Source: Tenacibaculum sp. MAR_2010_89
GTDB taxonomy: Bacteria; Bacteroidota; Bacteroidia; Flavobacteriales; Flavobacteriaceae
DNA: 64,000 bases
Assembly (NCBI RefSeq): GCF_900105985.1
Contig: NZ_FNUB01000005.1
Coordinates: 1,240,001 to 1,304,000, forward strand
Reading direction: 5' to 3'
Below the pieces are notes generated by a model. The model was not told where the DNA came from. It made no database searches and was given only the letters and a program-made list of their open reading frames with translations. This document shows, piece after piece, positions 1 to 64,000 of the stretch (its first letter is position 1; each line of letters begins with the position of its first letter). The translations under genes and the position numbers were made by a program.

Positions 1-13
1 AAAAAGTAGTATA

Positions 14-904
14 ATGAATAGTATAGAAGCACCAACAAGAGAATTTAAGTTTAGTAAAAAAGAATTAGAAGAATTCAGAAAGAATGGATATGCAGGACCA
101 TTTACCTTGTATGATCCAGAAGACATGAATGAAATAACAAAAAAACTTAGATATAGTTTATTAGATCGTTCAAATAGTGTGTATGAATTTAATGAGGATA
201 TTAACGAGATAAATGATAGAGCAAATTATGACCGTCATTTAGATGTTCCTTTTTTAATGGACCACGTAAAACAACCTAAGATTGTAGATAAACTTACTGA
301 TGTTTTAGGAGAAAATGTTCTTTGTTGGAGGTCAGAATGGTTTCCAAAGTATCCAGGTGATAAAGGAACAGATTGGCATCAGGTAGATACATTTGAATTT
401 TCTAGTGGAGAACCACAATTAGTATGGCCTCAGAAAGAAGACTTTGGAGGTACTATAACAGTATGGACAGCACTTACAGATGCAACTATAGAAACAGCAT
501 GTTTAAAGTTTATGCCAGGAACACACGAAGAATTATTTTATGATGAGAGTAAAGGAGTTGATTTTGATCCTGATGCGATTCATGATGGTTTTTTTGGGTA
601 TGATTATCAAAATTTACAAAAAGATTCAGATTGGGTTCCAGACGAGTCATTAGCAAAATCGATAGAGATGAAAGCAGGGCAGTTTATTATTTTCTGGTCT
701 ACTTTAATGCATGCTTCTCACTCTCATTTAGGAAAAACGAATGATATGCGACTTGGATTTGCTGCACGATTTGTACCAGATATGGTTGATGTTTATCCAG
801 GGAACCCTAAAGAATTAACTGAATTTGGAAGTACAGTTTCTTTAGAGAAGTATAGAACTGTTGCGGTTGCTGGAGTAAATAGAAACCCTAATAACATAAC
901 TTAA
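14..904 (+). CDS. SyrB2-type non-heme Fe(II)/2-oxoglutarate halogenase homologue (PhyH superfamily)
   Basis: The 296-residue protein resembles SyrB2, the halogenase that chlorinates a carrier-bound threonine in syringomycin biosynthesis, across nearly its whole length. The shared blocks I recognise are WHQxDTF, FGGTITVWTA, CLKFMPGT, GFFGYDY, KAGQFIIFWSTLMHAS and MRLGFAARFVP. The proximal iron histidine is H122 and the distal one H233; R246 is the likely 2-oxoglutarate or second-sphere arginine. In hydroxylases the second ligand is Asp (HxD); in known halogenases it is Ala or Gly, leaving room for chloride. Here it is Val124 (codon GTA), which cannot bind iron and is bulkier than Ala. Enzymes of this type act on aminoacyl groups tethered to a carrier protein, and a SyrC-like shuttle lies next door. 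The family call is firm; whether it halogenates, hydroxylates or is inactive cannot be read from the sequence. An A-rich ribosome-binding stretch precedes the ATG. Confidence 0.85.
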   Translation: MNSIEAPTREFKFSKKELEEFRKNGYAGPFTLYDPEDMNEITKKLRYSLLDRSNSVYEFNEDINEINDRANYDRHLDVPFLMDHVKQPKIVDKLTDVLGENVLCWRSEWFPKYPGDKGTDWHQVDTFEFSSGEPQLVWPQKEDFGGTITVWTALTDATIETACLKFMPGTHEELFYDESKGVDFDPDAIHDGFFGYDYQNLQKDSDWVPDESLAKSIEMKAGQFIIFWSTLMHASHSHLGKTNDMRLGFAARFVPDMVDVYPGNPKELTEFGSTVSLEKYRTVAVAGVNRNPNNIT

Positions 905-944
905 AAATGAATAATCATTGAGCAGAGATATGGAGATATTCTAT

Positions 945-998
945 AGAAGAAAGTTTTAATGTCTGTCTATAAAGATGACAATTTTTAAACTTTCTTCT
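945..998. repeat. 12-bp perfect inverted repeat between the halogenase and shuttle genes
   Basis: AGAAGAAAGTTT at 945-956 is mirrored exactly by AAACTTTCTTCT at 987-998, with a 30-base loop. No run of T follows directly, so it is not a standard terminator. It may be a processing or stability hairpin in the 218-bp gap between the two genes. I see no other feature in that gap. Confidence 0.45.
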
Positions 999-1122
999 TG
1001 AACTCCTATTGTTTATGTAATATGTTTTTCAAAAACAAAAACTAGCAGTTTTATATAGAAACTCTATGATGTTAACAATTTAACACTTTTTTAAATTAAT
1101 CCACTTTTATAAATTATTTTTT

Positions 1123-2295
1123 ATGCTAAATACTATAGAACAGATAGAGATAAGTGAATTTTTAGTGAACATTAAATCCTTATTGAAACAACGAAGTGAA
1201 CAGGTAAGGATTTTGAAACAAGTAGAGCTTGATTCTAAAGGGTTTTATACTAAACTTGAGGAAGTTTTAAAAGAATTAGAAATCTATAATCATGTTGATT
1301 TTATCACATCTAAACCAAATGATTTTGACTTGTATGAAGAGATCATAAACACATTTTGTAATGATTACTTTACTAAACTGGGAAATCTTGATATTCATGG
1401 TTTGAAAGAGAATCTGATGAATTATGGAAATAACCCGATTCATATAGTTGATAGAGTAAAAACTCAAAAATTGACAAGTTCTGATGGTACAGTATTGGAT
1501 GTGTTTTCTTACGGAGATATTGAGAATAGTCCAATAATAATAGCCCTTCCAACTGGGTTACCAATGTTAATAATGAAACCTTGGATAGAACTTTTAGCTA
1601 ATAAATATTTTGTAATTACATGGGAAACAAGAGGGATGTCTAAATCGTCAACTACAAAACAATTAGATATTCCAAGTCAATTAGAAGATTTAAAAAATGT
1701 TATGAAGTTTTTCAATCTAGAAAAAGTTCATTTATTTGGAGTTTGCCATGGAGCTAATTTAGTGCTTCATGCTTGTAATGAAATCGATTCTAAAATTATA
1801 TCAGCAAGTCTTTGGCATGGTGATTTTAACTGGAATGATGATAATAAGCTTACATATATACAGCAAAATATGAAGCGATTACTTGAAATGGCAGGGAGTC
1901 AAATTAATATTTCAGATTTAAGAAACTTAATGACTAATCCTAAGTCCATTGGTAAGTTATCAACTGATTATCCTATTAAAAACTTACCGCATATTATGTA
2001 TCCTTATTTGACAGATGAGATTTTTTCCAGCTTCATCAAGTTGTCTAAAGATGTAATGAATAGAAATTTAAAGGAAATTGTAGATAAACTAAATAAAAAA
2101 ATACTGATTGTTACCAGTTCAAATGACAATACTGCTCATCCAGAGGGGTCGGTTTTACTACATTCTTTTTTAAAAGAATCAGAGTTTTACAATAGAGAAT
2201 TTGGGAGTCATATTTCTTTTTTTGAAGCACCAGAAGAATTATACAGCCTTTTTTCTAATTTTTATGAAAATAGCTTTGCTTGTAGCTTAGCTTAA
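1123..2295 (+). CDS. Alpha/beta-hydrolase with Cys nucleophile, SyrC/CmaE-like aminoacyl carrier-to-carrier transferase
   Basis: The 390-residue protein has an N-terminal region of about 110 residues followed by an alpha/beta-hydrolase fold. The nucleophile elbow is G-V-C-H-G with Cys208 in place of Ser; the probable partners are D335 (SSNDNT) and H363 (GSHIS). Fold, Cys elbow and N-terminal extension match SyrC and CmaE, which move aminoacyl groups between carrier proteins in the syringomycin and coronamic acid pathways. Position right behind a SyrB2 homologue repeats the syringomycin arrangement. The inferred role is to carry the tailored aminoacyl group from a stand-alone A-T protein to the peptide synthetase. 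An ordinary thioesterase or esterase is the alternative, but the Cys nucleophile and context argue against it. No signal peptide is seen, so it is cytoplasmic. Confidence 0.72.
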   Translation: MLNTIEQIEISEFLVNIKSLLKQRSEQVRILKQVELDSKGFYTKLEEVLKELEIYNHVDFITSKPNDFDLYEEIINTFCNDYFTKLGNLDIHGLKENLMNYGNNPIHIVDRVKTQKLTSSDGTVLDVFSYGDIENSPIIIALPTGLPMLIMKPWIELLANKYFVITWETRGMSKSSTTKQLDIPSQLEDLKNVMKFFNLEKVHLFGVCHGANLVLHACNEIDSKIISASLWHGDFNWNDDNKLTYIQQNMKRLLEMAGSQINISDLRNLMTNPKSIGKLSTDYPIKNLPHIMYPYLTDEIFSSFIKLSKDVMNRNLKEIVDKLNKKILIVTSSNDNTAHPEGSVLLHSFLKESEFYNREFGSHISFFEAPEELYSLFSNFYENSFACSLA

Positions 2296-2394
2296 TACAG
2301 GAAAATATCTTTATTTAAGTTATCCAATAGTAAAATAAATTGTTGTTGACAATTTAATAAGATAAAAAATTAAATCTCATTAAAACAAATCGAA

Positions 2395-2979
2395 ATGAAA
2401 ATAAATAAACTTATGACATTACTAGGTACTTCATTGAATAGGCAAACTACAGCAAAGGAAAATGAAACTCGTAATTTAGAAAAATTTAATAAAGTAAATC
2501 TTGAAGGTAGAATAGAGCTTCATTTAGAAAAAAGCTCTCACCATTCGATAGAAATTAGAACAAAAAAGGCCTCAGATATTGCTAATTTAGTTACAGAGGT
2601 TCGTAATGACGAATTATATATTCATAATGAAAAAAATGTAGGCCATAGTAAAACTCCTAAATATATTATTCGACTTAGTCATTCAGGTATTTCAGATATA
2701 ACATTGTCAGGAGTAGTAAGACTTATGTCGGATGATGTGATAAGTCAAAAATCTTTCAATATAGTAGGTGAAGGAATTTTAAACGGAAGTTTAAAAGTGT
2801 CTGTAGATAACCTTAATACAGATATGAATGGAGTTTCAAATATTAAAATTTCAGGTTTTGCTGATGTAGCCGATCTAAACATTACTGGTATTGGGAGAAT
2901 TAATGCGAAAGGTCTTGAAACTAACAATGCCAAAAAAAGTACGGATGGTATTGCTACTGTTTTATTACCTTCAAATTAA
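2395..2979 (+). CDS. GIN-domain (DUF2807) beta-helix protein without signal peptide
   Basis: The 194-residue protein consists of repeated short beta-strand turns (ISDITLSGV, VVGEGILNG, ISGFADVADLN, ITGIGRINAKG) typical of the GIN domain, formerly called a putative auto-transporter adhesin head (DUF2807). Most Bacteroidota members are secreted, but this one starts MKINKLMTLLGTSLNR with no convincing signal peptide or lipobox, so it may stay in the cytoplasm. It lies between the SyrC-like gene and the 48-residue peptide gene on the same strand. Its role in the cluster is unknown. Confidence 0.7.
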   Translation: MKINKLMTLLGTSLNRQTTAKENETRNLEKFNKVNLEGRIELHLEKSSHHSIEIRTKKASDIANLVTEVRNDELYIHNEKNVGHSKTPKYIIRLSHSGISDITLSGVVRLMSDDVISQKSFNIVGEGILNGSLKVSVDNLNTDMNGVSNIKISGFADVADLNITGIGRINAKGLETNNAKKSTDGIATVLLPSN

Positions 2980-3315
2980 TCAATTTCGTTTTTCTTAACC
3001 AAGAATAAACTACAAGCTATAAAATATAAAAGCAATTTATTAAAACAGATTATGTTTAGCGCTGGTAGAAAAATCTAGAAAACTTATTTAATCATAATAA
3101 CTTCTCTTTTCAGATAGTATTGTCTAACTATACAGTTAGTTTCAATGGTTTGCTCAATAGGAACTTCCTACAGTACCAATAATGTCAAATTCAAGACAAA
3201 AAGAGCTTAACTTTTGAAGAAGTTCTTATATCCGAATAATATATAACTACAGGGAAATACGTGATTATAAACGTATACAACAAAAAAAATATACACTAAC
3301 AATTGTGTAATCGGC
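2980..3315. other. Intergenic region without a recognisable gene
   Basis: There is no open frame of note in these 336 bases on either strand. The only structure I see is a small inverted repeat, CTAACT/AGTTAG, at 3124-3139 with a 4-base loop. The length suggests that the downstream peptide gene has its own promoter region. Confidence 0.5.
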
Positions 3316-3336
3316 ATAGTAAATAACATTTACTAT
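3316..3336. promoter_or_regulatory. Operator-like perfect palindrome upstream of the 48-residue peptide gene
   Basis: ATAGTAAAT (3316-3324) and ATTTACTAT (3328-3336) form a perfect 9-bp inverted repeat around the trinucleotide AAC. It ends 29 bases before the ATG at 3366. Size and position fit the binding site of a dimeric regulator or a 5'-UTR hairpin; which one is not decided by the sequence. Confidence 0.45.
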
Positions 3337-3365
3337 TTAATTATTAATCTTTAAATTTTGTTAAA

Positions 3366-3512
3366 ATGAAAACAGCAATGAAACAAAGACAGACAAAAAA
3401 AGTAAACCTACCGGAACTAAAAAATCCAATTAGTTCTAGCGTTAAAGAGGGGGCTTCTAATGGAACACAGCCTTGTTTAATTATAGGATGGCTTCCTCCT
3501 TACTTTCGTTAA
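3366..3512 (+). CDS. 48-residue peptide gene, candidate RiPP or signalling precursor
   Basis: An ATG at 3366, preceded by an A/T-rich leader, opens a 48-codon frame ending in TAA at 3512. The first 20 or so residues are charged and leader-like (MKTAMKQRQTKKVNLPELKN). The C-terminal part is rich in Ser/Gly/Thr/Asn and ends in a compact tail, CLIIGWLPPYFR, with a single Cys and Trp, two prolines and a Tyr. This leader-then-core composition resembles precursors of ribosomally made modified peptides. No Gly-Gly cleavage site is visible, and no classic modification enzyme (LanB, LanM, radical SAM or YcaO) is adjacent. The next two genes encode cupin-like/HEAT-repeat proteins that could act on it. 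It could instead be a signal peptide for the cluster. No known family is recognised. Confidence 0.55.
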   Translation: MKTAMKQRQTKKVNLPELKNPISSSVKEGASNGTQPCLIIGWLPPYFR

Positions 3513-3590
3513 TCTTAATTAATGTTTTTGTAGAAGAATTCAAAATTAAAAAGCTATTTAGTTTTGGATTCTTCTTTAAATAGATGCTAT

Positions 3591-4433
3591 ATGAAACAAA
3601 ATTTAAATTCAAAAAACAGTCAGATTTTCAAAAAATTTGAGGACAAAATATTGTTGTTAAATAACGAAAACGATATACTTAATGAAGTAAATATTTTTAG
3701 TAAAAGTATTTCAATAAATGGTATACTAAATCATTTACTTGAATTATTCTCTAATGAGAAGTATTACCTTCCTAATAATTCAACACAAAATAAAATAACA
3801 TTGTTTAGTTCTTCTAGTTATGAGTTTAGTTTGATACATACTCCTCCTGAAGTAAGAACTTCTAGCGAAGCTACTTCATTGTATACTTATACTAATAACG
3901 TATTCTTTTGCCCATTAATTGATGTTAATGATGTGAGGTATACCATTTATGAACAAAATAAACGAGTAGCTCCTGATGTATTAGATGAAGATGTCAAACT
4001 ACAGATAAAAAAAGAAAATGTTTTTGTTAAGAACGAGACAATTTTTTTAAGAAAATTTAAAGATGTTCTGCGTTTTGATGGAACTAAACCCTTGCTCCTT
4101 TTTATGATTATTTCAAGAAAAGATACATTAAAATATTCTTGGGAGTATAATTCTATTAGCCTTAAACCAGTACGTATAGTGTTAAGAGAAGTTAACTTCG
4201 CAAGATTAGGAACTACAGCGAAGATTTTAGGTAATATAGGAGATGGGAACTCTAAGGCATTATTATTGAAATTATCTCAACACGAATCACATATAGTAAG
4301 ATGGGAAGCTGCTAGAGCTTTAATTAATATTGATTTTGAAGAAGGAGTTTCTGTGTTAAAGAGAATGATGAATGATAAACATATAGAAATAAGTATGGCT
4401 GCTAAGCAGTCAGTACAAATGCTAAACGTTTAA
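3591..4433 (+). CDS. Cupin-like/HEAT-repeat protein (first of a pair)
   Basis: I prefer the ATG at 3591, giving 280 residues, over an in-frame TTG at 3564. The N-terminal 60 residues look helical. Residues about 80-190 are rich in beta strands and resemble a cupin-type sandwich. The last 80 residues contain HEAT-like helical repeats (LLLKLSQHESHIVRWEAARALINID, split here as two helices around positions 218-243). Overall order and length match the next gene, so the two are probably paralogues. However, the His-x-His metal motif of the second protein is not evident here (only LIHTPPEV in a similar place), which suggests a structural or regulatory partner. No family with a known function is recognised. 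It lies 78 bp after the peptide gene. Confidence 0.6.
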   Translation: MKQNLNSKNSQIFKKFEDKILLLNNENDILNEVNIFSKSISINGILNHLLELFSNEKYYLPNNSTQNKITLFSSSSYEFSLIHTPPEVRTSSEATSLYTYTNNVFFCPLIDVNDVRYTIYEQNKRVAPDVLDEDVKLQIKKENVFVKNETIFLRKFKDVLRFDGTKPLLLFMIISRKDTLKYSWEYNSISLKPVRIVLREVNFARLGTTAKILGNIGDGNSKALLLKLSQHESHIVRWEAARALINIDFEEGVSVLKRMMNDKHIEISMAAKQSVQMLNV

Positions 4434-4451
4434 AATTAAAAAAAATATAAT

Positions 4452-5342
4452 ATGGCATATACTTATAAATCAAATACAACTGAAAGTATCAGTTTAGAAG
4501 AATTTATTGATACTTTAAACAGAACTATTTCTTCCGGAGATGAAGATTCTCTATTAGCTTGTGTTGATCCACTTTTTAAAATATCCAACAATGCTAATTT
4601 TTTTACAGAATACCTTAATAAGCAATTAGCATCAGACCTTTCTGATTTTCAAAATGCGAATGTGTATTCGGAACAAAGTTACATGATTTATGAATGTAAA
4701 GATTTTTATATAAGAGTTACATACTGGCCTGTATTATCTAATAATAATAATGTAAGAGATTCTCAAAACGAATTATTTTCATATGATTTTGCTCATGACC
4801 ATAACTTTCCATTGCTAACAGCTGGATACAAAGGAGGTGGTTATATTACTAAATTGTGGGAATACGATTATGAAAAAGTAATAGGATATGCAAACGAAAA
4901 AGTTGATATCAGGTTTTTAGAGGAAGTGACTTTAGCTCCTGGTAGGGCATTGTATTATAGACCATCGAAAGATATACATTCTCAGTTTGCTCCTTTGAAA
5001 GAAGATTCGTTGGCAATCAATATTATTATGAAATCAAATAAATATTCTGATTGTAAGCAATATGAATTTGATATGAATAAAAAAGTAATTAAGAATGTAA
5101 TGCACGGTAGCTCTTCCGCCAGATTTGGACTACTAGAATTGACTAATTTAGTTTACAATAGTACTACTATTGATTTACTACATAAATTGTCGAAAACCCA
5201 TGAACTTCCACAAGTACGTGAAGAAAGTTTAAAAGCATTATACAATATTGAGAAAACAAATGAAGTATGGAAAATAGGGCTTCAGGATATAGATAAATCT
5301 GTTCAGCTTTATTCTGAATTGAGGATTGAAAATAATACATAG
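4452..5342 (+). CDS. Cupin-like/HEAT-repeat protein with His-x-His metal motif (second of a pair)
   Basis: This 296-residue protein starts 18 bp after its neighbour and probably shares its transcript. After a helical N-terminus, residues about 75-205 look like a cupin: A-H115-D-H117 opens motif 1, followed by a Gly-rich strand. Motif 2 reads LAPGRALYYRPSKDIH with H176, followed by a hydrophobic strand and Asn. This spacing fits a mononuclear metal site as in cupin dioxygenases. The C-terminal 80 residues are HEAT-like (LHKLSKTHELPQVREESLKAL). The reaction is unknown. Oxidation or hydroxylation of the 48-residue peptide, or of a carrier-bound intermediate of the NRPS, are inferred possibilities. 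Confidence 0.6.
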   Translation: MAYTYKSNTTESISLEEFIDTLNRTISSGDEDSLLACVDPLFKISNNANFFTEYLNKQLASDLSDFQNANVYSEQSYMIYECKDFYIRVTYWPVLSNNNNVRDSQNELFSYDFAHDHNFPLLTAGYKGGGYITKLWEYDYEKVIGYANEKVDIRFLEEVTLAPGRALYYRPSKDIHSQFAPLKEDSLAINIIMKSNKYSDCKQYEFDMNKKVIKNVMHGSSSARFGLLELTNLVYNSTTIDLLHKLSKTHELPQVREESLKALYNIEKTNEVWKIGLQDIDKSVQLYSELRIENNT

Positions 5343-5756
5343 AGGAATATTTTTTGGAGATTACCGGAGACGAAAGTGTATGAACAAATAGACACTTGAT
5401 AAAAAGATGTTTCAGATTAATTACGTTTTAAATATTTTTTAGTTTTAAAATAAAACCCAATCCTCTTATCACAAACATAATTTTATTTTCACAGATAATC
5501 TCAAAATTAGACCAATCAAAGTTTAATAATCTAGTAAAGTAGCATCACTCTTGTAAGTATTAGAGAGGTTTTATTAGGTAACCTCACTTGGTTACGATGC
5601 TTTTCTATCAATTTCACGAAAGCCCACTATAGCAAAGAGTCAAAGGGTACTCATAGTATTGGTATTTAATTACCACATGTTTAAAATGTGAATTGATCAC
5701 AATTAATTGAAAGAAAAAAAATCACATCTACACACACACATAAATAAGTTAATCTC
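5343..5756. other. 414-bp upstream region of the NRPS gene with competing hairpins
   Basis: No gene is seen. Around 5565-5595 two mutually exclusive stems share the same bases: GAGGTT (5565-5570) can pair with AACCTC (5580-5585), or GTAACC (5578-5583) can pair with GGTTAC (5590-5595). A further inverted repeat, CACAT/ATGTG, lies at 5674-5690. This could be an attenuator-like leader for a large, costly gene, but no known riboswitch class is recognised. Confidence 0.35.
5687..5701. promoter_or_regulatory. TGTGA-N5-TCACA palindrome upstream of the NRPS
   Basis: TGTGA at 5687-5691 and TCACA at 5697-5701 form an inverted repeat resembling a Crp/Fnr-family site. The spacer is five bases, not the six of the E. 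coli Crp site. It lies 55 bp before the NRPS start codon. Binding by a Crp-family protein is inference. Confidence 0.3.
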
Positions 5757-8700
5757 ATGAAAATAGATGAATATATCAGTGACTTAAGAAAAAAGAATAT
5801 TATTATTTCTGTAAAAGAAGGGAAAATATCTTTGAAAGGATCAAAAGAAAAGATTACTCCTGAAGTTATTAAAGAGTTGACTGCTAAAAAGCAGGATATT
5901 TTAACTTTTTTCAAGTCAATAAAAAAAGTAAAAGAGTTTGAGTCTATTAAACCTGCTCCTAAACAAAATTATTATCCATTATCATCGTCTCAACTTAGAA
6001 TGTATTTTTTATATAATTTTGATAAAGAGAGTACAAGTTATAATGTACCAGGTTTTTATAGAGTTAGTAGAAATTTAGATGTATTAAAGTTAGAACAAGT
6101 TTTTCAAAAATTGTCTAACCGTCATCATAGTTTACGTACAGTTTTTGAAATAGTAGATGGAAACCCTGTTCAACGTGTGTTGGATTCAAATTCCTTAAAG
6201 GTAACTCGTCATCAAGGTACAACGTCAGATATAAATCGTTATATGGATAGTTTTGTTCGTCCATTTGACTTATCTAAGGAGCTTCCTATTCGAATTTCTT
6301 TAATGGAGGTTTTAGAAGAGGATTATTTATTGATGATTGATATGCATCATATTATTAATGATGGTGTTTCTAGTGAAGTTTTAATGCATGATTTTTGGTC
6401 TTTATATCAAGGTAATGTTTTACCTGATTTACCTATTCAATATATAGATTATGCGGTGTGGCAACAAAGTGATGTTTATAAAGATTTGATATCTAGTCAT
6501 AAAGAGTATTGGTTAGATAGGTATAGTGATGAATTTACTGTGTTGGAGATACCAACGGATTATACTAGACCTATTCAGCTTGGTAATGAAGGTTCAGCTT
6601 ATACACTTAGTTTGTCAAAGAAACAAAGTGATAAGTTACGTGATTTTGCAAGTTCACATGGAGCAACTATGTATATGCTGTTTTTGGCTATTTATAATGT
6701 TTTATTGAATAAACTATCAAATCAAGATGATATTATTATTGGTACTCCTACGGTTGGACGTCGTCATTCAGATTTGGAAGGTATAGTAGGTTTGTTTGTG
6801 AATACATTAGCATTACGAAACCAGATAACTTCAAATGTTAGTTTTAGTGATTTATTAGCAAAAATTCAAGAGGATACATTAAAGGCATTTGATCATCAGT
6901 TGTACCCTTATGAAGAATTGATTGATGCCTTAGATGTTTCTCGTAACGTAGGGCGTAATCCGTTATTTAATGTTTTCTTTTCATATAACCAACAAGAAGG
7001 AAGTACTAGTTCTAGTAATGATTCTGATCTTAAAATTGTAAATCATGAAGTGCTATATAATATAGCAAAATTTGATTTAGAACTTGATATAATTAATCAA
7101 GGTGATTATTATGATATGCTTTTTAGTTATAATCTTTCTTTATTTGATGAAAAAACAATAAAAAGATTTTCTACGTATTTAGAAGCTATAATAGAACAAA
7201 TAGTAACTGAAGGAAATATTAAAATATCAGAAATAGATATTCTTTCAAAGGAAGAAAAAAGTCAGATTATTCATGAATTTAATGCTCCAGAAACAAATTA
7301 CAATATTAAAGGAACTGTTGTTGATTTAATTGAGGAACAAGTTTTTTTTAATCCAAAAGCTAAAGCTTTATATTTTAAAAATCATACTATTGATTATGGA
7401 GAGTTAAATAGCAAAGCGAATAAACTTGCTCACTATCTTATTAATGTTATGGGAGTTCAAAAAGGAGACCAAGTTGGTGTACACTTTGGGCGCTCACCAG
7501 AAATGATAATTGGATTTTTGGCAGTATTAAAATCTGGAGCTGCTTACGTTTCGTTGGATCCTGGAAATCCTTCAAGTAGAATTAATTTATTAATTGAGAA
7601 TTCAAATTTAAAATTTATTTTAACCAATTCTTATGAAAAGCTGTTGGCTATTAACACTTCTGTAGAGGTTATAGATTTAATAAGAGAAGGGTTAAATATT
7701 GGAGAAATGCCAAGCAATAATCCTTTAGTTAAGATAAAAGAGAATGATCCAGCATATATAATTTATACCTCTGGAAGTACAGGGAAACCAAAAGGTATTG
7801 TTATTGAGCATAGTTCTTTAGTAGATTATAGTATTACTTTTAAAGAATATTTCTCGTTAACAACATCGGATAAAGTTGTACAACAAGCCTCTCCTGCGTT
7901 TGATACAGTTGTAGAAGAAGTATTTCCAGCATTGTTAACTGGAGCATCTATTGTTATAATGCCAGATGGAGGGAAAAATATAGAATATCTTCTTAAAGAA
8001 ATTAAAGAAACTAAAGCTACAATATTAAGTACAGTTCCAGTTGTCGTAGATGCTTTAAATAATTATTCAGATGCTTTAGAAAGTTTAAGGTTGATTGTTA
8101 GTGGAGGAGATGTGTTACTTCCAAGGCATATTAGTAATTTAATAGAAAAATATCCAATATACAATACTTATGGGCCTTCAGAGTCAACAGTTTGTATTAC
8201 CTACCATAAGGTTAGTTCACTTGATAATACTTCATGTATTGGTAAACCAATTCCTAATAGACAAGTATATATACTTAATAAAGACAAACAGTTATGTCCA
8301 GTTGGAGTTACAGGAGAACTTTGTGTTTCAGGTAAAGGTTTAGCAAAAGAATATTTAAATGATAAAAAATTAACAGAGGATAAATTTATAAAAAATCCTA
8401 TAATTCCAACTTCAAGAATTTATCGTACTGGTGATACAGCTAAGTGGAATTCTGATGGAACCATTGAATTTCTTGGAAGAGTTGATAATCAAGTTAAAAT
8501 AAGAGGTGTCCGAATCGAATTAGGAGAGATAGAATCTCAATTAGAGTCTATTGATATAGTAAGTCAAGCATTAGTATTGGCAAGTGGATCAGAAAATAAT
8601 AAGCAGTTGATAGCTTATTTATGTGGTGTAGGGGAGTTAGACGACATTTCGATTGCTACGTTATTGTCGTCAAAGCTTCCTGATTATATGATTCCTTCAG

Positions 8701-11700
8701 GTTATATATGGTTAGATTCTTTTCCAGTAAATTCCAATGGAAAAATAGACAGGAGAGCGTTGCTTAGTCCAGATTTAACTTCAGAGGAGAAGTATGTAGC
8801 GCCAGAGACTAATGATCAACAGAAATTAGTTAAAATTTGGTCAGAAGTTTTAGATCTTGAAGAGGATACGATTAGTATTACATCAGATTTTTTTAGATTA
8901 GGAGGTCACTCATTATTAGCCATTACATTAACTAATAAAATTAATCAAGTTTTTAATATTGAAGTTTCTCTAAAAGATTTATTTTCTTATCGTACTATTT
9001 TAGAGTTGTCAACTTATATATCAGAAAAAGAACATGTTCAATTTGAGTCTATACCAAAGGCCTTAGAGAGTAGTTCTTATCCATTGTCATCGGCACAACG
9101 TCGTATGTATTTCTTATATGAATTTGACAAGGGTAGTACAAGTTATAACATGCCAATGTTTTATAGGGTTGGAAGAGATTTAGATGTTTCACAATTAGAT
9201 AAAGTATTTAAAGAATTAGTATCACGTCATCAGTCTTTACGTACCGTTTTTGAGTTGGAAGAAGGATATCCAGTTCAACGAGTTTTAGAAGCAACAAATT
9301 TTAATATAGCTTATAAGCAAGGTAATCCAAGTGATGTTGATAGGTATGTGTCTGAATTTGTACAACCATTTAATTTGGCTGAAGAATTACCATATCGTGT
9401 ATCATTAATAGATATTACAGGTGAAGACTATTTGTTAATGATAGATTCACACCATATAATTAATGATGGAGTTTCCAATGAGATTTTAATGAAAGGATTT
9501 TGGTCATTATACCATGGAGAGTCTTTACCAAGTTTAAGTATTGATTATATAGATTATTCAGTTTGGCAACAAAGTGAGGGGTATCAAGATTTAGTATCGA
9601 GTCATAAAACGTATTGGTTAGATAAGTATAGTGAAGAGTTAACAGCATTAGAATTACCTACAGATTATCCTCGTAGTCAAGATCAAAGTACAGAAGGAGA
9701 TGTTCATTCAATAACTCTAAGTAAAAAACAAAGTGAAGAGTTACGTAAAATAGCAGCAAGTGAAGGAGTAACAATGTACACATTGTTTTTAGGTATTTAT
9801 ACAATTTTACTAAGTAAGTTGTCAAATCAAGAAGATATTGTTGTAGGTACTCCAACAGCGGGGCGTCATCATGCCGATTTAGAAGAGGTTGTAGGAATGT
9901 TTGTGAATACATTAGCTCTACGTAACCAAGTAGCTTCAGGAACTAGTTTTCAAGAATTTTTATCAGAACTACAAGTAAATACATTAATGGCATTTGATCA
10001 TCAATTGTATCAGTATGAAGAATTGGTGGATGCATTAGATGTTTCACGAGATAGTGGACGTAATCCGTTATTTGATGTTTTTTATTCATACAATCAATAT
10101 CAAGAAGTAACTGATGTAGAAGAATCAGAGAGTTTGAAAATAGTAGGCCATGATGTTAGTTATACTATAGCGAAGTTTGATTTAATGTTAGATGTTTTAG
10201 ATTCTGAATCAATAGTTTTATCACTTAATTATCGAACAGATTTATATAGCTCTTCAAGTATTGCAAGATTTTCAGGTTATCTAAATAAAATTATAGATAG
10301 TGTATTAGATAATAAAGAAAAGCAACTGAAGGATATAGATATACTATCAACATCAGAAAAAGATAGATTGTTATTAGGTTTAAATACTACCAAAGTGAAT
10401 TATGATTTAGAGGAAACAGTTTTAGATATGTTTCGCTCTAAAGTTGAAGAGTTTCCAAATTCTATAGCTTTAGTTATGGAAGGAAAAAAACTTACTTACC
10501 AAGAGTTAGATGCTCGTTCAGATTTATGGGCAACTCATTTGATGAATTTAGGAGTGTTAAAAGGTTCTATAGTTGGTTTAATGATGACTCGTTCTTTAGA
10601 AATGATCACAGGTATTTTAGGTATAATGAAAGCAGGGGGAGCGTATTTACCAATCAATGTAGATCAACCTTTATCTCGAACTCATCATATGTTAGAAGAA
10701 TGTGATGTAGAATTAATTTTAGGAAATGTAAATACTGATGATATTGTAATTGATTCGAAATATACCTTTATTGAAGCTAAAAAATTAGATCTATCTTTAG
10801 AAGTCAAAAAGAAATTATCTTTTGTTGAGGTATCAAATTTAGCTTATGTAATATACACTTCAGGATCAACAGGAACTCCAAAAGGAGTTATGGTTGAACA
10901 TAAATCAGTTACAAATTTAATTAACCATGAGCGTGAATTTTTAGGAGTAAATATAACAGATAAGATATTACAATTCTCTCCATATTATTTTGATGTTTCT
11001 GTAGAGCAGATTTGGTTAGCCTTAACTACAGGTTCAAGTTTAGTTTTATTAGAGAAAGATACTTTAATAGATCATCAAAAATTTATAAATGTATTAGTTA
11101 GAGAAGAAATTACACATTTAAATGTTACCCCCTCGTTTTTAGAAAGTTTATCCTTACCTTCATTAAAATACCTTAAACGTATAGTTGTTTCAGGCGAGTC
11201 ATGTAAGCCAAGTTTGGCAAAGAAATATATAAAAGATTATGATTTTTATAATGAATATGGACCAACAGAGGCAACTGTTATTTCAGTATCCAAAAAATTA
11301 AAATTAGAAGATTTAAAAGGAAGTAATATCTCTATAGGGTATCCTATTGCAAATACACAAGCTTATGTTTTAGATAAAGATCTAAAATTATTACCAAAAG
11401 GAGTTGTAGGAGAGCTTTATATAGGTGGAGTAGGATTATCATCGGGTTATATTAATAATGTTACATTAACAGAAGAACGTTTTATAGCCAATCCATTTGG
11501 AGAAGGGCGTTTGTATAAAACAGGGGATATAGTAAGATGGTTACCTGAAGGAGATTTAGAGTACTTAGGAAGAAATGATCATCAAGTAAAGATACGAGGT
11601 TATCGAATCGAATTAGGAGAGATAGAATCTCAATTAGAGTCTATTGATATAGTAAGTCAAGCATTAGTATTGGCAAGTGGATCAGAAAATAATAAGCAGT

Positions 11701-12830
11701 TGATAGCTTATTTATGTGGTGTAGGGGAGTTAGACGACATTTCGATTGCTACGTTATTGTCGTCAAAGCTTCCTGATTATATGATTCCTTCAGGTTATAT
11801 ATGGTTAGATTCTTTTCCAGTAAATTCCAATGGAAAAATAGACAGGAGAGCGTTGCCTAGTCCAGATTTAACTTCAGAGGAGAAGTATGTAGCGCCAGAG
11901 ACTAATGATCAACAGAAATTAGTTAAAATTTGGTCAGAAGTTTTAGATCTTGAAGAGGATACAATTAGTATTACATCAGACTTTTTTAGATTAGGAGGTC
12001 ACTCATTATTAGCCATTACATTAACTAATAAAATTAATCAAGTTTTTAATATTGAAGTTTCTCTAAAAGATTTATTTTCTTATCGTACTATTTTAGAGTT
12101 GTCAACTTATATATCAGAAAAAGAACATGTTCAATTTGAGTCTATACCAAAGGCCTTAGAGAGTAGTTCTTATCCATTGTCATCGGCACAACGTCGTATG
12201 TATTTCTTATATGAATTTGACAAGGGTAGTACAAGTTATAACATGCCAATGTTTTATAGGGTTGGAAGAGATTTAGATGTTTCACAATTAGATAAAGTAT
12301 TTAAAGAATTAGTATCACGTCATCAGTCTTTACGTACCGTTTTTGAGTTGGAAGAAGGATATCCAGTTCAACGAGTTTTAGAAGCAACAAATTTTAATAT
12401 AGCTTATAAGCAAGGTAATCCAAGTGATGTTGATAGGTATGTGTCTGAATTTGTACAACCATTTAATTTGGCTGAAGAATTACCATATCGTGTATCATTA
12501 ATAGATATTACAGGTGAAGACTATTTGTTAATGATAGATTCACACCATATAATTAATGATGGAGTTTCCAATGAGATTTTAATGAAAGGATTTTGGTCAT
12601 TATACCATGGAGAGTCTTTACCAAGTTTAAGTATTGATTATATAGATTATTCAGTTTGGCAACAAAGTGAGGGGTATCAAGATTTAGTATCGAGTCATAA
12701 AACGTATTGGTTAGATAAGTATAGTGAAGAGTTAACAGCATTAGAATTACCTACAGATTATCCTCGTAGTCAAGATCAAAGTACAGAAGGAGATGTTCAT
12801 TCAATAACTCTAAGTAAAAAAACAAAGTGA
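5757..12830 (+). CDS. Nonribosomal peptide synthetase, modules 1-2 and the start of module 3
   Basis: The frame begins with a TubC-type N-terminal docking domain (residues about 1-55), which implies an upstream partner protein. It continues C1 (HHIINDG near 6346-6366), A1 (TSGSTGKPKG, about 7290-8780), T1 (LGGHSL, pantetheine Ser at 8910-8912), C2, A2 (TSGSTGTPKG) and T2 (Ser at 12003-12005). It then enters C3 and stops at 12830. The stop follows a run of seven A at 12816-12822 where the identical module copies have six, so it is almost certainly not the true end. Restoring the frame joins this part to 14739-22277 as one protein of 5505 residues. The specificity positions I read are DTESISTVCK for A1 and DVENVSEVIK for A2. 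All catalytic motifs look intact. No epimerase, methyltransferase or oxidase domain is seen. Confidence 0.9.
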   Translation: MKIDEYISDLRKKNIIISVKEGKISLKGSKEKITPEVIKELTAKKQDILTFFKSIKKVKEFESIKPAPKQNYYPLSSSQLRMYFLYNFDKESTSYNVPGFYRVSRNLDVLKLEQVFQKLSNRHHSLRTVFEIVDGNPVQRVLDSNSLKVTRHQGTTSDINRYMDSFVRPFDLSKELPIRISLMEVLEEDYLLMIDMHHIINDGVSSEVLMHDFWSLYQGNVLPDLPIQYIDYAVWQQSDVYKDLISSHKEYWLDRYSDEFTVLEIPTDYTRPIQLGNEGSAYTLSLSKKQSDKLRDFASSHGATMYMLFLAIYNVLLNKLSNQDDIIIGTPTVGRRHSDLEGIVGLFVNTLALRNQITSNVSFSDLLAKIQEDTLKAFDHQLYPYEELIDALDVSRNVGRNPLFNVFFSYNQQEGSTSSSNDSDLKIVNHEVLYNIAKFDLELDIINQGDYYDMLFSYNLSLFDEKTIKRFSTYLEAIIEQIVTEGNIKISEIDILSKEEKSQIIHEFNAPETNYNIKGTVVDLIEEQVFFNPKAKALYFKNHTIDYGELNSKANKLAHYLINVMGVQKGDQVGVHFGRSPEMIIGFLAVLKSGAAYVSLDPGNPSSRINLLIENSNLKFILTNSYEKLLAINTSVEVIDLIREGLNIGEMPSNNPLVKIKENDPAYIIYTSGSTGKPKGIVIEHSSLVDYSITFKEYFSLTTSDKVVQQASPAFDTVVEEVFPALLTGASIVIMPDGGKNIEYLLKEIKETKATILSTVPVVVDALNNYSDALESLRLIVSGGDVLLPRHISNLIEKYPIYNTYGPSESTVCITYHKVSSLDNTSCIGKPIPNRQVYILNKDKQLCPVGVTGELCVSGKGLAKEYLNDKKLTEDKFIKNPIIPTSRIYRTGDTAKWNSDGTIEFLGRVDNQVKIRGVRIELGEIESQLESIDIVSQALVLASGSENNKQLIAYLCGVGELDDISIATLLSSKLPDYMIPSGYIWLDSFPVNSNGKIDRRALLSPDLTSEEKYVAPETNDQQKLVKIWSEVLDLEEDTISITSDFFRLGGHSLLAITLTNKINQVFNIEVSLKDLFSYRTILELSTYISEKEHVQFESIPKALESSSYPLSSAQRRMYFLYEFDKGSTSYNMPMFYRVGRDLDVSQLDKVFKELVSRHQSLRTVFELEEGYPVQRVLEATNFNIAYKQGNPSDVDRYVSEFVQPFNLAEELPYRVSLIDITGEDYLLMIDSHHIINDGVSNEILMKGFWSLYHGESLPSLSIDYIDYSVWQQSEGYQDLVSSHKTYWLDKYSEELTALELPTDYPRSQDQSTEGDVHSITLSKKQSEELRKIAASEGVTMYTLFLGIYTILLSKLSNQEDIVVGTPTAGRHHADLEEVVGMFVNTLALRNQVASGTSFQEFLSELQVNTLMAFDHQLYQYEELVDALDVSRDSGRNPLFDVFYSYNQYQEVTDVEESESLKIVGHDVSYTIAKFDLMLDVLDSESIVLSLNYRTDLYSSSSIARFSGYLNKIIDSVLDNKEKQLKDIDILSTSEKDRLLLGLNTTKVNYDLEETVLDMFRSKVEEFPNSIALVMEGKKLTYQELDARSDLWATHLMNLGVLKGSIVGLMMTRSLEMITGILGIMKAGGAYLPINVDQPLSRTHHMLEECDVELILGNVNTDDIVIDSKYTFIEAKKLDLSLEVKKKLSFVEVSNLAYVIYTSGSTGTPKGVMVEHKSVTNLINHEREFLGVNITDKILQFSPYYFDVSVEQIWLALTTGSSLVLLEKDTLIDHQKFINVLVREEITHLNVTPSFLESLSLPSLKYLKRIVVSGESCKPSLAKKYIKDYDFYNEYGPTEATVISVSKKLKLEDLKGSNISIGYPIANTQAYVLDKDLKLLPKGVVGELYIGGVGLSSGYINNVTLTEERFIANPFGEGRLYKTGDIVRWLPEGDLEYLGRNDHQVKIRGYRIELGEIESQLESIDIVSQALVLASGSENNKQLIAYLCGVGELDDISIATLLSSKLPDYMIPSGYIWLDSFPVNSNGKIDRRALPSPDLTSEEKYVAPETNDQQKLVKIWSEVLDLEEDTISITSDFFRLGGHSLLAITLTNKINQVFNIEVSLKDLFSYRTILELSTYISEKEHVQFESIPKALESSSYPLSSAQRRMYFLYEFDKGSTSYNMPMFYRVGRDLDVSQLDKVFKELVSRHQSLRTVFELEEGYPVQRVLEATNFNIAYKQGNPSDVDRYVSEFVQPFNLAEELPYRVSLIDITGEDYLLMIDSHHIINDGVSNEILMKGFWSLYHGESLPSLSIDYIDYSVWQQSEGYQDLVSSHKTYWLDKYSEELTALELPTDYPRSQDQSTEGDVHSITLSKKTK
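8511..11603 (+). repeat. NRPS module repeat, copy 1 (3093 bp)
   Basis: The unit runs from the end of one adenylation domain (CGAATCGAATTAGG) through T, C and most of the next A domain. It differs from copies 2 and 3 only at three bases that I can see, all near its start: T8764 against C, G8870 against A, and T8888 against C. The unit is 1031 codons long, so the duplication preserves frame. Confidence 0.88.
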
Positions 12831-14698
12831 AGAGTTACGTAAAATAGCAGCAAGTGAAGGAGTAACAATGTACACATTGTTTTTAGGTATTTATACAATT
12901 TTACTAAGTAAGTTGTCAAATCAAGAAGATATTGTTGTAGGTACTCCAACAGCGGGGCGTCATCATGCCGATTTAGAAGAGGTTGTAGGAATGTTTGTGA
13001 ATACATTAGCTCTACGTAACCAAGTAGCTTCAGGAACTAGTTTTCAAGAATTTTTATCAGAACTACAAGTAAATACATTAATGGCATTTGATCATCAATT
13101 GTATCAGTATGAAGAATTGGTGGATGCATTAGATGTTTCACGAGATAGTGGACGTAATCCGTTATTGATGTTTTTTATATTCATACAATCAATATCAAGA
13201 AGTAACTGATGTAGAAGAATCAGAGAGTTTGAAAATAGTAGGCCATGATGTTTAGTTATACTATAGCGAAGTTTGATTTAATGTTAGATGTTTTAGATTC
13301 TGAATCAATAGTTTTATCACTTAATTATCGAACAGATTTATATAGCTCTTCAAGTATTGCAAGATTTTCAGGTTATCTAAATAAAATTATAGATAGTGTA
13401 TTAGATAATAAAGAAAAGCAACTGAAGGATATAGATATACTATCACATCAGAAAAAGATAGATTGTTATTAGGTTTAAATACTACCAAAGTGAATTATGA
13501 TTTAGAGGAAACAGTTTTAGATATGTTTCGCTCTAAAGTTGAAGAGTTTCCAAATTCTATAGCTTTAGTTATGGAAGGAAAAAAACTTACTTACCAAGAG
13601 TTAGATGCTCGTTCAGATTTATGGGCAACTCATTTGATGAATTTAGGAGTGTTAAAAGGTTCTATAGTTGGTTTAATGATGACTCGTTCTTTAGAAATGA
13701 TCACAGGTATTTTAGGTATAATGAAAGCAGGGGGAGCGTATTTACCAATCAATGTAGATCAACCTTTATCTCGAACTCATCATATGTTAGAAGAATGTGA
13801 TGTAGAATTAATTTTAGGAAATGTAAATACTGATGATATTGTAATTGATTCGAAATATACCTTTATTGAAGCTAAAAAATTAGATCTATCTTTAGAAGTC
13901 AAAAAGAAATTATCTTTTGTTGAGGTATCAAATTTAGCTTATGTAATATACACTTCAGGATCAACAGGAACTCCAAAAGGAGTTATGGTTGAACATAAAT
14001 CAGTTACAAATTTAATTAACCATGAGCGTGAATTTTTAGGAGTAAATATAACAGATAAGATATTACAATTCTCTCCATATTATTTTGATGTTTCTGTAGA
14101 GCAGATTTGGTTAGCCTTAACTACAGGTTCAAGTTTAGTTTTATTAGAGAAAGATACTTTAATAGATCATCAAAAATTTATAAATGTATTAGTTAGAGAA
14201 GAAATTACACATTTAAATGTTACCCCTCGTTTTTAGAAAGTTTATCCTTACCTTCATTAAAATACCTTAAACGTATAGTTGTTTCAGGCGAGTCATGTAA
14301 GCCAAGTTTGGCAAAGAAATATATAAAAGATTATGATTTTTATAATGAATATGGACCAACAGAGGCAACTGTTATTTCAGTATCCAAAAAATTAAAATTA
14401 GAAGATTTAAAAGGAAGTAATATCTCTATAGGGTATCCTATTGCAAATACACAAGCTTATGTTTTAGATAAAGATCTAAAATTATTACCAAAAGGAGTTG
14501 TAGGAGAGCTTTATATAGGTGGAGTAGGATTATCATCGGGTTATATTAATAATGTTACATTAACAGAAGAACGTTTTATAGCCAATCCATTTGGAGAAGG
14601 GCGTTTGTATAAAACAGGGGATATAGTAAGATGGTTACCTGAAGGAGATTTAGAGTACTTAGGAAGAAATGATCATCAAGTAAAGATACGAGGTTAAT
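11604..14698 (+). repeat. NRPS module repeat, copy 2 (carries nearly all of the indels)
   Basis: This copy is identical in base substitutions to copy 1 beyond the three early differences, but carries seven of the eight small indels that break the frame. The spacing between equivalent points rises from 3093 bp (9045 to 12138) to 3096 bp (12138 to 15234). That equals the net +3 from all eight indels, the last of which falls just inside copy 3. Confidence 0.88.
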
Positions 14699-14738
14699 CG
14701 AATCGAATTAGGAGAGATAGAATCTCAATTAGAGTCTA
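12831..14738 (+). pseudogene. NRPS module 3 (C3-A3) in broken frames, probably a sequencing artefact
   Basis: This stretch encodes the C3 and A3 domains in four fragments (12868-13209, 13245-13472, 13463-14236 and 14308-14697) in shifting frames. Compared with copy 1, the changes are: +1 A in the run at 12816-12822, -1 T at 13165-13166, +AT at 13177-13180, +1 T at 13251-13253, -1 A near 13445, -1 C at 14223-14226, +1 A at 14696-14697 and +1 T at 14743-14744. They sum to +3. There are no nonsense or missense substitutions between them. Most fall in short homopolymers, as expected for unpolished long-read sequence in the middle of a repeat. A true decaying pseudogene would also show base substitutions. 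With the indels corrected, the domains are intact. Confidence 0.8.
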
Positions 14739-16885
14739 TTGATTATAGTAAGTCAAGCATTAGTATTGGCAAGTGGATCAGAAAATAATAAGCAGTTGAT
14801 AGCTTATTTATGTGGTGTAGGGGAGTTAGACGACATTTCGATTGCTACGTTATTGTCGTCAAAGCTTCCTGATTATATGATTCCTTCAGGTTATATATGG
14901 TTAGATTCTTTTCCAGTAAATTCCAATGGAAAAATAGACAGGAGAGCGTTGCCTAGTCCAGATTTAACTTCAGAGGAGAAGTATGTAGCGCCAGAGACTA
15001 ATGATCAACAGAAATTAGTTAAAATTTGGTCAGAAGTTTTAGATCTTGAAGAGGATACAATTAGTATTACATCAGACTTTTTTAGATTAGGAGGTCACTC
15101 ATTATTAGCCATTACATTAACTAATAAAATTAATCAAGTTTTTAATATTGAAGTTTCTCTAAAAGATTTATTTTCTTATCGTACTATTTTAGAGTTGTCA
15201 ACTTATATATCAGAAAAAGAACATGTTCAATTTGAGTCTATACCAAAGGCCTTAGAGAGTAGTTCTTATCCATTGTCATCGGCACAACGTCGTATGTATT
15301 TCTTATATGAATTTGACAAGGGTAGTACAAGTTATAACATGCCAATGTTTTATAGGGTTGGAAGAGATTTAGATGTTTCACAATTAGATAAAGTATTTAA
15401 AGAATTAGTATCACGTCATCAGTCTTTACGTACCGTTTTTGAGTTGGAAGAAGGATATCCAGTTCAACGAGTTTTAGAAGCAACAAATTTTAATATAGCT
15501 TATAAGCAAGGTAATCCAAGTGATGTTGATAGGTATGTGTCTGAATTTGTACAACCATTTAATTTGGCTGAAGAATTACCATATCGTGTATCATTAATAG
15601 ATATTACAGGTGAAGACTATTTGTTAATGATAGATTCACACCATATAATTAATGATGGAGTTTCCAATGAGATTTTAATGAAAGGATTTTGGTCATTATA
15701 CCATGGAGAGTCTTTACCAAGTTTAAGTATTGATTATATAGATTATTCAGTTTGGCAACAAAGTGAGGGGTATCAAGATTTAGTATCGAGTCATAAAACG
15801 TATTGGTTAGATAAGTATAGTGAAGAGTTAACAGCATTAGAATTACCTACAGATTATCCTCGTAGTCAAGATCAAAGTACAGAAGGAGATGTTCATTCAA
15901 TAACTCTAAGTAAAAAACAAAGTGAAGAGTTACGTAAAATAGCAGCAAGTGAAGGAGTAACAATGTACACATTGTTTTTAGGTATTTATACAATTTTACT
16001 AAGTAAGTTGTCAAATCAAGAAGATATTGTTGTAGGTACTCCAACAGCGGGGCGTCATCATGCCGATTTAGAAGAGGTTGTAGGAATGTTTGTGAATACA
16101 TTAGCTCTACGTAACCAAGTAGCTTCAGGAACTAGTTTTCAAGAATTTTTATCAGAACTACAAGTAAATACATTAATGGCATTTGATCATCAATTGTATC
16201 AGTATGAAGAATTGGTGGATGCATTAGATGTTTCACGAGATAGTGGACGTAATCCGTTATTTGATGTTTTTTATTCATACAATCAATATCAAGAAGTAAC
16301 TGATGTAGAAGAATCAGAGAGTTTGAAAATAGTAGGCCATGATGTTAGTTATACTATAGCGAAGTTTGATTTAATGTTAGATGTTTTAGATTCTGAATCA
16401 ATAGTTTTATCACTTAATTATCGAACAGATTTATATAGCTCTTCAAGTATTGCAAGATTTTCAGGTTATCTAAATAAAATTATAGATAGTGTATTAGATA
16501 ATAAAGAAAAGCAACTGAAGGATATAGATATACTATCAACATCAGAAAAAGATAGATTGTTATTAGGTTTAAATACTACCAAAGTGAATTATGATTTAGA
16601 GGAAACAGTTTTAGATATGTTTCGCTCTAAAGTTGAAGAGTTTCCAAATTCTATAGCTTTAGTTATGGAAGGAAAAAAACTTACTTACCAAGAGTTAGAT
16701 GCTCGTTCAGATTTATGGGCAACTCATTTGATGAATTTAGGAGTGTTAAAAGGTTCTATAGTTGGTTTAATGATGACTCGTTCTTTAGAAATGATCACAG
16801 GTATTTTAGGTATAATGAAAGCAGGGGGAGCGTATTTACCAATCAATGTAGATCAACCTTTATCTCGAACTCATCATATGTTAGA
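14699..16885 (+). repeat. NRPS module repeat, copy 3 (partial, ends inside A4)
   Basis: Identity to copy 1 (8511-10697) continues through T3, C4 and the first part of A4, then stops sharply at base 16886, where the sequence switches to a different adenylation core. One extra T at 14743-14744 is its only indel. Confidence 0.87.
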
Positions 16886-19800
16886 GGAATGTAAAGTTTC
16901 TTTTGTTTTAAGTAATTTAAACGACCTTTCAGAAGAAATTAAAGCCAACTATAGTTATTTGAGCAGTAGTGTTTTAGATAAGAAATTAAATGTTAATAAG
17001 AAAGAATTACCAGTAGTTACTTCAGATGATGCAGCTTATGTAATTTATACTTCAGGTTCAACAGGAAATCCAAAAGGGGTATTAGTAGCATATAAAGGAA
17101 TAACAAATTTAAATTGTTTTCAAAGAGAGTTTTTTGATATAGGTACAGCTGACCGTATTCTTCAATTTTCACCCTATTATTTTGATGCTTCTGTAGAGCA
17201 AATTTGGTTAGCTTTAACTTCTGGAGGTAAAATGGTTTTAATTGGTAGAGAAGTTCTTTTAGATCCAACTCTTTTTAAGAATTATCTTTTAGAAAATAAA
17301 ATAACTTATTTACATAGTACTCCATCGTTTTTAGAAAATTTACCAATAGACGAATTACCATTTCTTAAAATTGTTATATCAGGTGGAGAAAAATGTACTC
17401 CTTCATTAGCTAATAAATTTTTAGGAAAATCAAGATTCATTAATGAGTATGGACCAACCGAAGGAACGGTAGTATCTATGGCTTATGAGGTGTTAGAAAA
17501 ATTAAATACGAATGTACCTATAGGACGTCCTATAGCTAATACTCAAGCTTATATTTTAGATAAAGATTTAAACTTATTACCAGAAGGAACTATTGGAGAA
17601 CTTTATATTGGAGGTGTTCATTTAGCGGAGGGTTATGTTAATAATGTGACATTAACGGAAGAACGTTTTATAGGGAACCCTTTTGGAAAAGGGAGTTTAT
17701 ACAAAACAGGAGATTTAGTAAAATGGTTACCTGAGGGAGATTTGGAGTATTTAGGAAGAAATGATCATCAGGTAAAGATACGAGGTTATAGAATTGAATT
17801 AGGTGAAATTGAATCTGTGTTAGAAGAAGTACCAAGTATAAATCAAGCATTAGTTTTAGCTCATGGGACAGGTGTAAATAAACAGTTAGTAGCTTATTTA
17901 TGTTGCAACGAGGTAATTGAAGAGCAAGATATAATATTGTTATTATCAGGAATGTTACCAGATTATATGGTTCCTTTAAGTTATATTTATTTAGATAGTT
18001 TTCCATTGAATGCTAATGGGAAAATAGATAGAAAGTCATTACCTATACCAAATCTAATAGATAAGGAAGCGTATGTTGCTCCTACTAATGAAACCGAAAC
18101 ATCATTAGTACATATTTGGTCTGAAATTTTAGATCTTGAAGAAAATGCAGTTAGTATTACTTCAGACTTTTTTAGACTGGGAGGTCATTCATTATTGGCA
18201 ATTACTTTATTGAATAAGGTGAATAAGATATTTAATGTAGAAGTATCATTACGAGATTTATTTTCTTATCGTACTATTTTAGAGTTATCAACTTATATTT
18301 TAGAAAAAGATCATGTTCAATTTGAATCTATACCAAAGGCATTAGAGAGTGAATCTTATCCATTATCATCGGCACAACGACGTATGTATTTCTTGTATGA
18401 ATATGAAAAAGATGGTACCAGTTATAATATGCCAACATTTTATAGAGTTGGAAGAGATTTAGATGTTTCACAGTTAGATAAAGCATTTAAAGAATTAGTG
18501 TCTCGTCATCAAGTTTTACGTACTGTTTTTGAGTTGATAGATGGGCATCCAGTGCAACAGGTTTTAAAAGATGTAAACTTTGAAATAGATTATAAACAAG
18601 GTGCTGCAAGTGATATTAAAAACTATGTGTCTGAATTTGTGCAACCATTCAATTTAGCTGAAAATTTACCATATCGTGTATCATTGATAGATATTACAGG
18701 AGAAGATTATTTGTTAATGATAGATTCGCACCATATAATTAATGATGGAGTTTCTAATGGAATTTTAACTCGTGATATCTGGTCATTGTATTATGGAGAA
18801 TCTTTACCGAATTTAAGTATTGAGTATATAGATTATTCAGTATGGCAGCAAAGTGAAAGTTATCAAGATTTAGTATCAAATCATAAAAAATATTGGTTAG
18901 ATAAGTATCGTGAAGAATTAACAGCATTAGAATTACCTACAGATTATCCGCGTAGTCAAGTTCGAAATAATGAAGGAGGAGTTCATTCGCTAATTCTAAA
19001 TAAAAAACAAAGTGAAGAGTTACGTAAAATAGCAGCAAGTGAAGGAGTAACAATGTATACATTGTTTTTAGGTATTTACACTATTTTACTAAGTAAGTTA
19101 TCAAATCAAGAAGATATTGTTATAGGTACCCCAACAGCAGGACGTCTCCATGCCGATATGGAAGATGTTGTAGGGATGTTTGTGAATACCTTAGCTCTTC
19201 GTAACCAAGTAACTTCAGGAACTAGTTTTCAAGATTTTTTATCAGGATTACAAACAGATACATTAATGGCATTTGATCATCAGTTGTTTCAATATGAGGA
19301 ATTGGTAGACGCATTAGATGTTTCACGAGATAGTGGACGTAATCCATTATTTGATGTTTTTTATTCATATAATCAAGAGAAAACTTATGTAGAAGAATCA
19401 GAAAGATTAAAAGTTGTAGGTTATGAAGTGGATTATAACGTAGCAAAGTTTGATTTAGAACTAGATGTAGTAGAGCAAGAAGAAGGATGTGGTATATTTT
19501 TTAGTTATAGCCTATCGTTGTTTAATGAAAAAACAATAGAAAGATTTTCAAAAGGATTTGAAAAAATAATAGCAGAAATATTAGTAGATAAGGAAATTGA
19601 AATATCAAAAATCAATATTCTTTCAAATGAAGAAAGTAACCAAATAATTAAAGAGTTTAATGCGCCAGAAATAAATTATAACATTAAAGGAACTATTGTT
19701 GATTTAATAGAAAAACAAGTTTTATTAAACCCATTGGCAGAAGCATTATATTATAAAGGTTATACAATGAGTTATCAAGATTTAAACTTAAAAGTTAATC

Positions 19801-22277
19801 AACTAACTCATTACCTTATTAAAGTAATTAAAGTTAAAAAGGGAGATAGAATAGGTGTCTATTTAGGACGTTCACCTGAAATGATTATTAGTTTTTTAGC
19901 AGTTTTAAAATCAGGTGCTACATATATTGCTCTTGACTCTAATAATCCTTTGGATAGATTAAAAATGTTGATTGATGGTTCAGAGATGAAGTATATACTT
20001 ACTAATTTAAGTACTGATTTAGTAAATCTGGAAACATCAGTATCTGTTATAGATTTGATAATAGATAAAGTCAAAATTGAAAAAATGCCAGAGATTAATC
20101 CTTTACTATCAATAAAAGGAAATGATACTGCATATATTATTTTTACCTCAGGAAGTACTGGAAAACCCAAAGGAGTAATTATAGAACATAACTCGTTAGT
20201 AGATTATAGTATTACTTTTAAGAAATATTTTTCATTAACACCTTTAGATAAGGTTATTCAGCAAGCTTCACCTTCATTTGATACGGTAGTAGAAGAAATT
20301 TTTCCAGCTTTACTAACAGGGGCTTCTCTAGTAATTATGCCTGAAGGAGGAAGAGATATAGAAGCTCTTATTCATGGTATTAAAGAAACAAAAGCAACAG
20401 TATTAACTACTGTGCCAGTTGTTCTTGATGTACTGAATAAGTATTCAGATGATTTACAAAGCTTAAGGTTTATTGTAAGTGGAGGAGATGTGTTATTACC
20501 AAGGCATATTGATAATTTAATAAATCATTATCCAATATTTAACACCTATGGGCCCTCAGAATCAACAGTTTGTATTACTTATCATGAGATAGATTCACTT
20601 GAAAAAACTTCATGTATTGGTAAGCCAATAAATAATAGGCAAGTATATATATTAAATGAAGCGAAACAATTATGTCCTATAGGAGTACCTGGAGAATTAT
20701 ATGTTTCAGGAAAAGGATTAGCTAAAGGGTATTTAAACGATGATAAGTTAACAGAAAATAAGTTTATAGAGAATCCAGTTATTCCAGGAGTAAGAGCTTA
20801 CGCTACAGGAGATTTAGCAAAGTGGAATGAAGATGGTACTATTGATTTTCTAGGTAGAATAGATAATCAGATTAAGATAAGGGGGCTACGAATTGAGCTA
20901 GGAGAAATAGAATATCAATTAGAAAAGATTGAATCTATTAATAAATCATTAGTTATTGCTTCAGGTGAAGGAGAGAGTAAACAATTAGTCGCCTATTTAT
21001 GTGGAAATATTAATATAGAGGAAAGTAGTATTAAGAACATACTGTCTTCTAAACTTCCGAATTATATGATACCTACCACATATATTAAAGTGGATAATTT
21101 TCCTGTAAATTCGAATGGGAAAATAGATAGGAAATTATTACCAAGTCCTAATTTTACTACAGGAAGTGAGTATATAGCACCAAATAATGAAGTTCAAAAG
21201 AAACTACTAAGTATTTGGTCAGAAGTTTTAAGGGCTAAAGAAAGCGAGATTAGTATTACTTCGGATTTTTTTAAACTAGGAGGACATTCATTGTTAGCTA
21301 TGGAGATGAAGCATAAAATAAGCAAGTACATGAATGCTGAATTTCAGCTTTCTGAAATTTTCTTAGCTCCAACTATTGCTTCTTTATCTCTTAAGATTGA
21401 GCAGAAAAAGAATGAAGATATAAAAGTAGTTGATGTTATACCTTTAAATAAAAGAGAAACAGAAGATAAACTTTTTGTTATTCATGACGGTAGTGGTGAA
21501 GTAGACGGTTATCTTGAACTAACTAGAAATATTAAAGAGTATCAATGTTATGGAATTAAATTTGAGCATGATTACGATATAATATCAGCTCCAAGTATTA
21601 ATGAGATTGCTTCAGTATATATAGAAAAAATAAAATCTATTCAACCTACTGGCCCATATAACTTATTAGGATGGAGTTTAGGTGGAGAGATAGCTACTGA
21701 GATAGCATTACAACTTGAAACATATAATGAGAAAGTTGAAAAACTAATTATAATAGATTCTTATTTAGGGTATGAAAAACCAGCAAAAGAAACTTTGTTT
21801 AATGTTGATTCAGAGTTAGAGTTGTTTAGTTCGCTTTTTAGCTTTAACCCTATAAATAAACAAGAATTTTATTCACTTAAAGGTTTGCAAGACGAGTTGT
21901 TTAATTCAGAACCCTTTAAAGCTTTAACAAGTAATCAAATGCAGGATTTAATTCCTCAAAGTATCAAACAACTTATTCCAGATTATATTAATAAAACTAA
22001 AGAAGAGCTATTTACGGCAACAAGTAAAATTCGTTTATTAGTTGCTTCTTCTGATAATAATTGGATAAACAAGCAAGTAAAAGCAAACACACTTTATATA
22101 TGTCCATCACAATCTATAAATAATCAAAATATTGATAAACTTAAAAGCGTATTTGTAAACATCAATATTAGTAATATTCCAGGGGATCATTTTTCTATTA
22201 TGAAAGCACCTAGGGTAATGCCTTTATCAAACCTTATAAATAAACATTTTGAATTAACATTAGTATCATTGGAATAA
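14739..22277 (+). CDS. Nonribosomal peptide synthetase, end of module 3 through module 5 and thioesterase
   Basis: The frame has no proper start: the TTG at 14739 is only the first codon after an indel, so it continues the gene that begins at 5757. The order is the A3 C-terminus, T3 (Ser at 15099-15101), C4 (HHIINDG), A4 (TSGSTGNPKG), T4 (Ser at 18189-18191), C5, A5 (TSGSTGKPKG), T5 (Ser at 21288-21290), then a type I thioesterase from about 21440 to the end. The thioesterase has G-W-S-L-G (Ser at 21675-21677), an Asp in LIIIDSYLG and a His in PGDHFS. The specificity positions I read are DAEHVSEVVK for A4 and DTETISTVCK for A5; the latter is close to A1, so modules 1 and 5 may load the same residue. 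The thioesterase implies release by hydrolysis or cyclisation; which one cannot be told. Confidence 0.9.
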   Translation: MIIVSQALVLASGSENNKQLIAYLCGVGELDDISIATLLSSKLPDYMIPSGYIWLDSFPVNSNGKIDRRALPSPDLTSEEKYVAPETNDQQKLVKIWSEVLDLEEDTISITSDFFRLGGHSLLAITLTNKINQVFNIEVSLKDLFSYRTILELSTYISEKEHVQFESIPKALESSSYPLSSAQRRMYFLYEFDKGSTSYNMPMFYRVGRDLDVSQLDKVFKELVSRHQSLRTVFELEEGYPVQRVLEATNFNIAYKQGNPSDVDRYVSEFVQPFNLAEELPYRVSLIDITGEDYLLMIDSHHIINDGVSNEILMKGFWSLYHGESLPSLSIDYIDYSVWQQSEGYQDLVSSHKTYWLDKYSEELTALELPTDYPRSQDQSTEGDVHSITLSKKQSEELRKIAASEGVTMYTLFLGIYTILLSKLSNQEDIVVGTPTAGRHHADLEEVVGMFVNTLALRNQVASGTSFQEFLSELQVNTLMAFDHQLYQYEELVDALDVSRDSGRNPLFDVFYSYNQYQEVTDVEESESLKIVGHDVSYTIAKFDLMLDVLDSESIVLSLNYRTDLYSSSSIARFSGYLNKIIDSVLDNKEKQLKDIDILSTSEKDRLLLGLNTTKVNYDLEETVLDMFRSKVEEFPNSIALVMEGKKLTYQELDARSDLWATHLMNLGVLKGSIVGLMMTRSLEMITGILGIMKAGGAYLPINVDQPLSRTHHMLEECKVSFVLSNLNDLSEEIKANYSYLSSSVLDKKLNVNKKELPVVTSDDAAYVIYTSGSTGNPKGVLVAYKGITNLNCFQREFFDIGTADRILQFSPYYFDASVEQIWLALTSGGKMVLIGREVLLDPTLFKNYLLENKITYLHSTPSFLENLPIDELPFLKIVISGGEKCTPSLANKFLGKSRFINEYGPTEGTVVSMAYEVLEKLNTNVPIGRPIANTQAYILDKDLNLLPEGTIGELYIGGVHLAEGYVNNVTLTEERFIGNPFGKGSLYKTGDLVKWLPEGDLEYLGRNDHQVKIRGYRIELGEIESVLEEVPSINQALVLAHGTGVNKQLVAYLCCNEVIEEQDIILLLSGMLPDYMVPLSYIYLDSFPLNANGKIDRKSLPIPNLIDKEAYVAPTNETETSLVHIWSEILDLEENAVSITSDFFRLGGHSLLAITLLNKVNKIFNVEVSLRDLFSYRTILELSTYILEKDHVQFESIPKALESESYPLSSAQRRMYFLYEYEKDGTSYNMPTFYRVGRDLDVSQLDKAFKELVSRHQVLRTVFELIDGHPVQQVLKDVNFEIDYKQGAASDIKNYVSEFVQPFNLAENLPYRVSLIDITGEDYLLMIDSHHIINDGVSNGILTRDIWSLYYGESLPNLSIEYIDYSVWQQSESYQDLVSNHKKYWLDKYREELTALELPTDYPRSQVRNNEGGVHSLILNKKQSEELRKIAASEGVTMYTLFLGIYTILLSKLSNQEDIVIGTPTAGRLHADMEDVVGMFVNTLALRNQVTSGTSFQDFLSGLQTDTLMAFDHQLFQYEELVDALDVSRDSGRNPLFDVFYSYNQEKTYVEESERLKVVGYEVDYNVAKFDLELDVVEQEEGCGIFFSYSLSLFNEKTIERFSKGFEKIIAEILVDKEIEISKINILSNEESNQIIKEFNAPEINYNIKGTIVDLIEKQVLLNPLAEALYYKGYTMSYQDLNLKVNQLTHYLIKVIKVKKGDRIGVYLGRSPEMIISFLAVLKSGATYIALDSNNPLDRLKMLIDGSEMKYILTNLSTDLVNLETSVSVIDLIIDKVKIEKMPEINPLLSIKGNDTAYIIFTSGSTGKPKGVIIEHNSLVDYSITFKKYFSLTPLDKVIQQASPSFDTVVEEIFPALLTGASLVIMPEGGRDIEALIHGIKETKATVLTTVPVVLDVLNKYSDDLQSLRFIVSGGDVLLPRHIDNLINHYPIFNTYGPSESTVCITYHEIDSLEKTSCIGKPINNRQVYILNEAKQLCPIGVPGELYVSGKGLAKGYLNDDKLTENKFIENPVIPGVRAYATGDLAKWNEDGTIDFLGRIDNQIKIRGLRIELGEIEYQLEKIESINKSLVIASGEGESKQLVAYLCGNINIEESSIKNILSSKLPNYMIPTTYIKVDNFPVNSNGKIDRKLLPSPNFTTGSEYIAPNNEVQKKLLSIWSEVLRAKESEISITSDFFKLGGHSLLAMEMKHKISKYMNAEFQLSEIFLAPTIASLSLKIEQKKNEDIKVVDVIPLNKRETEDKLFVIHDGSGEVDGYLELTRNIKEYQCYGIKFEHDYDIISAPSINEIASVYIEKIKSIQPTGPYNLLGWSLGGEIATEIALQLETYNEKVEKLIIIDSYLGYEKPAKETLFNVDSELELFSSLFSFNPINKQEFYSLKGLQDELFNSEPFKALTSNQMQDLIPQSIKQLIPDYINKTKEELFTATSKIRLLVASSDNNWINKQVKANTLYICPSQSINNQNIDKLKSVFVNINISNIPGDHFSIMKAPRVMPLSNLINKHFELTLVSLE

Positions 22278-22423
22278 TCATACTGATGGAAAATACCTTG
22301 TAAACTTTATGAAAGTTAAGCTTTTTTAGTACAAGAGTAAAATAGCATTATTAATAGTGTTACTAATCGATTAATAGCTAGTGATTAATAAAATTTAGTA
22401 TAAAAAAAATAAAAAACAAAAAA

Positions 22424-23362
22424 ATGAGTCTTACAATAATAAATGAGAAAAAGCATATAATATCTTTAAAAAACTTGTCAAAGCAAGAAGTGTTAGATAT
22501 AGTTAATAGAGGAGTAGAATACTCTAATGGTACTGTTGAGTTAGGGTATCAATTAAAAAATCAAGTAGTTGGTGTTTATTTTACCAAAACATCTACAAGA
22601 ACAAGAACCTCTTTTACAACTGCTGCACTTCGGTTAGGAGCTAATGTTATTGCTTATGGACCTAATGATTTACAAATAAACACAGGTGAAAGTATGAGTG
22701 ATACTTTACAAGTACTTTCACGTATGTTAGATGGCTTAGTTGTTAGAACAGCAGGTAGTCCAAATGTACTTAAAGCTTTTGCAAATCAAAAAAGAATGTC
22801 TATCGTTAATGCAATGACAGAAGATGAACACCCAACTCAAGCTTTAGCAGATCTGACAACATTAATGTGTCATTTTGGTGAGCTATCAGGTTTAGAAATA
22901 GTCTATTTAGGAGAGGGGAATAATACAGCAGTTGCGTTGGCATTAGCTTTAGCTAAGTTTTCTAATATTAAGTTGAGTTTTTTTACTCCACCAAATTATC
23001 AAATACCAGCAAATGTATTGCAGTATGCAAAAAACGAAGCAGCCAAAAATAACACTGTTATTAATGAATTTCATGATATGAAAAAGTTGCCTAAAAATGC
23101 AGATGTAATATACACTACACGTTGGCAAACAACAGGAACTACAAAACCTGATGCAAATTGGAGAGAGATATTTGACCCTTTTGCTGTAACTCAAGAAGTA
23201 ATGTCAAAATATTCAAATTCTATTTTTATGCATGATCTTCCAGCTCATAGAGGAGAAGAAGTAGAGGCTTCTGTCATAGATGGCACAAGTAGTATTGTTT
23301 TTCAACAAGCCGAAAATAAAGCACATAGTGCAAAAGCTGTTTTGGAATGGTGTATGAGATAG
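22424..23362 (+). CDS. Ornithine carbamoyltransferase-like enzyme with HDLP in place of HCLP
   Basis: The 312-residue protein belongs to the aspartate/ornithine carbamoyltransferase superfamily. The carbamoyl-phosphate site S57-T-R-T-R61 and H136-P-T-Q139 are intact. In ornithine transcarbamylase the HCLP motif contacts the amino-acid substrate; here it is H-D-L-P with D271 replacing Cys, so the acceptor may not be free ornithine. The gene lies 146 bp after the NRPS and before the carrier-activating enzyme, which argues for a role in the cluster rather than in arginine synthesis. Possible roles are making citrulline or another ureido amino acid, carbamoylating the peptide, or acting as a toxin-insensitive enzyme for self-protection as in phaseolotoxin producers. 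The sequence does not decide between these. Confidence 0.75.
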   Translation: MSLTIINEKKHIISLKNLSKQEVLDIVNRGVEYSNGTVELGYQLKNQVVGVYFTKTSTRTRTSFTTAALRLGANVIAYGPNDLQINTGESMSDTLQVLSRMLDGLVVRTAGSPNVLKAFANQKRMSIVNAMTEDEHPTQALADLTTLMCHFGELSGLEIVYLGEGNNTAVALALALAKFSNIKLSFFTPPNYQIPANVLQYAKNEAAKNNTVINEFHDMKKLPKNADVIYTTRWQTTGTTKPDANWREIFDPFAVTQEVMSKYSNSIFMHDLPAHRGEEVEASVIDGTSSIVFQQAENKAHSAKAVLEWCMR

Positions 23363-23432
23363 TTTTATCTGTTTTAAGATGTAAGTAAACTAGAACATGC
23401 ATTAAGTAATTATTAACTTTAATTTTATTCTT

Positions 23433-24059
23433 ATGACATCAATTTATTATACTTCATGTAAAAAATTACCTGAAAATGAATATAAAAAATTAGCCGAGTT
23501 ATTGCCTAAAAAAATGCAAGAAAGGTTAAGTAAATTTCGTCGCTGGCAAGATGCTTACACGTATTTATATGGGAAGCTACTTTTGAAAAAGTGTATGCTT
23601 CAATTTGGCTACGATAATTCTTTAGAATCTATAAAGACGACTGAACATGGTAAGCCGTATTTTGAAAATAGTTCTTTCTCATTTAATATTTCTCACTCAG
23701 AAGAATACGTTGTGTGTGCAATTAGTAATGATGAACAAGTAAATTTAGGTATTGATATAGAAAAAGTAAAACCAATTAAATTAGATGGTTTTAATACTGT
23801 TTTTTCTCCAGAAGAAAAGAGAGAAATAGATAGTTATAACAAGTTTTATACATGTTGGACAAGAAAAGAAGCTATTGTAAAAGCTGATGGTAGAGGGCTA
23901 ACTATACCTCTAAATACAATTAACACCTTAAGCTCGTCAACGAAATTAGATGATGAAAAATATTATTTATCTAAAGTAGATATTAACAATGGGTATATTG
24001 CTCATATTGCGTCTCAAACTAAAATAGAAAAAATGAATGTGATTAACTTTTGTTTTTAA
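23433..24059 (+). CDS. Sfp-type 4'-phosphopantetheinyl transferase
   Basis: This 208-residue protein carries the signature blocks of the Sfp family: FNISHSEEYVVCAI, LGIDIEKVKP (Mg-binding Asp and Glu) and WTRKEAIVKADGRGL. It transfers phosphopantetheine from coenzyme A to the conserved Ser of each T domain. Sitting at the 3' end of the cluster, it is the expected activator of the five carrier domains of the adjacent synthetase. Length is normal for the family. Confidence 0.9.
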   Translation: MTSIYYTSCKKLPENEYKKLAELLPKKMQERLSKFRRWQDAYTYLYGKLLLKKCMLQFGYDNSLESIKTTEHGKPYFENSSFSFNISHSEEYVVCAISNDEQVNLGIDIEKVKPIKLDGFNTVFSPEEKREIDSYNKFYTCWTRKEAIVKADGRGLTIPLNTINTLSSSTKLDDEKYYLSKVDINNGYIAHIASQTKIEKMNVINFCF

Positions 24060-24119
24060 TTTTAAGGCTTGATTGTTAACTGTTTTTGGTTTTTTGTAAA
24101 ATAAAAACAAAAAAACACA

Positions 24120-24149
24120 TTGTCTTTCTGTAAAAACATTGTATATTTG
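24120..24149 (+). promoter_or_regulatory. Bacteroidota-type promoter for the initiator tRNA
   Basis: TTG at 24120-24122 and TATATTTG at 24142-24149 match the -33 and -7 (TAnnTTTG) elements of the Bacteroidota housekeeping sigma factor, with a 19-base spacer. The tRNA begins 12 bases after the -7 box. Confidence 0.7.
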
Positions 24150-24160
24150 CAACCGCAAAT

Positions 24161-24233
<73 letters not shown>

Positions 24234-24240
24234 CTAAATA

Positions 24241-24270
24241 AAAAAGCCTCATATAATTATGAGGCTTTTT
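24241..24270. terminator. Bidirectional intrinsic terminator
   Basis: A perfect 13-bp stem, AAAAAGCCTCATA/TATGAGGCTTTTT, has a 4-base loop and T runs on both strands. It serves the tRNA and the convergent dehydrogenase gene. Confidence 0.88.
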
Positions 24271-24305
24271 GTATTAATAAAATTTCTTAAATAAACTTAT
24301 TTTTT

Positions 24306-25553
24306 CTAATTATAACGTTCAACATTAAATGGAGTTAAATTTAAACTCGTTTTTTGCTCAGAAATTAACTCAGAAACTATTTTACCAGTAGCAGGACCTA
24401 AACTCCAACCCATCATAGCATGTCCTGTGGCAACAGTTACATTTTTAAAATTTGATAATTTACCGATGTAAGGTAATCCATCTGGAGAGCATGGACGTAA
24501 ACCTGAACGAGCATTTTTAATGTCTGAAGAATCAATTTTTAAACCTTTATAATAATCTTCAGAAGCTCTGGCAATCATTGAAACTCTTTTAGTATTGATT
24601 TTTTCGTTTATTCCAGCTATTTCCATTGTTCCAGCAAAACGAGTATATCCTTTCATTGGGGTTACTGCTACTTTTGCTTCCATTAATATTGAAGGAATAT
24701 TGATTCCTGTATCTTTTTCAACATTAATACGATAACCTTTTCCAGCCTGAACAGGTATTTTTAAATCGAGTTTTTTTGCAATTATAGGGGTCCAAGAACC
24801 CGTTGCTAAAACCATTTCATCAGCTATAATTTCTCTATTATTAGTTTTTATTGAAGAAACTTTGTTATTTGAGGTTGTTATATCAATTAGTTCTTCATTA
24901 GAAAGTATAGTAACTCCTGAATTTATTAAATAGTTTTTCATTTGTTTTATAAATTCTGAAGGTGTCATGTGAGCATCTGAATGATAATAAACAGCTCCTT
25001 TTATATTTAAATCAACATTAGGTTCAAGCTTTTGTACTTCTTCGAGAGTTAAGTTCTCTACTTTTAATCCTTCTTTAATAGCTCTTTCCCCAACCCTCCA
25101 TTCTTCTTCACCAGTTTTTTCAGTTTGATAATACATCATCAATCCTTTATCTTGATAATCAAAATCAAAATCAGATGAAGCTTTAATGTCTTTATATAAT
25201 TTTTTACTAAAAAGATTAATATCTTTTATTACTGGTATAGATTTTTCAACTTTCTGATGAGTTGAGGCTTTTTTAAACAACCAAGACCAACGTATAAAAT
25301 CAAAATCTAATCTAGGTTTTATTGATAAAGGACTTGTTGAACTAAACATCCATTTAATTCCTTTGTTAATCATTCCAGGAGCAGCTAGAGAAATTATATG
25401 ACTTGGAGTAATAAGCCCTGCATTTACATGCGAAGCACCACTTAACAAATCTGACTTGTCAATAATAGTAACATTATGACCTTCTTTTTGTAAATAATAA
25501 GCAGAGCATAAACCTATAATACCACCACCTACAACTAATATATTTTTATTCAT
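24306..25553 (-). CDS. FAD-dependent D-amino acid dehydrogenase, probable D-hydroxyproline dehydrogenase
   Basis: The 415-residue DAO-family protein opens with the FAD-binding dinucleotide motif VVGGGIIGLCSAYYL and ends with the typical GHAMMGWSLGPATGK block. It is DadA-like. Its place as last gene of an operon with hydroxyproline 2-epimerase, a DapA-type deaminase and a semialdehyde dehydrogenase points to oxidation of cis-4-hydroxy-D-proline to pyrroline-4-hydroxy-2-carboxylate. The start codon lies 3 bp after the epimerase stop. Use on D-proline or other D-amino acids is possible. Confidence 0.85.
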   Translation of the reverse strand: MNKNILVVGGGIIGLCSAYYLQKEGHNVTIIDKSDLLSGASHVNAGLITPSHIISLAAPGMINKGIKWMFSSTSPLSIKPRLDFDFIRWSWLFKKASTHQKVEKSIPVIKDINLFSKKLYKDIKASSDFDFDYQDKGLMMYYQTEKTGEEEWRVGERAIKEGLKVENLTLEEVQKLEPNVDLNIKGAVYYHSDAHMTPSEFIKQMKNYLINSGVTILSNEELIDITTSNNKVSSIKTNNREIIADEMVLATGSWTPIIAKKLDLKIPVQAGKGYRINVEKDTGINIPSILMEAKVAVTPMKGYTRFAGTMEIAGINEKINTKRVSMIARASEDYYKGLKIDSSDIKNARSGLRPCSPDGLPYIGKLSNFKNVTVATGHAMMGWSLGPATGKIVSELISEQKTSLNLTPFNVERYN

Positions 25554-25556
25554 AAA

Positions 25557-26564
25557 CTATATAACTTGGAATCCATGTGCATATGGATCGTCTTCATCGT
25601 CAATTATTATATTATTATAACCATAAACTTTAGCCCAACCTTGGATGCTTGGTATAATTGCTTTTTTACCATTTAAAGTTGTTTCTTTTTCTACACAACC
25701 TATAAATTTACTACCAATAAAACTTTCATGAATATACTGTTCACCTTGTTTTAATTTACCTTTGGCATGAAGTTGTGCTATTCTAGCTGAAGTTCCTGTT
25801 CCACATGGGCTTCTATCAATTGCTTTATCACCATAAAAAACTGCATTTCTGCCTGATGAAGTCGGGTCAATAGGATTACCAGTCCACAACATATGAGTTA
25901 CATCTCTAATGGTATCATTTTCAGGATGAATAAACATGTCAGGATATTTCTTATTAATTCTATCACGAACAACTTGTGAATATTGAATTATTTTTGAAGC
26001 TGTAAAATCATGAATACCACTAAAGTTTTTTTGAGGATCTACAATAGCATAATAATTTCCTCCATAAGAAACATCAAAAGTAATTTCTCCTAATTCAGGA
26101 CATTCAATCGTTAATCCTTCGGCAGCTAAATAACTTTTTACATTTGTTAATCGAACCCAATCAACTTTTTTACCCGTTTGTTGGTATTCTATTTCAACTA
26201 AACCAGCAGGGGCTTCCATTTTTATTTTTCCAGGAATTTTTGGCGTAATTAACCCTTCTTCAATAGCTATAGTTATTGTACCGATAGTTCCATGTCCACA
26301 CATTGGTAAACAGCCAGAAGTTTCAATAAATAAAATTGCAAAATCATTTTCCGGATTGTGAGGAGGGAAAAGTATTGAACCACTCATCATATCATGACCT
26401 CTAGGTTCAAACATTAAACCTTTCCTAATCCAATCATATTCTTTAAGGAAATGTTGACGTTTTTCGCTCATATTTGAGCCTTTTAAATTAGGGCCGCCAC
26501 CAGCAACAACTCTTACTGGGTTACCACATGTATGTGCATCTACACAAAAAAAAGTTTTTCTCAT
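25557..26564 (-). CDS. 4-hydroxyproline 2-epimerase (proline racemase family)
   Basis: I prefer the ATG at 26564, giving MRKTFFCVDAHTCGNP, the normal family N-terminus; an upstream in-frame start at 26588 adds eight unrelated residues. Both catalytic cysteines are present: C89 in PMCGHGTIG and C254 in DRSPCGTGTSA. This marks an epimerase or racemase and not the dehydratase branch, which lacks the second Cys. It converts trans-4-hydroxy-L-proline to the cis-D epimer, the first step of the pathway encoded by the surrounding genes. Confidence 0.88.
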   Translation of the reverse strand: MRKTFFCVDAHTCGNPVRVVAGGGPNLKGSNMSEKRQHFLKEYDWIRKGLMFEPRGHDMMSGSILFPPHNPENDFAILFIETSGCLPMCGHGTIGTITIAIEEGLITPKIPGKIKMEAPAGLVEIEYQQTGKKVDWVRLTNVKSYLAAEGLTIECPELGEITFDVSYGGNYYAIVDPQKNFSGIHDFTASKIIQYSQVVRDRINKKYPDMFIHPENDTIRDVTHMLWTGNPIDPTSSGRNAVFYGDKAIDRSPCGTGTSARIAQLHAKGKLKQGEQYIHESFIGSKFIGCVEKETTLNGKKAIIPSIQGWAKVYGYNNIIIDDEDDPYAHGFQVI

Positions 26565-26592
26565 TAAATATATCTTTTTTAACCCCAACCTA

Positions 26593-26642
26593 ACTCCCCT
26601 TAAGGAAAAACACCCTTCTAAGCTTTTCCTTTAGTGAGGAGT
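26593..26642. repeat. Imperfect hairpin, possible short interspersed repeat
   Basis: ACTCC (26593-26597) pairs with GGAGT (26638-26642), and AAGGAAAA (26602-26609) pairs with TTTTCCTT (26624-26631). The flanking C-rich bases are unlike the surrounding AT-rich DNA and recall the C/G-rich intergenic repeats common in Flavobacteriaceae. It lies inside the operon between the dehydrogenase and epimerase genes, where it could modulate mRNA stability. Confidence 0.45.
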
Positions 26643-26655
26643 ATAGGTCAGTATA

Positions 26656-28260
26656 TTAAATTTTTCCGTTAGTAATTTTGTTGTTAACTAACCTTGATAT
26701 ACCTAATGAATTTTCATTCTTTAGTTCTTCAGGTAATAATTCATTTGGCCAATTTTGATAGCTAAATGGTCTTACCCATCTTTTAATAGAACTTGTTCCA
26801 ACAGATGTAAACCTAGGGTCTGTTGAAGAAGGATAAGGGCCTCCATGCACCATTGAAGAACAAACTTCAACACCAGTAGGAACTCCATTAAAAATAATAC
26901 GTCCTACTTTATTACTTAAGAGCGAAAGTAAATAATTATACTCATTTATTTCAGAATTATTTCCTAAAATTGTTCCAGTAAGTTGCCCTTCCAGATTCGA
27001 CACAACTTTTTCTAGTTCTTTTTTGTCTTTACATTTTACTATTAAGGAAAACGGGCCAAAAACTTCTTGGTGAAGGTTCGGGTTTTCTATAAAATCACTA
27101 CCATTAACAACCGCTAATGCTTGTTTTGCAAAATTAGCTTCTGTATCATTTGCATAGTTGGCAACAGTATGCGTTTTGTCTTGACTAATTATATTCTCTT
27201 TATTAGCATCGTATGATTCTTTAATATTAGGATGTAGCATACAAGTAGGGTCTATTTTTACTATTTCATTAGATAAATTAGTAATGAATTTTGAAAAATC
27301 GTCACTTTCTATTCCTAGAATTAAACCAGGATTTGTACAAAACTGACCTGTTCCTAATGTAATTGAAGAAGCATAAGTCTTAGCTAATTCTTCCCCTCTT
27401 GTTTTTAAAGCTTCTGGTAAAGTAATAACTGGGTTAATACTTCCCATTTCAGCAAATACAGGAATCGGTGTTTCTCTACTAGCTGCTTTGTTAAACAAAC
27501 TTCTACCTCCAGCAATACTACCTGTAAAACCAACAGCTTTTACATTTGGGTGTTCAACTAGAGCTACACCAACAACTCTTCCGCTTCCGGTAATGTTTGA
27601 AAATACACCATTTGGCATTCCAGTTTTTTCTGCTGCTTTAATAATAGCACTAGCTACTAGCTCACCAGTACCTGAATGCATAGAGTGTGATTTTACAATT
27701 ACTGGACATCCAGCAGCAAGAGCACTAGCGGTATCTCCTCCTGCAGTTGAAAAAGCTAAAGGAAAATTACTAGCGGCAAATACAACAACAGGACCAATAG
27801 GAATGTTTATTTTTCTTATATCAGCTTTAGGTAATGGTTGTCTATCTGGTATAGCAGTGTCAATAGTAGCGTCAATCCATGAACCTTCTTCTACCAATTT
27901 AGCAAATGATTGTAATTGAAAAATTGTTCTACCTCTTTCTCCTATAGCACGTCCTTCAGGTAATCCTGATTCTGAACAATAAGTTTGAATTAAATCATCT
28001 CCTAATGCCATGATTTCATCAGCTATTGCATTTAAAAAAGCTGCTTTCTTAGCGCCTGAAAAAGTTTTATACTCTTCAAAAGCTTCATTGGCTAATTCTA
28101 CAGCTTCATTTACTTCTTCTATAGTTGCTTCATAAAAATTAGAATCGTTTTCTATATTAAGTTTTGGATTGAATGTTTTATGAGTTACGTTTCCTTCCGC
28201 AGAAAGTTTATTTCCTATTTGGTTCTTTCCTGTAACTCTTTTTGTGATGGTTGAAATCAT
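26656..28260 (-). CDS. 2-oxoglutarate semialdehyde dehydrogenase (aldehyde dehydrogenase family)
   Basis: This 534-residue aldehyde dehydrogenase has the catalytic Cys in GTGQFCTNPG and the general-base Glu in FAEMGSINP. The nucleotide-binding stretch is GFTGSIAGGR. Sequence style and length match the 2,5-dioxopentanoate dehydrogenases that make 2-oxoglutarate from the last intermediate of hydroxyproline breakdown. It sits between the deaminase and epimerase genes on the same strand, as expected for that pathway. Confidence 0.88.
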   Translation of the reverse strand: MISTITKRVTGKNQIGNKLSAEGNVTHKTFNPKLNIENDSNFYEATIEEVNEAVELANEAFEEYKTFSGAKKAAFLNAIADEIMALGDDLIQTYCSESGLPEGRAIGERGRTIFQLQSFAKLVEEGSWIDATIDTAIPDRQPLPKADIRKINIPIGPVVVFAASNFPLAFSTAGGDTASALAAGCPVIVKSHSMHSGTGELVASAIIKAAEKTGMPNGVFSNITGSGRVVGVALVEHPNVKAVGFTGSIAGGRSLFNKAASRETPIPVFAEMGSINPVITLPEALKTRGEELAKTYASSITLGTGQFCTNPGLILGIESDDFSKFITNLSNEIVKIDPTCMLHPNIKESYDANKENIISQDKTHTVANYANDTEANFAKQALAVVNGSDFIENPNLHQEVFGPFSLIVKCKDKKELEKVVSNLEGQLTGTILGNNSEINEYNYLLSLLSNKVGRIIFNGVPTGVEVCSSMVHGGPYPSSTDPRFTSVGTSSIKRWVRPFSYQNWPNELLPEELKNENSLGISRLVNNKITNGKI

Positions 28261-28336
28261 AATTTATTTTTTAAATGAAGCTTTTTTGTGAAATAAAATA
28301 ATTATAAGTTGAGGTAATTATACCCCAACTTATCTG

Positions 28337-29266
28337 TTAAATAGCTAATTCTAAGCTTTTATAATCAGGTAATGTAGGACGGTTTTTTACTCCGTTCTCA
28401 ATTATCTCTAGTACTTGTTTACGTTCTTCACCTATTAAAGGTAATCTTGGTGCTCTTACATTTTCTGTTCCAATACCAGTTGCAACTTCAGCTAATTTAA
28501 TATTTTGCACTAATTTAGCATTAATATCTAATTCTAATAAAGGTAAAAACCAACGATAAATGGCTACAGCTTCATTGTATTGACCAGCTTTTATTAATTG
28601 ATAAATAGCTACTGTTTCTGCAGGAAAAGCACAAACTAAACCAGCAACCCAACCATCAGCTCCTAAAACTAAACTTTCTAAAGCTAAAGTATCAACACCA
28701 CTTAAAATAGCTAATCTATTTCCAAAACGATTCTTTATTCTTGTAACATTTGAAATGTCTCTTGTAGATTCTTTTACGGCTTGAATATTTGGGCAAGAAG
28801 ATAATAATTCTTCAAACATATCTAATGTAACTTCAATTCCATAATCAACTGGGTTGTTGTATACCATAATAGGTAAATCTGTTGAATTAGCAGTTTGCTT
28901 AAAAAACTCAACTGTTTCTCTTGCATCTGCTTTATAACGCATAGGAGGTAACATCATTAAAGCTGATGCTCCATCTTCTTTCGCTTTTTTTGCAGCTTCA
29001 ATAGCTCCTTTTGTAGTTTGTTCAGCTATATTCATAACAACTGGTACAGCACCATCTACTATGCGAACTGCTTCTTTAACTAATAAACGTTTTTCTTCAT
29101 CAGATAAAGTTGAAGCTTCACCTAAAGTTCCACCTAAAATGATTCCGTCTACACCAGCTTCTAACTGAGCTTTAATGTTTACTTCAAACATTTGTAAGTC
29201 TAGTGTATCGTCATTTGTGAATTTTGTTGTTACTGCTGGCATAACGCCTTTCCATTGAATGCTCAT
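28337..29266 (-). CDS. DapA-family pyrroline-4-hydroxy-2-carboxylate deaminase
   Basis: The 309-residue (beta/alpha)8 barrel belongs to the dihydrodipicolinate synthase/N-acetylneuraminate lyase family. The Schiff-base Lys lies in QAVKESTRD, the Tyr in MVYNNPVDYG, and GGTLGEASTLS forms the N-terminal substrate loop. Operon context makes it the deaminase that converts pyrroline-4-hydroxy-2-carboxylate to 2-oxoglutarate semialdehyde and ammonia. It is the first gene of the minus-strand operon and faces the AraC-type regulator. Confidence 0.85.
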   Translation of the reverse strand: MSIQWKGVMPAVTTKFTNDDTLDLQMFEVNIKAQLEAGVDGIILGGTLGEASTLSDEEKRLLVKEAVRIVDGAVPVVMNIAEQTTKGAIEAAKKAKEDGASALMMLPPMRYKADARETVEFFKQTANSTDLPIMVYNNPVDYGIEVTLDMFEELLSSCPNIQAVKESTRDISNVTRIKNRFGNRLAILSGVDTLALESLVLGADGWVAGLVCAFPAETVAIYQLIKAGQYNEAVAIYRWFLPLLELDINAKLVQNIKLAEVATGIGTENVRAPRLPLIGEERKQVLEIIENGVKNRPTLPDYKSLELAI

Positions 29267-29412
29267 TATAATTGTTTTTTTTTACAAATTTATATTGAAA
29301 AAGAAAATTGAAACGTGATTCTATTATCTCTTGTTGATACTATATTACCTTGTTATTTGTTTTTGTGTGGTTATAATGTGTATATTTAATAGATTTGATA
29401 AAAATAACCCTC

Positions 29413-30252
29413 ATGAAAGTATTACCTTTTAAAATACCAAAAGCAAAAAACATAGGACTTATTTATCAAGAAGATAGAGGAGTTTCTTTTTATGATAAAC
29501 TACATCAGCATGAAGAAATTCAAATTTGTTATATAGTAAAGGGAGAAGGTGCTCTAATAGTAGGGGATGCTGTAAATGATTATTGCGATGATACTATTTT
29601 GGTTATAGGAGGAAATCAACCTCATGTTTTTAAAAGCGATAGTTCTATCATTAAAAAATCATTTATGATGTCGCTTTTTTTTACAAAAGAATCATTTGGG
29701 AATGCTTTTTTTGATTTAGATGACTTTAAAGAATTAGAATATTTCTTTAATAATGCTAAAACTAGTTTTAAGATTAAGAACAATAGTCAAGAATTAATTA
29801 GTTGTTTTAAAGATTTACCTAAAAGTGATGATTTTGAAAGGTTTATAATCTTCCTTAAAATTATTAAGCTTATTTTAAAGTCAGATATTGAGCGATTATC
29901 CACTTTTTTGTACACAAAAAAGTATACAGATAATGAAGGGAAAAGAATGGGAAAGGTTATGGATTATACTTTAAATAATTATAGTAAAAAAATAGATTTA
30001 GAGGAGGTTTCTGAAGTAGCAAATATGACTCCCAATGCTTTTTGTAGATATTTTAAGCAAAGAACAAATAAAACATATTTTACATTTCTTAATGAAATTA
30101 GAGTTGAAAAAGCATGTAAATTATTGCAAAATAAAGAATATTTAATAACAGAAATATCTGAAAAATCTGGATTTAAAAATATATCTAATTTTAATAGAAA
30201 ATTTAAAGAGATAAAAGGATTTACTCCGTCTGATTATCGAGCTAATTACTAA
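29413..30252 (+). CDS. AraC-family transcriptional regulator, probable regulator of hydroxyproline catabolism
   Basis: From the ATG at 29413 the protein has 279 residues; an upstream TTG at 29395 is less likely. An N-terminal cupin-like sensor domain (HQHEEIQICYIVKGEG) is followed by a C-terminal double helix-turn-helix (LEEVSEVANMTPNAFCRYFKQRTNKT and ISEKSGFKNISNFNRKFKE read as separate helices). It is transcribed away from the four-gene catabolic operon with a 146-bp shared upstream region, the usual layout for a local activator. The inducer is presumably hydroxyproline, by inference only. Confidence 0.85.
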   Translation: MKVLPFKIPKAKNIGLIYQEDRGVSFYDKLHQHEEIQICYIVKGEGALIVGDAVNDYCDDTILVIGGNQPHVFKSDSSIIKKSFMMSLFFTKESFGNAFFDLDDFKELEYFFNNAKTSFKIKNNSQELISCFKDLPKSDDFERFIIFLKIIKLILKSDIERLSTFLYTKKYTDNEGKRMGKVMDYTLNNYSKKIDLEEVSEVANMTPNAFCRYFKQRTNKTYFTFLNEIRVEKACKLLQNKEYLITEISEKSGFKNISNFNRKFKEIKGFTPSDYRANY

Positions 30253-30408
30253 ATATTTAGAATAAAGTAGGGAAATATATATTTTAACTGTTTATTATGT
30301 TGGGGGCTTTTTAATATTGAGGTTCTTTAATTAGAAACATATCTAGTATTTTGTGAAAATAAATCTTGTTTTTAAAAAAAATTAACAAATTTTTATGACT
30401 CTGTTGTT

Positions 30409-30416
30409 TATATTTG
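30409..30416 (+). promoter_or_regulatory. -7 box (TATATTTG) upstream of the PorP/SprF gene
   Basis: TATATTTG matches the Bacteroidota TAnnTTTG consensus and lies 19 bases before the ATG at 30436. I see no clear TTG at the -33 spacing, so the call is tentative. Confidence 0.4.
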
Positions 30417-30435
30417 GGGTCCTATCTACATTTTA

Positions 30436-31410
30436 ATGAAAAAATATATACAATCCTTATTATCGATTATCTTTTTTGTGAGTTTGCACACTAAAGCGCA
30501 AGAAACTTTACCGATTTATTCAGATTATTTATCAGATAATGTCTTTCTGATTCACCCTGCTTCTGCTGGAATCGGAGAGTGTGGTAAAGTAAGATTAACT
30601 GCACGTCAACAATGGGTTGGTGTTAAAGATTCTCCTGAGTTACAAACATTAAGTTTTCACAGTAGAGCTGGAGATAATTCAAAAGCAGGTTACGGATTTG
30701 TGCTATTTAATGATAAAAATGGATATCATTCTCAAAAAGCTGTTCAAGGTACTTATGCATATCATTTAGATTTAGGAAACGAGAATTTGTTTAATCAAGT
30801 TTCATTTGGTTTATCATTTTCAGCGGTTCAAAATGAAGTAGATCAAACGGGGTTTTTTAATGATCCTGCAGTAAGTCAGGTTGTAGAAAGTAGTTTTTAC
30901 TTTAATGCAGATTTTGGTATGGCATACCATTATAAAGGCTTTTCATCATATTTTACAGTAAAGAATATTTTATTATCTGCAAAAAATAAATTGAATTCAA
31001 ATTTTGAATCATTTAACCTTAGAAATTATATTTTGGGAGCTGGTTATTTCTTTGGTGATGAAAATAATGTACAGTTTGAACCTTCTTTTATGTTTCAATA
31101 CAAAGATCAAACAGGAGAGAAGATTGCTGATATTAACTTAAAAGCTTATAAGAAATTCTCAAACACTCAATTGTGGGCAGCAATTTCTTATAGAAGAAGC
31201 TTTGATGGTACTGTATTTGGTGATGCTCATTACGTTACACCAATAGTTGGAGTGAACTACAAAAAATATATGATAGCTTATACATACACAAAACAAACTG
31301 GTGATATTACTTTTTCTAATGGTAATTTTCATCAAATATCACTAGGTATAGATATCTTATGTAGAAAAAGAAGAGCTTCTGCTTGTCCAAATATAAATGG
31401 TAGTTTTTAA
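30436..31410 (+). CDS. PorP/SprF family type IX secretion membrane protein
   Basis: The 324-residue protein has a signal peptide ending at TKAQ and then the family start, LPIYSDYLSDNVFLIHPASAGIG, followed by alternating beta strands of an outer-membrane barrel. PorP/SprF proteins help anchor or display proteins exported by the type IX secretion system. It is a single gene here without a neighbouring large adhesin or gldKLMN, so its client is unknown. Its stop overlaps the convergent murI stop by 4 bp. Confidence 0.88.
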   Translation: MKKYIQSLLSIIFFVSLHTKAQETLPIYSDYLSDNVFLIHPASAGIGECGKVRLTARQQWVGVKDSPELQTLSFHSRAGDNSKAGYGFVLFNDKNGYHSQKAVQGTYAYHLDLGNENLFNQVSFGLSFSAVQNEVDQTGFFNDPAVSQVVESSFYFNADFGMAYHYKGFSSYFTVKNILLSAKNKLNSNFESFNLRNYILGAGYFFGDENNVQFEPSFMFQYKDQTGEKIADINLKAYKKFSNTQLWAAISYRRSFDGTVFGDAHYVTPIVGVNYKKYMIAYTYTKQTGDITFSNGNFHQISLGIDILCRKRRASACPNINGSF

Positions 31411-32201
31411 AAATCTAATTCTTTAATAATACTATTAGGATATTGTTTTAAAAAATAACTAAGTGTAGATTTATTTTTGTTAATATAGAATTGATAAGTA
31501 GGAGTATTATTACTTTGTAATAGTAATTTATGCTTACTTAATACATGCTTTGTTTGTTTAGCAACTGCAAGTCCTGAGTCTATTATTTCTATTTTATTAC
31601 CTACAATTTTTTTAATTAGATCTTTTAAATATGGGTAATGAGTACAACCTAAAACAATGCAATCTGCATTTTTTTTAATCATTGGCGTTAGATATTTAGT
31701 AAGTAGTTTATTCATCTCAGGAGAATTAATTTCTCCCTTTTCAATTAAATTTACTAAACCTTCACCAACCTGTTCTATAACCGTGATATTATTTTCTAGA
31801 TTAGATGATGCTTTTTCAAATAATTCACTATTTAATGTCCCTTTAGTAGCTAAAATACCTATAGTATTAGTATTTGTTTGAAGTGATGCTGGTTTTATTG
31901 CTGGTTCTATACCAATAAAAGGGACATCATATTTTTGTCTTAATATTTTTATAGCATTTGTTGTAGCAGTATTGCAAGCAACTACTATGATTTTACAATT
32001 TTTTTCTAATAAATATTCAGTATTTTTAATTGACAATTCAATTATTTTCTCTTCTGATTTATAACCGTATGGGGCGTTTTTACTATCAGATAGATATATA
32101 GTATTTTCATTAGGCATTAAAAGTTGAATTTCTTTCCAAATTGAAGTTCCTCCTACACCTGAATCAAATATGCCTATTGGATTTTGAGATTGTGCTTTCA
32201 T
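31407..32201 (-). CDS. murI: Glutamate racemase
   Basis: The 264-residue enzyme converts L- to D-glutamate for peptidoglycan. Both catalytic cysteines are seen in VACNTATTNA and LGCTHYPYL, and the N-terminal block PIGIFDSGVGG is diagnostic. It follows the bamA-ompH-ompH genes on the same strand, a common Flavobacteriaceae order, but a terminator lies between them at 32218-32244. Confidence 0.95.
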   Translation of the reverse strand: MKAQSQNPIGIFDSGVGGTSIWKEIQLLMPNENTIYLSDSKNAPYGYKSEEKIIELSIKNTEYLLEKNCKIIVVACNTATTNAIKILRQKYDVPFIGIEPAIKPASLQTNTNTIGILATKGTLNSELFEKASSNLENNITVIEQVGEGLVNLIEKGEINSPEMNKLLTKYLTPMIKKNADCIVLGCTHYPYLKDLIKKIVGNKIEIIDSGLAVAKQTKHVLSKHKLLLQSNNTPTYQFYINKNKSTLSYFLKQYPNSIIKELDF

Positions 32202-32217
32202 GATATTACAAAAATAA

Positions 32218-32244
32218 AAAACCTGCTTTATTAAAGCAGGTTTT
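32218..32244 (-). terminator. Intrinsic terminator after the ompH genes
   Basis: AAAACCTGCTTTA pairs with TAAAGCAGGTTTT around a single base, with an A/T tract following on the minus strand. It ends the uppS-bamA-ompH transcript before murI. Confidence 0.8.
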
Positions 32245-32281
32245 AAAAATTATCTTTTGTTAAATTAAGTACTACAATGTA

Positions 32282-32791
32282 TTAGAAACCTAATTTAGCT
32301 TTTACAGCATTGTAAATATTTTCACCTTTATCGTAAACGATTAATCCTTTACCTGGAGCAGCATCAAATACATAAATAATTCCTTTTTCAGCAGCTACAG
32401 CTTTAATAGCATCTTCTGCTTTCTTTAAAATTGGAATAGTTTTTTCTTGATATTTTTTTTGCATTTCTTTTCCAGCAGCTTGTTCAGCTTGAGAAATTTT
32501 AGCTCTTTCTTGTTGAATTTCAGCAGCTCTCTTTTGATTAACTTCTAAAGTTTGGCTTTTCCCTTCTGCGTCGTATTTTTTATATTTAGCTTCAAGTTTT
32601 TTGTACATTGTTTCAATATCATCACGGTACGTTTTATTTAACTTTTCAAGCTCTGCTTTCATTGCTTTGGTTGCAGGCATTTCAGCTAATAATTTATCAG
32701 TATTTATATGTGCAGTTTTTTGTGCGTTAGCTACACCACCTAATCCAACTGTAAAAATTGCAACTAATAATAACGTTTTTAAATGTTTCAT
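32282..32791 (-). CDS. OmpH/Skp-family periplasmic chaperone
   Basis: The 169-residue protein has a cleavable signal peptide (MKHLKTLLLVAIFTVGLGG to VANAQ) and a long charged helical hairpin from about residue 45 to 125, as in Skp. Skp holds unfolded outer-membrane proteins for the BamA machine, and bamA lies in the same transcript. It is the second of two tandem ompH genes and lacks the long basic tail of the first. Confidence 0.9.
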   Translation of the reverse strand: MKHLKTLLLVAIFTVGLGGVANAQKTAHINTDKLLAEMPATKAMKAELEKLNKTYRDDIETMYKKLEAKYKKYDAEGKSQTLEVNQKRAAEIQQERAKISQAEQAAGKEMQKKYQEKTIPILKKAEDAIKAVAAEKGIIYVFDAAPGKGLIVYDKGENIYNAVKAKLGF

Positions 32792-32830
32792 CTCTGTTGT
32801 TTTAATTTAATTATTGTCTTTATTCTTGAT

Positions 32831-33622
32831 TTATTTGTTTTCTTCTTGTTGTTTTTTCTTTTCTTCTTGCGCTTTTTTTAATGCATCTCTTTTCTCTTTT
32901 AATAGTTTTCTTTTTTCTGCTCTAGCTTTTAAACGCGCTTTTCTTTTTTCTTCAATTTTCTTTATTCTTTCTTCTCTTTCAGAAAGTTTCTTTTGTTTCA
33001 AAGCAGCTTTTTTAGCGGCTATTTGCTGTTGTTTTTCGCTTAAGTCACCATTTTTTAATAGTTCTTTCTTAGCAGCTATTTTATCTTTTTTAGCTTGCTT
33101 TTTTTGATCTATATTGATCATTTTTACTACAAGATTACTAATGTCGTGTTTCTTGTTAGAGTAAAGCATTACTAAATCAGAAGATTTATCAAAAACAAAA
33201 TCGTATTTCTTTCTAGAAGCAATAGTTTGTACTGAATTATATACTTGATCTTGTACGGGTTTTATTAATTGCTTTCTAAAATTATACATATCACCGTTTG
33301 GACCAAAATATAAAGATTCTAACCTTCTAAGTGATTCTTGTTTTATCTTAATATCTTCTTCACGTTCCTCAATTAAATCTTTAGTTAAAATGGCTTTTTC
33401 ATTAACAAGATCAGTTTTCAAAACTTCAATATTACGAGCCTCTTTATCTAATTTTTTTTTCCACTTATCAACTTTTGCATTTAACGAATTTTGAGCTTCA
33501 ATATATTCAGGAATATTCTGCAGAATATATTCCATATCAATATATGCAATACGTTGATTTTTTTGTGCAAAAGAGGTTGCGACTAAAAGTAAAAGAACTA
33601 CTGATAAAATGTTTTTTTTCAT
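32831..33622 (-). CDS. OmpH/Skp-family chaperone with long Lys/Glu-rich C-terminal tail
   Basis: The 263-residue protein has a signal peptide (LLLVATSFAQ) and a Skp-like coiled-coil core. The last 90 residues are almost wholly Lys, Arg, Glu, Gln and Ala, predicted to form a long charged helix. It follows bamA directly (62 bp) and precedes a second, shorter ompH. The pair probably arose by tandem duplication; the tail could bind peptidoglycan or membrane surfaces, by inference. Confidence 0.88.
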   Translation of the reverse strand: MKKNILSVVLLLLVATSFAQKNQRIAYIDMEYILQNIPEYIEAQNSLNAKVDKWKKKLDKEARNIEVLKTDLVNEKAILTKDLIEEREEDIKIKQESLRRLESLYFGPNGDMYNFRKQLIKPVQDQVYNSVQTIASRKKYDFVFDKSSDLVMLYSNKKHDISNLVVKMINIDQKKQAKKDKIAAKKELLKNGDLSEKQQQIAAKKAALKQKKLSEREERIKKIEEKRKARLKARAEKRKLLKEKRDALKKAQEEKKKQQEENK

Positions 33623-33684
33623 CTTTGTATAATGTGTTTAGAAAAAACCGTGCCAAAAACCAGACACATTACAAATGTAAGGTT

Positions 33685-36252
33685 TTAGAACTGTCTTCCA
33701 ATAATAAAATGTGTTTGCCAACCAGATTTTAAAGCGTTTATACCTTCTAACCCGGGTAAAGGATCAAATCCATGTGCGAAATCGATTCCTAATAACCCAA
33801 AAGCAGGCATAAAGATACGAACACCCACTCCAGCTGAACGCTTTAACCTAAACGGATTAAAATTGCTAAAATTGTCATATGAATTTCCAGCCTCTAAAAA
33901 ACCTAAAGTATAAATAGATGCAGATGGTTTATCTGTTATTGAATAACGAACTTCTAACTGAAATTTATTATATATAGAACCACCATCAATAGATGATATT
34001 CTATTATTTTCATAACCTCTTAAACCAATTGTTTCTCTTCCATCTAATTGCCCTTGAGCAATACCATCACCACCTACAAAATATCTTTCAACTGGTGTTA
34101 AGCCTAAATTACTATTATAACTTCCTAAATATCCTATTTCAAAATTAGACATTAATACTAATTTTTTAGCTAATTCAGTATACCATTTTCCTTTTGCAGA
34201 AAGTTTATAATACTCTAACCATTTATATTTATCAGCAAAATATGCTTGTTCTTCTGGAGATCCTTGAATTAAATCAGAAGGTCTTGTATAATCTTTACCA
34301 TTAATTAAAGAATAAGGAAGCGTTGCTTTTGCTCTAATAGTAAACTCTGAACCATAAGTAGGGAAAATTAAACTAGGTCCTGTTGAATTACGGCTTAAAG
34401 CAGCTGTATAAGCTAAGTTATTTAAATCACCTTCACTTAAAACTGCATTTGATGAACCTACTCTGTATCCGTAATTTTGTAAGTCTATACGTTGGTAACT
34501 AATGTTTTGAGATAATGTAAAGTAATCATCAGGCCATTTTAAACGTTTACCTAAACCAATAGAAGCACCAATAATACTCAAGCTTTCATCTTTATTAACT
34601 GAGTTGGTAGTAAAGTTATACCTATATTGATTTGACAGATATACAGAAAACGATAAAGATTGTGGAGTTTTACCACCTAACCATGGCTCAGTAAAAGAAA
34701 AACTATATGTATTAAAAGTTCTACTTGCTTGTAAACGTAGTGATAGACTTTGTCCGTCACCCATAGGTAAAGGTTTATAGGCCTCTTTATTGAAAATGTT
34801 TCTTATAGAAAAATTATTAAAAGATAAACCTAAAGTACCAATAAATGAGCCACCACCATAACCACCTTGTAATTCTATCTGGCTACCACCTTTTTCAGCG
34901 ACAGAGAATTCAATATTAGCAGTTTTATCTTGATAATTAGGAGTAACATTAGGAGTAACATTGGTGTCAAAGAATCCTAATTGACCAATTTCACGGATAG
35001 AACGTATAATGTTTTGACGACTAAATAAGTCTCCTGGCTTTACACGTAATTCTCTAAAAATAACATGGTCATTAGTTTTATCATTTCCAACAACAGTTAC
35101 TTTTTTTATTGTTGCTTGTTCATCTTCTCTAATTCGAACTTCAACTGTAATTGAATCATTTTTAACTTTAGTTTCAACAGCGTTTATTTGAGAAAATAAA
35201 TACCCATTATTATGATAAAGTGTTTGGATATCCTGAGAGCTTGGTGTACCATCTCCAGAAATACGTTCTTTCAATACTTTTCCATTGTAAACATCTCCTT
35301 TTTCAATACGTAATAAGTTTTGTAGTTGAGAATCAGTATAATTTTTATTTCCTACGAATAAAATATCTCCGAAACGATATTGGCGACCTTCTTCTAACTT
35401 TATTTCAAGGTTAATAGTATTGTCATCATTCCAGGTTACTTTATCTGATAATATTCTAGCATCTCTATATCCTTTTTCGCTATACTTTTCAAGTATATTT
35501 TCAAGATCTTTTTTATAGTCTTCTAAAATATATTTTGATGATTTCCAAAAACGACCAAAAAACTTACGCTTGGTGTTTTTCATAGCACTTCTTAAAGCAC
35601 CAGCTGACATAGCTTTGTTACCAGTAAAGTTAATTTCTTTAATTTTTATACGATTACCTCTGTCTATAAAAATTTTCATGCTAATGGCATTTACATCAGA
35701 AGTATCTTTTTTAGTTTCTAATGATACTTTTGTTTTTAAATACCCTTTATCTGTATATTTTTTCTTAATATAATTACGAGTAGTTACAATAAGGTTGTCA
35801 GTTACCATCATACCTTTTTTTAACTCAGTCTCTTTTCTAATATCTTTTGCTTTTGATTTGCTTACACCAGTAATAACTACATTTGATAGTTGTGGGAGTT
35901 CAGTTACATCAAATTGAAGGTATACTGTATTTCCATCTAACTTAGATAAGTATACATCTACTTCACTAAATTGTTTACTTTCATACAGTTTTTTTATAGC
36001 ACTTGTAAGTTTATCACCTGGAAGTTTTACTGGTTGTCCATTTACTAGACCAGTATAAATTCTAACAGTTTGTTCGCTGAATTTTTGAAGTCCAGTAACA
36101 GTTATGCCTCCTAGTATATAATCTTTTCCTTTTTCGTAAGGAATAACACCATTTGTTTTGGTACTGTCTTTAACTATTATGTCTTGACTTTGAGCATTTA
36201 CTGTTATAAAAGTAGTAATAAATAATGCTATTAAATATGAATATTTATTCAT
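33685..36252 (-). CDS. bamA: Outer membrane protein assembly factor BamA
   Basis: I choose the ATG at 36252, which gives 855 residues and the signal peptide MNKYSYLIALFITTFITVNA and overlaps the uppS stop by 8 bp; an upstream start at 36282 would put charged residues before it. POTRA domains fill roughly residues 40-460, followed by the 16-strand barrel with the conserved GLRGYENNR loop and a terminal Phe. It inserts beta-barrel proteins into the outer membrane. Upstream uppS and downstream ompH genes form the usual envelope operon. Confidence 0.94.
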   Translation of the reverse strand: MNKYSYLIALFITTFITVNAQSQDIIVKDSTKTNGVIPYEKGKDYILGGITVTGLQKFSEQTVRIYTGLVNGQPVKLPGDKLTSAIKKLYESKQFSEVDVYLSKLDGNTVYLQFDVTELPQLSNVVITGVSKSKAKDIRKETELKKGMMVTDNLIVTTRNYIKKKYTDKGYLKTKVSLETKKDTSDVNAISMKIFIDRGNRIKIKEINFTGNKAMSAGALRSAMKNTKRKFFGRFWKSSKYILEDYKKDLENILEKYSEKGYRDARILSDKVTWNDDNTINLEIKLEEGRQYRFGDILFVGNKNYTDSQLQNLLRIEKGDVYNGKVLKERISGDGTPSSQDIQTLYHNNGYLFSQINAVETKVKNDSITVEVRIREDEQATIKKVTVVGNDKTNDHVIFRELRVKPGDLFSRQNIIRSIREIGQLGFFDTNVTPNVTPNYQDKTANIEFSVAEKGGSQIELQGGYGGGSFIGTLGLSFNNFSIRNIFNKEAYKPLPMGDGQSLSLRLQASRTFNTYSFSFTEPWLGGKTPQSLSFSVYLSNQYRYNFTTNSVNKDESLSIIGASIGLGKRLKWPDDYFTLSQNISYQRIDLQNYGYRVGSSNAVLSEGDLNNLAYTAALSRNSTGPSLIFPTYGSEFTIRAKATLPYSLINGKDYTRPSDLIQGSPEEQAYFADKYKWLEYYKLSAKGKWYTELAKKLVLMSNFEIGYLGSYNSNLGLTPVERYFVGGDGIAQGQLDGRETIGLRGYENNRISSIDGGSIYNKFQLEVRYSITDKPSASIYTLGFLEAGNSYDNFSNFNPFRLKRSAGVGVRIFMPAFGLLGIDFAHGFDPLPGLEGINALKSGWQTHFIIGRQF

Positions 36253-36997
36253 CGCTTTCAATCTGTTCACTTGTTTTTCCAAATCGTCTTTCCCTATTTT
36301 GGTAATCTATTATTGCATCAAATAGATGCTCTTTTCTAAAATCTGGCCAAAGTACTTCAGTAAAGTAAAGTTCTGCGTATGCCATTTGCCACAGTAAATA
36401 ATTACTAATCCTTTGTTCCCCACTTGTACGTATCATTAAATCAACGTCGGGCAAATTAAATGTATATAAATGATTATTTATAACTTTTTCGTTAATTTTT
36501 TCAACATCTAGCTCGTTATTAACAACTTTTTTAGATATGTTTTTGATAGCATTAACAATTTCTTCCCTTGATCCATAACTTAAGGCAAATGTTAATGTTA
36601 TTTTCTTATTGTTTTTTGTGCTTTCAATTACATGTGCTAAAACCTTCTGAGCATTTTTAGGCAAACTACTTATGTTTCCTATTGAATTGATTTTAACATC
36701 TTTTTTTATGAACTCAGGTAATTCTTTTTTAAGAGTAGTTACTAATAGGCTCATCAATGCATCTACTTCAAATTTTGGTCTATTCCAGTTTTCAGTAGAA
36801 AAAGCATACAATGTTAAAAATTTTATGCCTAAATCAGAAGCTGTATCAGCAGTTTCTCTAATTGCAGTTAAGGCATTTCTATGCCCAAAAACACGTTGCA
36901 TCCCTTTACCTTTAGCCCATCTACCATTACCATCCATTATAATGGCTATATGATTAGGTTTCTTATGTAAATTAATGCTTCGTAGTTTTTCTTCCAT
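36245..36997 (-). CDS. uppS: Isoprenyl transferase (undecaprenyl diphosphate synthase)
   Basis: The 250-residue cis-prenyltransferase makes the C55 lipid carrier for cell-wall synthesis. HIAIIMDGNGRWAKGKG holds the catalytic Asp, and the C-terminal block DLMIRTSGEQRISNYLLWQ is diagnostic. Its stop overlaps the bamA start, so the two are translationally coupled. The DUF6089 gene lies 4 bp upstream. Confidence 0.95.
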   Translation of the reverse strand: MEEKLRSINLHKKPNHIAIIMDGNGRWAKGKGMQRVFGHRNALTAIRETADTASDLGIKFLTLYAFSTENWNRPKFEVDALMSLLVTTLKKELPEFIKKDVKINSIGNISSLPKNAQKVLAHVIESTKNNKKITLTFALSYGSREEIVNAIKNISKKVVNNELDVEKINEKVINNHLYTFNLPDVDLMIRTSGEQRISNYLLWQMAYAELYFTEVLWPDFRKEHLFDAIIDYQNRERRFGKTSEQIESDE

Positions 36998-37001
36998 ATT
37001 T

Positions 37002-37682
37002 TTATTCGGTTAATCCGTTATAACATTGTGGCCTGCCAAAGGTATAAACTATTGATAAACCAGAAAAGACATACCAATCATTTCCATTACCTCCAAAATT
37101 AAGAGAACTTATGTCAGGAGTGCTATAATCTATATCATCGGCAAAAGTAAATCTAGCACCTATTTCAAAAGCAATAGCTAGATTATTAACTAGTAATCCT
37201 TTTATACCTATACCTACTGGGGCTGAATAAGAGAATTTGTTTTTTAATTCAATAATGTTGTTAGAAACTGCTCTAGCTGGACTTTTGTAGTTAAAAGTAG
37301 CTACTTCAGCAAAAATATAAGGAGTATAACTAGTTCGGTGATCACCTATGTTGTAGTCATAAAAATTAAATTCAATACCAGCTGCAAATTCGTGTATATT
37401 ATTAGAGAAAGTTCTTCCGTTATTTTGTCTAAATGCATTCTCAGCATCACTATCTTTAGCAGATACAGGGATGTATGTATAAGTACCCCTAAGTGCTATT
37501 CTAGGATTCAAATTGTACTTATATATTATACCACCGCCTATTTTATTTGGGTAAATATAGTTAGTTCTTCCTATGTCACCTATGAAGTTTGAGCCCCCTA
37601 ACAAGACCCCTATTTCATGGCTTTGAGCCTGTGAAACAATTGAAGCAATTGAAAATAATATGAATAAAATTTGTTTTTTCAT
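37002..37682 (-). CDS. DUF6089 family outer-membrane beta-barrel protein
   Basis: From the ATG at 37682 the protein has 226 residues: a signal peptide (MKKQILFILFSIASIVSQAQ) followed by an eight-strand-type barrel starting HEIGVLLGGSNFIGDIG, the family signature. Homologues precede uppS and bamA throughout the Flavobacteriia, suggesting an envelope role, but none is established to my knowledge. The longer frame from 37700 adds six residues before the signal peptide and is less likely. Confidence 0.82.
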   Translation of the reverse strand: MKKQILFILFSIASIVSQAQSHEIGVLLGGSNFIGDIGRTNYIYPNKIGGGIIYKYNLNPRIALRGTYTYIPVSAKDSDAENAFRQNNGRTFSNNIHEFAAGIEFNFYDYNIGDHRTSYTPYIFAEVATFNYKSPARAVSNNIIELKNKFSYSAPVGIGIKGLLVNNLAIAFEIGARFTFADDIDYSTPDISSLNFGGNGNDWYVFSGLSIVYTFGRPQCYNGLTE

Positions 37683-37789
37683 TATAAAAATAGCGTGCAA
37701 ATATAGGGAATTGAATTTGCTTTAAAAAGTTAATAATCTGTCTTTTTTGATTAACTTTTTTTTTGAAGATTTATTGTGGATAGTATATT

Positions 37790-38686
37790 TTATAAAGCTT
37801 CATTTCTTGTGTCTTCTCCCCATAATAGTTTACCTCTAAGTGTTTTTATGTAGGATTGATTTTTTGGTAGAATACTTTTAATAGTAAAAGGAGCTTTTTT
37901 TATTCGGATTGTTGTTTTTTGATCTACAGTAGTTATTCTAGAATCTAAAGATATTAAATAGTCTTTTTCTCTTGCGCTAACTTCTAGTTGAATTGAGGTG
38001 TTATCGGGTATTACCATTGGTCGGGCATTTAGGTTGTGAGGAGCAATGGGTGTAATAACTAAACTTTTAGAGTTTGGTAAGATTACTGGTCCGTCGCAAC
38101 TTAAAGAGTAGCCAGTTGATCCTGTTGGTGTTGATATAATTAAACCATCTGCCCAATAGTTTGTTAAATATTCATTATTTAAGTAAGTTTTTATCCCAAT
38201 CATAGAAGTTGTGTTTCTACGCGCGATTGTTATTTCATTTAAAGCAAAATTTAATTCTGAAAACTCTTCTGTTGTAGGATTGGTCTCAATTTGTAAAAGA
38301 GTTCTTTCTTGAATAGAATACTCTTTTTTTAGTAAAAGCTCAATAGATTCTTCTATTTGGTCTTTTTGTATGGTAGCTAAGAAGCCTAATCTACCAGTGT
38401 TTATACCCATCATAGGGATATCTAAATTACGAACATATGTAATTGCTCGTAAAAAAGTTCCGTCACCTCCAATAGTAAACAATAGATCAAAAGAATCTGA
38501 CAAATCATTAAAGTGAGAAAAGGTTGGGTATTTTTTTTCAAGTGATTTGTTTTCAATTAACAAGTCGTAAAATTTTTGTTCAAAAAAAACAACAATATTG
38601 TATTTTTTTAAAACAGCAAGCAAAATTTTTATTTCCTTTTCAGCAGAAATAGTATACGCTTGTCCGTATATGGCTACTTTTTTCAC
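37790..38686 (-). CDS. nadK: NAD kinase
   Basis: The 298-residue protein has the NAD kinase signatures FTIGGDGTFLRAI, GINTGRLGFLA and STPTGSTGYSLSCDGP. It phosphorylates NAD to NADP using ATP or polyphosphate. It lies 31 bp after the CBS-domain gene and heads toward DUF6089-uppS-bamA. Confidence 0.95.
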   Translation of the reverse strand: MKKVAIYGQAYTISAEKEIKILLAVLKKYNIVVFFEQKFYDLLIENKSLEKKYPTFSHFNDLSDSFDLLFTIGGDGTFLRAITYVRNLDIPMMGINTGRLGFLATIQKDQIEESIELLLKKEYSIQERTLLQIETNPTTEEFSELNFALNEITIARRNTTSMIGIKTYLNNEYLTNYWADGLIISTPTGSTGYSLSCDGPVILPNSKSLVITPIAPHNLNARPMVIPDNTSIQLEVSAREKDYLISLDSRITTVDQKTTIRIKKAPFTIKSILPKNQSYIKTLRGKLLWGEDTRNEAL

Positions 38687-38717
38687 TTTTTGATAATGTT
38701 AGTTATAATTATGAAAG

Positions 38718-39377
38718 TTACATGTCTAGATATTTTCTCAAATATCTAGCTCTATCTTTAAGTTCTTCAATGTAAAAATCATCATCATGTTGTGTTACTA
38801 CAGTGTAATCATATCTCCTAAAAGTTTGAATGATTTCATTTATTTCTGTTGATGATACTTTTAATGTTACTTGGATGTTATCTTGCCCTTCATGAGACAT
38901 ATACATACCTAATAATTTTCCATTATTACTTTCAACTATTTGAGAAATTTGACTCATAGAGTGTTCACTTTTCCCTTTTTGAATAATTAAAGTTTCACTT
39001 TCTAAATGTAAAAAAGGGCTGTCAGCAAATGCATCTAAAATATCACCTAGCTCATAATATCCTACATAGTTTAACTCGTTGTTTAAAACAGGAATTAAAT
39101 TACAATCATTGTCAGCAAATAAAGTAACTAAATCAAGTAAGGTAGCTCTTTCATTAGTGTAAAAATGATCTAGTAGGTAGTCATATTCTTTTATACTACC
39201 ATTTTTATTTTCAATAGTTTGAATATCACTTTCAGGTAAACAACCTATAAGTTTTCCGTTTTCAATAACTGGAATATGTGTTATAGGTAAATTTTTAAAT
39301 AAATCTTGAGCACTACTTACCGTGTCTTTTAAGCCAAGTTCTTTAATTTCGTTTAATATAAAATCGTTAATATTCAT
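38718..39377 (-). CDS. CBS-domain pair protein
   Basis: The 219-residue protein carries two CBS motifs in the first 120 residues (LPITHIPVIENGKLIGCL and NDCNLIPVLNNELNYVGYY), followed by an ACT-like C-terminal region. CBS pairs bind adenine nucleotides and usually regulate an attached or partner enzyme. It starts the minus-strand nadK-uppS-bamA run and is divergent from pdxJ, but a specific partner is not evident. Confidence 0.85.
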   Translation of the reverse strand: MNINDFILNEIKELGLKDTVSSAQDLFKNLPITHIPVIENGKLIGCLPESDIQTIENKNGSIKEYDYLLDHFYTNERATLLDLVTLFADNDCNLIPVLNNELNYVGYYELGDILDAFADSPFLHLESETLIIQKGKSEHSMSQISQIVESNNGKLLGMYMSHEGQDNIQVTLKVSSTEINEIIQTFRRYDYTVVTQHDDDFYIEELKDRARYLRKYLDM

Positions 39378-39411
39378 TAGTACGAATATAGGTTAAAATG
39401 ATTTAATCGAT

Positions 39412-39419
39412 TACTTTTG
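39412..39419 (+). promoter_or_regulatory. -7 box (TACTTTTG) upstream of pdxJ
   Basis: TACTTTTG fits TAnnTTTG and lies 40 bases before the pdxJ ATG, in the divergent region shared with the CBS gene. No clear -33 TTG is seen. Confidence 0.4.
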
Positions 39420-39459
39420 CTCATTATAATATATAGCTTAAAATAAAACTTAAACAGTA

Positions 39460-40176
39460 ATGGCAAAGTTAAGTGTAAATATAAATAAAATTGCAACATT
39501 ACGTAACTCAAGAGGAGGTAATGTACCTAATTTACTTAAGGTAGCACAAGATGTTCAAGATTTTGGTGCTGAAGGAATAACTATCCACCCAAGGCCAGAT
39601 GAGCGACATATACGTTATCAGGATGCTTATGATTTAAAGTCTATCGTTACTACTGAGTATAATATTGAAGGAAATCCAATTAAGCAGTTTATGGATTTGG
39701 TGTTAGCAATTAAGCCAACGCAAGTAACTTTAGTTCCGGATGGAGAAAATGTACTTACATCTAATGCAGGGTGGGATACTGTTAAGCACCAATCATATTT
39801 ACAAGAAGTAATTTCAGAATTTAAAAAAGAAGGAATTAGAACTTCTATTTTTATAGATACAGATTCAAAATTAATAGAAGCAGCGGCAAAAACTGGAGCA
39901 GATAGAATAGAGTTGTATACAGAAGATTTTGCTAGTGGATTTGAAAAAGGGAATACTGAAGCTATAAAGCCATATACTAAAGCTGCGGTTTTAGCTCATG
40001 ATTTAGGTTTAGGAATCAACGCAGGACATGATTTAAATTTAGAAAACATTCAGTTTTTTAAACAAAATATTCCAAATTTAGCAGAAGTTTCTATAGGACA
40101 TGCATTAATTTCTGAGAGTATATATTTAGGTATTCAGAATGTTGTAAATATGTATTTACATAAATTGCAAAGTTAA
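39460..40176 (+). CDS. pdxJ: Pyridoxine 5'-phosphate synthase
   Basis: The 238-residue enzyme condenses deoxyxylulose 5-phosphate with 3-amino-2-oxopropyl phosphate to make pyridoxine phosphate. Diagnostic stretches are LSVNINKIATLRNSRGG, GITIHPRPDERHI, TLVPD, RIELYTE and GINAGHDLN. Length is normal. The hydrolase gene follows after 34 bp on the same strand. Confidence 0.95.
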   Translation: MAKLSVNINKIATLRNSRGGNVPNLLKVAQDVQDFGAEGITIHPRPDERHIRYQDAYDLKSIVTTEYNIEGNPIKQFMDLVLAIKPTQVTLVPDGENVLTSNAGWDTVKHQSYLQEVISEFKKEGIRTSIFIDTDSKLIEAAAKTGADRIELYTEDFASGFEKGNTEAIKPYTKAAVLAHDLGLGINAGHDLNLENIQFFKQNIPNLAEVSIGHALISESIYLGIQNVVNMYLHKLQS

Positions 40177-40210
40177 TTTAAATGAAGTTTTTTACCATAA
40201 TTTCATAAGT

Positions 40211-40981
40211 ATGGAAATTTTACATTCACGAATTGTAGGAGAGGGAATACCGTTAATTATTTTGCATGGCTATTTTGGTATGGGAGATAATTGGAAAAGT
40301 CACGCTAATAAACTGGCTAATGACGGTTTTGAAGTTCATCTAATAGATCAACGAAACCATGGACGTAGTTTTCATTCAGATTTTTTTGAATATGAATTAA
40401 TGGTAGAAGATTTACGAATTTATGTAGAGTTCCATAAAATAGAAAAGCTACATTTATTAGGGCATTCCATGGGAGGGAAGACTGCAATGTTGTTTGCTAC
40501 TGAATATGATGAGTTAGTTGATAAATTAATAATAGCTGATATTTCACCAAAAACTTACCCACCACATCATAATGATATTTTAGCAGCATTAAATTCCGTT
40601 GATTTTACTATTCAGAATTCTAGAAAATTGGTTGATGAGAAATTAGCAGAATTAATACCGCAAGCTGGAGTTCGTCAGTTTTTATTAAAAAGTCTTTATT
40701 GGAAAGAGAAAGGAAAATTAGATTATCGTTTTAATTTGAAATCGTTAACGGAGAATAATAATGAAGTAGGAGTAGCATTACCTTCGTTTACTGTTTTTGA
40801 AGGTGAAACATTATTTTTATCAGGAGAGAACTCTGGTTATATTTCTAAAGAAGATGAACCTTTAATAATGGCTCATTTTCCAAAATCTATAATTCAAACA
40901 ATAAAAAATGCTGGGCATTGGTTGCATGCTGAAAATCCAAATGATTTTTATCAAGAAGTAATAGGTTTTTTATTGGATTAA
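40211..40981 (+). CDS. Alpha/beta-fold hydrolase (YbfF-like esterase)
   Basis: The 256-residue protein has the oxyanion segment LHGYFGMGDNWKSHA, the dipeptide-rich DQRNHGRS, the Ser elbow LLGHSMGGKTAM and a C-terminal GHWLHAENP with the catalytic His. It resembles E. coli YbfF-type esterases. The substrate is unknown. It is likely co-transcribed with pdxJ. Confidence 0.85.
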   Translation: MEILHSRIVGEGIPLIILHGYFGMGDNWKSHANKLANDGFEVHLIDQRNHGRSFHSDFFEYELMVEDLRIYVEFHKIEKLHLLGHSMGGKTAMLFATEYDELVDKLIIADISPKTYPPHHNDILAALNSVDFTIQNSRKLVDEKLAELIPQAGVRQFLLKSLYWKEKGKLDYRFNLKSLTENNNEVGVALPSFTVFEGETLFLSGENSGYISKEDEPLIMAHFPKSIIQTIKNAGHWLHAENPNDFYQEVIGFLLD

Positions 40982-41066
40982 TTAAGCGATGAGAAAAGTG
41001 CGTTTTTAGAATTTTGTTAGTTGATGATTTTCACTAAAAAAAAACGAGGCAGGAAAATTAAATAAC

Positions 41067-41110
41067 CCACCCCGTTAGCGCCCCTCCGTATCTGCTTTAA
41101 GAGGGAAATT
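41067..41110. repeat. C/G-rich intergenic repeat remnant
   Basis: The stretch containing CCCACCCCGTTAGCGCCCCT and TTAAGAGGGAAATT is far more GC-rich than its surroundings. It resembles degenerate short intergenic repeats I associate with Flavobacteriaceae genomes; that resemblance is from memory and needs a genome-wide search. Confidence 0.35.
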
Positions 41111-41122
41111 CAAGGGATACCT

Positions 41123-41380
41123 TCAATCTGCGTTATTTTTAATTTGATTAGCTATATTATTTATAGAGTTGTTGATTAATAGCTTTTCCTTCATATGATT
41201 GTTAAAAACTATTGTGATAGCCTTAGCTATTACCAAGTTGTTTCTTTTTCCAGAATATACTTTCTGTATAGTTTCTAATGAAAAATCATAATCATTCTCC
41301 ATAAGGTATTCTTTAACTCTTTCCCTGTATTTGGGAGGTTTAATTTTTTCTAATTCTTTTCGTTGCATTGTTGTTATCAT
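41123..41380 (-). CDS. Small HTH-like protein
   Basis: The 85-residue protein has a helical core: RVKEYLMENDYDFSLETIQ then KVYSGKRNNLVIAKAITIV. This resembles the short Bacteroidota DNA-binding proteins in which a recognition helix is followed by SGKRxNxxI. The ATG at 41368 (MQRKELEK) is an alternative start. It is divergent from another HTH-like gene at 41525, suggesting a regulatory pair. No function is known. Confidence 0.55.
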   Translation of the reverse strand: MITTMQRKELEKIKPPKYRERVKEYLMENDYDFSLETIQKVYSGKRNNLVIAKAITIVFNNHMKEKLLINNSINNIANQIKNNAD

Positions 41381-41524
41381 AAAAACTACAGTTGTTTTTT
41401 AGTAAAATACAGCACTTTTAATTTATATTTGTACGTATTTTGTACTTATGATACTACAAATCTACAAACAAAATTCTAATTAGAAAAACAAAATTAAAAT
41501 AAATTTAGAAAAAAGTTATTTTTA

Positions 41525-41896
41525 ATGAGTGATTTTATTGATCAGACATATAAAAGAGTAGAGCAGATTATTGATTATAATAACCTGAATATTAAGTCTT
41601 TTGAAGATAGGATTGAGGTGTCTAATAATTCGATAGGTACAGCTATAAGAAGAAAAGCCTCATTTAAAAGTAATGTGTTAAACAAAATTCTAAATTCTTT
41701 CCCTGATATAAATCCAACATGGTTGTTAACTGGAAAAGGGAGTATGATTTTAAATGATATAACGAGAGAGCCAGAATCTGATTATAAAAATCAAAAGTTA
41801 CAATATCAAATAAAAGAGCACCTCATTGAGTTACTTTTAGAAGACAATGAGGTGATAAGTGTACTTTCAAATCAAGTGAAAAGTATAATTAATTAA
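41525..41896 (+). CDS. HTH (XRE-like) DNA-binding protein
   Basis: The 123-residue protein has an N-terminal helix-turn-helix of the kind RVEQIIDYNNLNIKSFEDRI with SNNSIGTAIRRK, followed by the phrase FPDINPTWLLTGKGSM. That phrase is typical of Bacteroidota XRE-family repressors of phage or mobile-element origin. The C-terminal 40 residues look helical and may dimerise. No other prophage genes are nearby. Confidence 0.72.
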   Translation: MSDFIDQTYKRVEQIIDYNNLNIKSFEDRIEVSNNSIGTAIRRKASFKSNVLNKILNSFPDINPTWLLTGKGSMILNDITREPESDYKNQKLQYQIKEHLIELLLEDNEVISVLSNQVKSIIN

Positions 41897-41912
41897 AAAG
41901 TTATTTTAGTAG

Positions 41913-42491
41913 TTATTTTAATTTTTCACCTAAGCTATATAGTTTATTAAGCCATTTATCTCGATGTTTTTCTGTTGAATTTTTAATAACGGATAAATAA
42001 GTGATTTTAACAGGTTTTATACCACAAAACTGAAGAGTTCCTTTTTTGAATTGATTAATTGCTGGTCTTTTCATAAATAAATAGTCATACCAACTAGGAG
42101 TATCTGAGGTAATTACAATTCTTGCTGTTTTTCCTTTTAAAAGTTTTTTAGGAAAAGGTTTTCCATTTACAGGTTCAAAAGTTATACCAGGCAAAAAAAA
42201 CCTGTCTATAAAGCCTTTCATAATAGCAGGGTAGCCTGCCCACCATAAAGGAAAAAACCAAACAATATGATCTGCTTTTTTAATTTTATTAATCGCATTT
42301 ATTAAATCAGTTTCCAGTTCTGTTCTTTTCCTGTAGCCAAATTTTAAATTTGAATTAAAATTTAAATCTACTATGTTAATTTGATCAATTATTACATTTG
42401 TTTTTTTTGTCCCTTTTTTATACGAATCACATAAAGCATGATTGAAACTTTGTTTGTCAGGATGTCCATTTATGAGTAAAATCTGTTTCAT
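41913..42491 (-). CDS. Flavodoxin-fold NAD(P)H:quinone oxidoreductase
   Basis: The 192-residue protein begins ILLINGHPDKQSFNHAL, the flavin phosphate loop of the NQO1/MdaB family, and contains the active-site block WFFPLWWAGYPAIMKGFIDR. It reduces quinones by two electrons using FMN or FAD. A Crp-family gene lies 63 bp upstream on the same strand and may control it. Confidence 0.88.
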   Translation of the reverse strand: MKQILLINGHPDKQSFNHALCDSYKKGTKKTNVIIDQINIVDLNFNSNLKFGYRKRTELETDLINAINKIKKADHIVWFFPLWWAGYPAIMKGFIDRFFLPGITFEPVNGKPFPKKLLKGKTARIVITSDTPSWYDYLFMKRPAINQFKKGTLQFCGIKPVKITYLSVIKNSTEKHRDKWLNKLYSLGEKLK

Positions 42492-42554
42492 TTGTTTCTT
42501 TATTGTTTGATAACAAAGAAACGTATGCTTTAAAATTAAAAAAAGGACATTTGT

Positions 42555-43118
42555 CTAATTATGAACAGACCTTCTTATTCTACTTAAATGTCTTTGTGTA
42601 ATTCCTAAATAAGAAGCAAGATGGCTTAATGGGATTGATTGAAGATAGTCTGGATGAGTGTTAAGTAGTTCCTTGTATCGTTTTTCTGCACTTTCTTTTT
42701 GCAAAAGAAAAATTCTTTTTTCTAAATTAATGTACTCCTGTTCAGCAAAAAGCTTAAAAAGGCGTAACCAGTTAGTACTTGATTCTTCAAGTTTAGAAAG
42801 TTGGTTTTTTGATATTGAATATAATTCAATATCTGTTAATGCTTGAATACTTTCTGTTGTTTTTGTTTGTGTGATAAAAGATGAATATGCAGTAATAAAT
42901 GAATTTTCTGATAAAAAACAGTAAGTAACTTCTTCTTCGGTAGAAGAGTAATAAAATGACCTGAAAATACCGGATATTACAAAAGCCACTTCTTTACATA
43001 TAGCACCTTCTTTGATAAAAAAATCACCCTTACTTAATTTTTTGTAGGTAACTAAATTTAAAAATGTTTCAATTTCTTGATTTGTAAGAATATTATATGA
43101 TTCAAGATGTTTTTTCGT
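42555..43118 (-). CDS. Crp/Fnr-family regulator with apparent ACG start
   Basis: The frame encodes a cyclic-nucleotide-binding-like domain (KLSKGDFFIKEGAICKEVAF, then GIFRSFYYSS) and a C-terminal HTH (LSHLASYLGITQRHLSRIRR). It has 187 residues when read from 43118, the normal length for this family. At the expected start the codon is ACG (43116-43118), directly preceded in frame by TAA, and no ATG, GTG or TTG exists before a GTG at 42989. Starting at that GTG would delete the first 43 residues and half of the sensor domain. Either ATG mutated to ACG, ACG is used, or the base is a sequencing error. The quinone reductase gene follows. Confidence 0.7.
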   Translation of the reverse strand, partial: TKKHLESYNILTNQEIETFLNLVTYKKLSKGDFFIKEGAICKEVAFVISGIFRSFYYSSTEEEVTYCFLSENSFITAYSSFITQTKTTESIQALTDIELYSISKNQLSKLEESSTNWLRLFKLFAEQEYINLEKRIFLLQKESAEKRYKELLNTHPDYLQSIPLSHLASYLGITQRHLSRIRRSVHN

Positions 43119-43157
43119 TTACAAAAATGTTACTTTATCTAAACAAATATAGATGAT

Positions 43158-43328
43158 TTAGTATATTATATTGTAAATAAACTGACCTATAACTTCACCA
43201 GAGTTATATAAAAAAGTTATACATATTAAACAAATATAGATTGAAGAATATATTTTTTTTGAGGTTTTAGCTTTTTCTGACTTAAAAATGAAAAATATTG
43301 AAACTAATAGTAAAATAAAATAATACAT
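43158..43328 (-). CDS. Small two-helix membrane protein
   Basis: ATG at 43328 opens a 56-codon frame with two hydrophobic stretches (YYFILLLVSIFFIF and IYICLICITFLY) separated by a Lys-rich turn (KSEKAKTSKK), the layout of a small inner-membrane hairpin. An A-rich stretch precedes the start. No family is recognised. In AT-rich DNA such a frame can arise by chance, so the call is moderate. Confidence 0.4.
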   Translation of the reverse strand: MYYFILLLVSIFFIFKSEKAKTSKKIYSSIYICLICITFLYNSGEVIGQFIYNIIY

Positions 43329-43562
43329 AATTTTCTTTTTTGAATTAATTTAATTTTGAGGATATATTATAATTGGTATTCTTAAAAGAAAGAATATTAC
43401 AAAAACTAATAATATTTTTAGTCATAATAAAAAACTGCCAAAAGAGCAGTAAAAATTATTTGGTATGATTATGGAATATAATTAAACAATAGTAGATGAC
43501 TTTAAGAAGTATAATATTAGTATTCTATAAGTTCTACTGTATTAACATTGATAAAAGAAAAA

Positions 43563-43910
43563 ATGAAAATATTTTTAAAATTACTACTAACAGCCATAGC
43601 GGTAATTGTGTTGGCTGCAATTTTACCAGGAATTACAGTTACTAATTATGTAACAGCATTTATTGTTTCCATAACAATTTCATTATTAAATATGTTTGTA
43701 AAACCTCTTCTTATATTTTTTACGTTACCAGCAACTATAATAACTCTTGGGTTGTTTTTATTTGTTATTAATGCAATAATTATAATTTTGGCAGGTAAAT
43801 TAGTAAGTGGTTTTGTAGTAAGTGGATTTTTTACGGCATTAATATTTAGTGTATTATTGTCAGTTTTTAGATCGTTTTTATTCTCTCTAATGAAAGAAGA
43901 GAATAAATAA
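43563..43910 (+). CDS. Phage-holin-family (superfamily IV) membrane protein
   Basis: Starting at the ATG at 43563 the protein has 115 residues and four hydrophobic segments, with the family motif PGITVTNYVTAFIVSI then LLNMFVKPLLIFFTLPATI. It belongs to the 4-TMS phage holin family IV, which in most bacteria is a chromosomal membrane protein of unknown function rather than part of a phage. Confidence 0.82.
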   Translation: MKIFLKLLLTAIAVIVLAAILPGITVTNYVTAFIVSITISLLNMFVKPLLIFFTLPATIITLGLFLFVINAIIIILAGKLVSGFVVSGFFTALIFSVLLSVFRSFLFSLMKEENK

Positions 43911-43990
43911 AAAAGTAAATTAAAAATTTAATATCAAGATATAAGTCTTGAAAAATAAACAGCAAGTCTTTATTCTTATGGTTAAAAGAC

Positions 43991-44021
43991 TTGGTTCTCA
44001 ATAAGAAAAGTAGTAATTTTG
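43991..44021 (+). promoter_or_regulatory. Bacteroidota-type promoter for tig
   Basis: TTG at 43991-43993 and TAATTTTG at 44014-44021 with a 20-base spacer match the -33/-7 consensus. This places transcription start near 44027 and rules out the in-frame TTG at 43991 as the tig start codon. Confidence 0.68.
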
Positions 44022-44050
44022 CACCCGATTTTAAAGAAACAGATTTTAAG

Positions 44051-45382
44051 ATGAACATAACAAAAGAAAACGTAGATGCATTAAATGCAGTTGTAAAAGT
44101 TGATATTGTTGCAGACGATTATAAAGAAAAAGTAACAAAAATATTAAACGATTACCGTAAGACAGCTAACATTCCAGGATTTAGGAAAGGTAATGTACCA
44201 ATGGGAATGGTAAAGAAGCAATATGGTAAATCTGTAATGATTGATGAAGTAAACAAGCTTTTACAAGAATCGTTAAATAAATTTTTAGTAGAAGAGAAGT
44301 TAGATATTTTAGGTAATCCATTACCAAAAGTAAATGAAAACTTTTCTTGGGATTCTGAACAATTTTCTTTCGAATTTGAGTTAGGGTTAGCGCCAGAATT
44401 TGATGTAGATTTAAAATCTAAAAAAGTAAAGCAATATAATATTGTTGCTACTGATGAATTAATTGAAAAAGAAGTTGAGAATATTCAAAGCCGTTACGGT
44501 AATGTTATAACTCAAGAAGTAGCAGAAGAGCATTCAAATGTTACAGGAACTTTTGTTAACGAAGAAAAAGAAATTAACAAAAAAGCTACTTTTTTAGTTA
44601 ACGATTTAAAAGGAAAGAAAAACGAAAAAAAATTAATAGGAACCAAAGTTGGTGATGTTGTTGAATTAGAAACGAAAAAGCTTTTTGCTGATGACCATAA
44701 GTTAGAGCAAATTTTAGGAGTTTCTCATGATGAAGCACATGACTTAGATGTAAAAGTAACATTTACTGTTGAAGAAATTAATGTTACAGAAAAAGCAGAA
44801 TTAGATCAAGAGTTATTTGAAAAACTTTTTGCTGATGGAAGTGTTAAAACTGTTACTGATTTAAAAGATAAAATTAAAGAAGACGCAGAAAAGCAATTTC
44901 AACAACAAGCAGATCAACAATTATTAAACTCAGTAACTGAAACTTTAGTAGAAAATACTAAGTTTGATTTACCTAAAGAGTTTTTACAAAAATGGTTACA
45001 AACTGCAGGTGAAAAGCAATTAACTGCTGAAGAAGCTGTAGCTGAATATGAAAAGTCTGAAAAAGGATTACGTTATCAATTAATCGAAGGAAAGATTATG
45101 AAAGATAACGATATTAAATTAGATTATGCAGAGTTAACTGATTATGCTAAAGGTTTTATAAGAACTCAAATGGCTCAGTTTGGTAATGCTAATCCTGAAG
45201 AAAAAGAGTTAGATGAAATCGCAGGAAGAATTTTATCTAATCAAGATGAAGCACGTCGTTTACAAGAACAATTAATGTCTCAAAAATTAGTAACTTTCTT
45301 TAAAGGAAATATGAAATTTGATACTAAAGAAGTATCTTATGAAGATTTCATTAAAGAAGTTTACAACGTAGATAAAAAATAA
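44051..45382 (+). CDS. tig: Trigger factor
   Basis: From the ATG at 44051 the protein has 443 residues. The N-terminal ribosome-binding domain ends with the signature PGFRKGNVPMGMVKKQYGK, and the long helical C-terminal domain follows. The middle peptidyl-prolyl isomerase domain is divergent. It assists folding of nascent chains. The downstream clpP and clpX genes complete the familiar tig-clpP-clpX order, but a terminator after tig separates the transcripts. Confidence 0.94.
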   Translation: MNITKENVDALNAVVKVDIVADDYKEKVTKILNDYRKTANIPGFRKGNVPMGMVKKQYGKSVMIDEVNKLLQESLNKFLVEEKLDILGNPLPKVNENFSWDSEQFSFEFELGLAPEFDVDLKSKKVKQYNIVATDELIEKEVENIQSRYGNVITQEVAEEHSNVTGTFVNEEKEINKKATFLVNDLKGKKNEKKLIGTKVGDVVELETKKLFADDHKLEQILGVSHDEAHDLDVKVTFTVEEINVTEKAELDQELFEKLFADGSVKTVTDLKDKIKEDAEKQFQQQADQQLLNSVTETLVENTKFDLPKEFLQKWLQTAGEKQLTAEEAVAEYEKSEKGLRYQLIEGKIMKDNDIKLDYAELTDYAKGFIRTQMAQFGNANPEEKELDEIAGRILSNQDEARRLQEQLMSQKLVTFFKGNMKFDTKEVSYEDFIKEVYNVDKK

Positions 45383-45400
45383 AAAACAATAACATTGTTT

Positions 45401-45429
45401 AAAAACCTGAACATATTGTTCAGGTTTTT
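45401..45429 (+). terminator. Intrinsic terminator after tig
   Basis: AAAAACCTGAACA pairs perfectly with TGTTCAGGTTTTT around TAT, followed by more T. Confidence 0.88.
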
Positions 45430-45506
45430 TTGTTACAAAAGATGGCTATAATATTAATGTAAATGTTCTTATATTTACATCTTTATAACCAGAAAAACAT
45501 TTTACA

Positions 45507-46166
45507 ATGGATTACGGAAAAGAGTTTGAAAAATACGCAACAAAGCATCATGGAATAAATAGTACATACTTAGGTAAAGTAACTAGTAGCTTAACGCCAT
45601 ATATTATGGAAGAGCGCCAGTTAAACATTACGCAAATGGATGTTTTTTCTCGTTTAATGATGGATAGAATTATATTTTTAGGTACTGGTATTAATGATCA
45701 AGTAGCGAATGTAATTCAAGCGCAATTATTATTTTTAGAAAGTGTGGATGCTACTAAAGATATTTCAATATATATTAATTCTCCAGGAGGAGGAGTATAT
45801 GCTGGTTTAGGAATTTACGATACGATGCAGTTTATAAAACCAGATGTAGCTACAATTTGTACAGGTATGGCAGCATCTATGGGAGCTGTATTAATGTGTG
45901 CTGGAGAAAAAGGTAAACGTTCAGCTTTACCTCATTCACGTATCATGATTCACCAACCATTAGGAGGGGCTCAAGGGCAAGCTTCTGATATGGAAATAAC
46001 AGTAAAAGAAATAGGAAAATTAAAAACAGAATTATATAATATTATTTCTCACCACTCTGGGCAACCTTTTGATAAAGTTCATGAAGATTCTGATAGAGAT
46101 TATTGGATGAAAGCTGATGAAGCAAAAGCATATGGAATGGTTGATGAAATTTTAACTAGAAAATAA
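45507..46166 (+). CDS. clpP: ATP-dependent Clp protease proteolytic subunit
   Basis: The 219-residue protein has the catalytic Ser in GMAASMGAVL, the His in SRIMIHQPLGG and the Asp in SDRDYWM. It forms the proteolytic barrel used with ClpX, encoded 79 bp downstream. An inverted repeat ATGTAAAT/ATTTACAT at 45457-45480 lies just upstream and may be a regulatory site. Confidence 0.96.
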   Translation: MDYGKEFEKYATKHHGINSTYLGKVTSSLTPYIMEERQLNITQMDVFSRLMMDRIIFLGTGINDQVANVIQAQLLFLESVDATKDISIYINSPGGGVYAGLGIYDTMQFIKPDVATICTGMAASMGAVLMCAGEKGKRSALPHSRIMIHQPLGGAQGQASDMEITVKEIGKLKTELYNIISHHSGQPFDKVHEDSDRDYWMKADEAKAYGMVDEILTRK

Positions 46167-46245
46167 TTTCTGAAGTTATTATAAATAAAGAAGTATAGTA
46201 ATATTCTTATTTAAATAACGACAACAATACAATAAAGCAAGAATA

Positions 46246-47484
46246 ATGTCGAAAGAAGAAAACTTACAATGTTCCTTTTGTGGTAGAAAAAAACCAGAAA
46301 CAGATTTATTAATAGCAGGTTTAGATGCACATATTTGTGATAAGTGTATTGAACAAGCTCATGGAATAGTTGAAGAGGAAGTAGCAGAAGCTAAAACGAG
46401 TAGCTTGTCAAGTGATTTAACCTTAAAAAAGCCAAAAGATATTAAAGCTTTTTTAGATGAATATATCATAGGTCAAAGTCAAACTAAAAAGTCAATGTCT
46501 GTAGCTGTATATAATCATTACAAAAGATTATTGCAAACTAAAGATGATGAGAATGAAGTTGAAATTGAAAAGTCAAATATTGTTTTAGTTGGTGAAACAG
46601 GAACAGGTAAAACATTAGTAGCACGTACAATTGCTAAAATGTTAAATGTTCCATTTTCAATAGTAGACGCTACTGTTTTAACGCAAGCAGGATACGTAGG
46701 AGAAGATGTAGAGAGTATTTTAAGTCGTTTATTACAAGCTGCTGACTATGATGTAGAAAAAGCTGAACGAGGAATTGTTTTTATTGATGAAATAGATAAA
46801 ATAGCTCGTAAAGGAGATAATCCATCAATTACTAGAGATGTTTCAGGAGAAGGTGTGCAACAAGCTTTATTAAAGCTTTTAGAAGGAGCTGTTGTAAATG
46901 TTGCACCTAAAGGTGGACGAAAGCACCCTGAACAAAAATTTATAGAAGTTAATACTAAAGATATTTTATTTATAGCAGGAGGAGCTTTTTCTGGAATTGA
47001 TAGAATTATAAGTAAGCGTTTAAATATGCAAGCTGTTGGGTACAGTGCTTCTATAGATGAAGATAAGGTTGATGAAAGTAATTTACTACAATACATTATT
47101 CCTTCAGATTTAAAAAACTTTGGTTTAATACCTGAAATTATAGGTCGTTTGCCAGTGTTAAGTTATATGAATCCGTTAGACGCTAAAACATTACGTGCTA
47201 TTTTAACAGAGCCTAAAAACTCGATTATTAAACAATACACCAAGTTATTTGCGATGGATGATGTAGAGTTTTCTATGACAGAAGAAGCATTAATGTTTAT
47301 TGTAGGAAAAGCTGTTGAATATAAATTAGGAGCACGTGGTTTACGATCATTATGTGAGGCTATTTTAACAGATGCCATGTTTGAGCTTCCAAGTACAGAT
47401 GACAAAGAATTTATTGTTGACGTAGCGTATGCAGAAAATAAACTTACTAAAAATGCTTTAACAAAATTAAGAGCAGCTTCTTAA
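46246..47484 (+). CDS. clpX: ATP-dependent Clp protease ATP-binding subunit ClpX
   Basis: The 412-residue AAA+ unfoldase has an intact N-terminal zinc finger (CSFC and CDKC), Walker A GETGTGKT, Walker B IVFIDEIDK and sensor motifs. The loop IGRLPVLSYM is near the pore and ClpP contact region. It feeds substrates to ClpP. The intact zinc finger contrasts with the lost zinc sites in DnaG and AccD in this window. Confidence 0.96.
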   Translation: MSKEENLQCSFCGRKKPETDLLIAGLDAHICDKCIEQAHGIVEEEVAEAKTSSLSSDLTLKKPKDIKAFLDEYIIGQSQTKKSMSVAVYNHYKRLLQTKDDENEVEIEKSNIVLVGETGTGKTLVARTIAKMLNVPFSIVDATVLTQAGYVGEDVESILSRLLQAADYDVEKAERGIVFIDEIDKIARKGDNPSITRDVSGEGVQQALLKLLEGAVVNVAPKGGRKHPEQKFIEVNTKDILFIAGGAFSGIDRIISKRLNMQAVGYSASIDEDKVDESNLLQYIIPSDLKNFGLIPEIIGRLPVLSYMNPLDAKTLRAILTEPKNSIIKQYTKLFAMDDVEFSMTEEALMFIVGKAVEYKLGARGLRSLCEAILTDAMFELPSTDDKEFIVDVAYAENKLTKNALTKLRAAS

Positions 47485-47500
47485 GTAAAAAAAACAATAA

Positions 47501-47536
47501 AAAAAAGCCTCATTTTTAATAAAATGAGGCTTTTTT
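47501..47536. terminator. Bidirectional terminator between clpX and the LRR gene
   Basis: A perfect 16-bp stem, AAAAAAGCCTCATTTT/AAAATGAGGCTTTTTT, has a TAAT loop. It serves both convergent genes. Confidence 0.9.
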
Positions 47537-47555
47537 ATGTTAAAAAATGTGCTTT

Positions 47556-48863
47556 TTAAAGCGCTTTAACTTTACTATGTTTAACTATCCATTCTGAAAG
47601 CTGAGCAGCAGTTATGTTATACTTCTGTTGTATTTTACTTTTAACACTTTGTGTATATGAATGGTTTAAAACTAATTTTTCATATTCACCAACAACAGAT
47701 TTTTTAAATTTCAAATAATAGCTTTCAGTACTTTCTTTTTGAGGTGCTGTTTTTGCTTTTAAAGAAGGAGTACCAAACTGATCTATCCATTTAGTAAGAT
47801 CACCAGGGTTTAAATTATATTTTTGTTGTATTTCTTCTTTTTTACTTTGTAAATACGAATGGTTTAAAACTAATTTTTCATATTCATTAACGGCTAAATG
47901 TTTAAACTTTGAAAAATAAACAGCAGTATTCGTTTTTATAACAGTTTTGTTAGTGTTAGTTAAATTTGAATATTCAGCTATCCATTGACTAAATTGACTA
48001 CCATCTAAACTATATTTTTGTTGAACTTCAAGTTTCTTGTTATCAAGATGAGAAGGAGCTAAAAGTAATTTGTCATATTCTGTAATTACTGATAGTTGAA
48101 ACTTTTCATAATAGTTAGCCGCTGTTTCAGTAGATTGATTACTTTTTTCAGTCGTAATAGTTTTTGGTGTGCTAGTCGTTTTAGGAGTACTTTCTACTTT
48201 AGTAATTTGTATAGGTGCGCTAGCTTCCATGTTTTCAAGATAAGCTACTGAGCTATCCTTATACCAACCTTCTGAATATTTAGAATAGGTTTCTTTGTTA
48301 ATTAGAATTTTTTGAAGCTTATTATTACTTGCATCAAAGTTTTCTAAAGCAGTACAATTTTTAATACTTAGTTCAGTAAGTTTATTGTCATTACAATATA
48401 AATCCCTCATAGTAGGTTTATCGCCAAGTTTTAAAGAGATTAATTTATTGTTGTCACAACTTACAGAAAATAAATTTGGATTGTTGCTTAAATCTAAAGT
48501 TTCAATTTTGTTATCACTACAGTTTAAAAAAGTAATTTCAGTGTTTTTAGAAAGGTCTAGTTTAGTAATTTCATTACCATAACAATCTAAACGTTTTAAG
48601 TTTGGAAAGTGTTCAATACCTGATAAATTTTTTATTTTAGAATTAACATTAGGTAATAATTTATTATCCAAAGGAGTATTAATATTTAGGTTTACAACAT
48701 ATCGTGCATCACTAACTAAAATATTTCCATTTAAACCGTTAGTATCAATGTTTAAATCTATTAAAGCCTCTTCAAAACCAATATCAGGTATTATAATTGT
48801 TTCCTGCGAAAATAAACTGATTGTAAATAAGATTGAAATACAAAAAGTATTAATTAATTTCAT
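47556..48863 (-). CDS. Secreted protein with LRR-like domain and three copies of a novel 50-residue repeat
   Basis: The 435-residue protein has a signal peptide (ISILFTISLFSQ). Residues about 60-200 form leucine-rich-repeat-like turns (LKRLDCYGNEITKLDLS, FLNCSDNKIETLDLS). A Ser/Thr linker follows. The last 190 residues contain three copies of a unit with consensus YYxKFxxxVxxEYxKLxLxxS, then KxxxQQKYxLxxxxLxxWI. The spacing is about 70 residues for the first pair and 65 for the second. I do not recognise this unit as a named domain. A cell-surface binding role is likely, but no type IX sorting signal is visible. Confidence 0.78.
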   Translation of the reverse strand: MKLINTFCISILFTISLFSQETIIIPDIGFEEALIDLNIDTNGLNGNILVSDARYVVNLNINTPLDNKLLPNVNSKIKNLSGIEHFPNLKRLDCYGNEITKLDLSKNTEITFLNCSDNKIETLDLSNNPNLFSVSCDNNKLISLKLGDKPTMRDLYCNDNKLTELSIKNCTALENFDASNNKLQKILINKETYSKYSEGWYKDSSVAYLENMEASAPIQITKVESTPKTTSTPKTITTEKSNQSTETAANYYEKFQLSVITEYDKLLLAPSHLDNKKLEVQQKYSLDGSQFSQWIAEYSNLTNTNKTVIKTNTAVYFSKFKHLAVNEYEKLVLNHSYLQSKKEEIQQKYNLNPGDLTKWIDQFGTPSLKAKTAPQKESTESYYLKFKKSVVGEYEKLVLNHSYTQSVKSKIQQKYNITAAQLSEWIVKHSKVKAL

Positions 48864-48993
48864 AAATGTATAGAATTTGGGGTCAAATTTATATATTTAA
48901 TATGCTTTAAAAAAATTAAAGTGTCAACTCGCTTAATTTTTAAAGACAAGAAAAAGGTAAAACTAGTATCTTTGCAGGCCATATTTATACTAT

Positions 48994-50973
48994 ATGATTA
49001 CTCAACAAACAATCGACAGAGTCTTTGAAGTTGCCCAGGTAGAAGAGGTAATAGGAGAGTTTGTACAATTAAAAAAGTCAGGAAGTAGTTTTAAAGGATT
49101 AAGTCCTTTTACAGACGAAAGAACCCCTTCTTTTATGGTATCTCCAGTAAAACAAATATGGAAAGATTTTAGTACAGGAAAAGGAGGGAATGCTATTTCA
49201 TTTTTAATGGAACATGAACATTATACTTATCCTGAGGCAATTAGATGGCTAGCTAAAAAGTATAATATTGAAATTGAAGAAACTGAGCAGTCTGATGAGC
49301 AAAAAGAGCAAATGAATGAACGTGAAAGTATGTTTCTAGTTTCAAAATTTGCAAAAGATTATTTTCATGATTTATTAATGAATAGTCAAAACGGACGAGC
49401 AATAGGTTTGTCTTACTTCAAAGAAAGAGGTTTTAGAGAAGATATTATCGAAAAATTTGACTTAGGATATTGTAAAGATGAATGGGATAATTTTACAAAA
49501 GCTGCATTAGCTAAAGGCTATGATTTAAAATATTTAAAATCTACAGGATTAACAATAGTAAAAGAAGGTGGTGCTCAAGATAGGAAGTTTGACCGTTTTA
49601 AAGGGAGAGTAATGTTTCCTATTCATAGTATGTCTGGTAGAATTTTAGGATTTGGAGGAAGAATACTTACTAATGATAAAAAAGCAGCTAAATATTTAAA
49701 CTCACCAGAAAGTGAAATTTATCATAAAAGTAAAATTTTATACGGACTTTATCATGCTAAAAAAGAAATAGCAAAGCAAGATAATTGTTTCTTAGTAGAA
49801 GGGTATACTGATGTTATTTCTTTTTACCAGTCAGGGGTTGAAAATGTAGTAGCTTCTTCTGGTACAGCATTAACTCCCGATCAAATTCGATTGGTAAATA
49901 GATTAACAAAAAATATAACGGTTCTTTTTGATGGAGATGCTGCAGGAATTAGAGCTTCTCTTAGAGGTATAGATTTAATTTTGGAGCAAGGAATGAATGT
50001 GAAAGTTGTTTCTTTCCCTGAAGGTGAAGACCCTGATAGTTTTGCTAAAGCACATTCTACAGCAGAGTTGAAAAGTTACTTAGAAGAAAAATCACAAGAT
50101 TTTATTGAATTTAAAGTGTCTCTTTTAATGGAGGAGGCAAAAAATGATCCAGTAAAAAAAGCAGGTTTAATTCGAGATATTGTTACTAGTATTTCTAAAA
50201 TTCCAGATGGTATCCAGAAAGAGGTGTATGTACAAGAATGTGCCAGAATTATGGATATTTCCGAACGAGTTTTATTTAGTGAGTTAGCTCAGTTAATAAA
50301 TAAAGGAGCAAGTAAAAACTCTACTCAATCTACTCAACGAGCTTCTGAAAAAACAAAAATGGAGCTTGTTAAAGGGAAAGCTTCAGGTAAAGGTGCGCAA
50401 AAAATAGATCAATTAACAATTCTAGAAAAAGAAATTATACGAATTTTGTTGTTGTATGGAAACGAGGTGATTGATTTTATTAACTGGGTAGATGTTGTTG
50501 ATAAGCATGGAAGACCTATGCTAGAAAAAGAAGAATACCAAAATTCAGTATCAAATGAATTGTACCTGAATTTACAAGAAGATGAAATTGAATTTTCAAA
50601 TGAATTGTTTAGGTTAACCTATTATGAATTAGTACATCAATTAAATCAAAAAGAAAAAATAGTAATTGATCAGCTAATAATGCATGAAAATACTAATATC
50701 TCGAGTTTAGTAACTAATATTTTAATGGATGAAGAAAAATATACATTAAGTAGTTGGGAACGAAAAGAAGTTTTTGTTACCGAAACTGCTAAAATATTGC
50801 CAAAATTAGTTACTGATGCTATTTTGAATTTAAGAAGAGTGTTAATAGAAAAGAAAATAGAGGGTATACTTCAGGATATACAAGAAAAGCAAGCAGTTCC
50901 TGACTTAGAAGAGATTAGTAATTATACAGAGCTTAAAAAACTTCTTTTTGAAAAACTTAATAGAGTAGTTTAA
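48994..50973 (+). CDS. dnaG: DNA primase lacking the canonical zinc ligands
   Basis: The 659-residue primase has an N-terminal CHC2-type domain, the TOPRIM core (FLVEGYTDVISFYQSG, VLFDGDAAGIRAS) and a C-terminal DnaB-interaction domain. The usual zinc ligands C-x2-H and C-x2-C are replaced by S37-PF-T40 and D58-FS-T61, so this domain cannot bind zinc in the normal way. From memory this is shared by other Flavobacteriia. It primes lagging-strand synthesis. A TATCTTTG -7 box lies at 48967-48974, just upstream. Confidence 0.94.
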   Translation: MITQQTIDRVFEVAQVEEVIGEFVQLKKSGSSFKGLSPFTDERTPSFMVSPVKQIWKDFSTGKGGNAISFLMEHEHYTYPEAIRWLAKKYNIEIEETEQSDEQKEQMNERESMFLVSKFAKDYFHDLLMNSQNGRAIGLSYFKERGFREDIIEKFDLGYCKDEWDNFTKAALAKGYDLKYLKSTGLTIVKEGGAQDRKFDRFKGRVMFPIHSMSGRILGFGGRILTNDKKAAKYLNSPESEIYHKSKILYGLYHAKKEIAKQDNCFLVEGYTDVISFYQSGVENVVASSGTALTPDQIRLVNRLTKNITVLFDGDAAGIRASLRGIDLILEQGMNVKVVSFPEGEDPDSFAKAHSTAELKSYLEEKSQDFIEFKVSLLMEEAKNDPVKKAGLIRDIVTSISKIPDGIQKEVYVQECARIMDISERVLFSELAQLINKGASKNSTQSTQRASEKTKMELVKGKASGKGAQKIDQLTILEKEIIRILLLYGNEVIDFINWVDVVDKHGRPMLEKEEYQNSVSNELYLNLQEDEIEFSNELFRLTYYELVHQLNQKEKIVIDQLIMHENTNISSLVTNILMDEEKYTLSSWERKEVFVTETAKILPKLVTDAILNLRRVLIEKKIEGILQDIQEKQAVPDLEEISNYTELKKLLFEKLNRVV

Positions 50974-50980
50974 AAAATAA

Positions 50981-51035
50981 AAAAAAGATAAAAGGTGTTT
51001 TTCCTTTGTGTAAAAAAATACGTTTTATCTTTTTT
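50981..51035 (+). terminator. Probable terminator after dnaG
   Basis: AAAAAAGATAAAA (50981-50993) pairs with TTTTATCTTTTTT (51023-51035) around a 29-base loop and is followed by T. The stem is AT-rich, so strength is uncertain. Confidence 0.6.
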
Positions 51036-51087
51036 TTTGTAAATTGCCCTCGAAAAGAATAAAGAAAACTAATCATAACAAATAATC

Positions 51088-51219
51088 ATGAGAAAATTTT
51101 TACAAATTTTCGAATTAATTAGGCTAATTATTTTACTCCCCTTTAAAATTTCAAATGGTCAAAAAAAACGAGCGTACAAGAGAATAAAGCAGCAGATGGT
51201 ATCTGCAAATTTACTTTAA
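51088..51219 (+). CDS. 43-residue hydrophobic-cationic peptide, paralogue of the one at 54782
   Basis: ATG at 51088 opens a 43-codon frame: a hydrophobic N-terminal helix (FLQIFELIRLIILLPFKI), then SNGQKKRAYKRIKQQM with many basic residues. A gap-free alignment with the gene at 54782 shows about 28 of 43 identical residues, including an unbroken run of 14 (L17-Y30: LPFKISNGQKKRAY). Within that run nucleotide differences are mostly at third codon positions (GGT/GGG, GCG/GCA, TCA/TCT), which indicates selection on the protein. No family is recognised. A membrane-active or membrane-associated small protein is the best guess. Its end overlaps the convergent nadE end by 9 bp. Confidence 0.7.
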   Translation: MRKFLQIFELIRLIILLPFKISNGQKKRAYKRIKQQMVSANLL

Positions 51220-51999
51220 GTCTTTTGGAATCTCGCAAACAGGTATAGGTATCATCTTATGCTGGTTTATTCGGTTGAGTCGGGTGTATATTTTGTATAT
51301 TTCTAACTTTCTACCAGTGAAATCAGTGCTAATTTTACCCTTTTCCTGCATGTCCATAGCCCATTCTAATTCATCATATGAAGCTCCAATTTGATCTTCA
51401 TCGGTTCTACTATCTCCAAATAAGCCATCTGTAGGTTGTGCTTTTTGAATTGATGTTGGAACTTCTAAATATTCAGCAAGTTTGTAAACTTCTGATTTTA
51501 CTAAATTTGCAATGGGGCTTAAATCTACACCACCATCACCATATTTAGTAAAAAAACCTACTCCAAAATCTTCTACTTTATTACCAGTTCCAGCAACTAA
51601 TAAACCGTGTAATCCAGCAAAATAGTATAACGTAGTCATACGTAAACGAGCACGTGTATTTGCCAGTGCTAAATCTACTTTAGGAGATGAAGTGATTTGT
51701 GGAACTACTGTTTTAAAATTTTCAAAAGTACTTGTTAAATTAACTTCAGTTTCGCTAACATTTTTAAATCGTTCTTTTAGTTGTTTTATATGTTCATTAG
51801 CTCTATTTACTTGAGAAGTAGCTTGGTGTATTGGTAGTTCGACACACAATGTTGTTAAACCCGTTTCAGCGCATAGGGTAGATGTAACTGCACTATCTAT
51901 TCCTCCTGAAATTCCAACAACAAAACCACTAACTTTTGCATTAGTAGCGTAATCTTTTAACCATTTAATAATATGCTCAGCAACTTTAGGTGTATCCAT
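51211..51999 (-). CDS. nadE: NH3-dependent NAD+ synthetase
   Basis: The 262-residue protein has the PP-loop GISGGIDSAVT and the C-terminal blocks AGTGNKVEDFGVGFFTKYGDGGVDLSPIANL (abbreviated here as AGTGNKVEDFGVGF and GDGGVDLSPIANL). There is no N-terminal glutaminase domain, so ammonia is the nitrogen donor. It is divergent from gldB, a gene order shared with other gliding Bacteroidota. Confidence 0.95.
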   Translation of the reverse strand: MDTPKVAEHIIKWLKDYATNAKVSGFVVGISGGIDSAVTSTLCAETGLTTLCVELPIHQATSQVNRANEHIKQLKERFKNVSETEVNLTSTFENFKTVVPQITSSPKVDLALANTRARLRMTTLYYFAGLHGLLVAGTGNKVEDFGVGFFTKYGDGGVDLSPIANLVKSEVYKLAEYLEVPTSIQKAQPTDGLFGDSRTDEDQIGASYDELEWAMDMQEKGKISTDFTGRKLEIYKIYTRLNRINQHKMIPIPVCEIPKDLK

Positions 52000-52062
52000 T
52001 CTATAAGTATTTGTGTGTATAAGTTTTTACTTGGTGAAACTATTTTAGTAATTTCGACGTTG

Positions 52063-52070
52063 TAAATTTG
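52063..52070 (+). promoter_or_regulatory. -7 box (TAAATTTG) upstream of gldB
   Basis: TAAATTTG fits TAnnTTTG. It implies transcription start near 52077, so the in-frame ATG at 52068 cannot be used and the ATG at 52092 is the start of gldB. Confidence 0.5.
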
Positions 52071-52091
52071 AATGTAAATATACTAAAGTTA

Positions 52092-53051
52092 ATGCAAAAG
52101 TTTTTAGCCCTTTTTTTGATAACAGTGTTGTTTTTTTCTTGTAAAAACGGAAGTAAAGATGAGGTTGATGTGTCTAATATTTCAATAAATTTTAAGCTTG
52201 ATAGGTTTGATGTAGATTTTTACAATTCACATGAAAAACAGCTAAATGAGTTGAAACAATATTATCCTTTTTTATTTCCTTTTGGTGTACATGATAGTGT
52301 TTGGTTAAAGAAAAGGAAAGATAAAGATGAACAAGAATTATTTGTTGAAGTTCAAAAAAAGTACAATAATATAGATGTTTTAAAAAATGAGTTAGCGTTA
52401 TTGTTTAAGTATGTAAAATATTATAACACGAAATTTAAGAGTCCTAAGGTAGTTACCATGCTTACAAATATTGATTATGATCATAGAGTTGTGTATGCTG
52501 ATAGTTTGATGTTAATTTCATTAGATTCTTATTTAGGAGAAAAACATGAGTTTTATGGAGAATATCCAGCATATATTAAGCAAAATAATACTAAAGATCG
52601 AATAATAATAGATGTTGCTAATTCTATTATAAATAAACAAGTATTGATAGGGAAGGGAAGAACTTTTGTAGATAAGATGGTAGACAAAGGAAAAAAGATG
52701 TACTTATTAGATGCCTATGTGCCTATGATTGATGATAGAATAAAGATAGGTTATAATGCGTTGAAATATAGTTGGGCAAAAAATAATGAAGAAGAAATAT
52801 GGCAGTATTTTATAGAAAAAGATTTGTTGTTTAGTACCGATAAAAGTTTGGACAGAAGATTTTTGGAAATAGCTCCATTTTCTAAATTTTATAAAGAGGA
52901 AGATAACTTGTCACCAGGAAGGATAGGAGAGTGGATTGGATGGCAAATTGTTAGGTCATATATGGATAAGAATGATGTATCTTTGCATCAGTTAATACGA
53001 ACAAGCGAAGAGGAAATCTTTAAAAAATCTAAATATAAACCAAGGAGATAA
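52092..53051 (+). CDS. gldB: Gliding motility lipoprotein GldB
   Basis: Starting at the ATG at 52092 gives a clean lipoprotein signal, MQKFLALFLITVLFFSC, with Cys17 as the lipidation site. The remaining 300 residues match the GldB family (YPFLFPFGVHDSVWLKK, PGRIGEWIGWQIVRSYM). GldB is needed for gliding in Flavobacterium johnsoniae and related species. Its stop overlaps the gldC start by one base. Confidence 0.92.
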   Translation: MQKFLALFLITVLFFSCKNGSKDEVDVSNISINFKLDRFDVDFYNSHEKQLNELKQYYPFLFPFGVHDSVWLKKRKDKDEQELFVEVQKKYNNIDVLKNELALLFKYVKYYNTKFKSPKVVTMLTNIDYDHRVVYADSLMLISLDSYLGEKHEFYGEYPAYIKQNNTKDRIIIDVANSIINKQVLIGKGRTFVDKMVDKGKKMYLLDAYVPMIDDRIKIGYNALKYSWAKNNEEEIWQYFIEKDLLFSTDKSLDRRFLEIAPFSKFYKEEDNLSPGRIGEWIGWQIVRSYMDKNDVSLHQLIRTSEEEIFKKSKYKPRR

Positions 53052-53389
53052 TGAGTGTAGTACATAAATCAGAAATAGCATTTACAGTAGGATTAGACGA
53101 AAATAGAATCCCTGAAGAAATTTCATGGAATGCTGAAGACGGTGGGATTAAAAATGAAGAATCTAAAGCAATTATGTTATCTGTTTGGGATCATAAGAAA
53201 AAAGACACTTTACGCATGGATTTGTGGACTAAAGACATGCCTGTTGATGAAATGAAGCAGTTTTTTCATCAAACCTTAGTATCTATGGCAGGATCATTTG
53301 AAAGAGCTACAAATGATGAGAAAATGAGTGCTACTATGAGAGATTTTTGCGATTATTTTGCAGAAAAATTGGAATTAGTAAAGAAATAA
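53051..53389 (+). CDS. gldC: Gliding motility protein GldC
   Basis: The 112-residue protein matches GldC along its length (KSEIAFTVGLDENRIPEEI, MDLWTKDMPVDEMKQFF). It has no signal peptide and is probably cytoplasmic. It is co-transcribed with gldB and improves gliding in the model species. Confidence 0.93.
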   Translation: MSVVHKSEIAFTVGLDENRIPEEISWNAEDGGIKNEESKAIMLSVWDHKKKDTLRMDLWTKDMPVDEMKQFFHQTLVSMAGSFERATNDEKMSATMRDFCDYFAEKLELVKK

Positions 53390-53419
53390 AAAAAAGCAAC
53401 TTTTAAGTTGCTTTTTTTT
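53388..53419. terminator. Bidirectional terminator between gldC and folK
   Basis: CAACTT/AAGTTG with flanking runs of eight A and eight T forms a strong hairpin shared by the convergent genes. Confidence 0.87.
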
Positions 53420-54548
53420 ATGAAGTATGGTTTTTTATTTTGTTAATTATAAATTCATAATCTTCTGTATTATTAACGAAATCTAAATTAGAAACGTCAA
53501 TAATTAAAATATTAAGATCTGATTGAGTTTTTATAAAATTACTATAACCGTCATGGATTTTTTGTAAATAACTTGCTTCTATATTTTGTTCATAATCACG
53601 TCCTCTTTTCTTTATGTTTTGTAGTAAACGTGTTGTGTTTTGATACAAATAAACATAAAGATCTGGCTTTGTAATTTCTTTATACATCATGTCAAACATC
53701 TTCCTGTATAAAGTGTACTCGTCATTCTGAAGAGTAATTTGAGCAAAAATTAATGATTTAAAGATATAATAATCTGAAACTATAAAGTTTTTAAATAAAT
53801 CAAACTGAGCTAAATCTTCTGAAAGTTGTTGATAACGATCTGCTAAAAAGCTCATTTCTAAAGGAAAAGCATATCGTTCATTGTCGCTATAAAATTTAGG
53901 TAAAAACGGATTGTCAGCAAAACGTTCTAATACTATTTTTGCATTAAATTCATCTGCCATCATTTTTGTTAACGATGTTTTACCTGCTCCAATGTTACCT
54001 TCAATAGCTATGTAATTATATTTTTCAGTAATTGGTATAGGTCTGTTTAGCTTTTCAGGAATAGTCTTTATATCTGAAGTATCTGAACAGTTATTTAAAC
54101 AATCAGTTAATTTTATTTTTTCAATAGGATGAATTACATTTTTTGCAATCTCTACCAGTGGAGCAAGGGCGAATTTTCGCTCTAACATTCTTGGATGAGG
54201 AACTATTAAGTTTTTTGAAAAAATAATTTCATCGTCAAAAAGAAGAATGTCAAGATCAATAACTCTATCAGAATATCCATTATTATCATTCCTTACTCTA
54301 CCTAAATCATTCTCGATTTTGAGAAGTGTTGTAATTAATGTTTCTGGTGGTAGATAGGTAGAGACTTTAATGCTAGTATTATAAAAGTTTTTACTACTAA
54401 ACCCCCAGGAAGGAGTTTCATATATAGAAGCAACTTTTAGTACTGATCCAACTTTATTTGCAATTACATCAATTGCATTTTGAAGATTTTTTAACTTGTC
54501 TCCTTGGTTAGTTCCTAATGAAAGGTATGTAATTCGTTGTATTTTCAT
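53418..54548 (-). CDS. folK: Fusion of FolK (HPPK) and deoxynucleoside kinase
   Basis: Residues about 1-150 are 6-hydroxymethyl-dihydropterin pyrophosphokinase (SLGTNQGDKLKNLQ, RVIDLDILLFDD, VPHPRMLERKFALAPL). Residues about 175-376 are a deoxynucleoside kinase with P-loop IEGNIGAGKTSL and the ERFADNPFL segment. One protein thus links folate synthesis with deoxynucleotide salvage, both feeding thymidylate supply. The fusion is, from memory, common in Flavobacteriia. Both active sites look intact. Confidence 0.92.
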   Translation of the reverse strand: MKIQRITYLSLGTNQGDKLKNLQNAIDVIANKVGSVLKVASIYETPSWGFSSKNFYNTSIKVSTYLPPETLITTLLKIENDLGRVRNDNNGYSDRVIDLDILLFDDEIIFSKNLIVPHPRMLERKFALAPLVEIAKNVIHPIEKIKLTDCLNNCSDTSDIKTIPEKLNRPIPITEKYNYIAIEGNIGAGKTSLTKMMADEFNAKIVLERFADNPFLPKFYSDNERYAFPLEMSFLADRYQQLSEDLAQFDLFKNFIVSDYYIFKSLIFAQITLQNDEYTLYRKMFDMMYKEITKPDLYVYLYQNTTRLLQNIKKRGRDYEQNIEASYLQKIHDGYSNFIKTQSDLNILIIDVSNLDFVNNTEDYEFIINKIKNHTS

Positions 54549-54781
54549 TTGTAGAATGCAAAGAAAAATAAAATATAAAAGAATATAGAGATAAAGAAGA
54601 GTTTTATTTTTTTAGAATATTAAAGTATGATTTTTATTCTAATTGATTCAATTAATAAGTAATGCTTAAATACCATTATGCTAACTTTATAAAAGTAGGG
54701 TAAAACACTTTTAATTAGTTATACTACTATAATTAGTTTTTAACTGTTTTACTAATTTAAATGGAAGTAAGAATGAAAATA

Positions 54782-54913
54782 ATGAAAAAAATATCGCAAT
54801 TACTTGAATTAATCGGGTTAATTATATCCTTGCCTTTTAAAATCTCTAATGGGCAAAAAAAACGAGCATACAGAGAAATAAAAAAACAACTAATCTCTAC
54901 TAAACTAATTTAA
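54782..54913 (+). CDS. 43-residue hydrophobic-cationic peptide, paralogue of the one at 51088
   Basis: The ATG at 54782 gives 43 residues, the same length as the paralogue; in-frame ATGs at 54761 and 54773 would add seven or three. The N-terminal half is hydrophobic (ISQLLELIGLIISLPFKI), followed by SNGQKKRAYREIKKQL. It lies alone between folK and a beta-barrel gene and ends before a strong terminator at 55062. See the entry at 51088 for the alignment. Function unknown. Confidence 0.7.
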   Translation: MKKISQLLELIGLIISLPFKISNGQKKRAYREIKKQLISTKLI

Positions 54914-55061
54914 GTTTATTTAGATTAAAAAAAATTGCTTTTTAGGTAGGGTAAAGTAAAATTTAATTGTTTTATAATTGAATTTCTTAATAGAGTAAGG
55001 TTTTTTGCTAAGATCGTAATTGGGGAATTAGATCTTGATTTATAAAAAAATCTCTTAATTC

Positions 55062-55090
55062 AAAAGGCTACCAATTCTTGGTAGCCTTTT
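55062..55090. terminator. Bidirectional terminator
   Basis: AAAAGGCTACCAA pairs perfectly with TTGGTAGCCTTTT around a TTC loop. It lies 148 bp after the small peptide gene and 34 bp from the end of the convergent beta-barrel gene. Confidence 0.85.
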
Positions 55091-55123
55091 AGCTTTTTAA
55101 TTTTTTTAAAGTGAAAAATTTAA

Positions 55124-56326
55124 TTAAAATTTATAGTTAAAGCCAATTTGCAGACCTATACTGTAAGGTAGGCCTGCTGATTTATTTTGTAAGTTGAAAT
55201 ACTTTTTATAATTTAATTCCAAATTTAAATAAGTATTTTTAAATAAATTCAACTCTGAAGAAACTCCTAGGTTTAATGAGCTCGCTTTATCATTAAATAA
55301 ATTGTTATAACCAATATCGAGTTTTTCATTTTTAGAAGTACTTATATATATGGTGTTGTTTTCTTGATATATCATGCTGTATCCAATTATGGTACTTAAA
55401 TTATAACGCCCTTTTAAAATTTGATACTTCATTTCTAATGGAAATTCTAAATAGTTAAGCTCTTGAGTTATATTAAATAAATTATCATTGCCAATAAAAT
55501 TAAAAATATCATTATTGTTGCTAATGAATGATATTCCAGATTGTTTTAGAGTTGTTGAAATTTGATTGTTGATGTTTTTTGTTTGAATGTTGTTGATACT
55601 GTTTTTTAATCTTAGCTTTTGTATACCAAGCCTTATTAAAAGATTATTGTTAATTCTGTAATTAAAATACATTCCATAGTTATAGGAGAAGGAATTATTT
55701 GTTGTATTTGATCCAAGTTTATTGCTATAAATATCATTTAAATTACTTAATGAACTAAAGTGGTTAACTCCAAAATTTGCAGTGATACTTATTTTACTTT
55801 TACTTTTTTTTGATTGATTTTTATAGGTATTTTTATTTAGTATGTAAATAGAGTTTGTGTTCTTATATGGTTTAATACCCATGGCTTTAAGCTTAGTATA
55901 ACTTTTTTTAGTATTAATACCATGTTTAAATATTAGTGTTGTTTCATGTGTTAGAGCAACTTTCTTATCAATACTTTTATGTTTAGCTTTTTTAGAAGTT
56001 AAATTATTTTCTTTCCCTTTTCTCTTGTCTTCTATGCTTATATAGCTGGCTAGTGCTTTTTCTTTTTGTATGATTTCAAGTGGATTATTATTGTTGAGTT
56101 TTTCTGTTTTATCTATCGATTTTAAAGCTGTTTTCTTTAGTTTTAAATGTATTGTTAACGCTAACAAGCTTACTAAAATTAATATGATGATTATTCTTTT
56201 TGTCCAGTTTTTCTTTTTTTGATTAAGTTCTGATGTAATATTTGCCCAAACAAAATCATCAGGAGTATCTTTGTAGCCTTCTAACCTATCTTTAAAAACA
56301 GCACCTATCTCTTTATTATTATTCAT
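55124..56326 (-). CDS. Membrane-anchored protein with C-terminal beta-barrel, partner of the ECF sigma factor
   Basis: The 400-residue protein has a short cytoplasmic N-terminus (LEGYKDTPDDFVWANITSEL), one inner-membrane helix at about 44-62 (IIIILILVSLLALTI) and a Lys/Thr-rich linker. It then has about 200 residues of alternating beta strands ending in F, like an outer-membrane barrel. It overlaps the sigma-factor gene by 8 bp, so the N-terminus probably acts as an anti-sigma segment. No DNA-binding or enzymatic domain is seen. Confidence 0.75.
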   Translation of the reverse strand: MNNNKEIGAVFKDRLEGYKDTPDDFVWANITSELNQKKKNWTKRIIIILILVSLLALTIHLKLKKTALKSIDKTEKLNNNNPLEIIQKEKALASYISIEDKRKGKENNLTSKKAKHKSIDKKVALTHETTLIFKHGINTKKSYTKLKAMGIKPYKNTNSIYILNKNTYKNQSKKSKSKISITANFGVNHFSSLSNLNDIYSNKLGSNTTNNSFSYNYGMYFNYRINNNLLIRLGIQKLRLKNSINNIQTKNINNQISTTLKQSGISFISNNNDIFNFIGNDNLFNITQELNYLEFPLEMKYQILKGRYNLSTIIGYSMIYQENNTIYISTSKNEKLDIGYNNLFNDKASSLNLGVSSELNLFKNTYLNLELNYKKYFNLQNKSAGLPYSIGLQIGFNYKF

Positions 56327-56861
56327 GTGAATTGTTTGTTTTTTTATAGTTTAGAACTTTGTTTTTTAATACTTTTTTTGCTCTAAATAAATTAGATTTA
56401 GAAGTTCCTTCTGATATAGAAAGCATTGTAGATATTTCTTTATGTGAGTAATTATCTAGTTCATATAAATTGAAACAGATTCTATATTGATCTGGTAATT
56501 CTTGAATGAATTTTAATATGATGGACAATGGTATTTCTTTTATTGGAGGTATTTCTATATTAGCTTTTAAATGTATGTCTTTTAGAGGAGTGTTTGATTT
56601 TATGTTTTTTTTGTATTTGTCAATAGCTTTATTAATTGTAATTCTTTTCATCCAACCTTCAAAAGATCCTTTGTTATTAAATTTTTTTATATTATTTAGA
56701 ATTTCAATGAATGAATCTTGAAGATTGTCTTGTGCTTCTTCTCTATTTATACAATACTTTAAGGATACACCAAATAATACATCTTTATATAGTTTATAAA
56801 GTGCGTTCTGTGCTTGATGCTCTTTTTTTATACAAGAATTAATTAATTTTTCTAATTCCAA
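56319..56861 (-). CDS. ECF-family RNA polymerase sigma factor
   Basis: The 180-residue protein shows sigma region 2 (DVLFGVSLKYCINREEAQDN with FEGWMKRITINKAIDKYKK) and region 4 (YELDNYSHKEISTMLSISEG with SKSNLFRAKK). It is the first gene of a pair with the membrane-anchored barrel protein, which probably restrains it. The regulon is unknown. Confidence 0.88.
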   Translation of the reverse strand: MELEKLINSCIKKEHQAQNALYKLYKDVLFGVSLKYCINREEAQDNLQDSFIEILNNIKKFNNKGSFEGWMKRITINKAIDKYKKNIKSNTPLKDIHLKANIEIPPIKEIPLSIILKFIQELPDQYRICFNLYELDNYSHKEISTMLSISEGTSKSNLFRAKKVLKNKVLNYKKTNNSHE

Positions 56862-56942
56862 TGTTTTATTTCTTTAACATATATATATGTAATTTTAATT
56901 AAGAAGAGATACAATATAAATAATATTAAATAGAGAAATGAT

Positions 56943-57623
56943 TTATAGTTTTACAGCATTCCATATACCTGGTGAAAGATACACATGTTTATATGTACCT
57001 CTTAATGTCATTTCATCTAGTGTTCCTGTGTATATATAAGTACATTTATTTAATTCTGGTTTGTTACCATTGAATATGTATGTTAAAGTATTTCCATTTA
57101 AAGACCAGGTTCCATATGTTTTATATAAACGTACTCCATTATCTGTTAACTCCTCAAATTTTGTGGAATTGTTTTCATAAAACTCTACTTCTGAATTTAT
57201 TTTATAATTATTTTTAGGATAAATAGTTAGCATTTTCCAAATTGTATTTTTAAAAGGTAATGTAGCAAATACTTTTTCTTCACTATATAATATATCTTTC
57301 TGAGTTTTAATAAATGACCTGAAATAATAAGTTGTATTAACTAATAATCCTTCAATTTTTGTGATATAATTTTTTTTAGATTTATCTTCAATAAATGTAT
57401 AATCATTTATAGTTGGTTTCGGTTCTAGGCTCCAACAAATACCATATTCAATTAAATTATTACTGTTATGCTTTGAGTTAATTTTTATTGAGGTAAAAGT
57501 TTTTTGAGAAGAATTTATAATTGATGGTTTTTCTATAAAGTTTAGATTCAATTTTTCTTCTGAGCAGCTAATAAATATTTGAATTGAGAAAAATAATAAT
57601 GCTAATAGTGTTAGTTTTTTCAT
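56943..57623 (-). CDS. Lipoprotein with fibronectin III-like and lipocalin-like parts
   Basis: The 226-residue protein has a lipobox (FFSIQIFISC, Cys20). Residues about 35-120 look like a fibronectin III fold (IEYGICWSLEPKPTIND, GLLVNTTYYFRSFIKTQ). Residues about 128-226 resemble a lipocalin-like beta structure (TWSLNGNTLTYIFNG, LRGTYKHV). It is 22 bp downstream of the papain-like protease gene and probably co-transcribed. Function unknown. Confidence 0.7.
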   Translation of the reverse strand: MKKLTLLALLFFSIQIFISCSEEKLNLNFIEKPSIINSSQKTFTSIKINSKHNSNNLIEYGICWSLEPKPTINDYTFIEDKSKKNYITKIEGLLVNTTYYFRSFIKTQKDILYSEEKVFATLPFKNTIWKMLTIYPKNNYKINSEVEFYENNSTKFEELTDNGVRLYKTYGTWSLNGNTLTYIFNGNKPELNKCTYIYTGTLDEMTLRGTYKHVYLSPGIWNAVKL

Positions 57624-57644
57624 TTTTAATTATTTTATGTTTAG

Positions 57645-58607
57645 TTAATCTGCATCATATGCTACATAAGCACTAGTAAGCCCTTTTTGGTAGTCTTTGT
57701 TGTTTTTTTTAAGAAAAAAATTATAATTAACCCAACAATACCCTTCGTTACCCCAGTTTGTTCCCCAGGAATTAACAATGTTAAAGGCATTCATAGTATC
57801 ATCATATCCAACTATTAAAATTGCATGTCCACAAAGCCCTTCAATAGGGTTTTTGCTATAAGTATTGGTAATATATTGTCCCTTTTGATTTTCGAAAACT
57901 AGATTTTCAAAGTCCATTGAAATTACAACAGGTTGTTTTTGGTTGAGTAATGTTTTTATTAGGTTTATTAGAGTGTATCTTTTTTGAGTAATTGTATCAG
58001 GAACACTCACGTAATAATATTCTTTTATTTTATTTTTTTCAGCTAAAGCAAGTTGCTTGTTAGTAGGTAAAGTTGAGCAAGCGATATCTGTATAAGGAAA
58101 CTCTTTCCAACTAGTTGTTCCTTGACTTTTTAAAAGTTCTAGAGCATTTTGAATGTTAGATCCTGATAAACAGTTTGAGTTTTCTTTAGTTTGGTTATAG
58201 ACAAAAGAAGGGCTCATTACATCTTTATATGAGCTGTACTCATAGTTATGTTGTGTTTTTTCTTGATAACTTTTTAAATAATAGCTTGTAGCCCATGCTA
58301 CACAACTTCCTTGATGACCTTGACTTCTAACCGGTGGCATATCGGTTGATAGATCAATAATATTAGGTAAACTATCAGGGATTGTAATTAAATTTATTAA
58401 CTCAGATGATGAAGTTTTTTTTAAAGCACTATTACAAGCACTTCCTGTTTGGTTTGGATCGTATGGAGATTCTTCTGAAATAATTATATCCGGAACAAAA
58501 ATAGGAGGGGTTTCATTTTCAAGAGGGAATTGATTATATGAATATTCGCAGCTATTTATAAACAATACAGATAGGGAAATAATAAATAGATGAATCCTTT
58601 TTTTCAT
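57645..58607 (-). CDS. Papain-family (C1) cysteine protease lipoprotein
   Basis: The 320-residue protein has a lipobox ending in Cys20 and then a papain fold: oxyanion Gln99 and nucleophile Cys102 in RSQGHQGSCVAWA, the His in LCGHAILIVGYDD and the Asn in NSWGTNWGNEGYCWV. All catalytic residues are present. Only a short region of about 70 residues precedes the catalytic domain. It is probably a surface or periplasmic protease, paired with the lipoprotein gene that follows. Confidence 0.88.
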   Translation of the reverse strand: MKKRIHLFIISLSVLFINSCEYSYNQFPLENETPPIFVPDIIISEESPYDPNQTGSACNSALKKTSSSELINLITIPDSLPNIIDLSTDMPPVRSQGHQGSCVAWATSYYLKSYQEKTQHNYEYSSYKDVMSPSFVYNQTKENSNCLSGSNIQNALELLKSQGTTSWKEFPYTDIACSTLPTNKQLALAEKNKIKEYYYVSVPDTITQKRYTLINLIKTLLNQKQPVVISMDFENLVFENQKGQYITNTYSKNPIEGLCGHAILIVGYDDTMNAFNIVNSWGTNWGNEGYCWVNYNFFLKKNNKDYQKGLTSAYVAYDAD

Positions 58608-58669
58608 TTTAAATAATTTAGAGTATTATTTAATAGTCTGAGTAATCAAAAAAGGTTGCGTTAAAATCA

Positions 58670-58706
58670 AAAAAAATCGCCAAAAATATTTTTTGGCGAT
58701 TTTTTT
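58670..58706 (-). terminator. Terminator after pnp
   Basis: ATCGCCAAAAA pairs with TTTTTGGCGAT around TAT and is flanked by A and T runs. Confidence 0.85.
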
Positions 58707-58724
58707 TATAACTAAATAAAGTTT

Positions 58725-60952
58725 TTAGTCTTCTTTTTTAGCTTCTCTAGGCTTTCTATCATCACGACGATTGTCACGCCCACGATTATTATCCCTATTT
58801 CTATTATTATCTCTAGGAGGTCTAGCTACATAACCTTCAGGTTTAGGTAACAATGCTTTTCTAGAAACTTTTTCTTTACGAGTTTTAGGATCAATTCCGA
58901 AATACTTTACATCAAGTACGTCACCTAATTTAACAACGTCAGTTACATTATTTGTGCGTTCCCAAGCTAATTCACTTACGTGTAGTAAAACTTCATTACC
59001 AGGAGCCTCAGCATATTCTACTACAGCACCAAAGTCTAAAATTTTAATTACTTTAACTTGATAAACAGAACCTCTTTCAGGTTTGAACATCATTGACTCA
59101 ATACGAGCTATAACTTTTTCAATTCCTTCTGGGCTTGTTCCTAAAATTTCAACAATTCCTTCTTCAGTAACAGGATCTTCATTGATAACAATTGTAGTTT
59201 CTGTTTCTTTTTGTAATTCTTGAATATGTTTACCACCTGGTCCAATAAAAGCACCAATCATATCATTAGGGATAGTTCTGGTAATCATTTTTGGAGCATG
59301 CGCTTTAACCTCTTCACTAGGTTGAGCAATAGTATCTGTTAATTTTTCTAAGATATGTAAACGACCTTCACGAGCTTGTTTTAATGCATTTACTAAAATT
59401 TCATAAGATAAACCCTTAACCTTAATGTCCATTTGACAAGCAGTAATACCATCAGCAGTACCAGTAACTTTAAAGTCCATATCACCTAAATGATCTTCAT
59501 CTCCTAAAATATCAGATAAAACAGCATAACGATCACCATCAGAAATTAATCCATAGCAATACCAGAAACTGGTTTTTTTAGTTGAACTCCAGCATCCATT
59601 AATGCCATCGTTCCAGAACATACAGTTGCCATTGAAGAAGAACCGTTAGATTCTAATACTTCAGATACAACACGAACTGTATAAGGACAATCAGCAGGAA
59701 TCATTCCTTTTAATGCACGTTGTGCTAAATTACCGTGCCCAACTTCTCTTCTAGAAGTTCCTCTTAATGGTCTAGCTTCACCTGTACAAAAAGGAGGGAA
59801 GTTATAATGTAAATAAAATGTTTCTTCACCTTCATAAGATGGCATATCTATTTGATTTGCTTCTCTAGAAGTTCCTAATGTTACTGTTGCTAAAGCTTGA
59901 GTTTCCCCACGTGTAAAAATAGAAGAACCATGAGTAGAAGGTAAATAATCAACCTCACACCAAATTGGTCTGATATCTGTAGTTTTACGTCCATCTAAAC
60001 GTAAACCTTCTGAAAGAGTTAGTTCTCTAACAGCATTTTTTTGAGCTTTATTGAAGTATTTTCCAATTAAACTTCCAAAGTCAGTAATTTCTTCTTCTGT
60101 AAATGAAGCAACAATTTCTTCTTTTACTTCAGAAAAAGCTAAACCTCTTTCTTTCTTAGAAGTTCCTTTTTTAGCTATATCATAACATTTTTGGTAAGCA
60201 GCATCATGAATTTTCTTTGCTAATTCCTCATCTTCTCTTTCTGGTTCATATTCACGAGTTTCTTTTTTACCGAAAGCTTCCGCTAAACGTACTTGTGCAG
60301 CACATTGTACTTTAATAGCTTCATGAGCAAATTTAATAGCATCAGCCATTTCCTCTTCAGTAACCTCATCCATTTCTCCTTCTACCATCATTACAGAGTC
60401 AGCAGAAGCACCAATCATCATGTCTAAATCAGCATCAGCTAATTGAGTTCTGTTAGGATTGATAACGAATTCACCGTTTACTCTAGCAACTCTTACTTCT
60501 GAAATAGGAGTTTCAAAAGGAATGTCACTTAATTGAATTACCGTTGAAGCAGCTAAACCAGCTAAAGCATCTGGCATAACATTTTCGTCATGAGACATTA
60601 ACTGAATCATTACTTGCGTTTCTGCATGGTAATCTTTAGGGAATAATGGACGTAATACACGATCCACTAAACGCATTGTTAATACTTCTCCATCACTAGG
60701 TCTTGCTTCTCTTTTAAAGAAACCACCAGGATAACGACCTGCAGCTGCAAATTTTTCTCTATAGTCTACAGTTAATGGTAAAAAATCAACATCAGATTGT
60801 TTGTAGTTAGATACAACTGTACATAACAACATTGCTTTTCCCATTTGAACAACAACTGAACCGTGTGCTTGTTTTGCTAATTTACCCGTTTCTAATGAAA
60901 TGGTTCTTCCATCTCCAAGGTCAATGACCTCTCTAAATACTTTTGGAATCAT
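58725..60952 (-). CDS. pnp: Polynucleotide phosphorylase with one apparent frameshift
   Basis: Two overlapping frames encode the protein: 59546-60952 (first RNase PH domain, linker and most of the second) and 58725-59621 (the rest, KH domain with [10 protein letters not shown]1 domain, and an Arg/Asp/Asn-rich tail). The break falls after GIAM, where the expected Gly codon needs GGG but the sequence has GG (plus-strand CC at 59551-59552). Restoring one base yields 742 residues, normal for the family, with no other defect. The enzyme degrades RNA 3' to 5' by phosphorolysis. A sequencing error in a homopolymer is more likely than true loss. Confidence 0.9.
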
Positions 60953-61097
60953 AAAATGTTTTTTCTAAAAATTTTAATTCGTTTTTTGTGTTGTTGTGTT
61001 GCTGTTGTTTCAATGGAAGTATAAATACTTTTAATTGAAGTTTTTAAAATGAAAAACGAAGTTAAAAGTAATGAATTTTATTCAATTTTTTACAATA

Positions 61098-61128
61098 AAA
61101 AAGAGGCAGGAAATTCCTGCCTCTTTTT
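61098..61128 (-). terminator. Terminator after rpsO
   Basis: AAAAAGAGGCAGG pairs with CCTGCCTCTTTTT around AAATT, giving a strong hairpin with a T tract on the minus strand. It separates rpsO from pnp. Confidence 0.88.
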
Positions 61129-61135
61129 GTAAGGA

Positions 61136-61405
61136 TTATTTTCTAATACCTAATTCTTTGATAATTGCACGATATCTGTTGATTTCTTTTTTCTTTAAGT
61201 AATCTAACAAACTTCTACGCTTACCTACCATCTTTACTAAAGAACGCTCAGTGTTAAAATCTTTACGATTTCTTTTTAAGTGCTCAGTTAAATGGTTAAT
61301 TCTGTGCGTAAATAACGCAATTTGTCCTTCTGCTGTTCCAGTATCGTTGTTACCTTTACCGTGTTTAGCAAAAATTTCTTGTTTTACTTCTTTAGTTAAA
61401 TACAT
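61136..61405 (-). CDS. rpsO: 30S ribosomal protein S15
   Basis: The 89-residue protein has the S15 signature (DTGTAEGQIALFTHRINHL, RSLVKMVGKRRSLLDYLKK). It binds 16S rRNA early in small-subunit assembly. The rpsO-pnp order is conserved in many bacteria. Confidence 0.97.
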   Translation of the reverse strand: MYLTKEVKQEIFAKHGKGNNDTGTAEGQIALFTHRINHLTEHLKRNRKDFNTERSLVKMVGKRRSLLDYLKKKEINRYRAIIKELGIRK

Positions 61406-61575
61406 ACCAATATTGTTTAAATGATTTTAATGTACTCAATGATTTTTCATTGAAGGTGCAAATGTACAATTATTTTTTTATGATAAACTTAATTAGATAA
61501 GAAAAATACAATAGCAGTTAATGATGTTAATTATTATGTAATCAGATAGATATTGTATTTATCTTGTAAAAAGAA

Positions 61576-61599
61576 AAAAGCCAGTTTTAGCTGGCTTTT
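61576..61599 (-). terminator. Terminator after accD
   Basis: AAAAGCCAG pairs with CTGGCTTTT around a 6-base loop, with A/T tracts on both sides. Confidence 0.78.
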
Positions 61600-61603
61600 A
61601 GTT

Positions 61604-62461
61604 TTATGCTCTAATAGGTTGATTTTGTATTAGGTCAATATATAAGTTAACCTGTTGTTTTAGGTGTTTTCTTTCATAAATTCCATCAAGGAAACCATGT
61701 TCTAATACAAATTCAGAACGCTGAAAACCTTCAGGTAATTCCTTACCTGTTGTGTCTTTTACAACACGTGGACCTGCAAAAGCAATTAATGCATTTGGTT
61801 CAGCAATATTAATATCACCAAGCATTGCAAAAGAAGCTGTTGTTCCTCCAGTTGTTGGATCTGTACATAATGAAATGTATGGAATTTTTGCATCTGCTAA
61901 TTGCGCTAATTTAGCTGAAGTTTTTACTAATTGCATTAATGATAAAGATGCTTCCATCATACGTGCTCCTCCAGATTTAGAAACCATTAAGAAAGGCAAT
62001 TCGTTTTTGATTGAATAATCAATAGCACGTGCTATTTTTTCTCCAACAACACTTCCCATTGAGCCACCAATAAAAGCAAAATCCATTGAAGCAATAACAA
62101 TGTCTTTCCCCATTGATTTCCCAACGGCAGTTCTAACAGCATCTTTTAATCCTGTTTTCTTTTGAGCAGCCTTTAAGCGATCTGGATATTTTTTAGTGTC
62201 TTCAAATTTTAAAGGGTCTTTCGCAGTTAATTTTGCATCTAACTCTTTAAATTCATTATTGTCAAAAAACAATTCAAAATATTCTTTACTACCTATTCTT
62301 ACATGGTATCCATCTTCAGGACTTACATATAAGTTTTTCTTTAATTCTTCAGTATCAATAACCTTTCCACTTGGGGTTTTGTACCACAAGCCTTTAGGTG
62401 TGTCTTTTTTTTCTTCAGTTGGGGTCTGAATTCCTTTGTCTTTACGTTTAAACCAAGCCAT
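61604..62461 (-). CDS. accD: Acetyl-CoA carboxylase carboxyltransferase subunit beta without zinc ligands
   Basis: The 285-residue protein has the carboxyltransferase core ([44 protein letters not shown]). The N-terminal zinc ribbon, normally C-x2-C twice, reads T29-PS-G32 and S47-PE-D50, so all four cysteines are gone while the fold-forming residues remain ([23 protein letters not shown]). It forms the carboxyltransferase with AccA in fatty-acid synthesis. From memory the same substitution occurs in other Flavobacteriia. Confidence 0.95.
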
Positions 62462-62545
62462 AATATTCGTCTATAGTTATTTGTTTATGTGTATTTGGTT
62501 TTCTTTTTCTGTTGCTTATTTTCTTTTTTTGAAAAAGCTAAATTA

Positions 62546-63604
62546 CTATAAAGTATTAACATTATTTAAATCTTCGAAAGCCTTTTTTAATCTTGCTTTA
62601 AATGTTTGCTCTCCTTCACGCAACCATTTACGAGGATCGTAGTATTTTTTATTAGGTACATCGCTACCTTCAGGGTTACCTATTTGTGCTTGTAAATATG
62701 CTGATTTCTCAGTGATGTAATCACGAATACCTTCTGTAAAAGCATATTGTAAATCAGTATCAATATTCATTTTAATTACACCGTATCCAATTGCTTCACG
62801 AATTTCTTCTATAGTAGATCCTGAACCTCCATGAAAAACGAAATCTATCGTATTATGAGGAACATTGTATTTTTTAGATATGTACTCTTGAGAGTTCTTT
62901 AAAATTTTTGGAGTTAATTTTACATTTCCAGGTTTATAAACACCATGAACATTTCCAAAAGCTGCAGCAATGGTAAATTGATCACTTACTTTTAGTAATT
63001 CTTCGTAAGCATAAGCTACTTCTTCTGGTTGTGTATATAGTTTAGAAACATCTACATCAGAATTATCAACACCATCTTCTTCACCACCAGTAATTCCTAA
63101 TTCAATTTCTAAAGTCATACCCATTTTACTCATTCGAGCTAAGTATTTTTTACAAATCTCTATGTTTTCTTCAAGTGGTTCTTCACTTAAATCAATCATA
63201 TGAGAACTATATAATGACTTACCTGTTTCTTTATAAAACTCTTCACTTGCGTCTAATAAACCATCAATCCAAGGTAATAGTTTTTTAGCAGCGTGGTCAG
63301 TATGTAAAATTACTGGTATACCATAAGCTTCAGCTAATAAATGTATATGTTTTGCTCCAGCTACAGCTCCAGCAATGGCAGATTTTTCGTTTTCATTAGA
63401 TAAACCTTTTCCAGCATTGAATTGCGCACCTCCATTAGAAAATTGAATAATTACAGGTGAATTTAATTCTTTTGCAGTTTCTAAAACTGTATTAATTGTA
63501 TTTGAACCTACAACATTAACTGCGGGTAAGGCAAAGTTTTTTTCTTTTGCTAATTTAAAAATCTCTTGAACTTCTTTACCTGTGGCAACTCCAGCTTTAA
63601 TCAT
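62546..63604 (-). CDS. fbaA: Class II fructose-bisphosphate aldolase
   Basis: The 352-residue protein has the zinc-dependent aldolase motifs: HTDHAAKKLLPW, LEIELGITGGEEDGVDN, FGNVHGVYKPGN and FHGGSGST. It cleaves fructose 1,6-bisphosphate in glycolysis and works in reverse in gluconeogenesis. Length fits the class IIA group. It lies 84 bp upstream of accD on the same strand. Confidence 0.96.
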   Translation of the reverse strand: MIKAGVATGKEVQEIFKLAKEKNFALPAVNVVGSNTINTVLETAKELNSPVIIQFSNGGAQFNAGKGLSNENEKSAIAGAVAGAKHIHLLAEAYGIPVILHTDHAAKKLLPWIDGLLDASEEFYKETGKSLYSSHMIDLSEEPLEENIEICKKYLARMSKMGMTLEIELGITGGEEDGVDNSDVDVSKLYTQPEEVAYAYEELLKVSDQFTIAAAFGNVHGVYKPGNVKLTPKILKNSQEYISKKYNVPHNTIDFVFHGGSGSTIEEIREAIGYGVIKMNIDTDLQYAFTEGIRDYITEKSAYLQAQIGNPEGSDVPNKKYYDPRKWLREGEQTFKARLKKAFEDLNNVNTL

Positions 63605-63693
63605 TTTTTAATTTTTAGTTTACAGTTGTTTTGAATGACAAATCTACACTTTTTTAGCTAAGTTCCGATGATTTTTTTATGATAACGTTTTCG

Positions 63694-64000
63694 TTAAAAT
63701 GGGTAGTTAATACCTATGTTTAATACTGAACTAGAGAAATTAAAATTATTAAACCATTTATTTTCGGGTAAGTATGGTTCATGAATCTTAAACCCTAAAT
63801 CTAATCGTGCTATTAAAAATTTGAAGTCATACCGTAAACCAAAACCACTAGCTACCGCTAAATCTTTTATTGATTTAAAGCCATTAAATTTTTCAGATTC
63901 ATCAATAACATCAGAGTTATTAATGCTCCATATGTTACCAGCATCGGTAAATAAAGCTCCTTTAAGAGACCCTAGTATGTCAAATCGATATTCAAAACTT
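63694..64000 (-). CDS. C-terminal part of an Omp85-family (BamA/TamA-like) outer-membrane protein, truncated by the window edge
   Basis: Reading the minus strand from the edge gives 101 residues ending in TAA at 63694. The peptide starts SFEYRFDILGSLKGALFTDAG, a typical last-strands region of Omp85 barrels, followed by GFGLRYDFKFLIARLDLG, and it ends in NYPF with a terminal Phe. It is not a copy of the bamA at 33685; a TamA/TamL-like protein is likely. The start lies outside the window. Confidence 0.82.
   Translation of the reverse strand, partial: SFEYRFDILGSLKGALFTDAGNIWSINNSDVIDESEKFNGFKSIKDLAVASGFGLRYDFKFLIARLDLGFKIHEPYLPENKWFNNFNFSSSVLNIGINYPF

Follow-up and report, generated by a model that had tools for sequence, protein, structure and literature searches.

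Does a SyrB2-type enzyme still halogenate when the residue two positions after its first iron-binding histidine (His+2) is valine? Reviews give this residue as alanine or glycine (PMC5350257) or as "usually" alanine or glycine (PMC8407142), and a recent annotation pipeline takes HXG/A as the motif indicating halogenation (PMC12871659). A protein encoded at the start of the window, the whole stretch of 64,000 nucleotides that was analyzed (C5:1240001-1304000), has HxV at this place, and HxV falls outside the HxA/G (or HQA) rule as it is stated in the available parts of PMC5350257, PMC8407142, PMC12871659, and PMC4859513. The features of the locus are the following.

14..904, + strand: HQV chlorinating enzyme (TIGR01762), downstream member of a tandem pair (profile, PDB, and genome searches, predicted fold)
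374..391, + strand: W-H-Q-V-D-T motif, with His122 at SyrB2 His116, the first Fe ligand (alignment)
383..385, + strand: Val124 codon GTA, at SyrB2 Ala118 (codon read; upstream copy also GTA)
398..400, + strand: Phe129, at SyrB2 Asn123, which is His in CytC3 (alignment)
710..712, + strand: His233, at SyrB2 His235, the second Fe ligand (alignment)
749..769, + strand: Arg246 and Arg252, at SyrB2 Arg248 and Arg254 (alignment)
1123..2295, + strand: alpha/beta hydrolase with a GVCHGA (Cys) elbow (Pfam PF00561)
5757..12830, + strand: NRPS with a TubC_N docking domain and C-A-T modules (domain search)
14739..22277, + strand: NRPS with C-A-T modules and a terminal thioesterase (domain search)
23433..24059, + strand: 4'-phosphopantetheinyl transferase (domain search)

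The open reading frame 14-904 (+) is intact and encodes 296 amino acids. The motif codons are W121 (374-376, TGG), H122 (377-379, CAT), and Q123 (380-382, CAG), followed by V124, D125, and T126. V124 pairs with chain residue 121 of 2fct (HMMER), which corresponds to SyrB2 Ala118 with the offset of 3 set by His116 and His235. The protein scores 376.9 bits with TIGR01762 (curated cut-off 226.3), its best PDB match is SyrB2 (E 2.8e-104), its predicted fold is that of SyrB2, and an A domain and a carrier adjoin its gene. The alignment retains both His ligands (SyrB2 116 and 235), as well as T113, T143, W145, R248, and R254 (SyrB2 numbers), which belong to the 2OG and halide network; Arg246 and Arg252 (SyrB2 Arg248 and Arg254) are presumably the 2OG site. 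Altogether, 11 of the 13 SyrB2 site positions examined are retained (102, 113, 116, 121, 143, 145, 196, 231, 235, 248, and 254), and the enzyme departs from SyrB2 at 118 and 123. A sequence-only reading of this DNA had stated that all SyrB2 signature blocks match; by the profile and PDB scores this is true in the main. It did not mention that Asn123 is replaced as well, by Phe129. Its two further statements, that residue 124 is Val and that Val cannot ligate iron and so is not a restored hydroxylase ligand, hold with the GTA read at 383-385 and the alignment to Ala118. Val124 provides no carboxylate at His+2, where Fe/2OG hydroxylases have Asp or Glu, and the literal HxA/G motif is absent as well. 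Judged by sequence, the enzyme is an HxV variant within TIGR01762 and not an HxA/G enzyme; a SyrB2-like function is a separate claim.

The same reading had allowed for a base error turning GCA into GTA. The genome, 4.17 Mb in size and from a probably marine bacterium, contains a second halogenase copy, which lies 1.3 kb further upstream and beyond the window (C5:1238722-1239609; L003:16722-17612). The PCP and halogenase unit of 1.24 kb is tandemly duplicated at 97% identity (L003:16378-18904, upstream of and into the window), with 14 nt and 2 of 296 amino acids different between the halogenase copies, and 3 nt and 1 amino acid between the PCP copies. A single wrong base at Val124 is unlikely, because the upstream copy has the same GTA codon, yet differs by 14 nt. 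The Val codon is GTT in L022 (same genus) and GTG in L008 (Acidobacteriota), and a base error is ruled out as far as is possible without reads. Between the halogenase copies, dN is 0.0028 and dS 0.072 (NG86), with dN/dS about 0.04; gene conversion could be another cause of their likeness.

The first search for relatives gave 121 proteins including the query, from the best 120 of 1911 matches, with 14 Val, 106 Ala, and 1 Glu at His+2. The second, with ten Val types as seeds, yielded 38 new proteins among the best 120 of 2560 matches, all with Ala. The third, seeded with L022, an HQV enzyme of 41% identity found in a same-genus genome, yielded 117 new proteins among the best 120 of 220 matches: 111 with WHQV, 2 with WHAV, and 4 with Ala. 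With five rows added to the alignment (the upstream copy, L022, L008, SyrB2, and CytC3), the 281 sequences have 130 Val, 150 Ala, and 1 Glu at SyrB2 position 118, the share of Val being biased by the choice of queries. The sequence-only reading would have been refuted by relatives all carrying Ala or Gly; the homologues are mixed, with both Val and Ala present. The enzyme has a 98% identical relative, the one named close relative is a Tenacibaculum, and Val is also seen in an Acidobacteriaceae MAG from "palsa" (L008), in Streptomyces (plasmid), and in a lichen-surface Nostoc. Val as a one-genome oddity is rejected, as many relatives carry it.

Genomes over the TIGR01762 cut-off number 2/166 in the genus sample (any match, 4/166), 1/395 in the order sample (own genome only; any match, 52), and 1/395 in the phylum sample (own genome only; any match, 57). 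In the family sample, a protein search gave any match in 18/397 genomes; apart from the own genome, the identities are 25-30%. The exact WHQVDTF DNA pattern occurs in 16 stretches of 84,980 species genomes, one of them a true homologue (L008), and is no measure of frequency, since most Val enzymes differ after WHQV and the own genome was possibly left out.

Some relatives deserve separate mention. In UniRef or NCBI, the chlorinating enzymes P0025, P0071, P0163, and P0202 also bear the name "chemotaxis protein CheX", which is probably a misannotation that has spread. The neighbours of the HQV enzyme in L022 (L022:67-3840) resemble, by eye, a type II thioesterase, an A-domain end, and a desaturase gene. 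The Acidobacteriota cassette (L008:2203-7608) comprises an A domain with five carrier matches, an HQV halogenase, and an alpha/beta hydrolase. The HQV enzyme of a Streptomyces plasmid (L082) lies beside an A domain, a PCP, an aminotransferase, and genes for 2-isopropylmalate synthase and 3-isopropylmalate dehydrogenase and dehydratase, which suggests a chain-extended amino acid substrate.

The history of position 118 was followed on a careful tree of 58 hand-chosen rows out of the 281, with columns 118 and 123 excluded. Val needs 10 changes on this tree, at least 8 of them on starred branches, and the fast tree of all 281 rows has 11 changes of state; Val as the mark of a single clade is rejected on this count. 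In one deep clade, almost every member has Val (17/19 rows in the 58-row tree; 113/117 of the new proteins of the third search). The window clade, with 13 rows, has 9 Val and 4 Ala, a pattern that takes no fewer than 4 changes on the best tree, and shows Phe at 123 in 13/13. Sister pairs P0043/P0099 (91% identity) and P0006/P0007 (83%) differ at site 118. Hence, one branch exchanges Ala and Val over short times, and another retains Val. The proposal that Val marks a subtype survives to the extent that an HxV group exists and Val is nearly fixed in the deep clade; that Val alone defines it is not supported, given the mixed window clade and the two sister pairs.

The gene order is NRPS genes, a stand-alone thioesterase, a stand-alone A domain, PCP, Hal, PCP, Hal, the alpha/beta hydrolase, three other genes, and an NRPS with a terminal thioesterase; the phosphopantetheinyl transferase lies further on. 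The top single-domain PDB score of the stand-alone A domain is to CytC1 (307.7 bits; near-tie with 8xjz, 306.6), and its core stretch scores 127.1 bits with CytC1 versus 125.8 with 5n9w. Its pocket, read by eye on the alignment at positions that we take from GrsA, is DFWN-I-G-V-I-F, compared to DFWN-I-G-G-V-F in CytC1 and DFWN-V-G-M-V-H in 5n9w, presumably a Thr enzyme. It shares Phe with CytC1 where 5n9w has His, which suggests, as a prediction only, a substrate residue lacking the hydroxyl of threonine. The hydrolase at 1123..2295 is presumed to be a SyrC/CmaE-like aminoacyl shuttle. It matches, at 31% over 267 amino acids, the hydrolase after an HQA (Ala-type) chlorinating enzyme in Kitasatospora. 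Among five plasmid records with hydrolase matches, two have the match adjoining a chlorinating enzyme (Kitasatospora, annotated; Streptomyces mirabilis, by coordinates); in the Burkholderia stagnalis record it does not adjoin one.

Between the hydrolase and the NRPS (2395-5342) lie genes for a DUF2807 protein, a HEAT-repeat protein, and a 296-aa protein without a Pfam match. The NRPS at 5757..12830 probably uses the modified residue, a link that we infer. At 12830-14739, the third of five NRPS repeats (spacing about 3.1 kb) is split by frame breaks, and three of the five repeats share a 300-nt stretch at 100% identity; the breaks are either decay or an indel or assembly error in the repeat.

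The window enzyme is probably a working halogenase of the Fe(II)/2-oxoglutarate type, akin to SyrB2 and CytC3, in which Val is tolerated where the carboxylate is missing. This is the best explanation of the sequence, predicted fold, aligned residues, gene order, recurrence, and selection; the activity, halide, substrate, and step order are predicted from them. The CytC1-like stand-alone A domain would charge the free-standing PCP with a small aliphatic amino acid, probably one like 2-aminobutyrate. Fe, bound by His122 and His233, would form with 2OG and halide a halo-oxo-iron(IV), which would take hydrogen from the side chain and then give the halogen, and the Cys hydrolase would then pass the modified residue on to the NRPS line. 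With two PCP-Hal pairs, the steps may run one after the other, or the dose may simply be higher. Val124 would pack at the carboxylate place and, with Phe129, line a more hydrophobic site, which may tune substrate placement; most likely, Val124 is tolerated and possibly tuning. Against this explanation stand the alanine or glycine named in the reviews, the loss of the polar SyrB2 residue with Phe at 123, and the abolition of halogenation in SyrB2 by Ala to Asp/Glu substitution (PMC2767507). The alternatives are less likely: other chemistry first, then an effect on halide preference, and last a loss of function.

Position 123 bears on the first of these, in which the Val/Phe pair shifts the outcome by weak halide binding toward mostly hydroxylation or desaturation, or toward the coupling of another anion, so that the chemistry of this two-His Fe/2OG enzyme would be a different one. 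An aromatic residue at SyrB2 123 is seen in 122/130 Val rows and in the one Glu row, versus 4/150 Ala rows, all four of the latter in the window clade. SyrB2 itself hydroxylates some non-natural substrates (PMC4227530), and HctB also yields oxygenated products (PMC6218459). However, the aromatic state needs only 4 changes on the tree, and independent pairs give 3-4 concordant and 0 discordant of 9 for Val/Ala against aromatic 123 (p 0.125-0.25, not significant), 2-3 and 0 of 9 against any non-Asn at 123 (not significant), 2-3 and 0 of 8 for Ala/non-Ala with Glu counted (p 0.25-0.5), and 1-3 and 0 of 4 for pairs differing at 123 (not significant). Over these four tests p ranges from 0.125 to 1, with pairs too few to reach 0.05; the link between 118 and 123 has striking raw counts, yet is a lead and not a result. 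Within the window clade, moreover, position 118 switches between Val and Ala with Phe unchanged, and HctB is a precedent for halogenation. We regard other chemistry as unlikely.

The Fe and 2OG residues hold across the 130 Val rows. Ser231 of SyrB2 is Ser in 150/150 Ala rows and in 23/130 Val rows (98 have Ala), with Ser retained in the window enzyme, and Phe121 is replaced by Tyr in 94/130 Val rows. Thus, the deep Val clade differs from SyrB2 at more than one place; it may be a poor guide to the details of the window enzyme. P0089, a SyrB2-like protein, has Glu at His+2 (WHQEDTFAF) and Phe at 123; the Glu is a possible natural return to a 2-His-1-carboxylate site within the halogenase family. 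It is conceivable, though rather unlikely, that 118 and 123 form a two-residue switch, thrown several times: Ala with Asn for strict chlorination, and Val (once Glu, P0089) with Phe or Tyr for another outcome or substrate class. If so, the HxV "chlorinating enzymes" would be a large and overlooked branch whose reaction is something other than plain chlorination.

It is quite improbable that, in seawater species, Val alters the pocket shape to give a strong preference for bromide (or chloride). The one named close relative does belong to Tenacibaculum, a marine genus. The corresponding SyrB2 residue makes room for chloride (PMC2767507). However, Val is also present in the "palsa" MAG, in Streptomyces, and in the lichen-surface Nostoc. 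A dead or decaying enzyme, also raised by the sequence-only reading, might be suspected from the absence of a literal HxA/G motif and the broken frames in the nearby NRPS module, but is very improbable given two intact copies with dN/dS about 0.04, the 98% identical relative, 11/13 site positions as in SyrB2, Val held across the deep clade, and the cassette context.

The kind of enzyme is already known; the HxV variant lies outside the stated motif rule. In the open-licence literature, we found no mention of an "HXV" halogenase or of SyrB2 N123; among the matches listed for HQV or Val113, none has the HQV motif and PMC6218459 alone has Val113. The HXG/A motif rule would misjudge the whole HxV branch wherever it is applied, and the natural sister pairs differing at 118 provide a clean test of halide-site room, and of halogenation versus hydroxylation.

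Among known systems, SyrB2 (2FCT) shares with the window enzyme the predicted fold, the His ligands, and the 2OG and chloride-network residues. SyrB1-SyrB2-SyrC form an A-T, Hal, and hydrolase cassette, and the logic of the window cassette is the same; unlike SyrB2, the window enzyme has Val at Ala118 and Phe at Asn123, and its carriers are free-standing, in two PCP-Hal pairs. The stand-alone A domain resembles CytC1, with the pocket Phe, by eye, and not the His of 5n9w, whereas CytC3 differs from the window enzyme in having HQA and His at 123. BarB1 and BarB2 are likewise two halogenases in tandem, acting on one carrier-bound residue (PMC8407142), but the window pair differs by 2/296 amino acids, which makes a division of labour doubtful. 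HctB of the hectochlorin pathway has His111, Val113, and His227, and apparently is HxV as well, Val113 being His+2 by the paper's numbering on a model, not a crystal structure (PMC6218459). Thus, a studied halogenase with Val at His+2 apparently exists, its motif unremarked in the available part of that paper. HctB differs in its fatty-acyl substrate and fused carrier, and catalyzes dihalogenation along with oxygenated products or by-products (PMC6218459).
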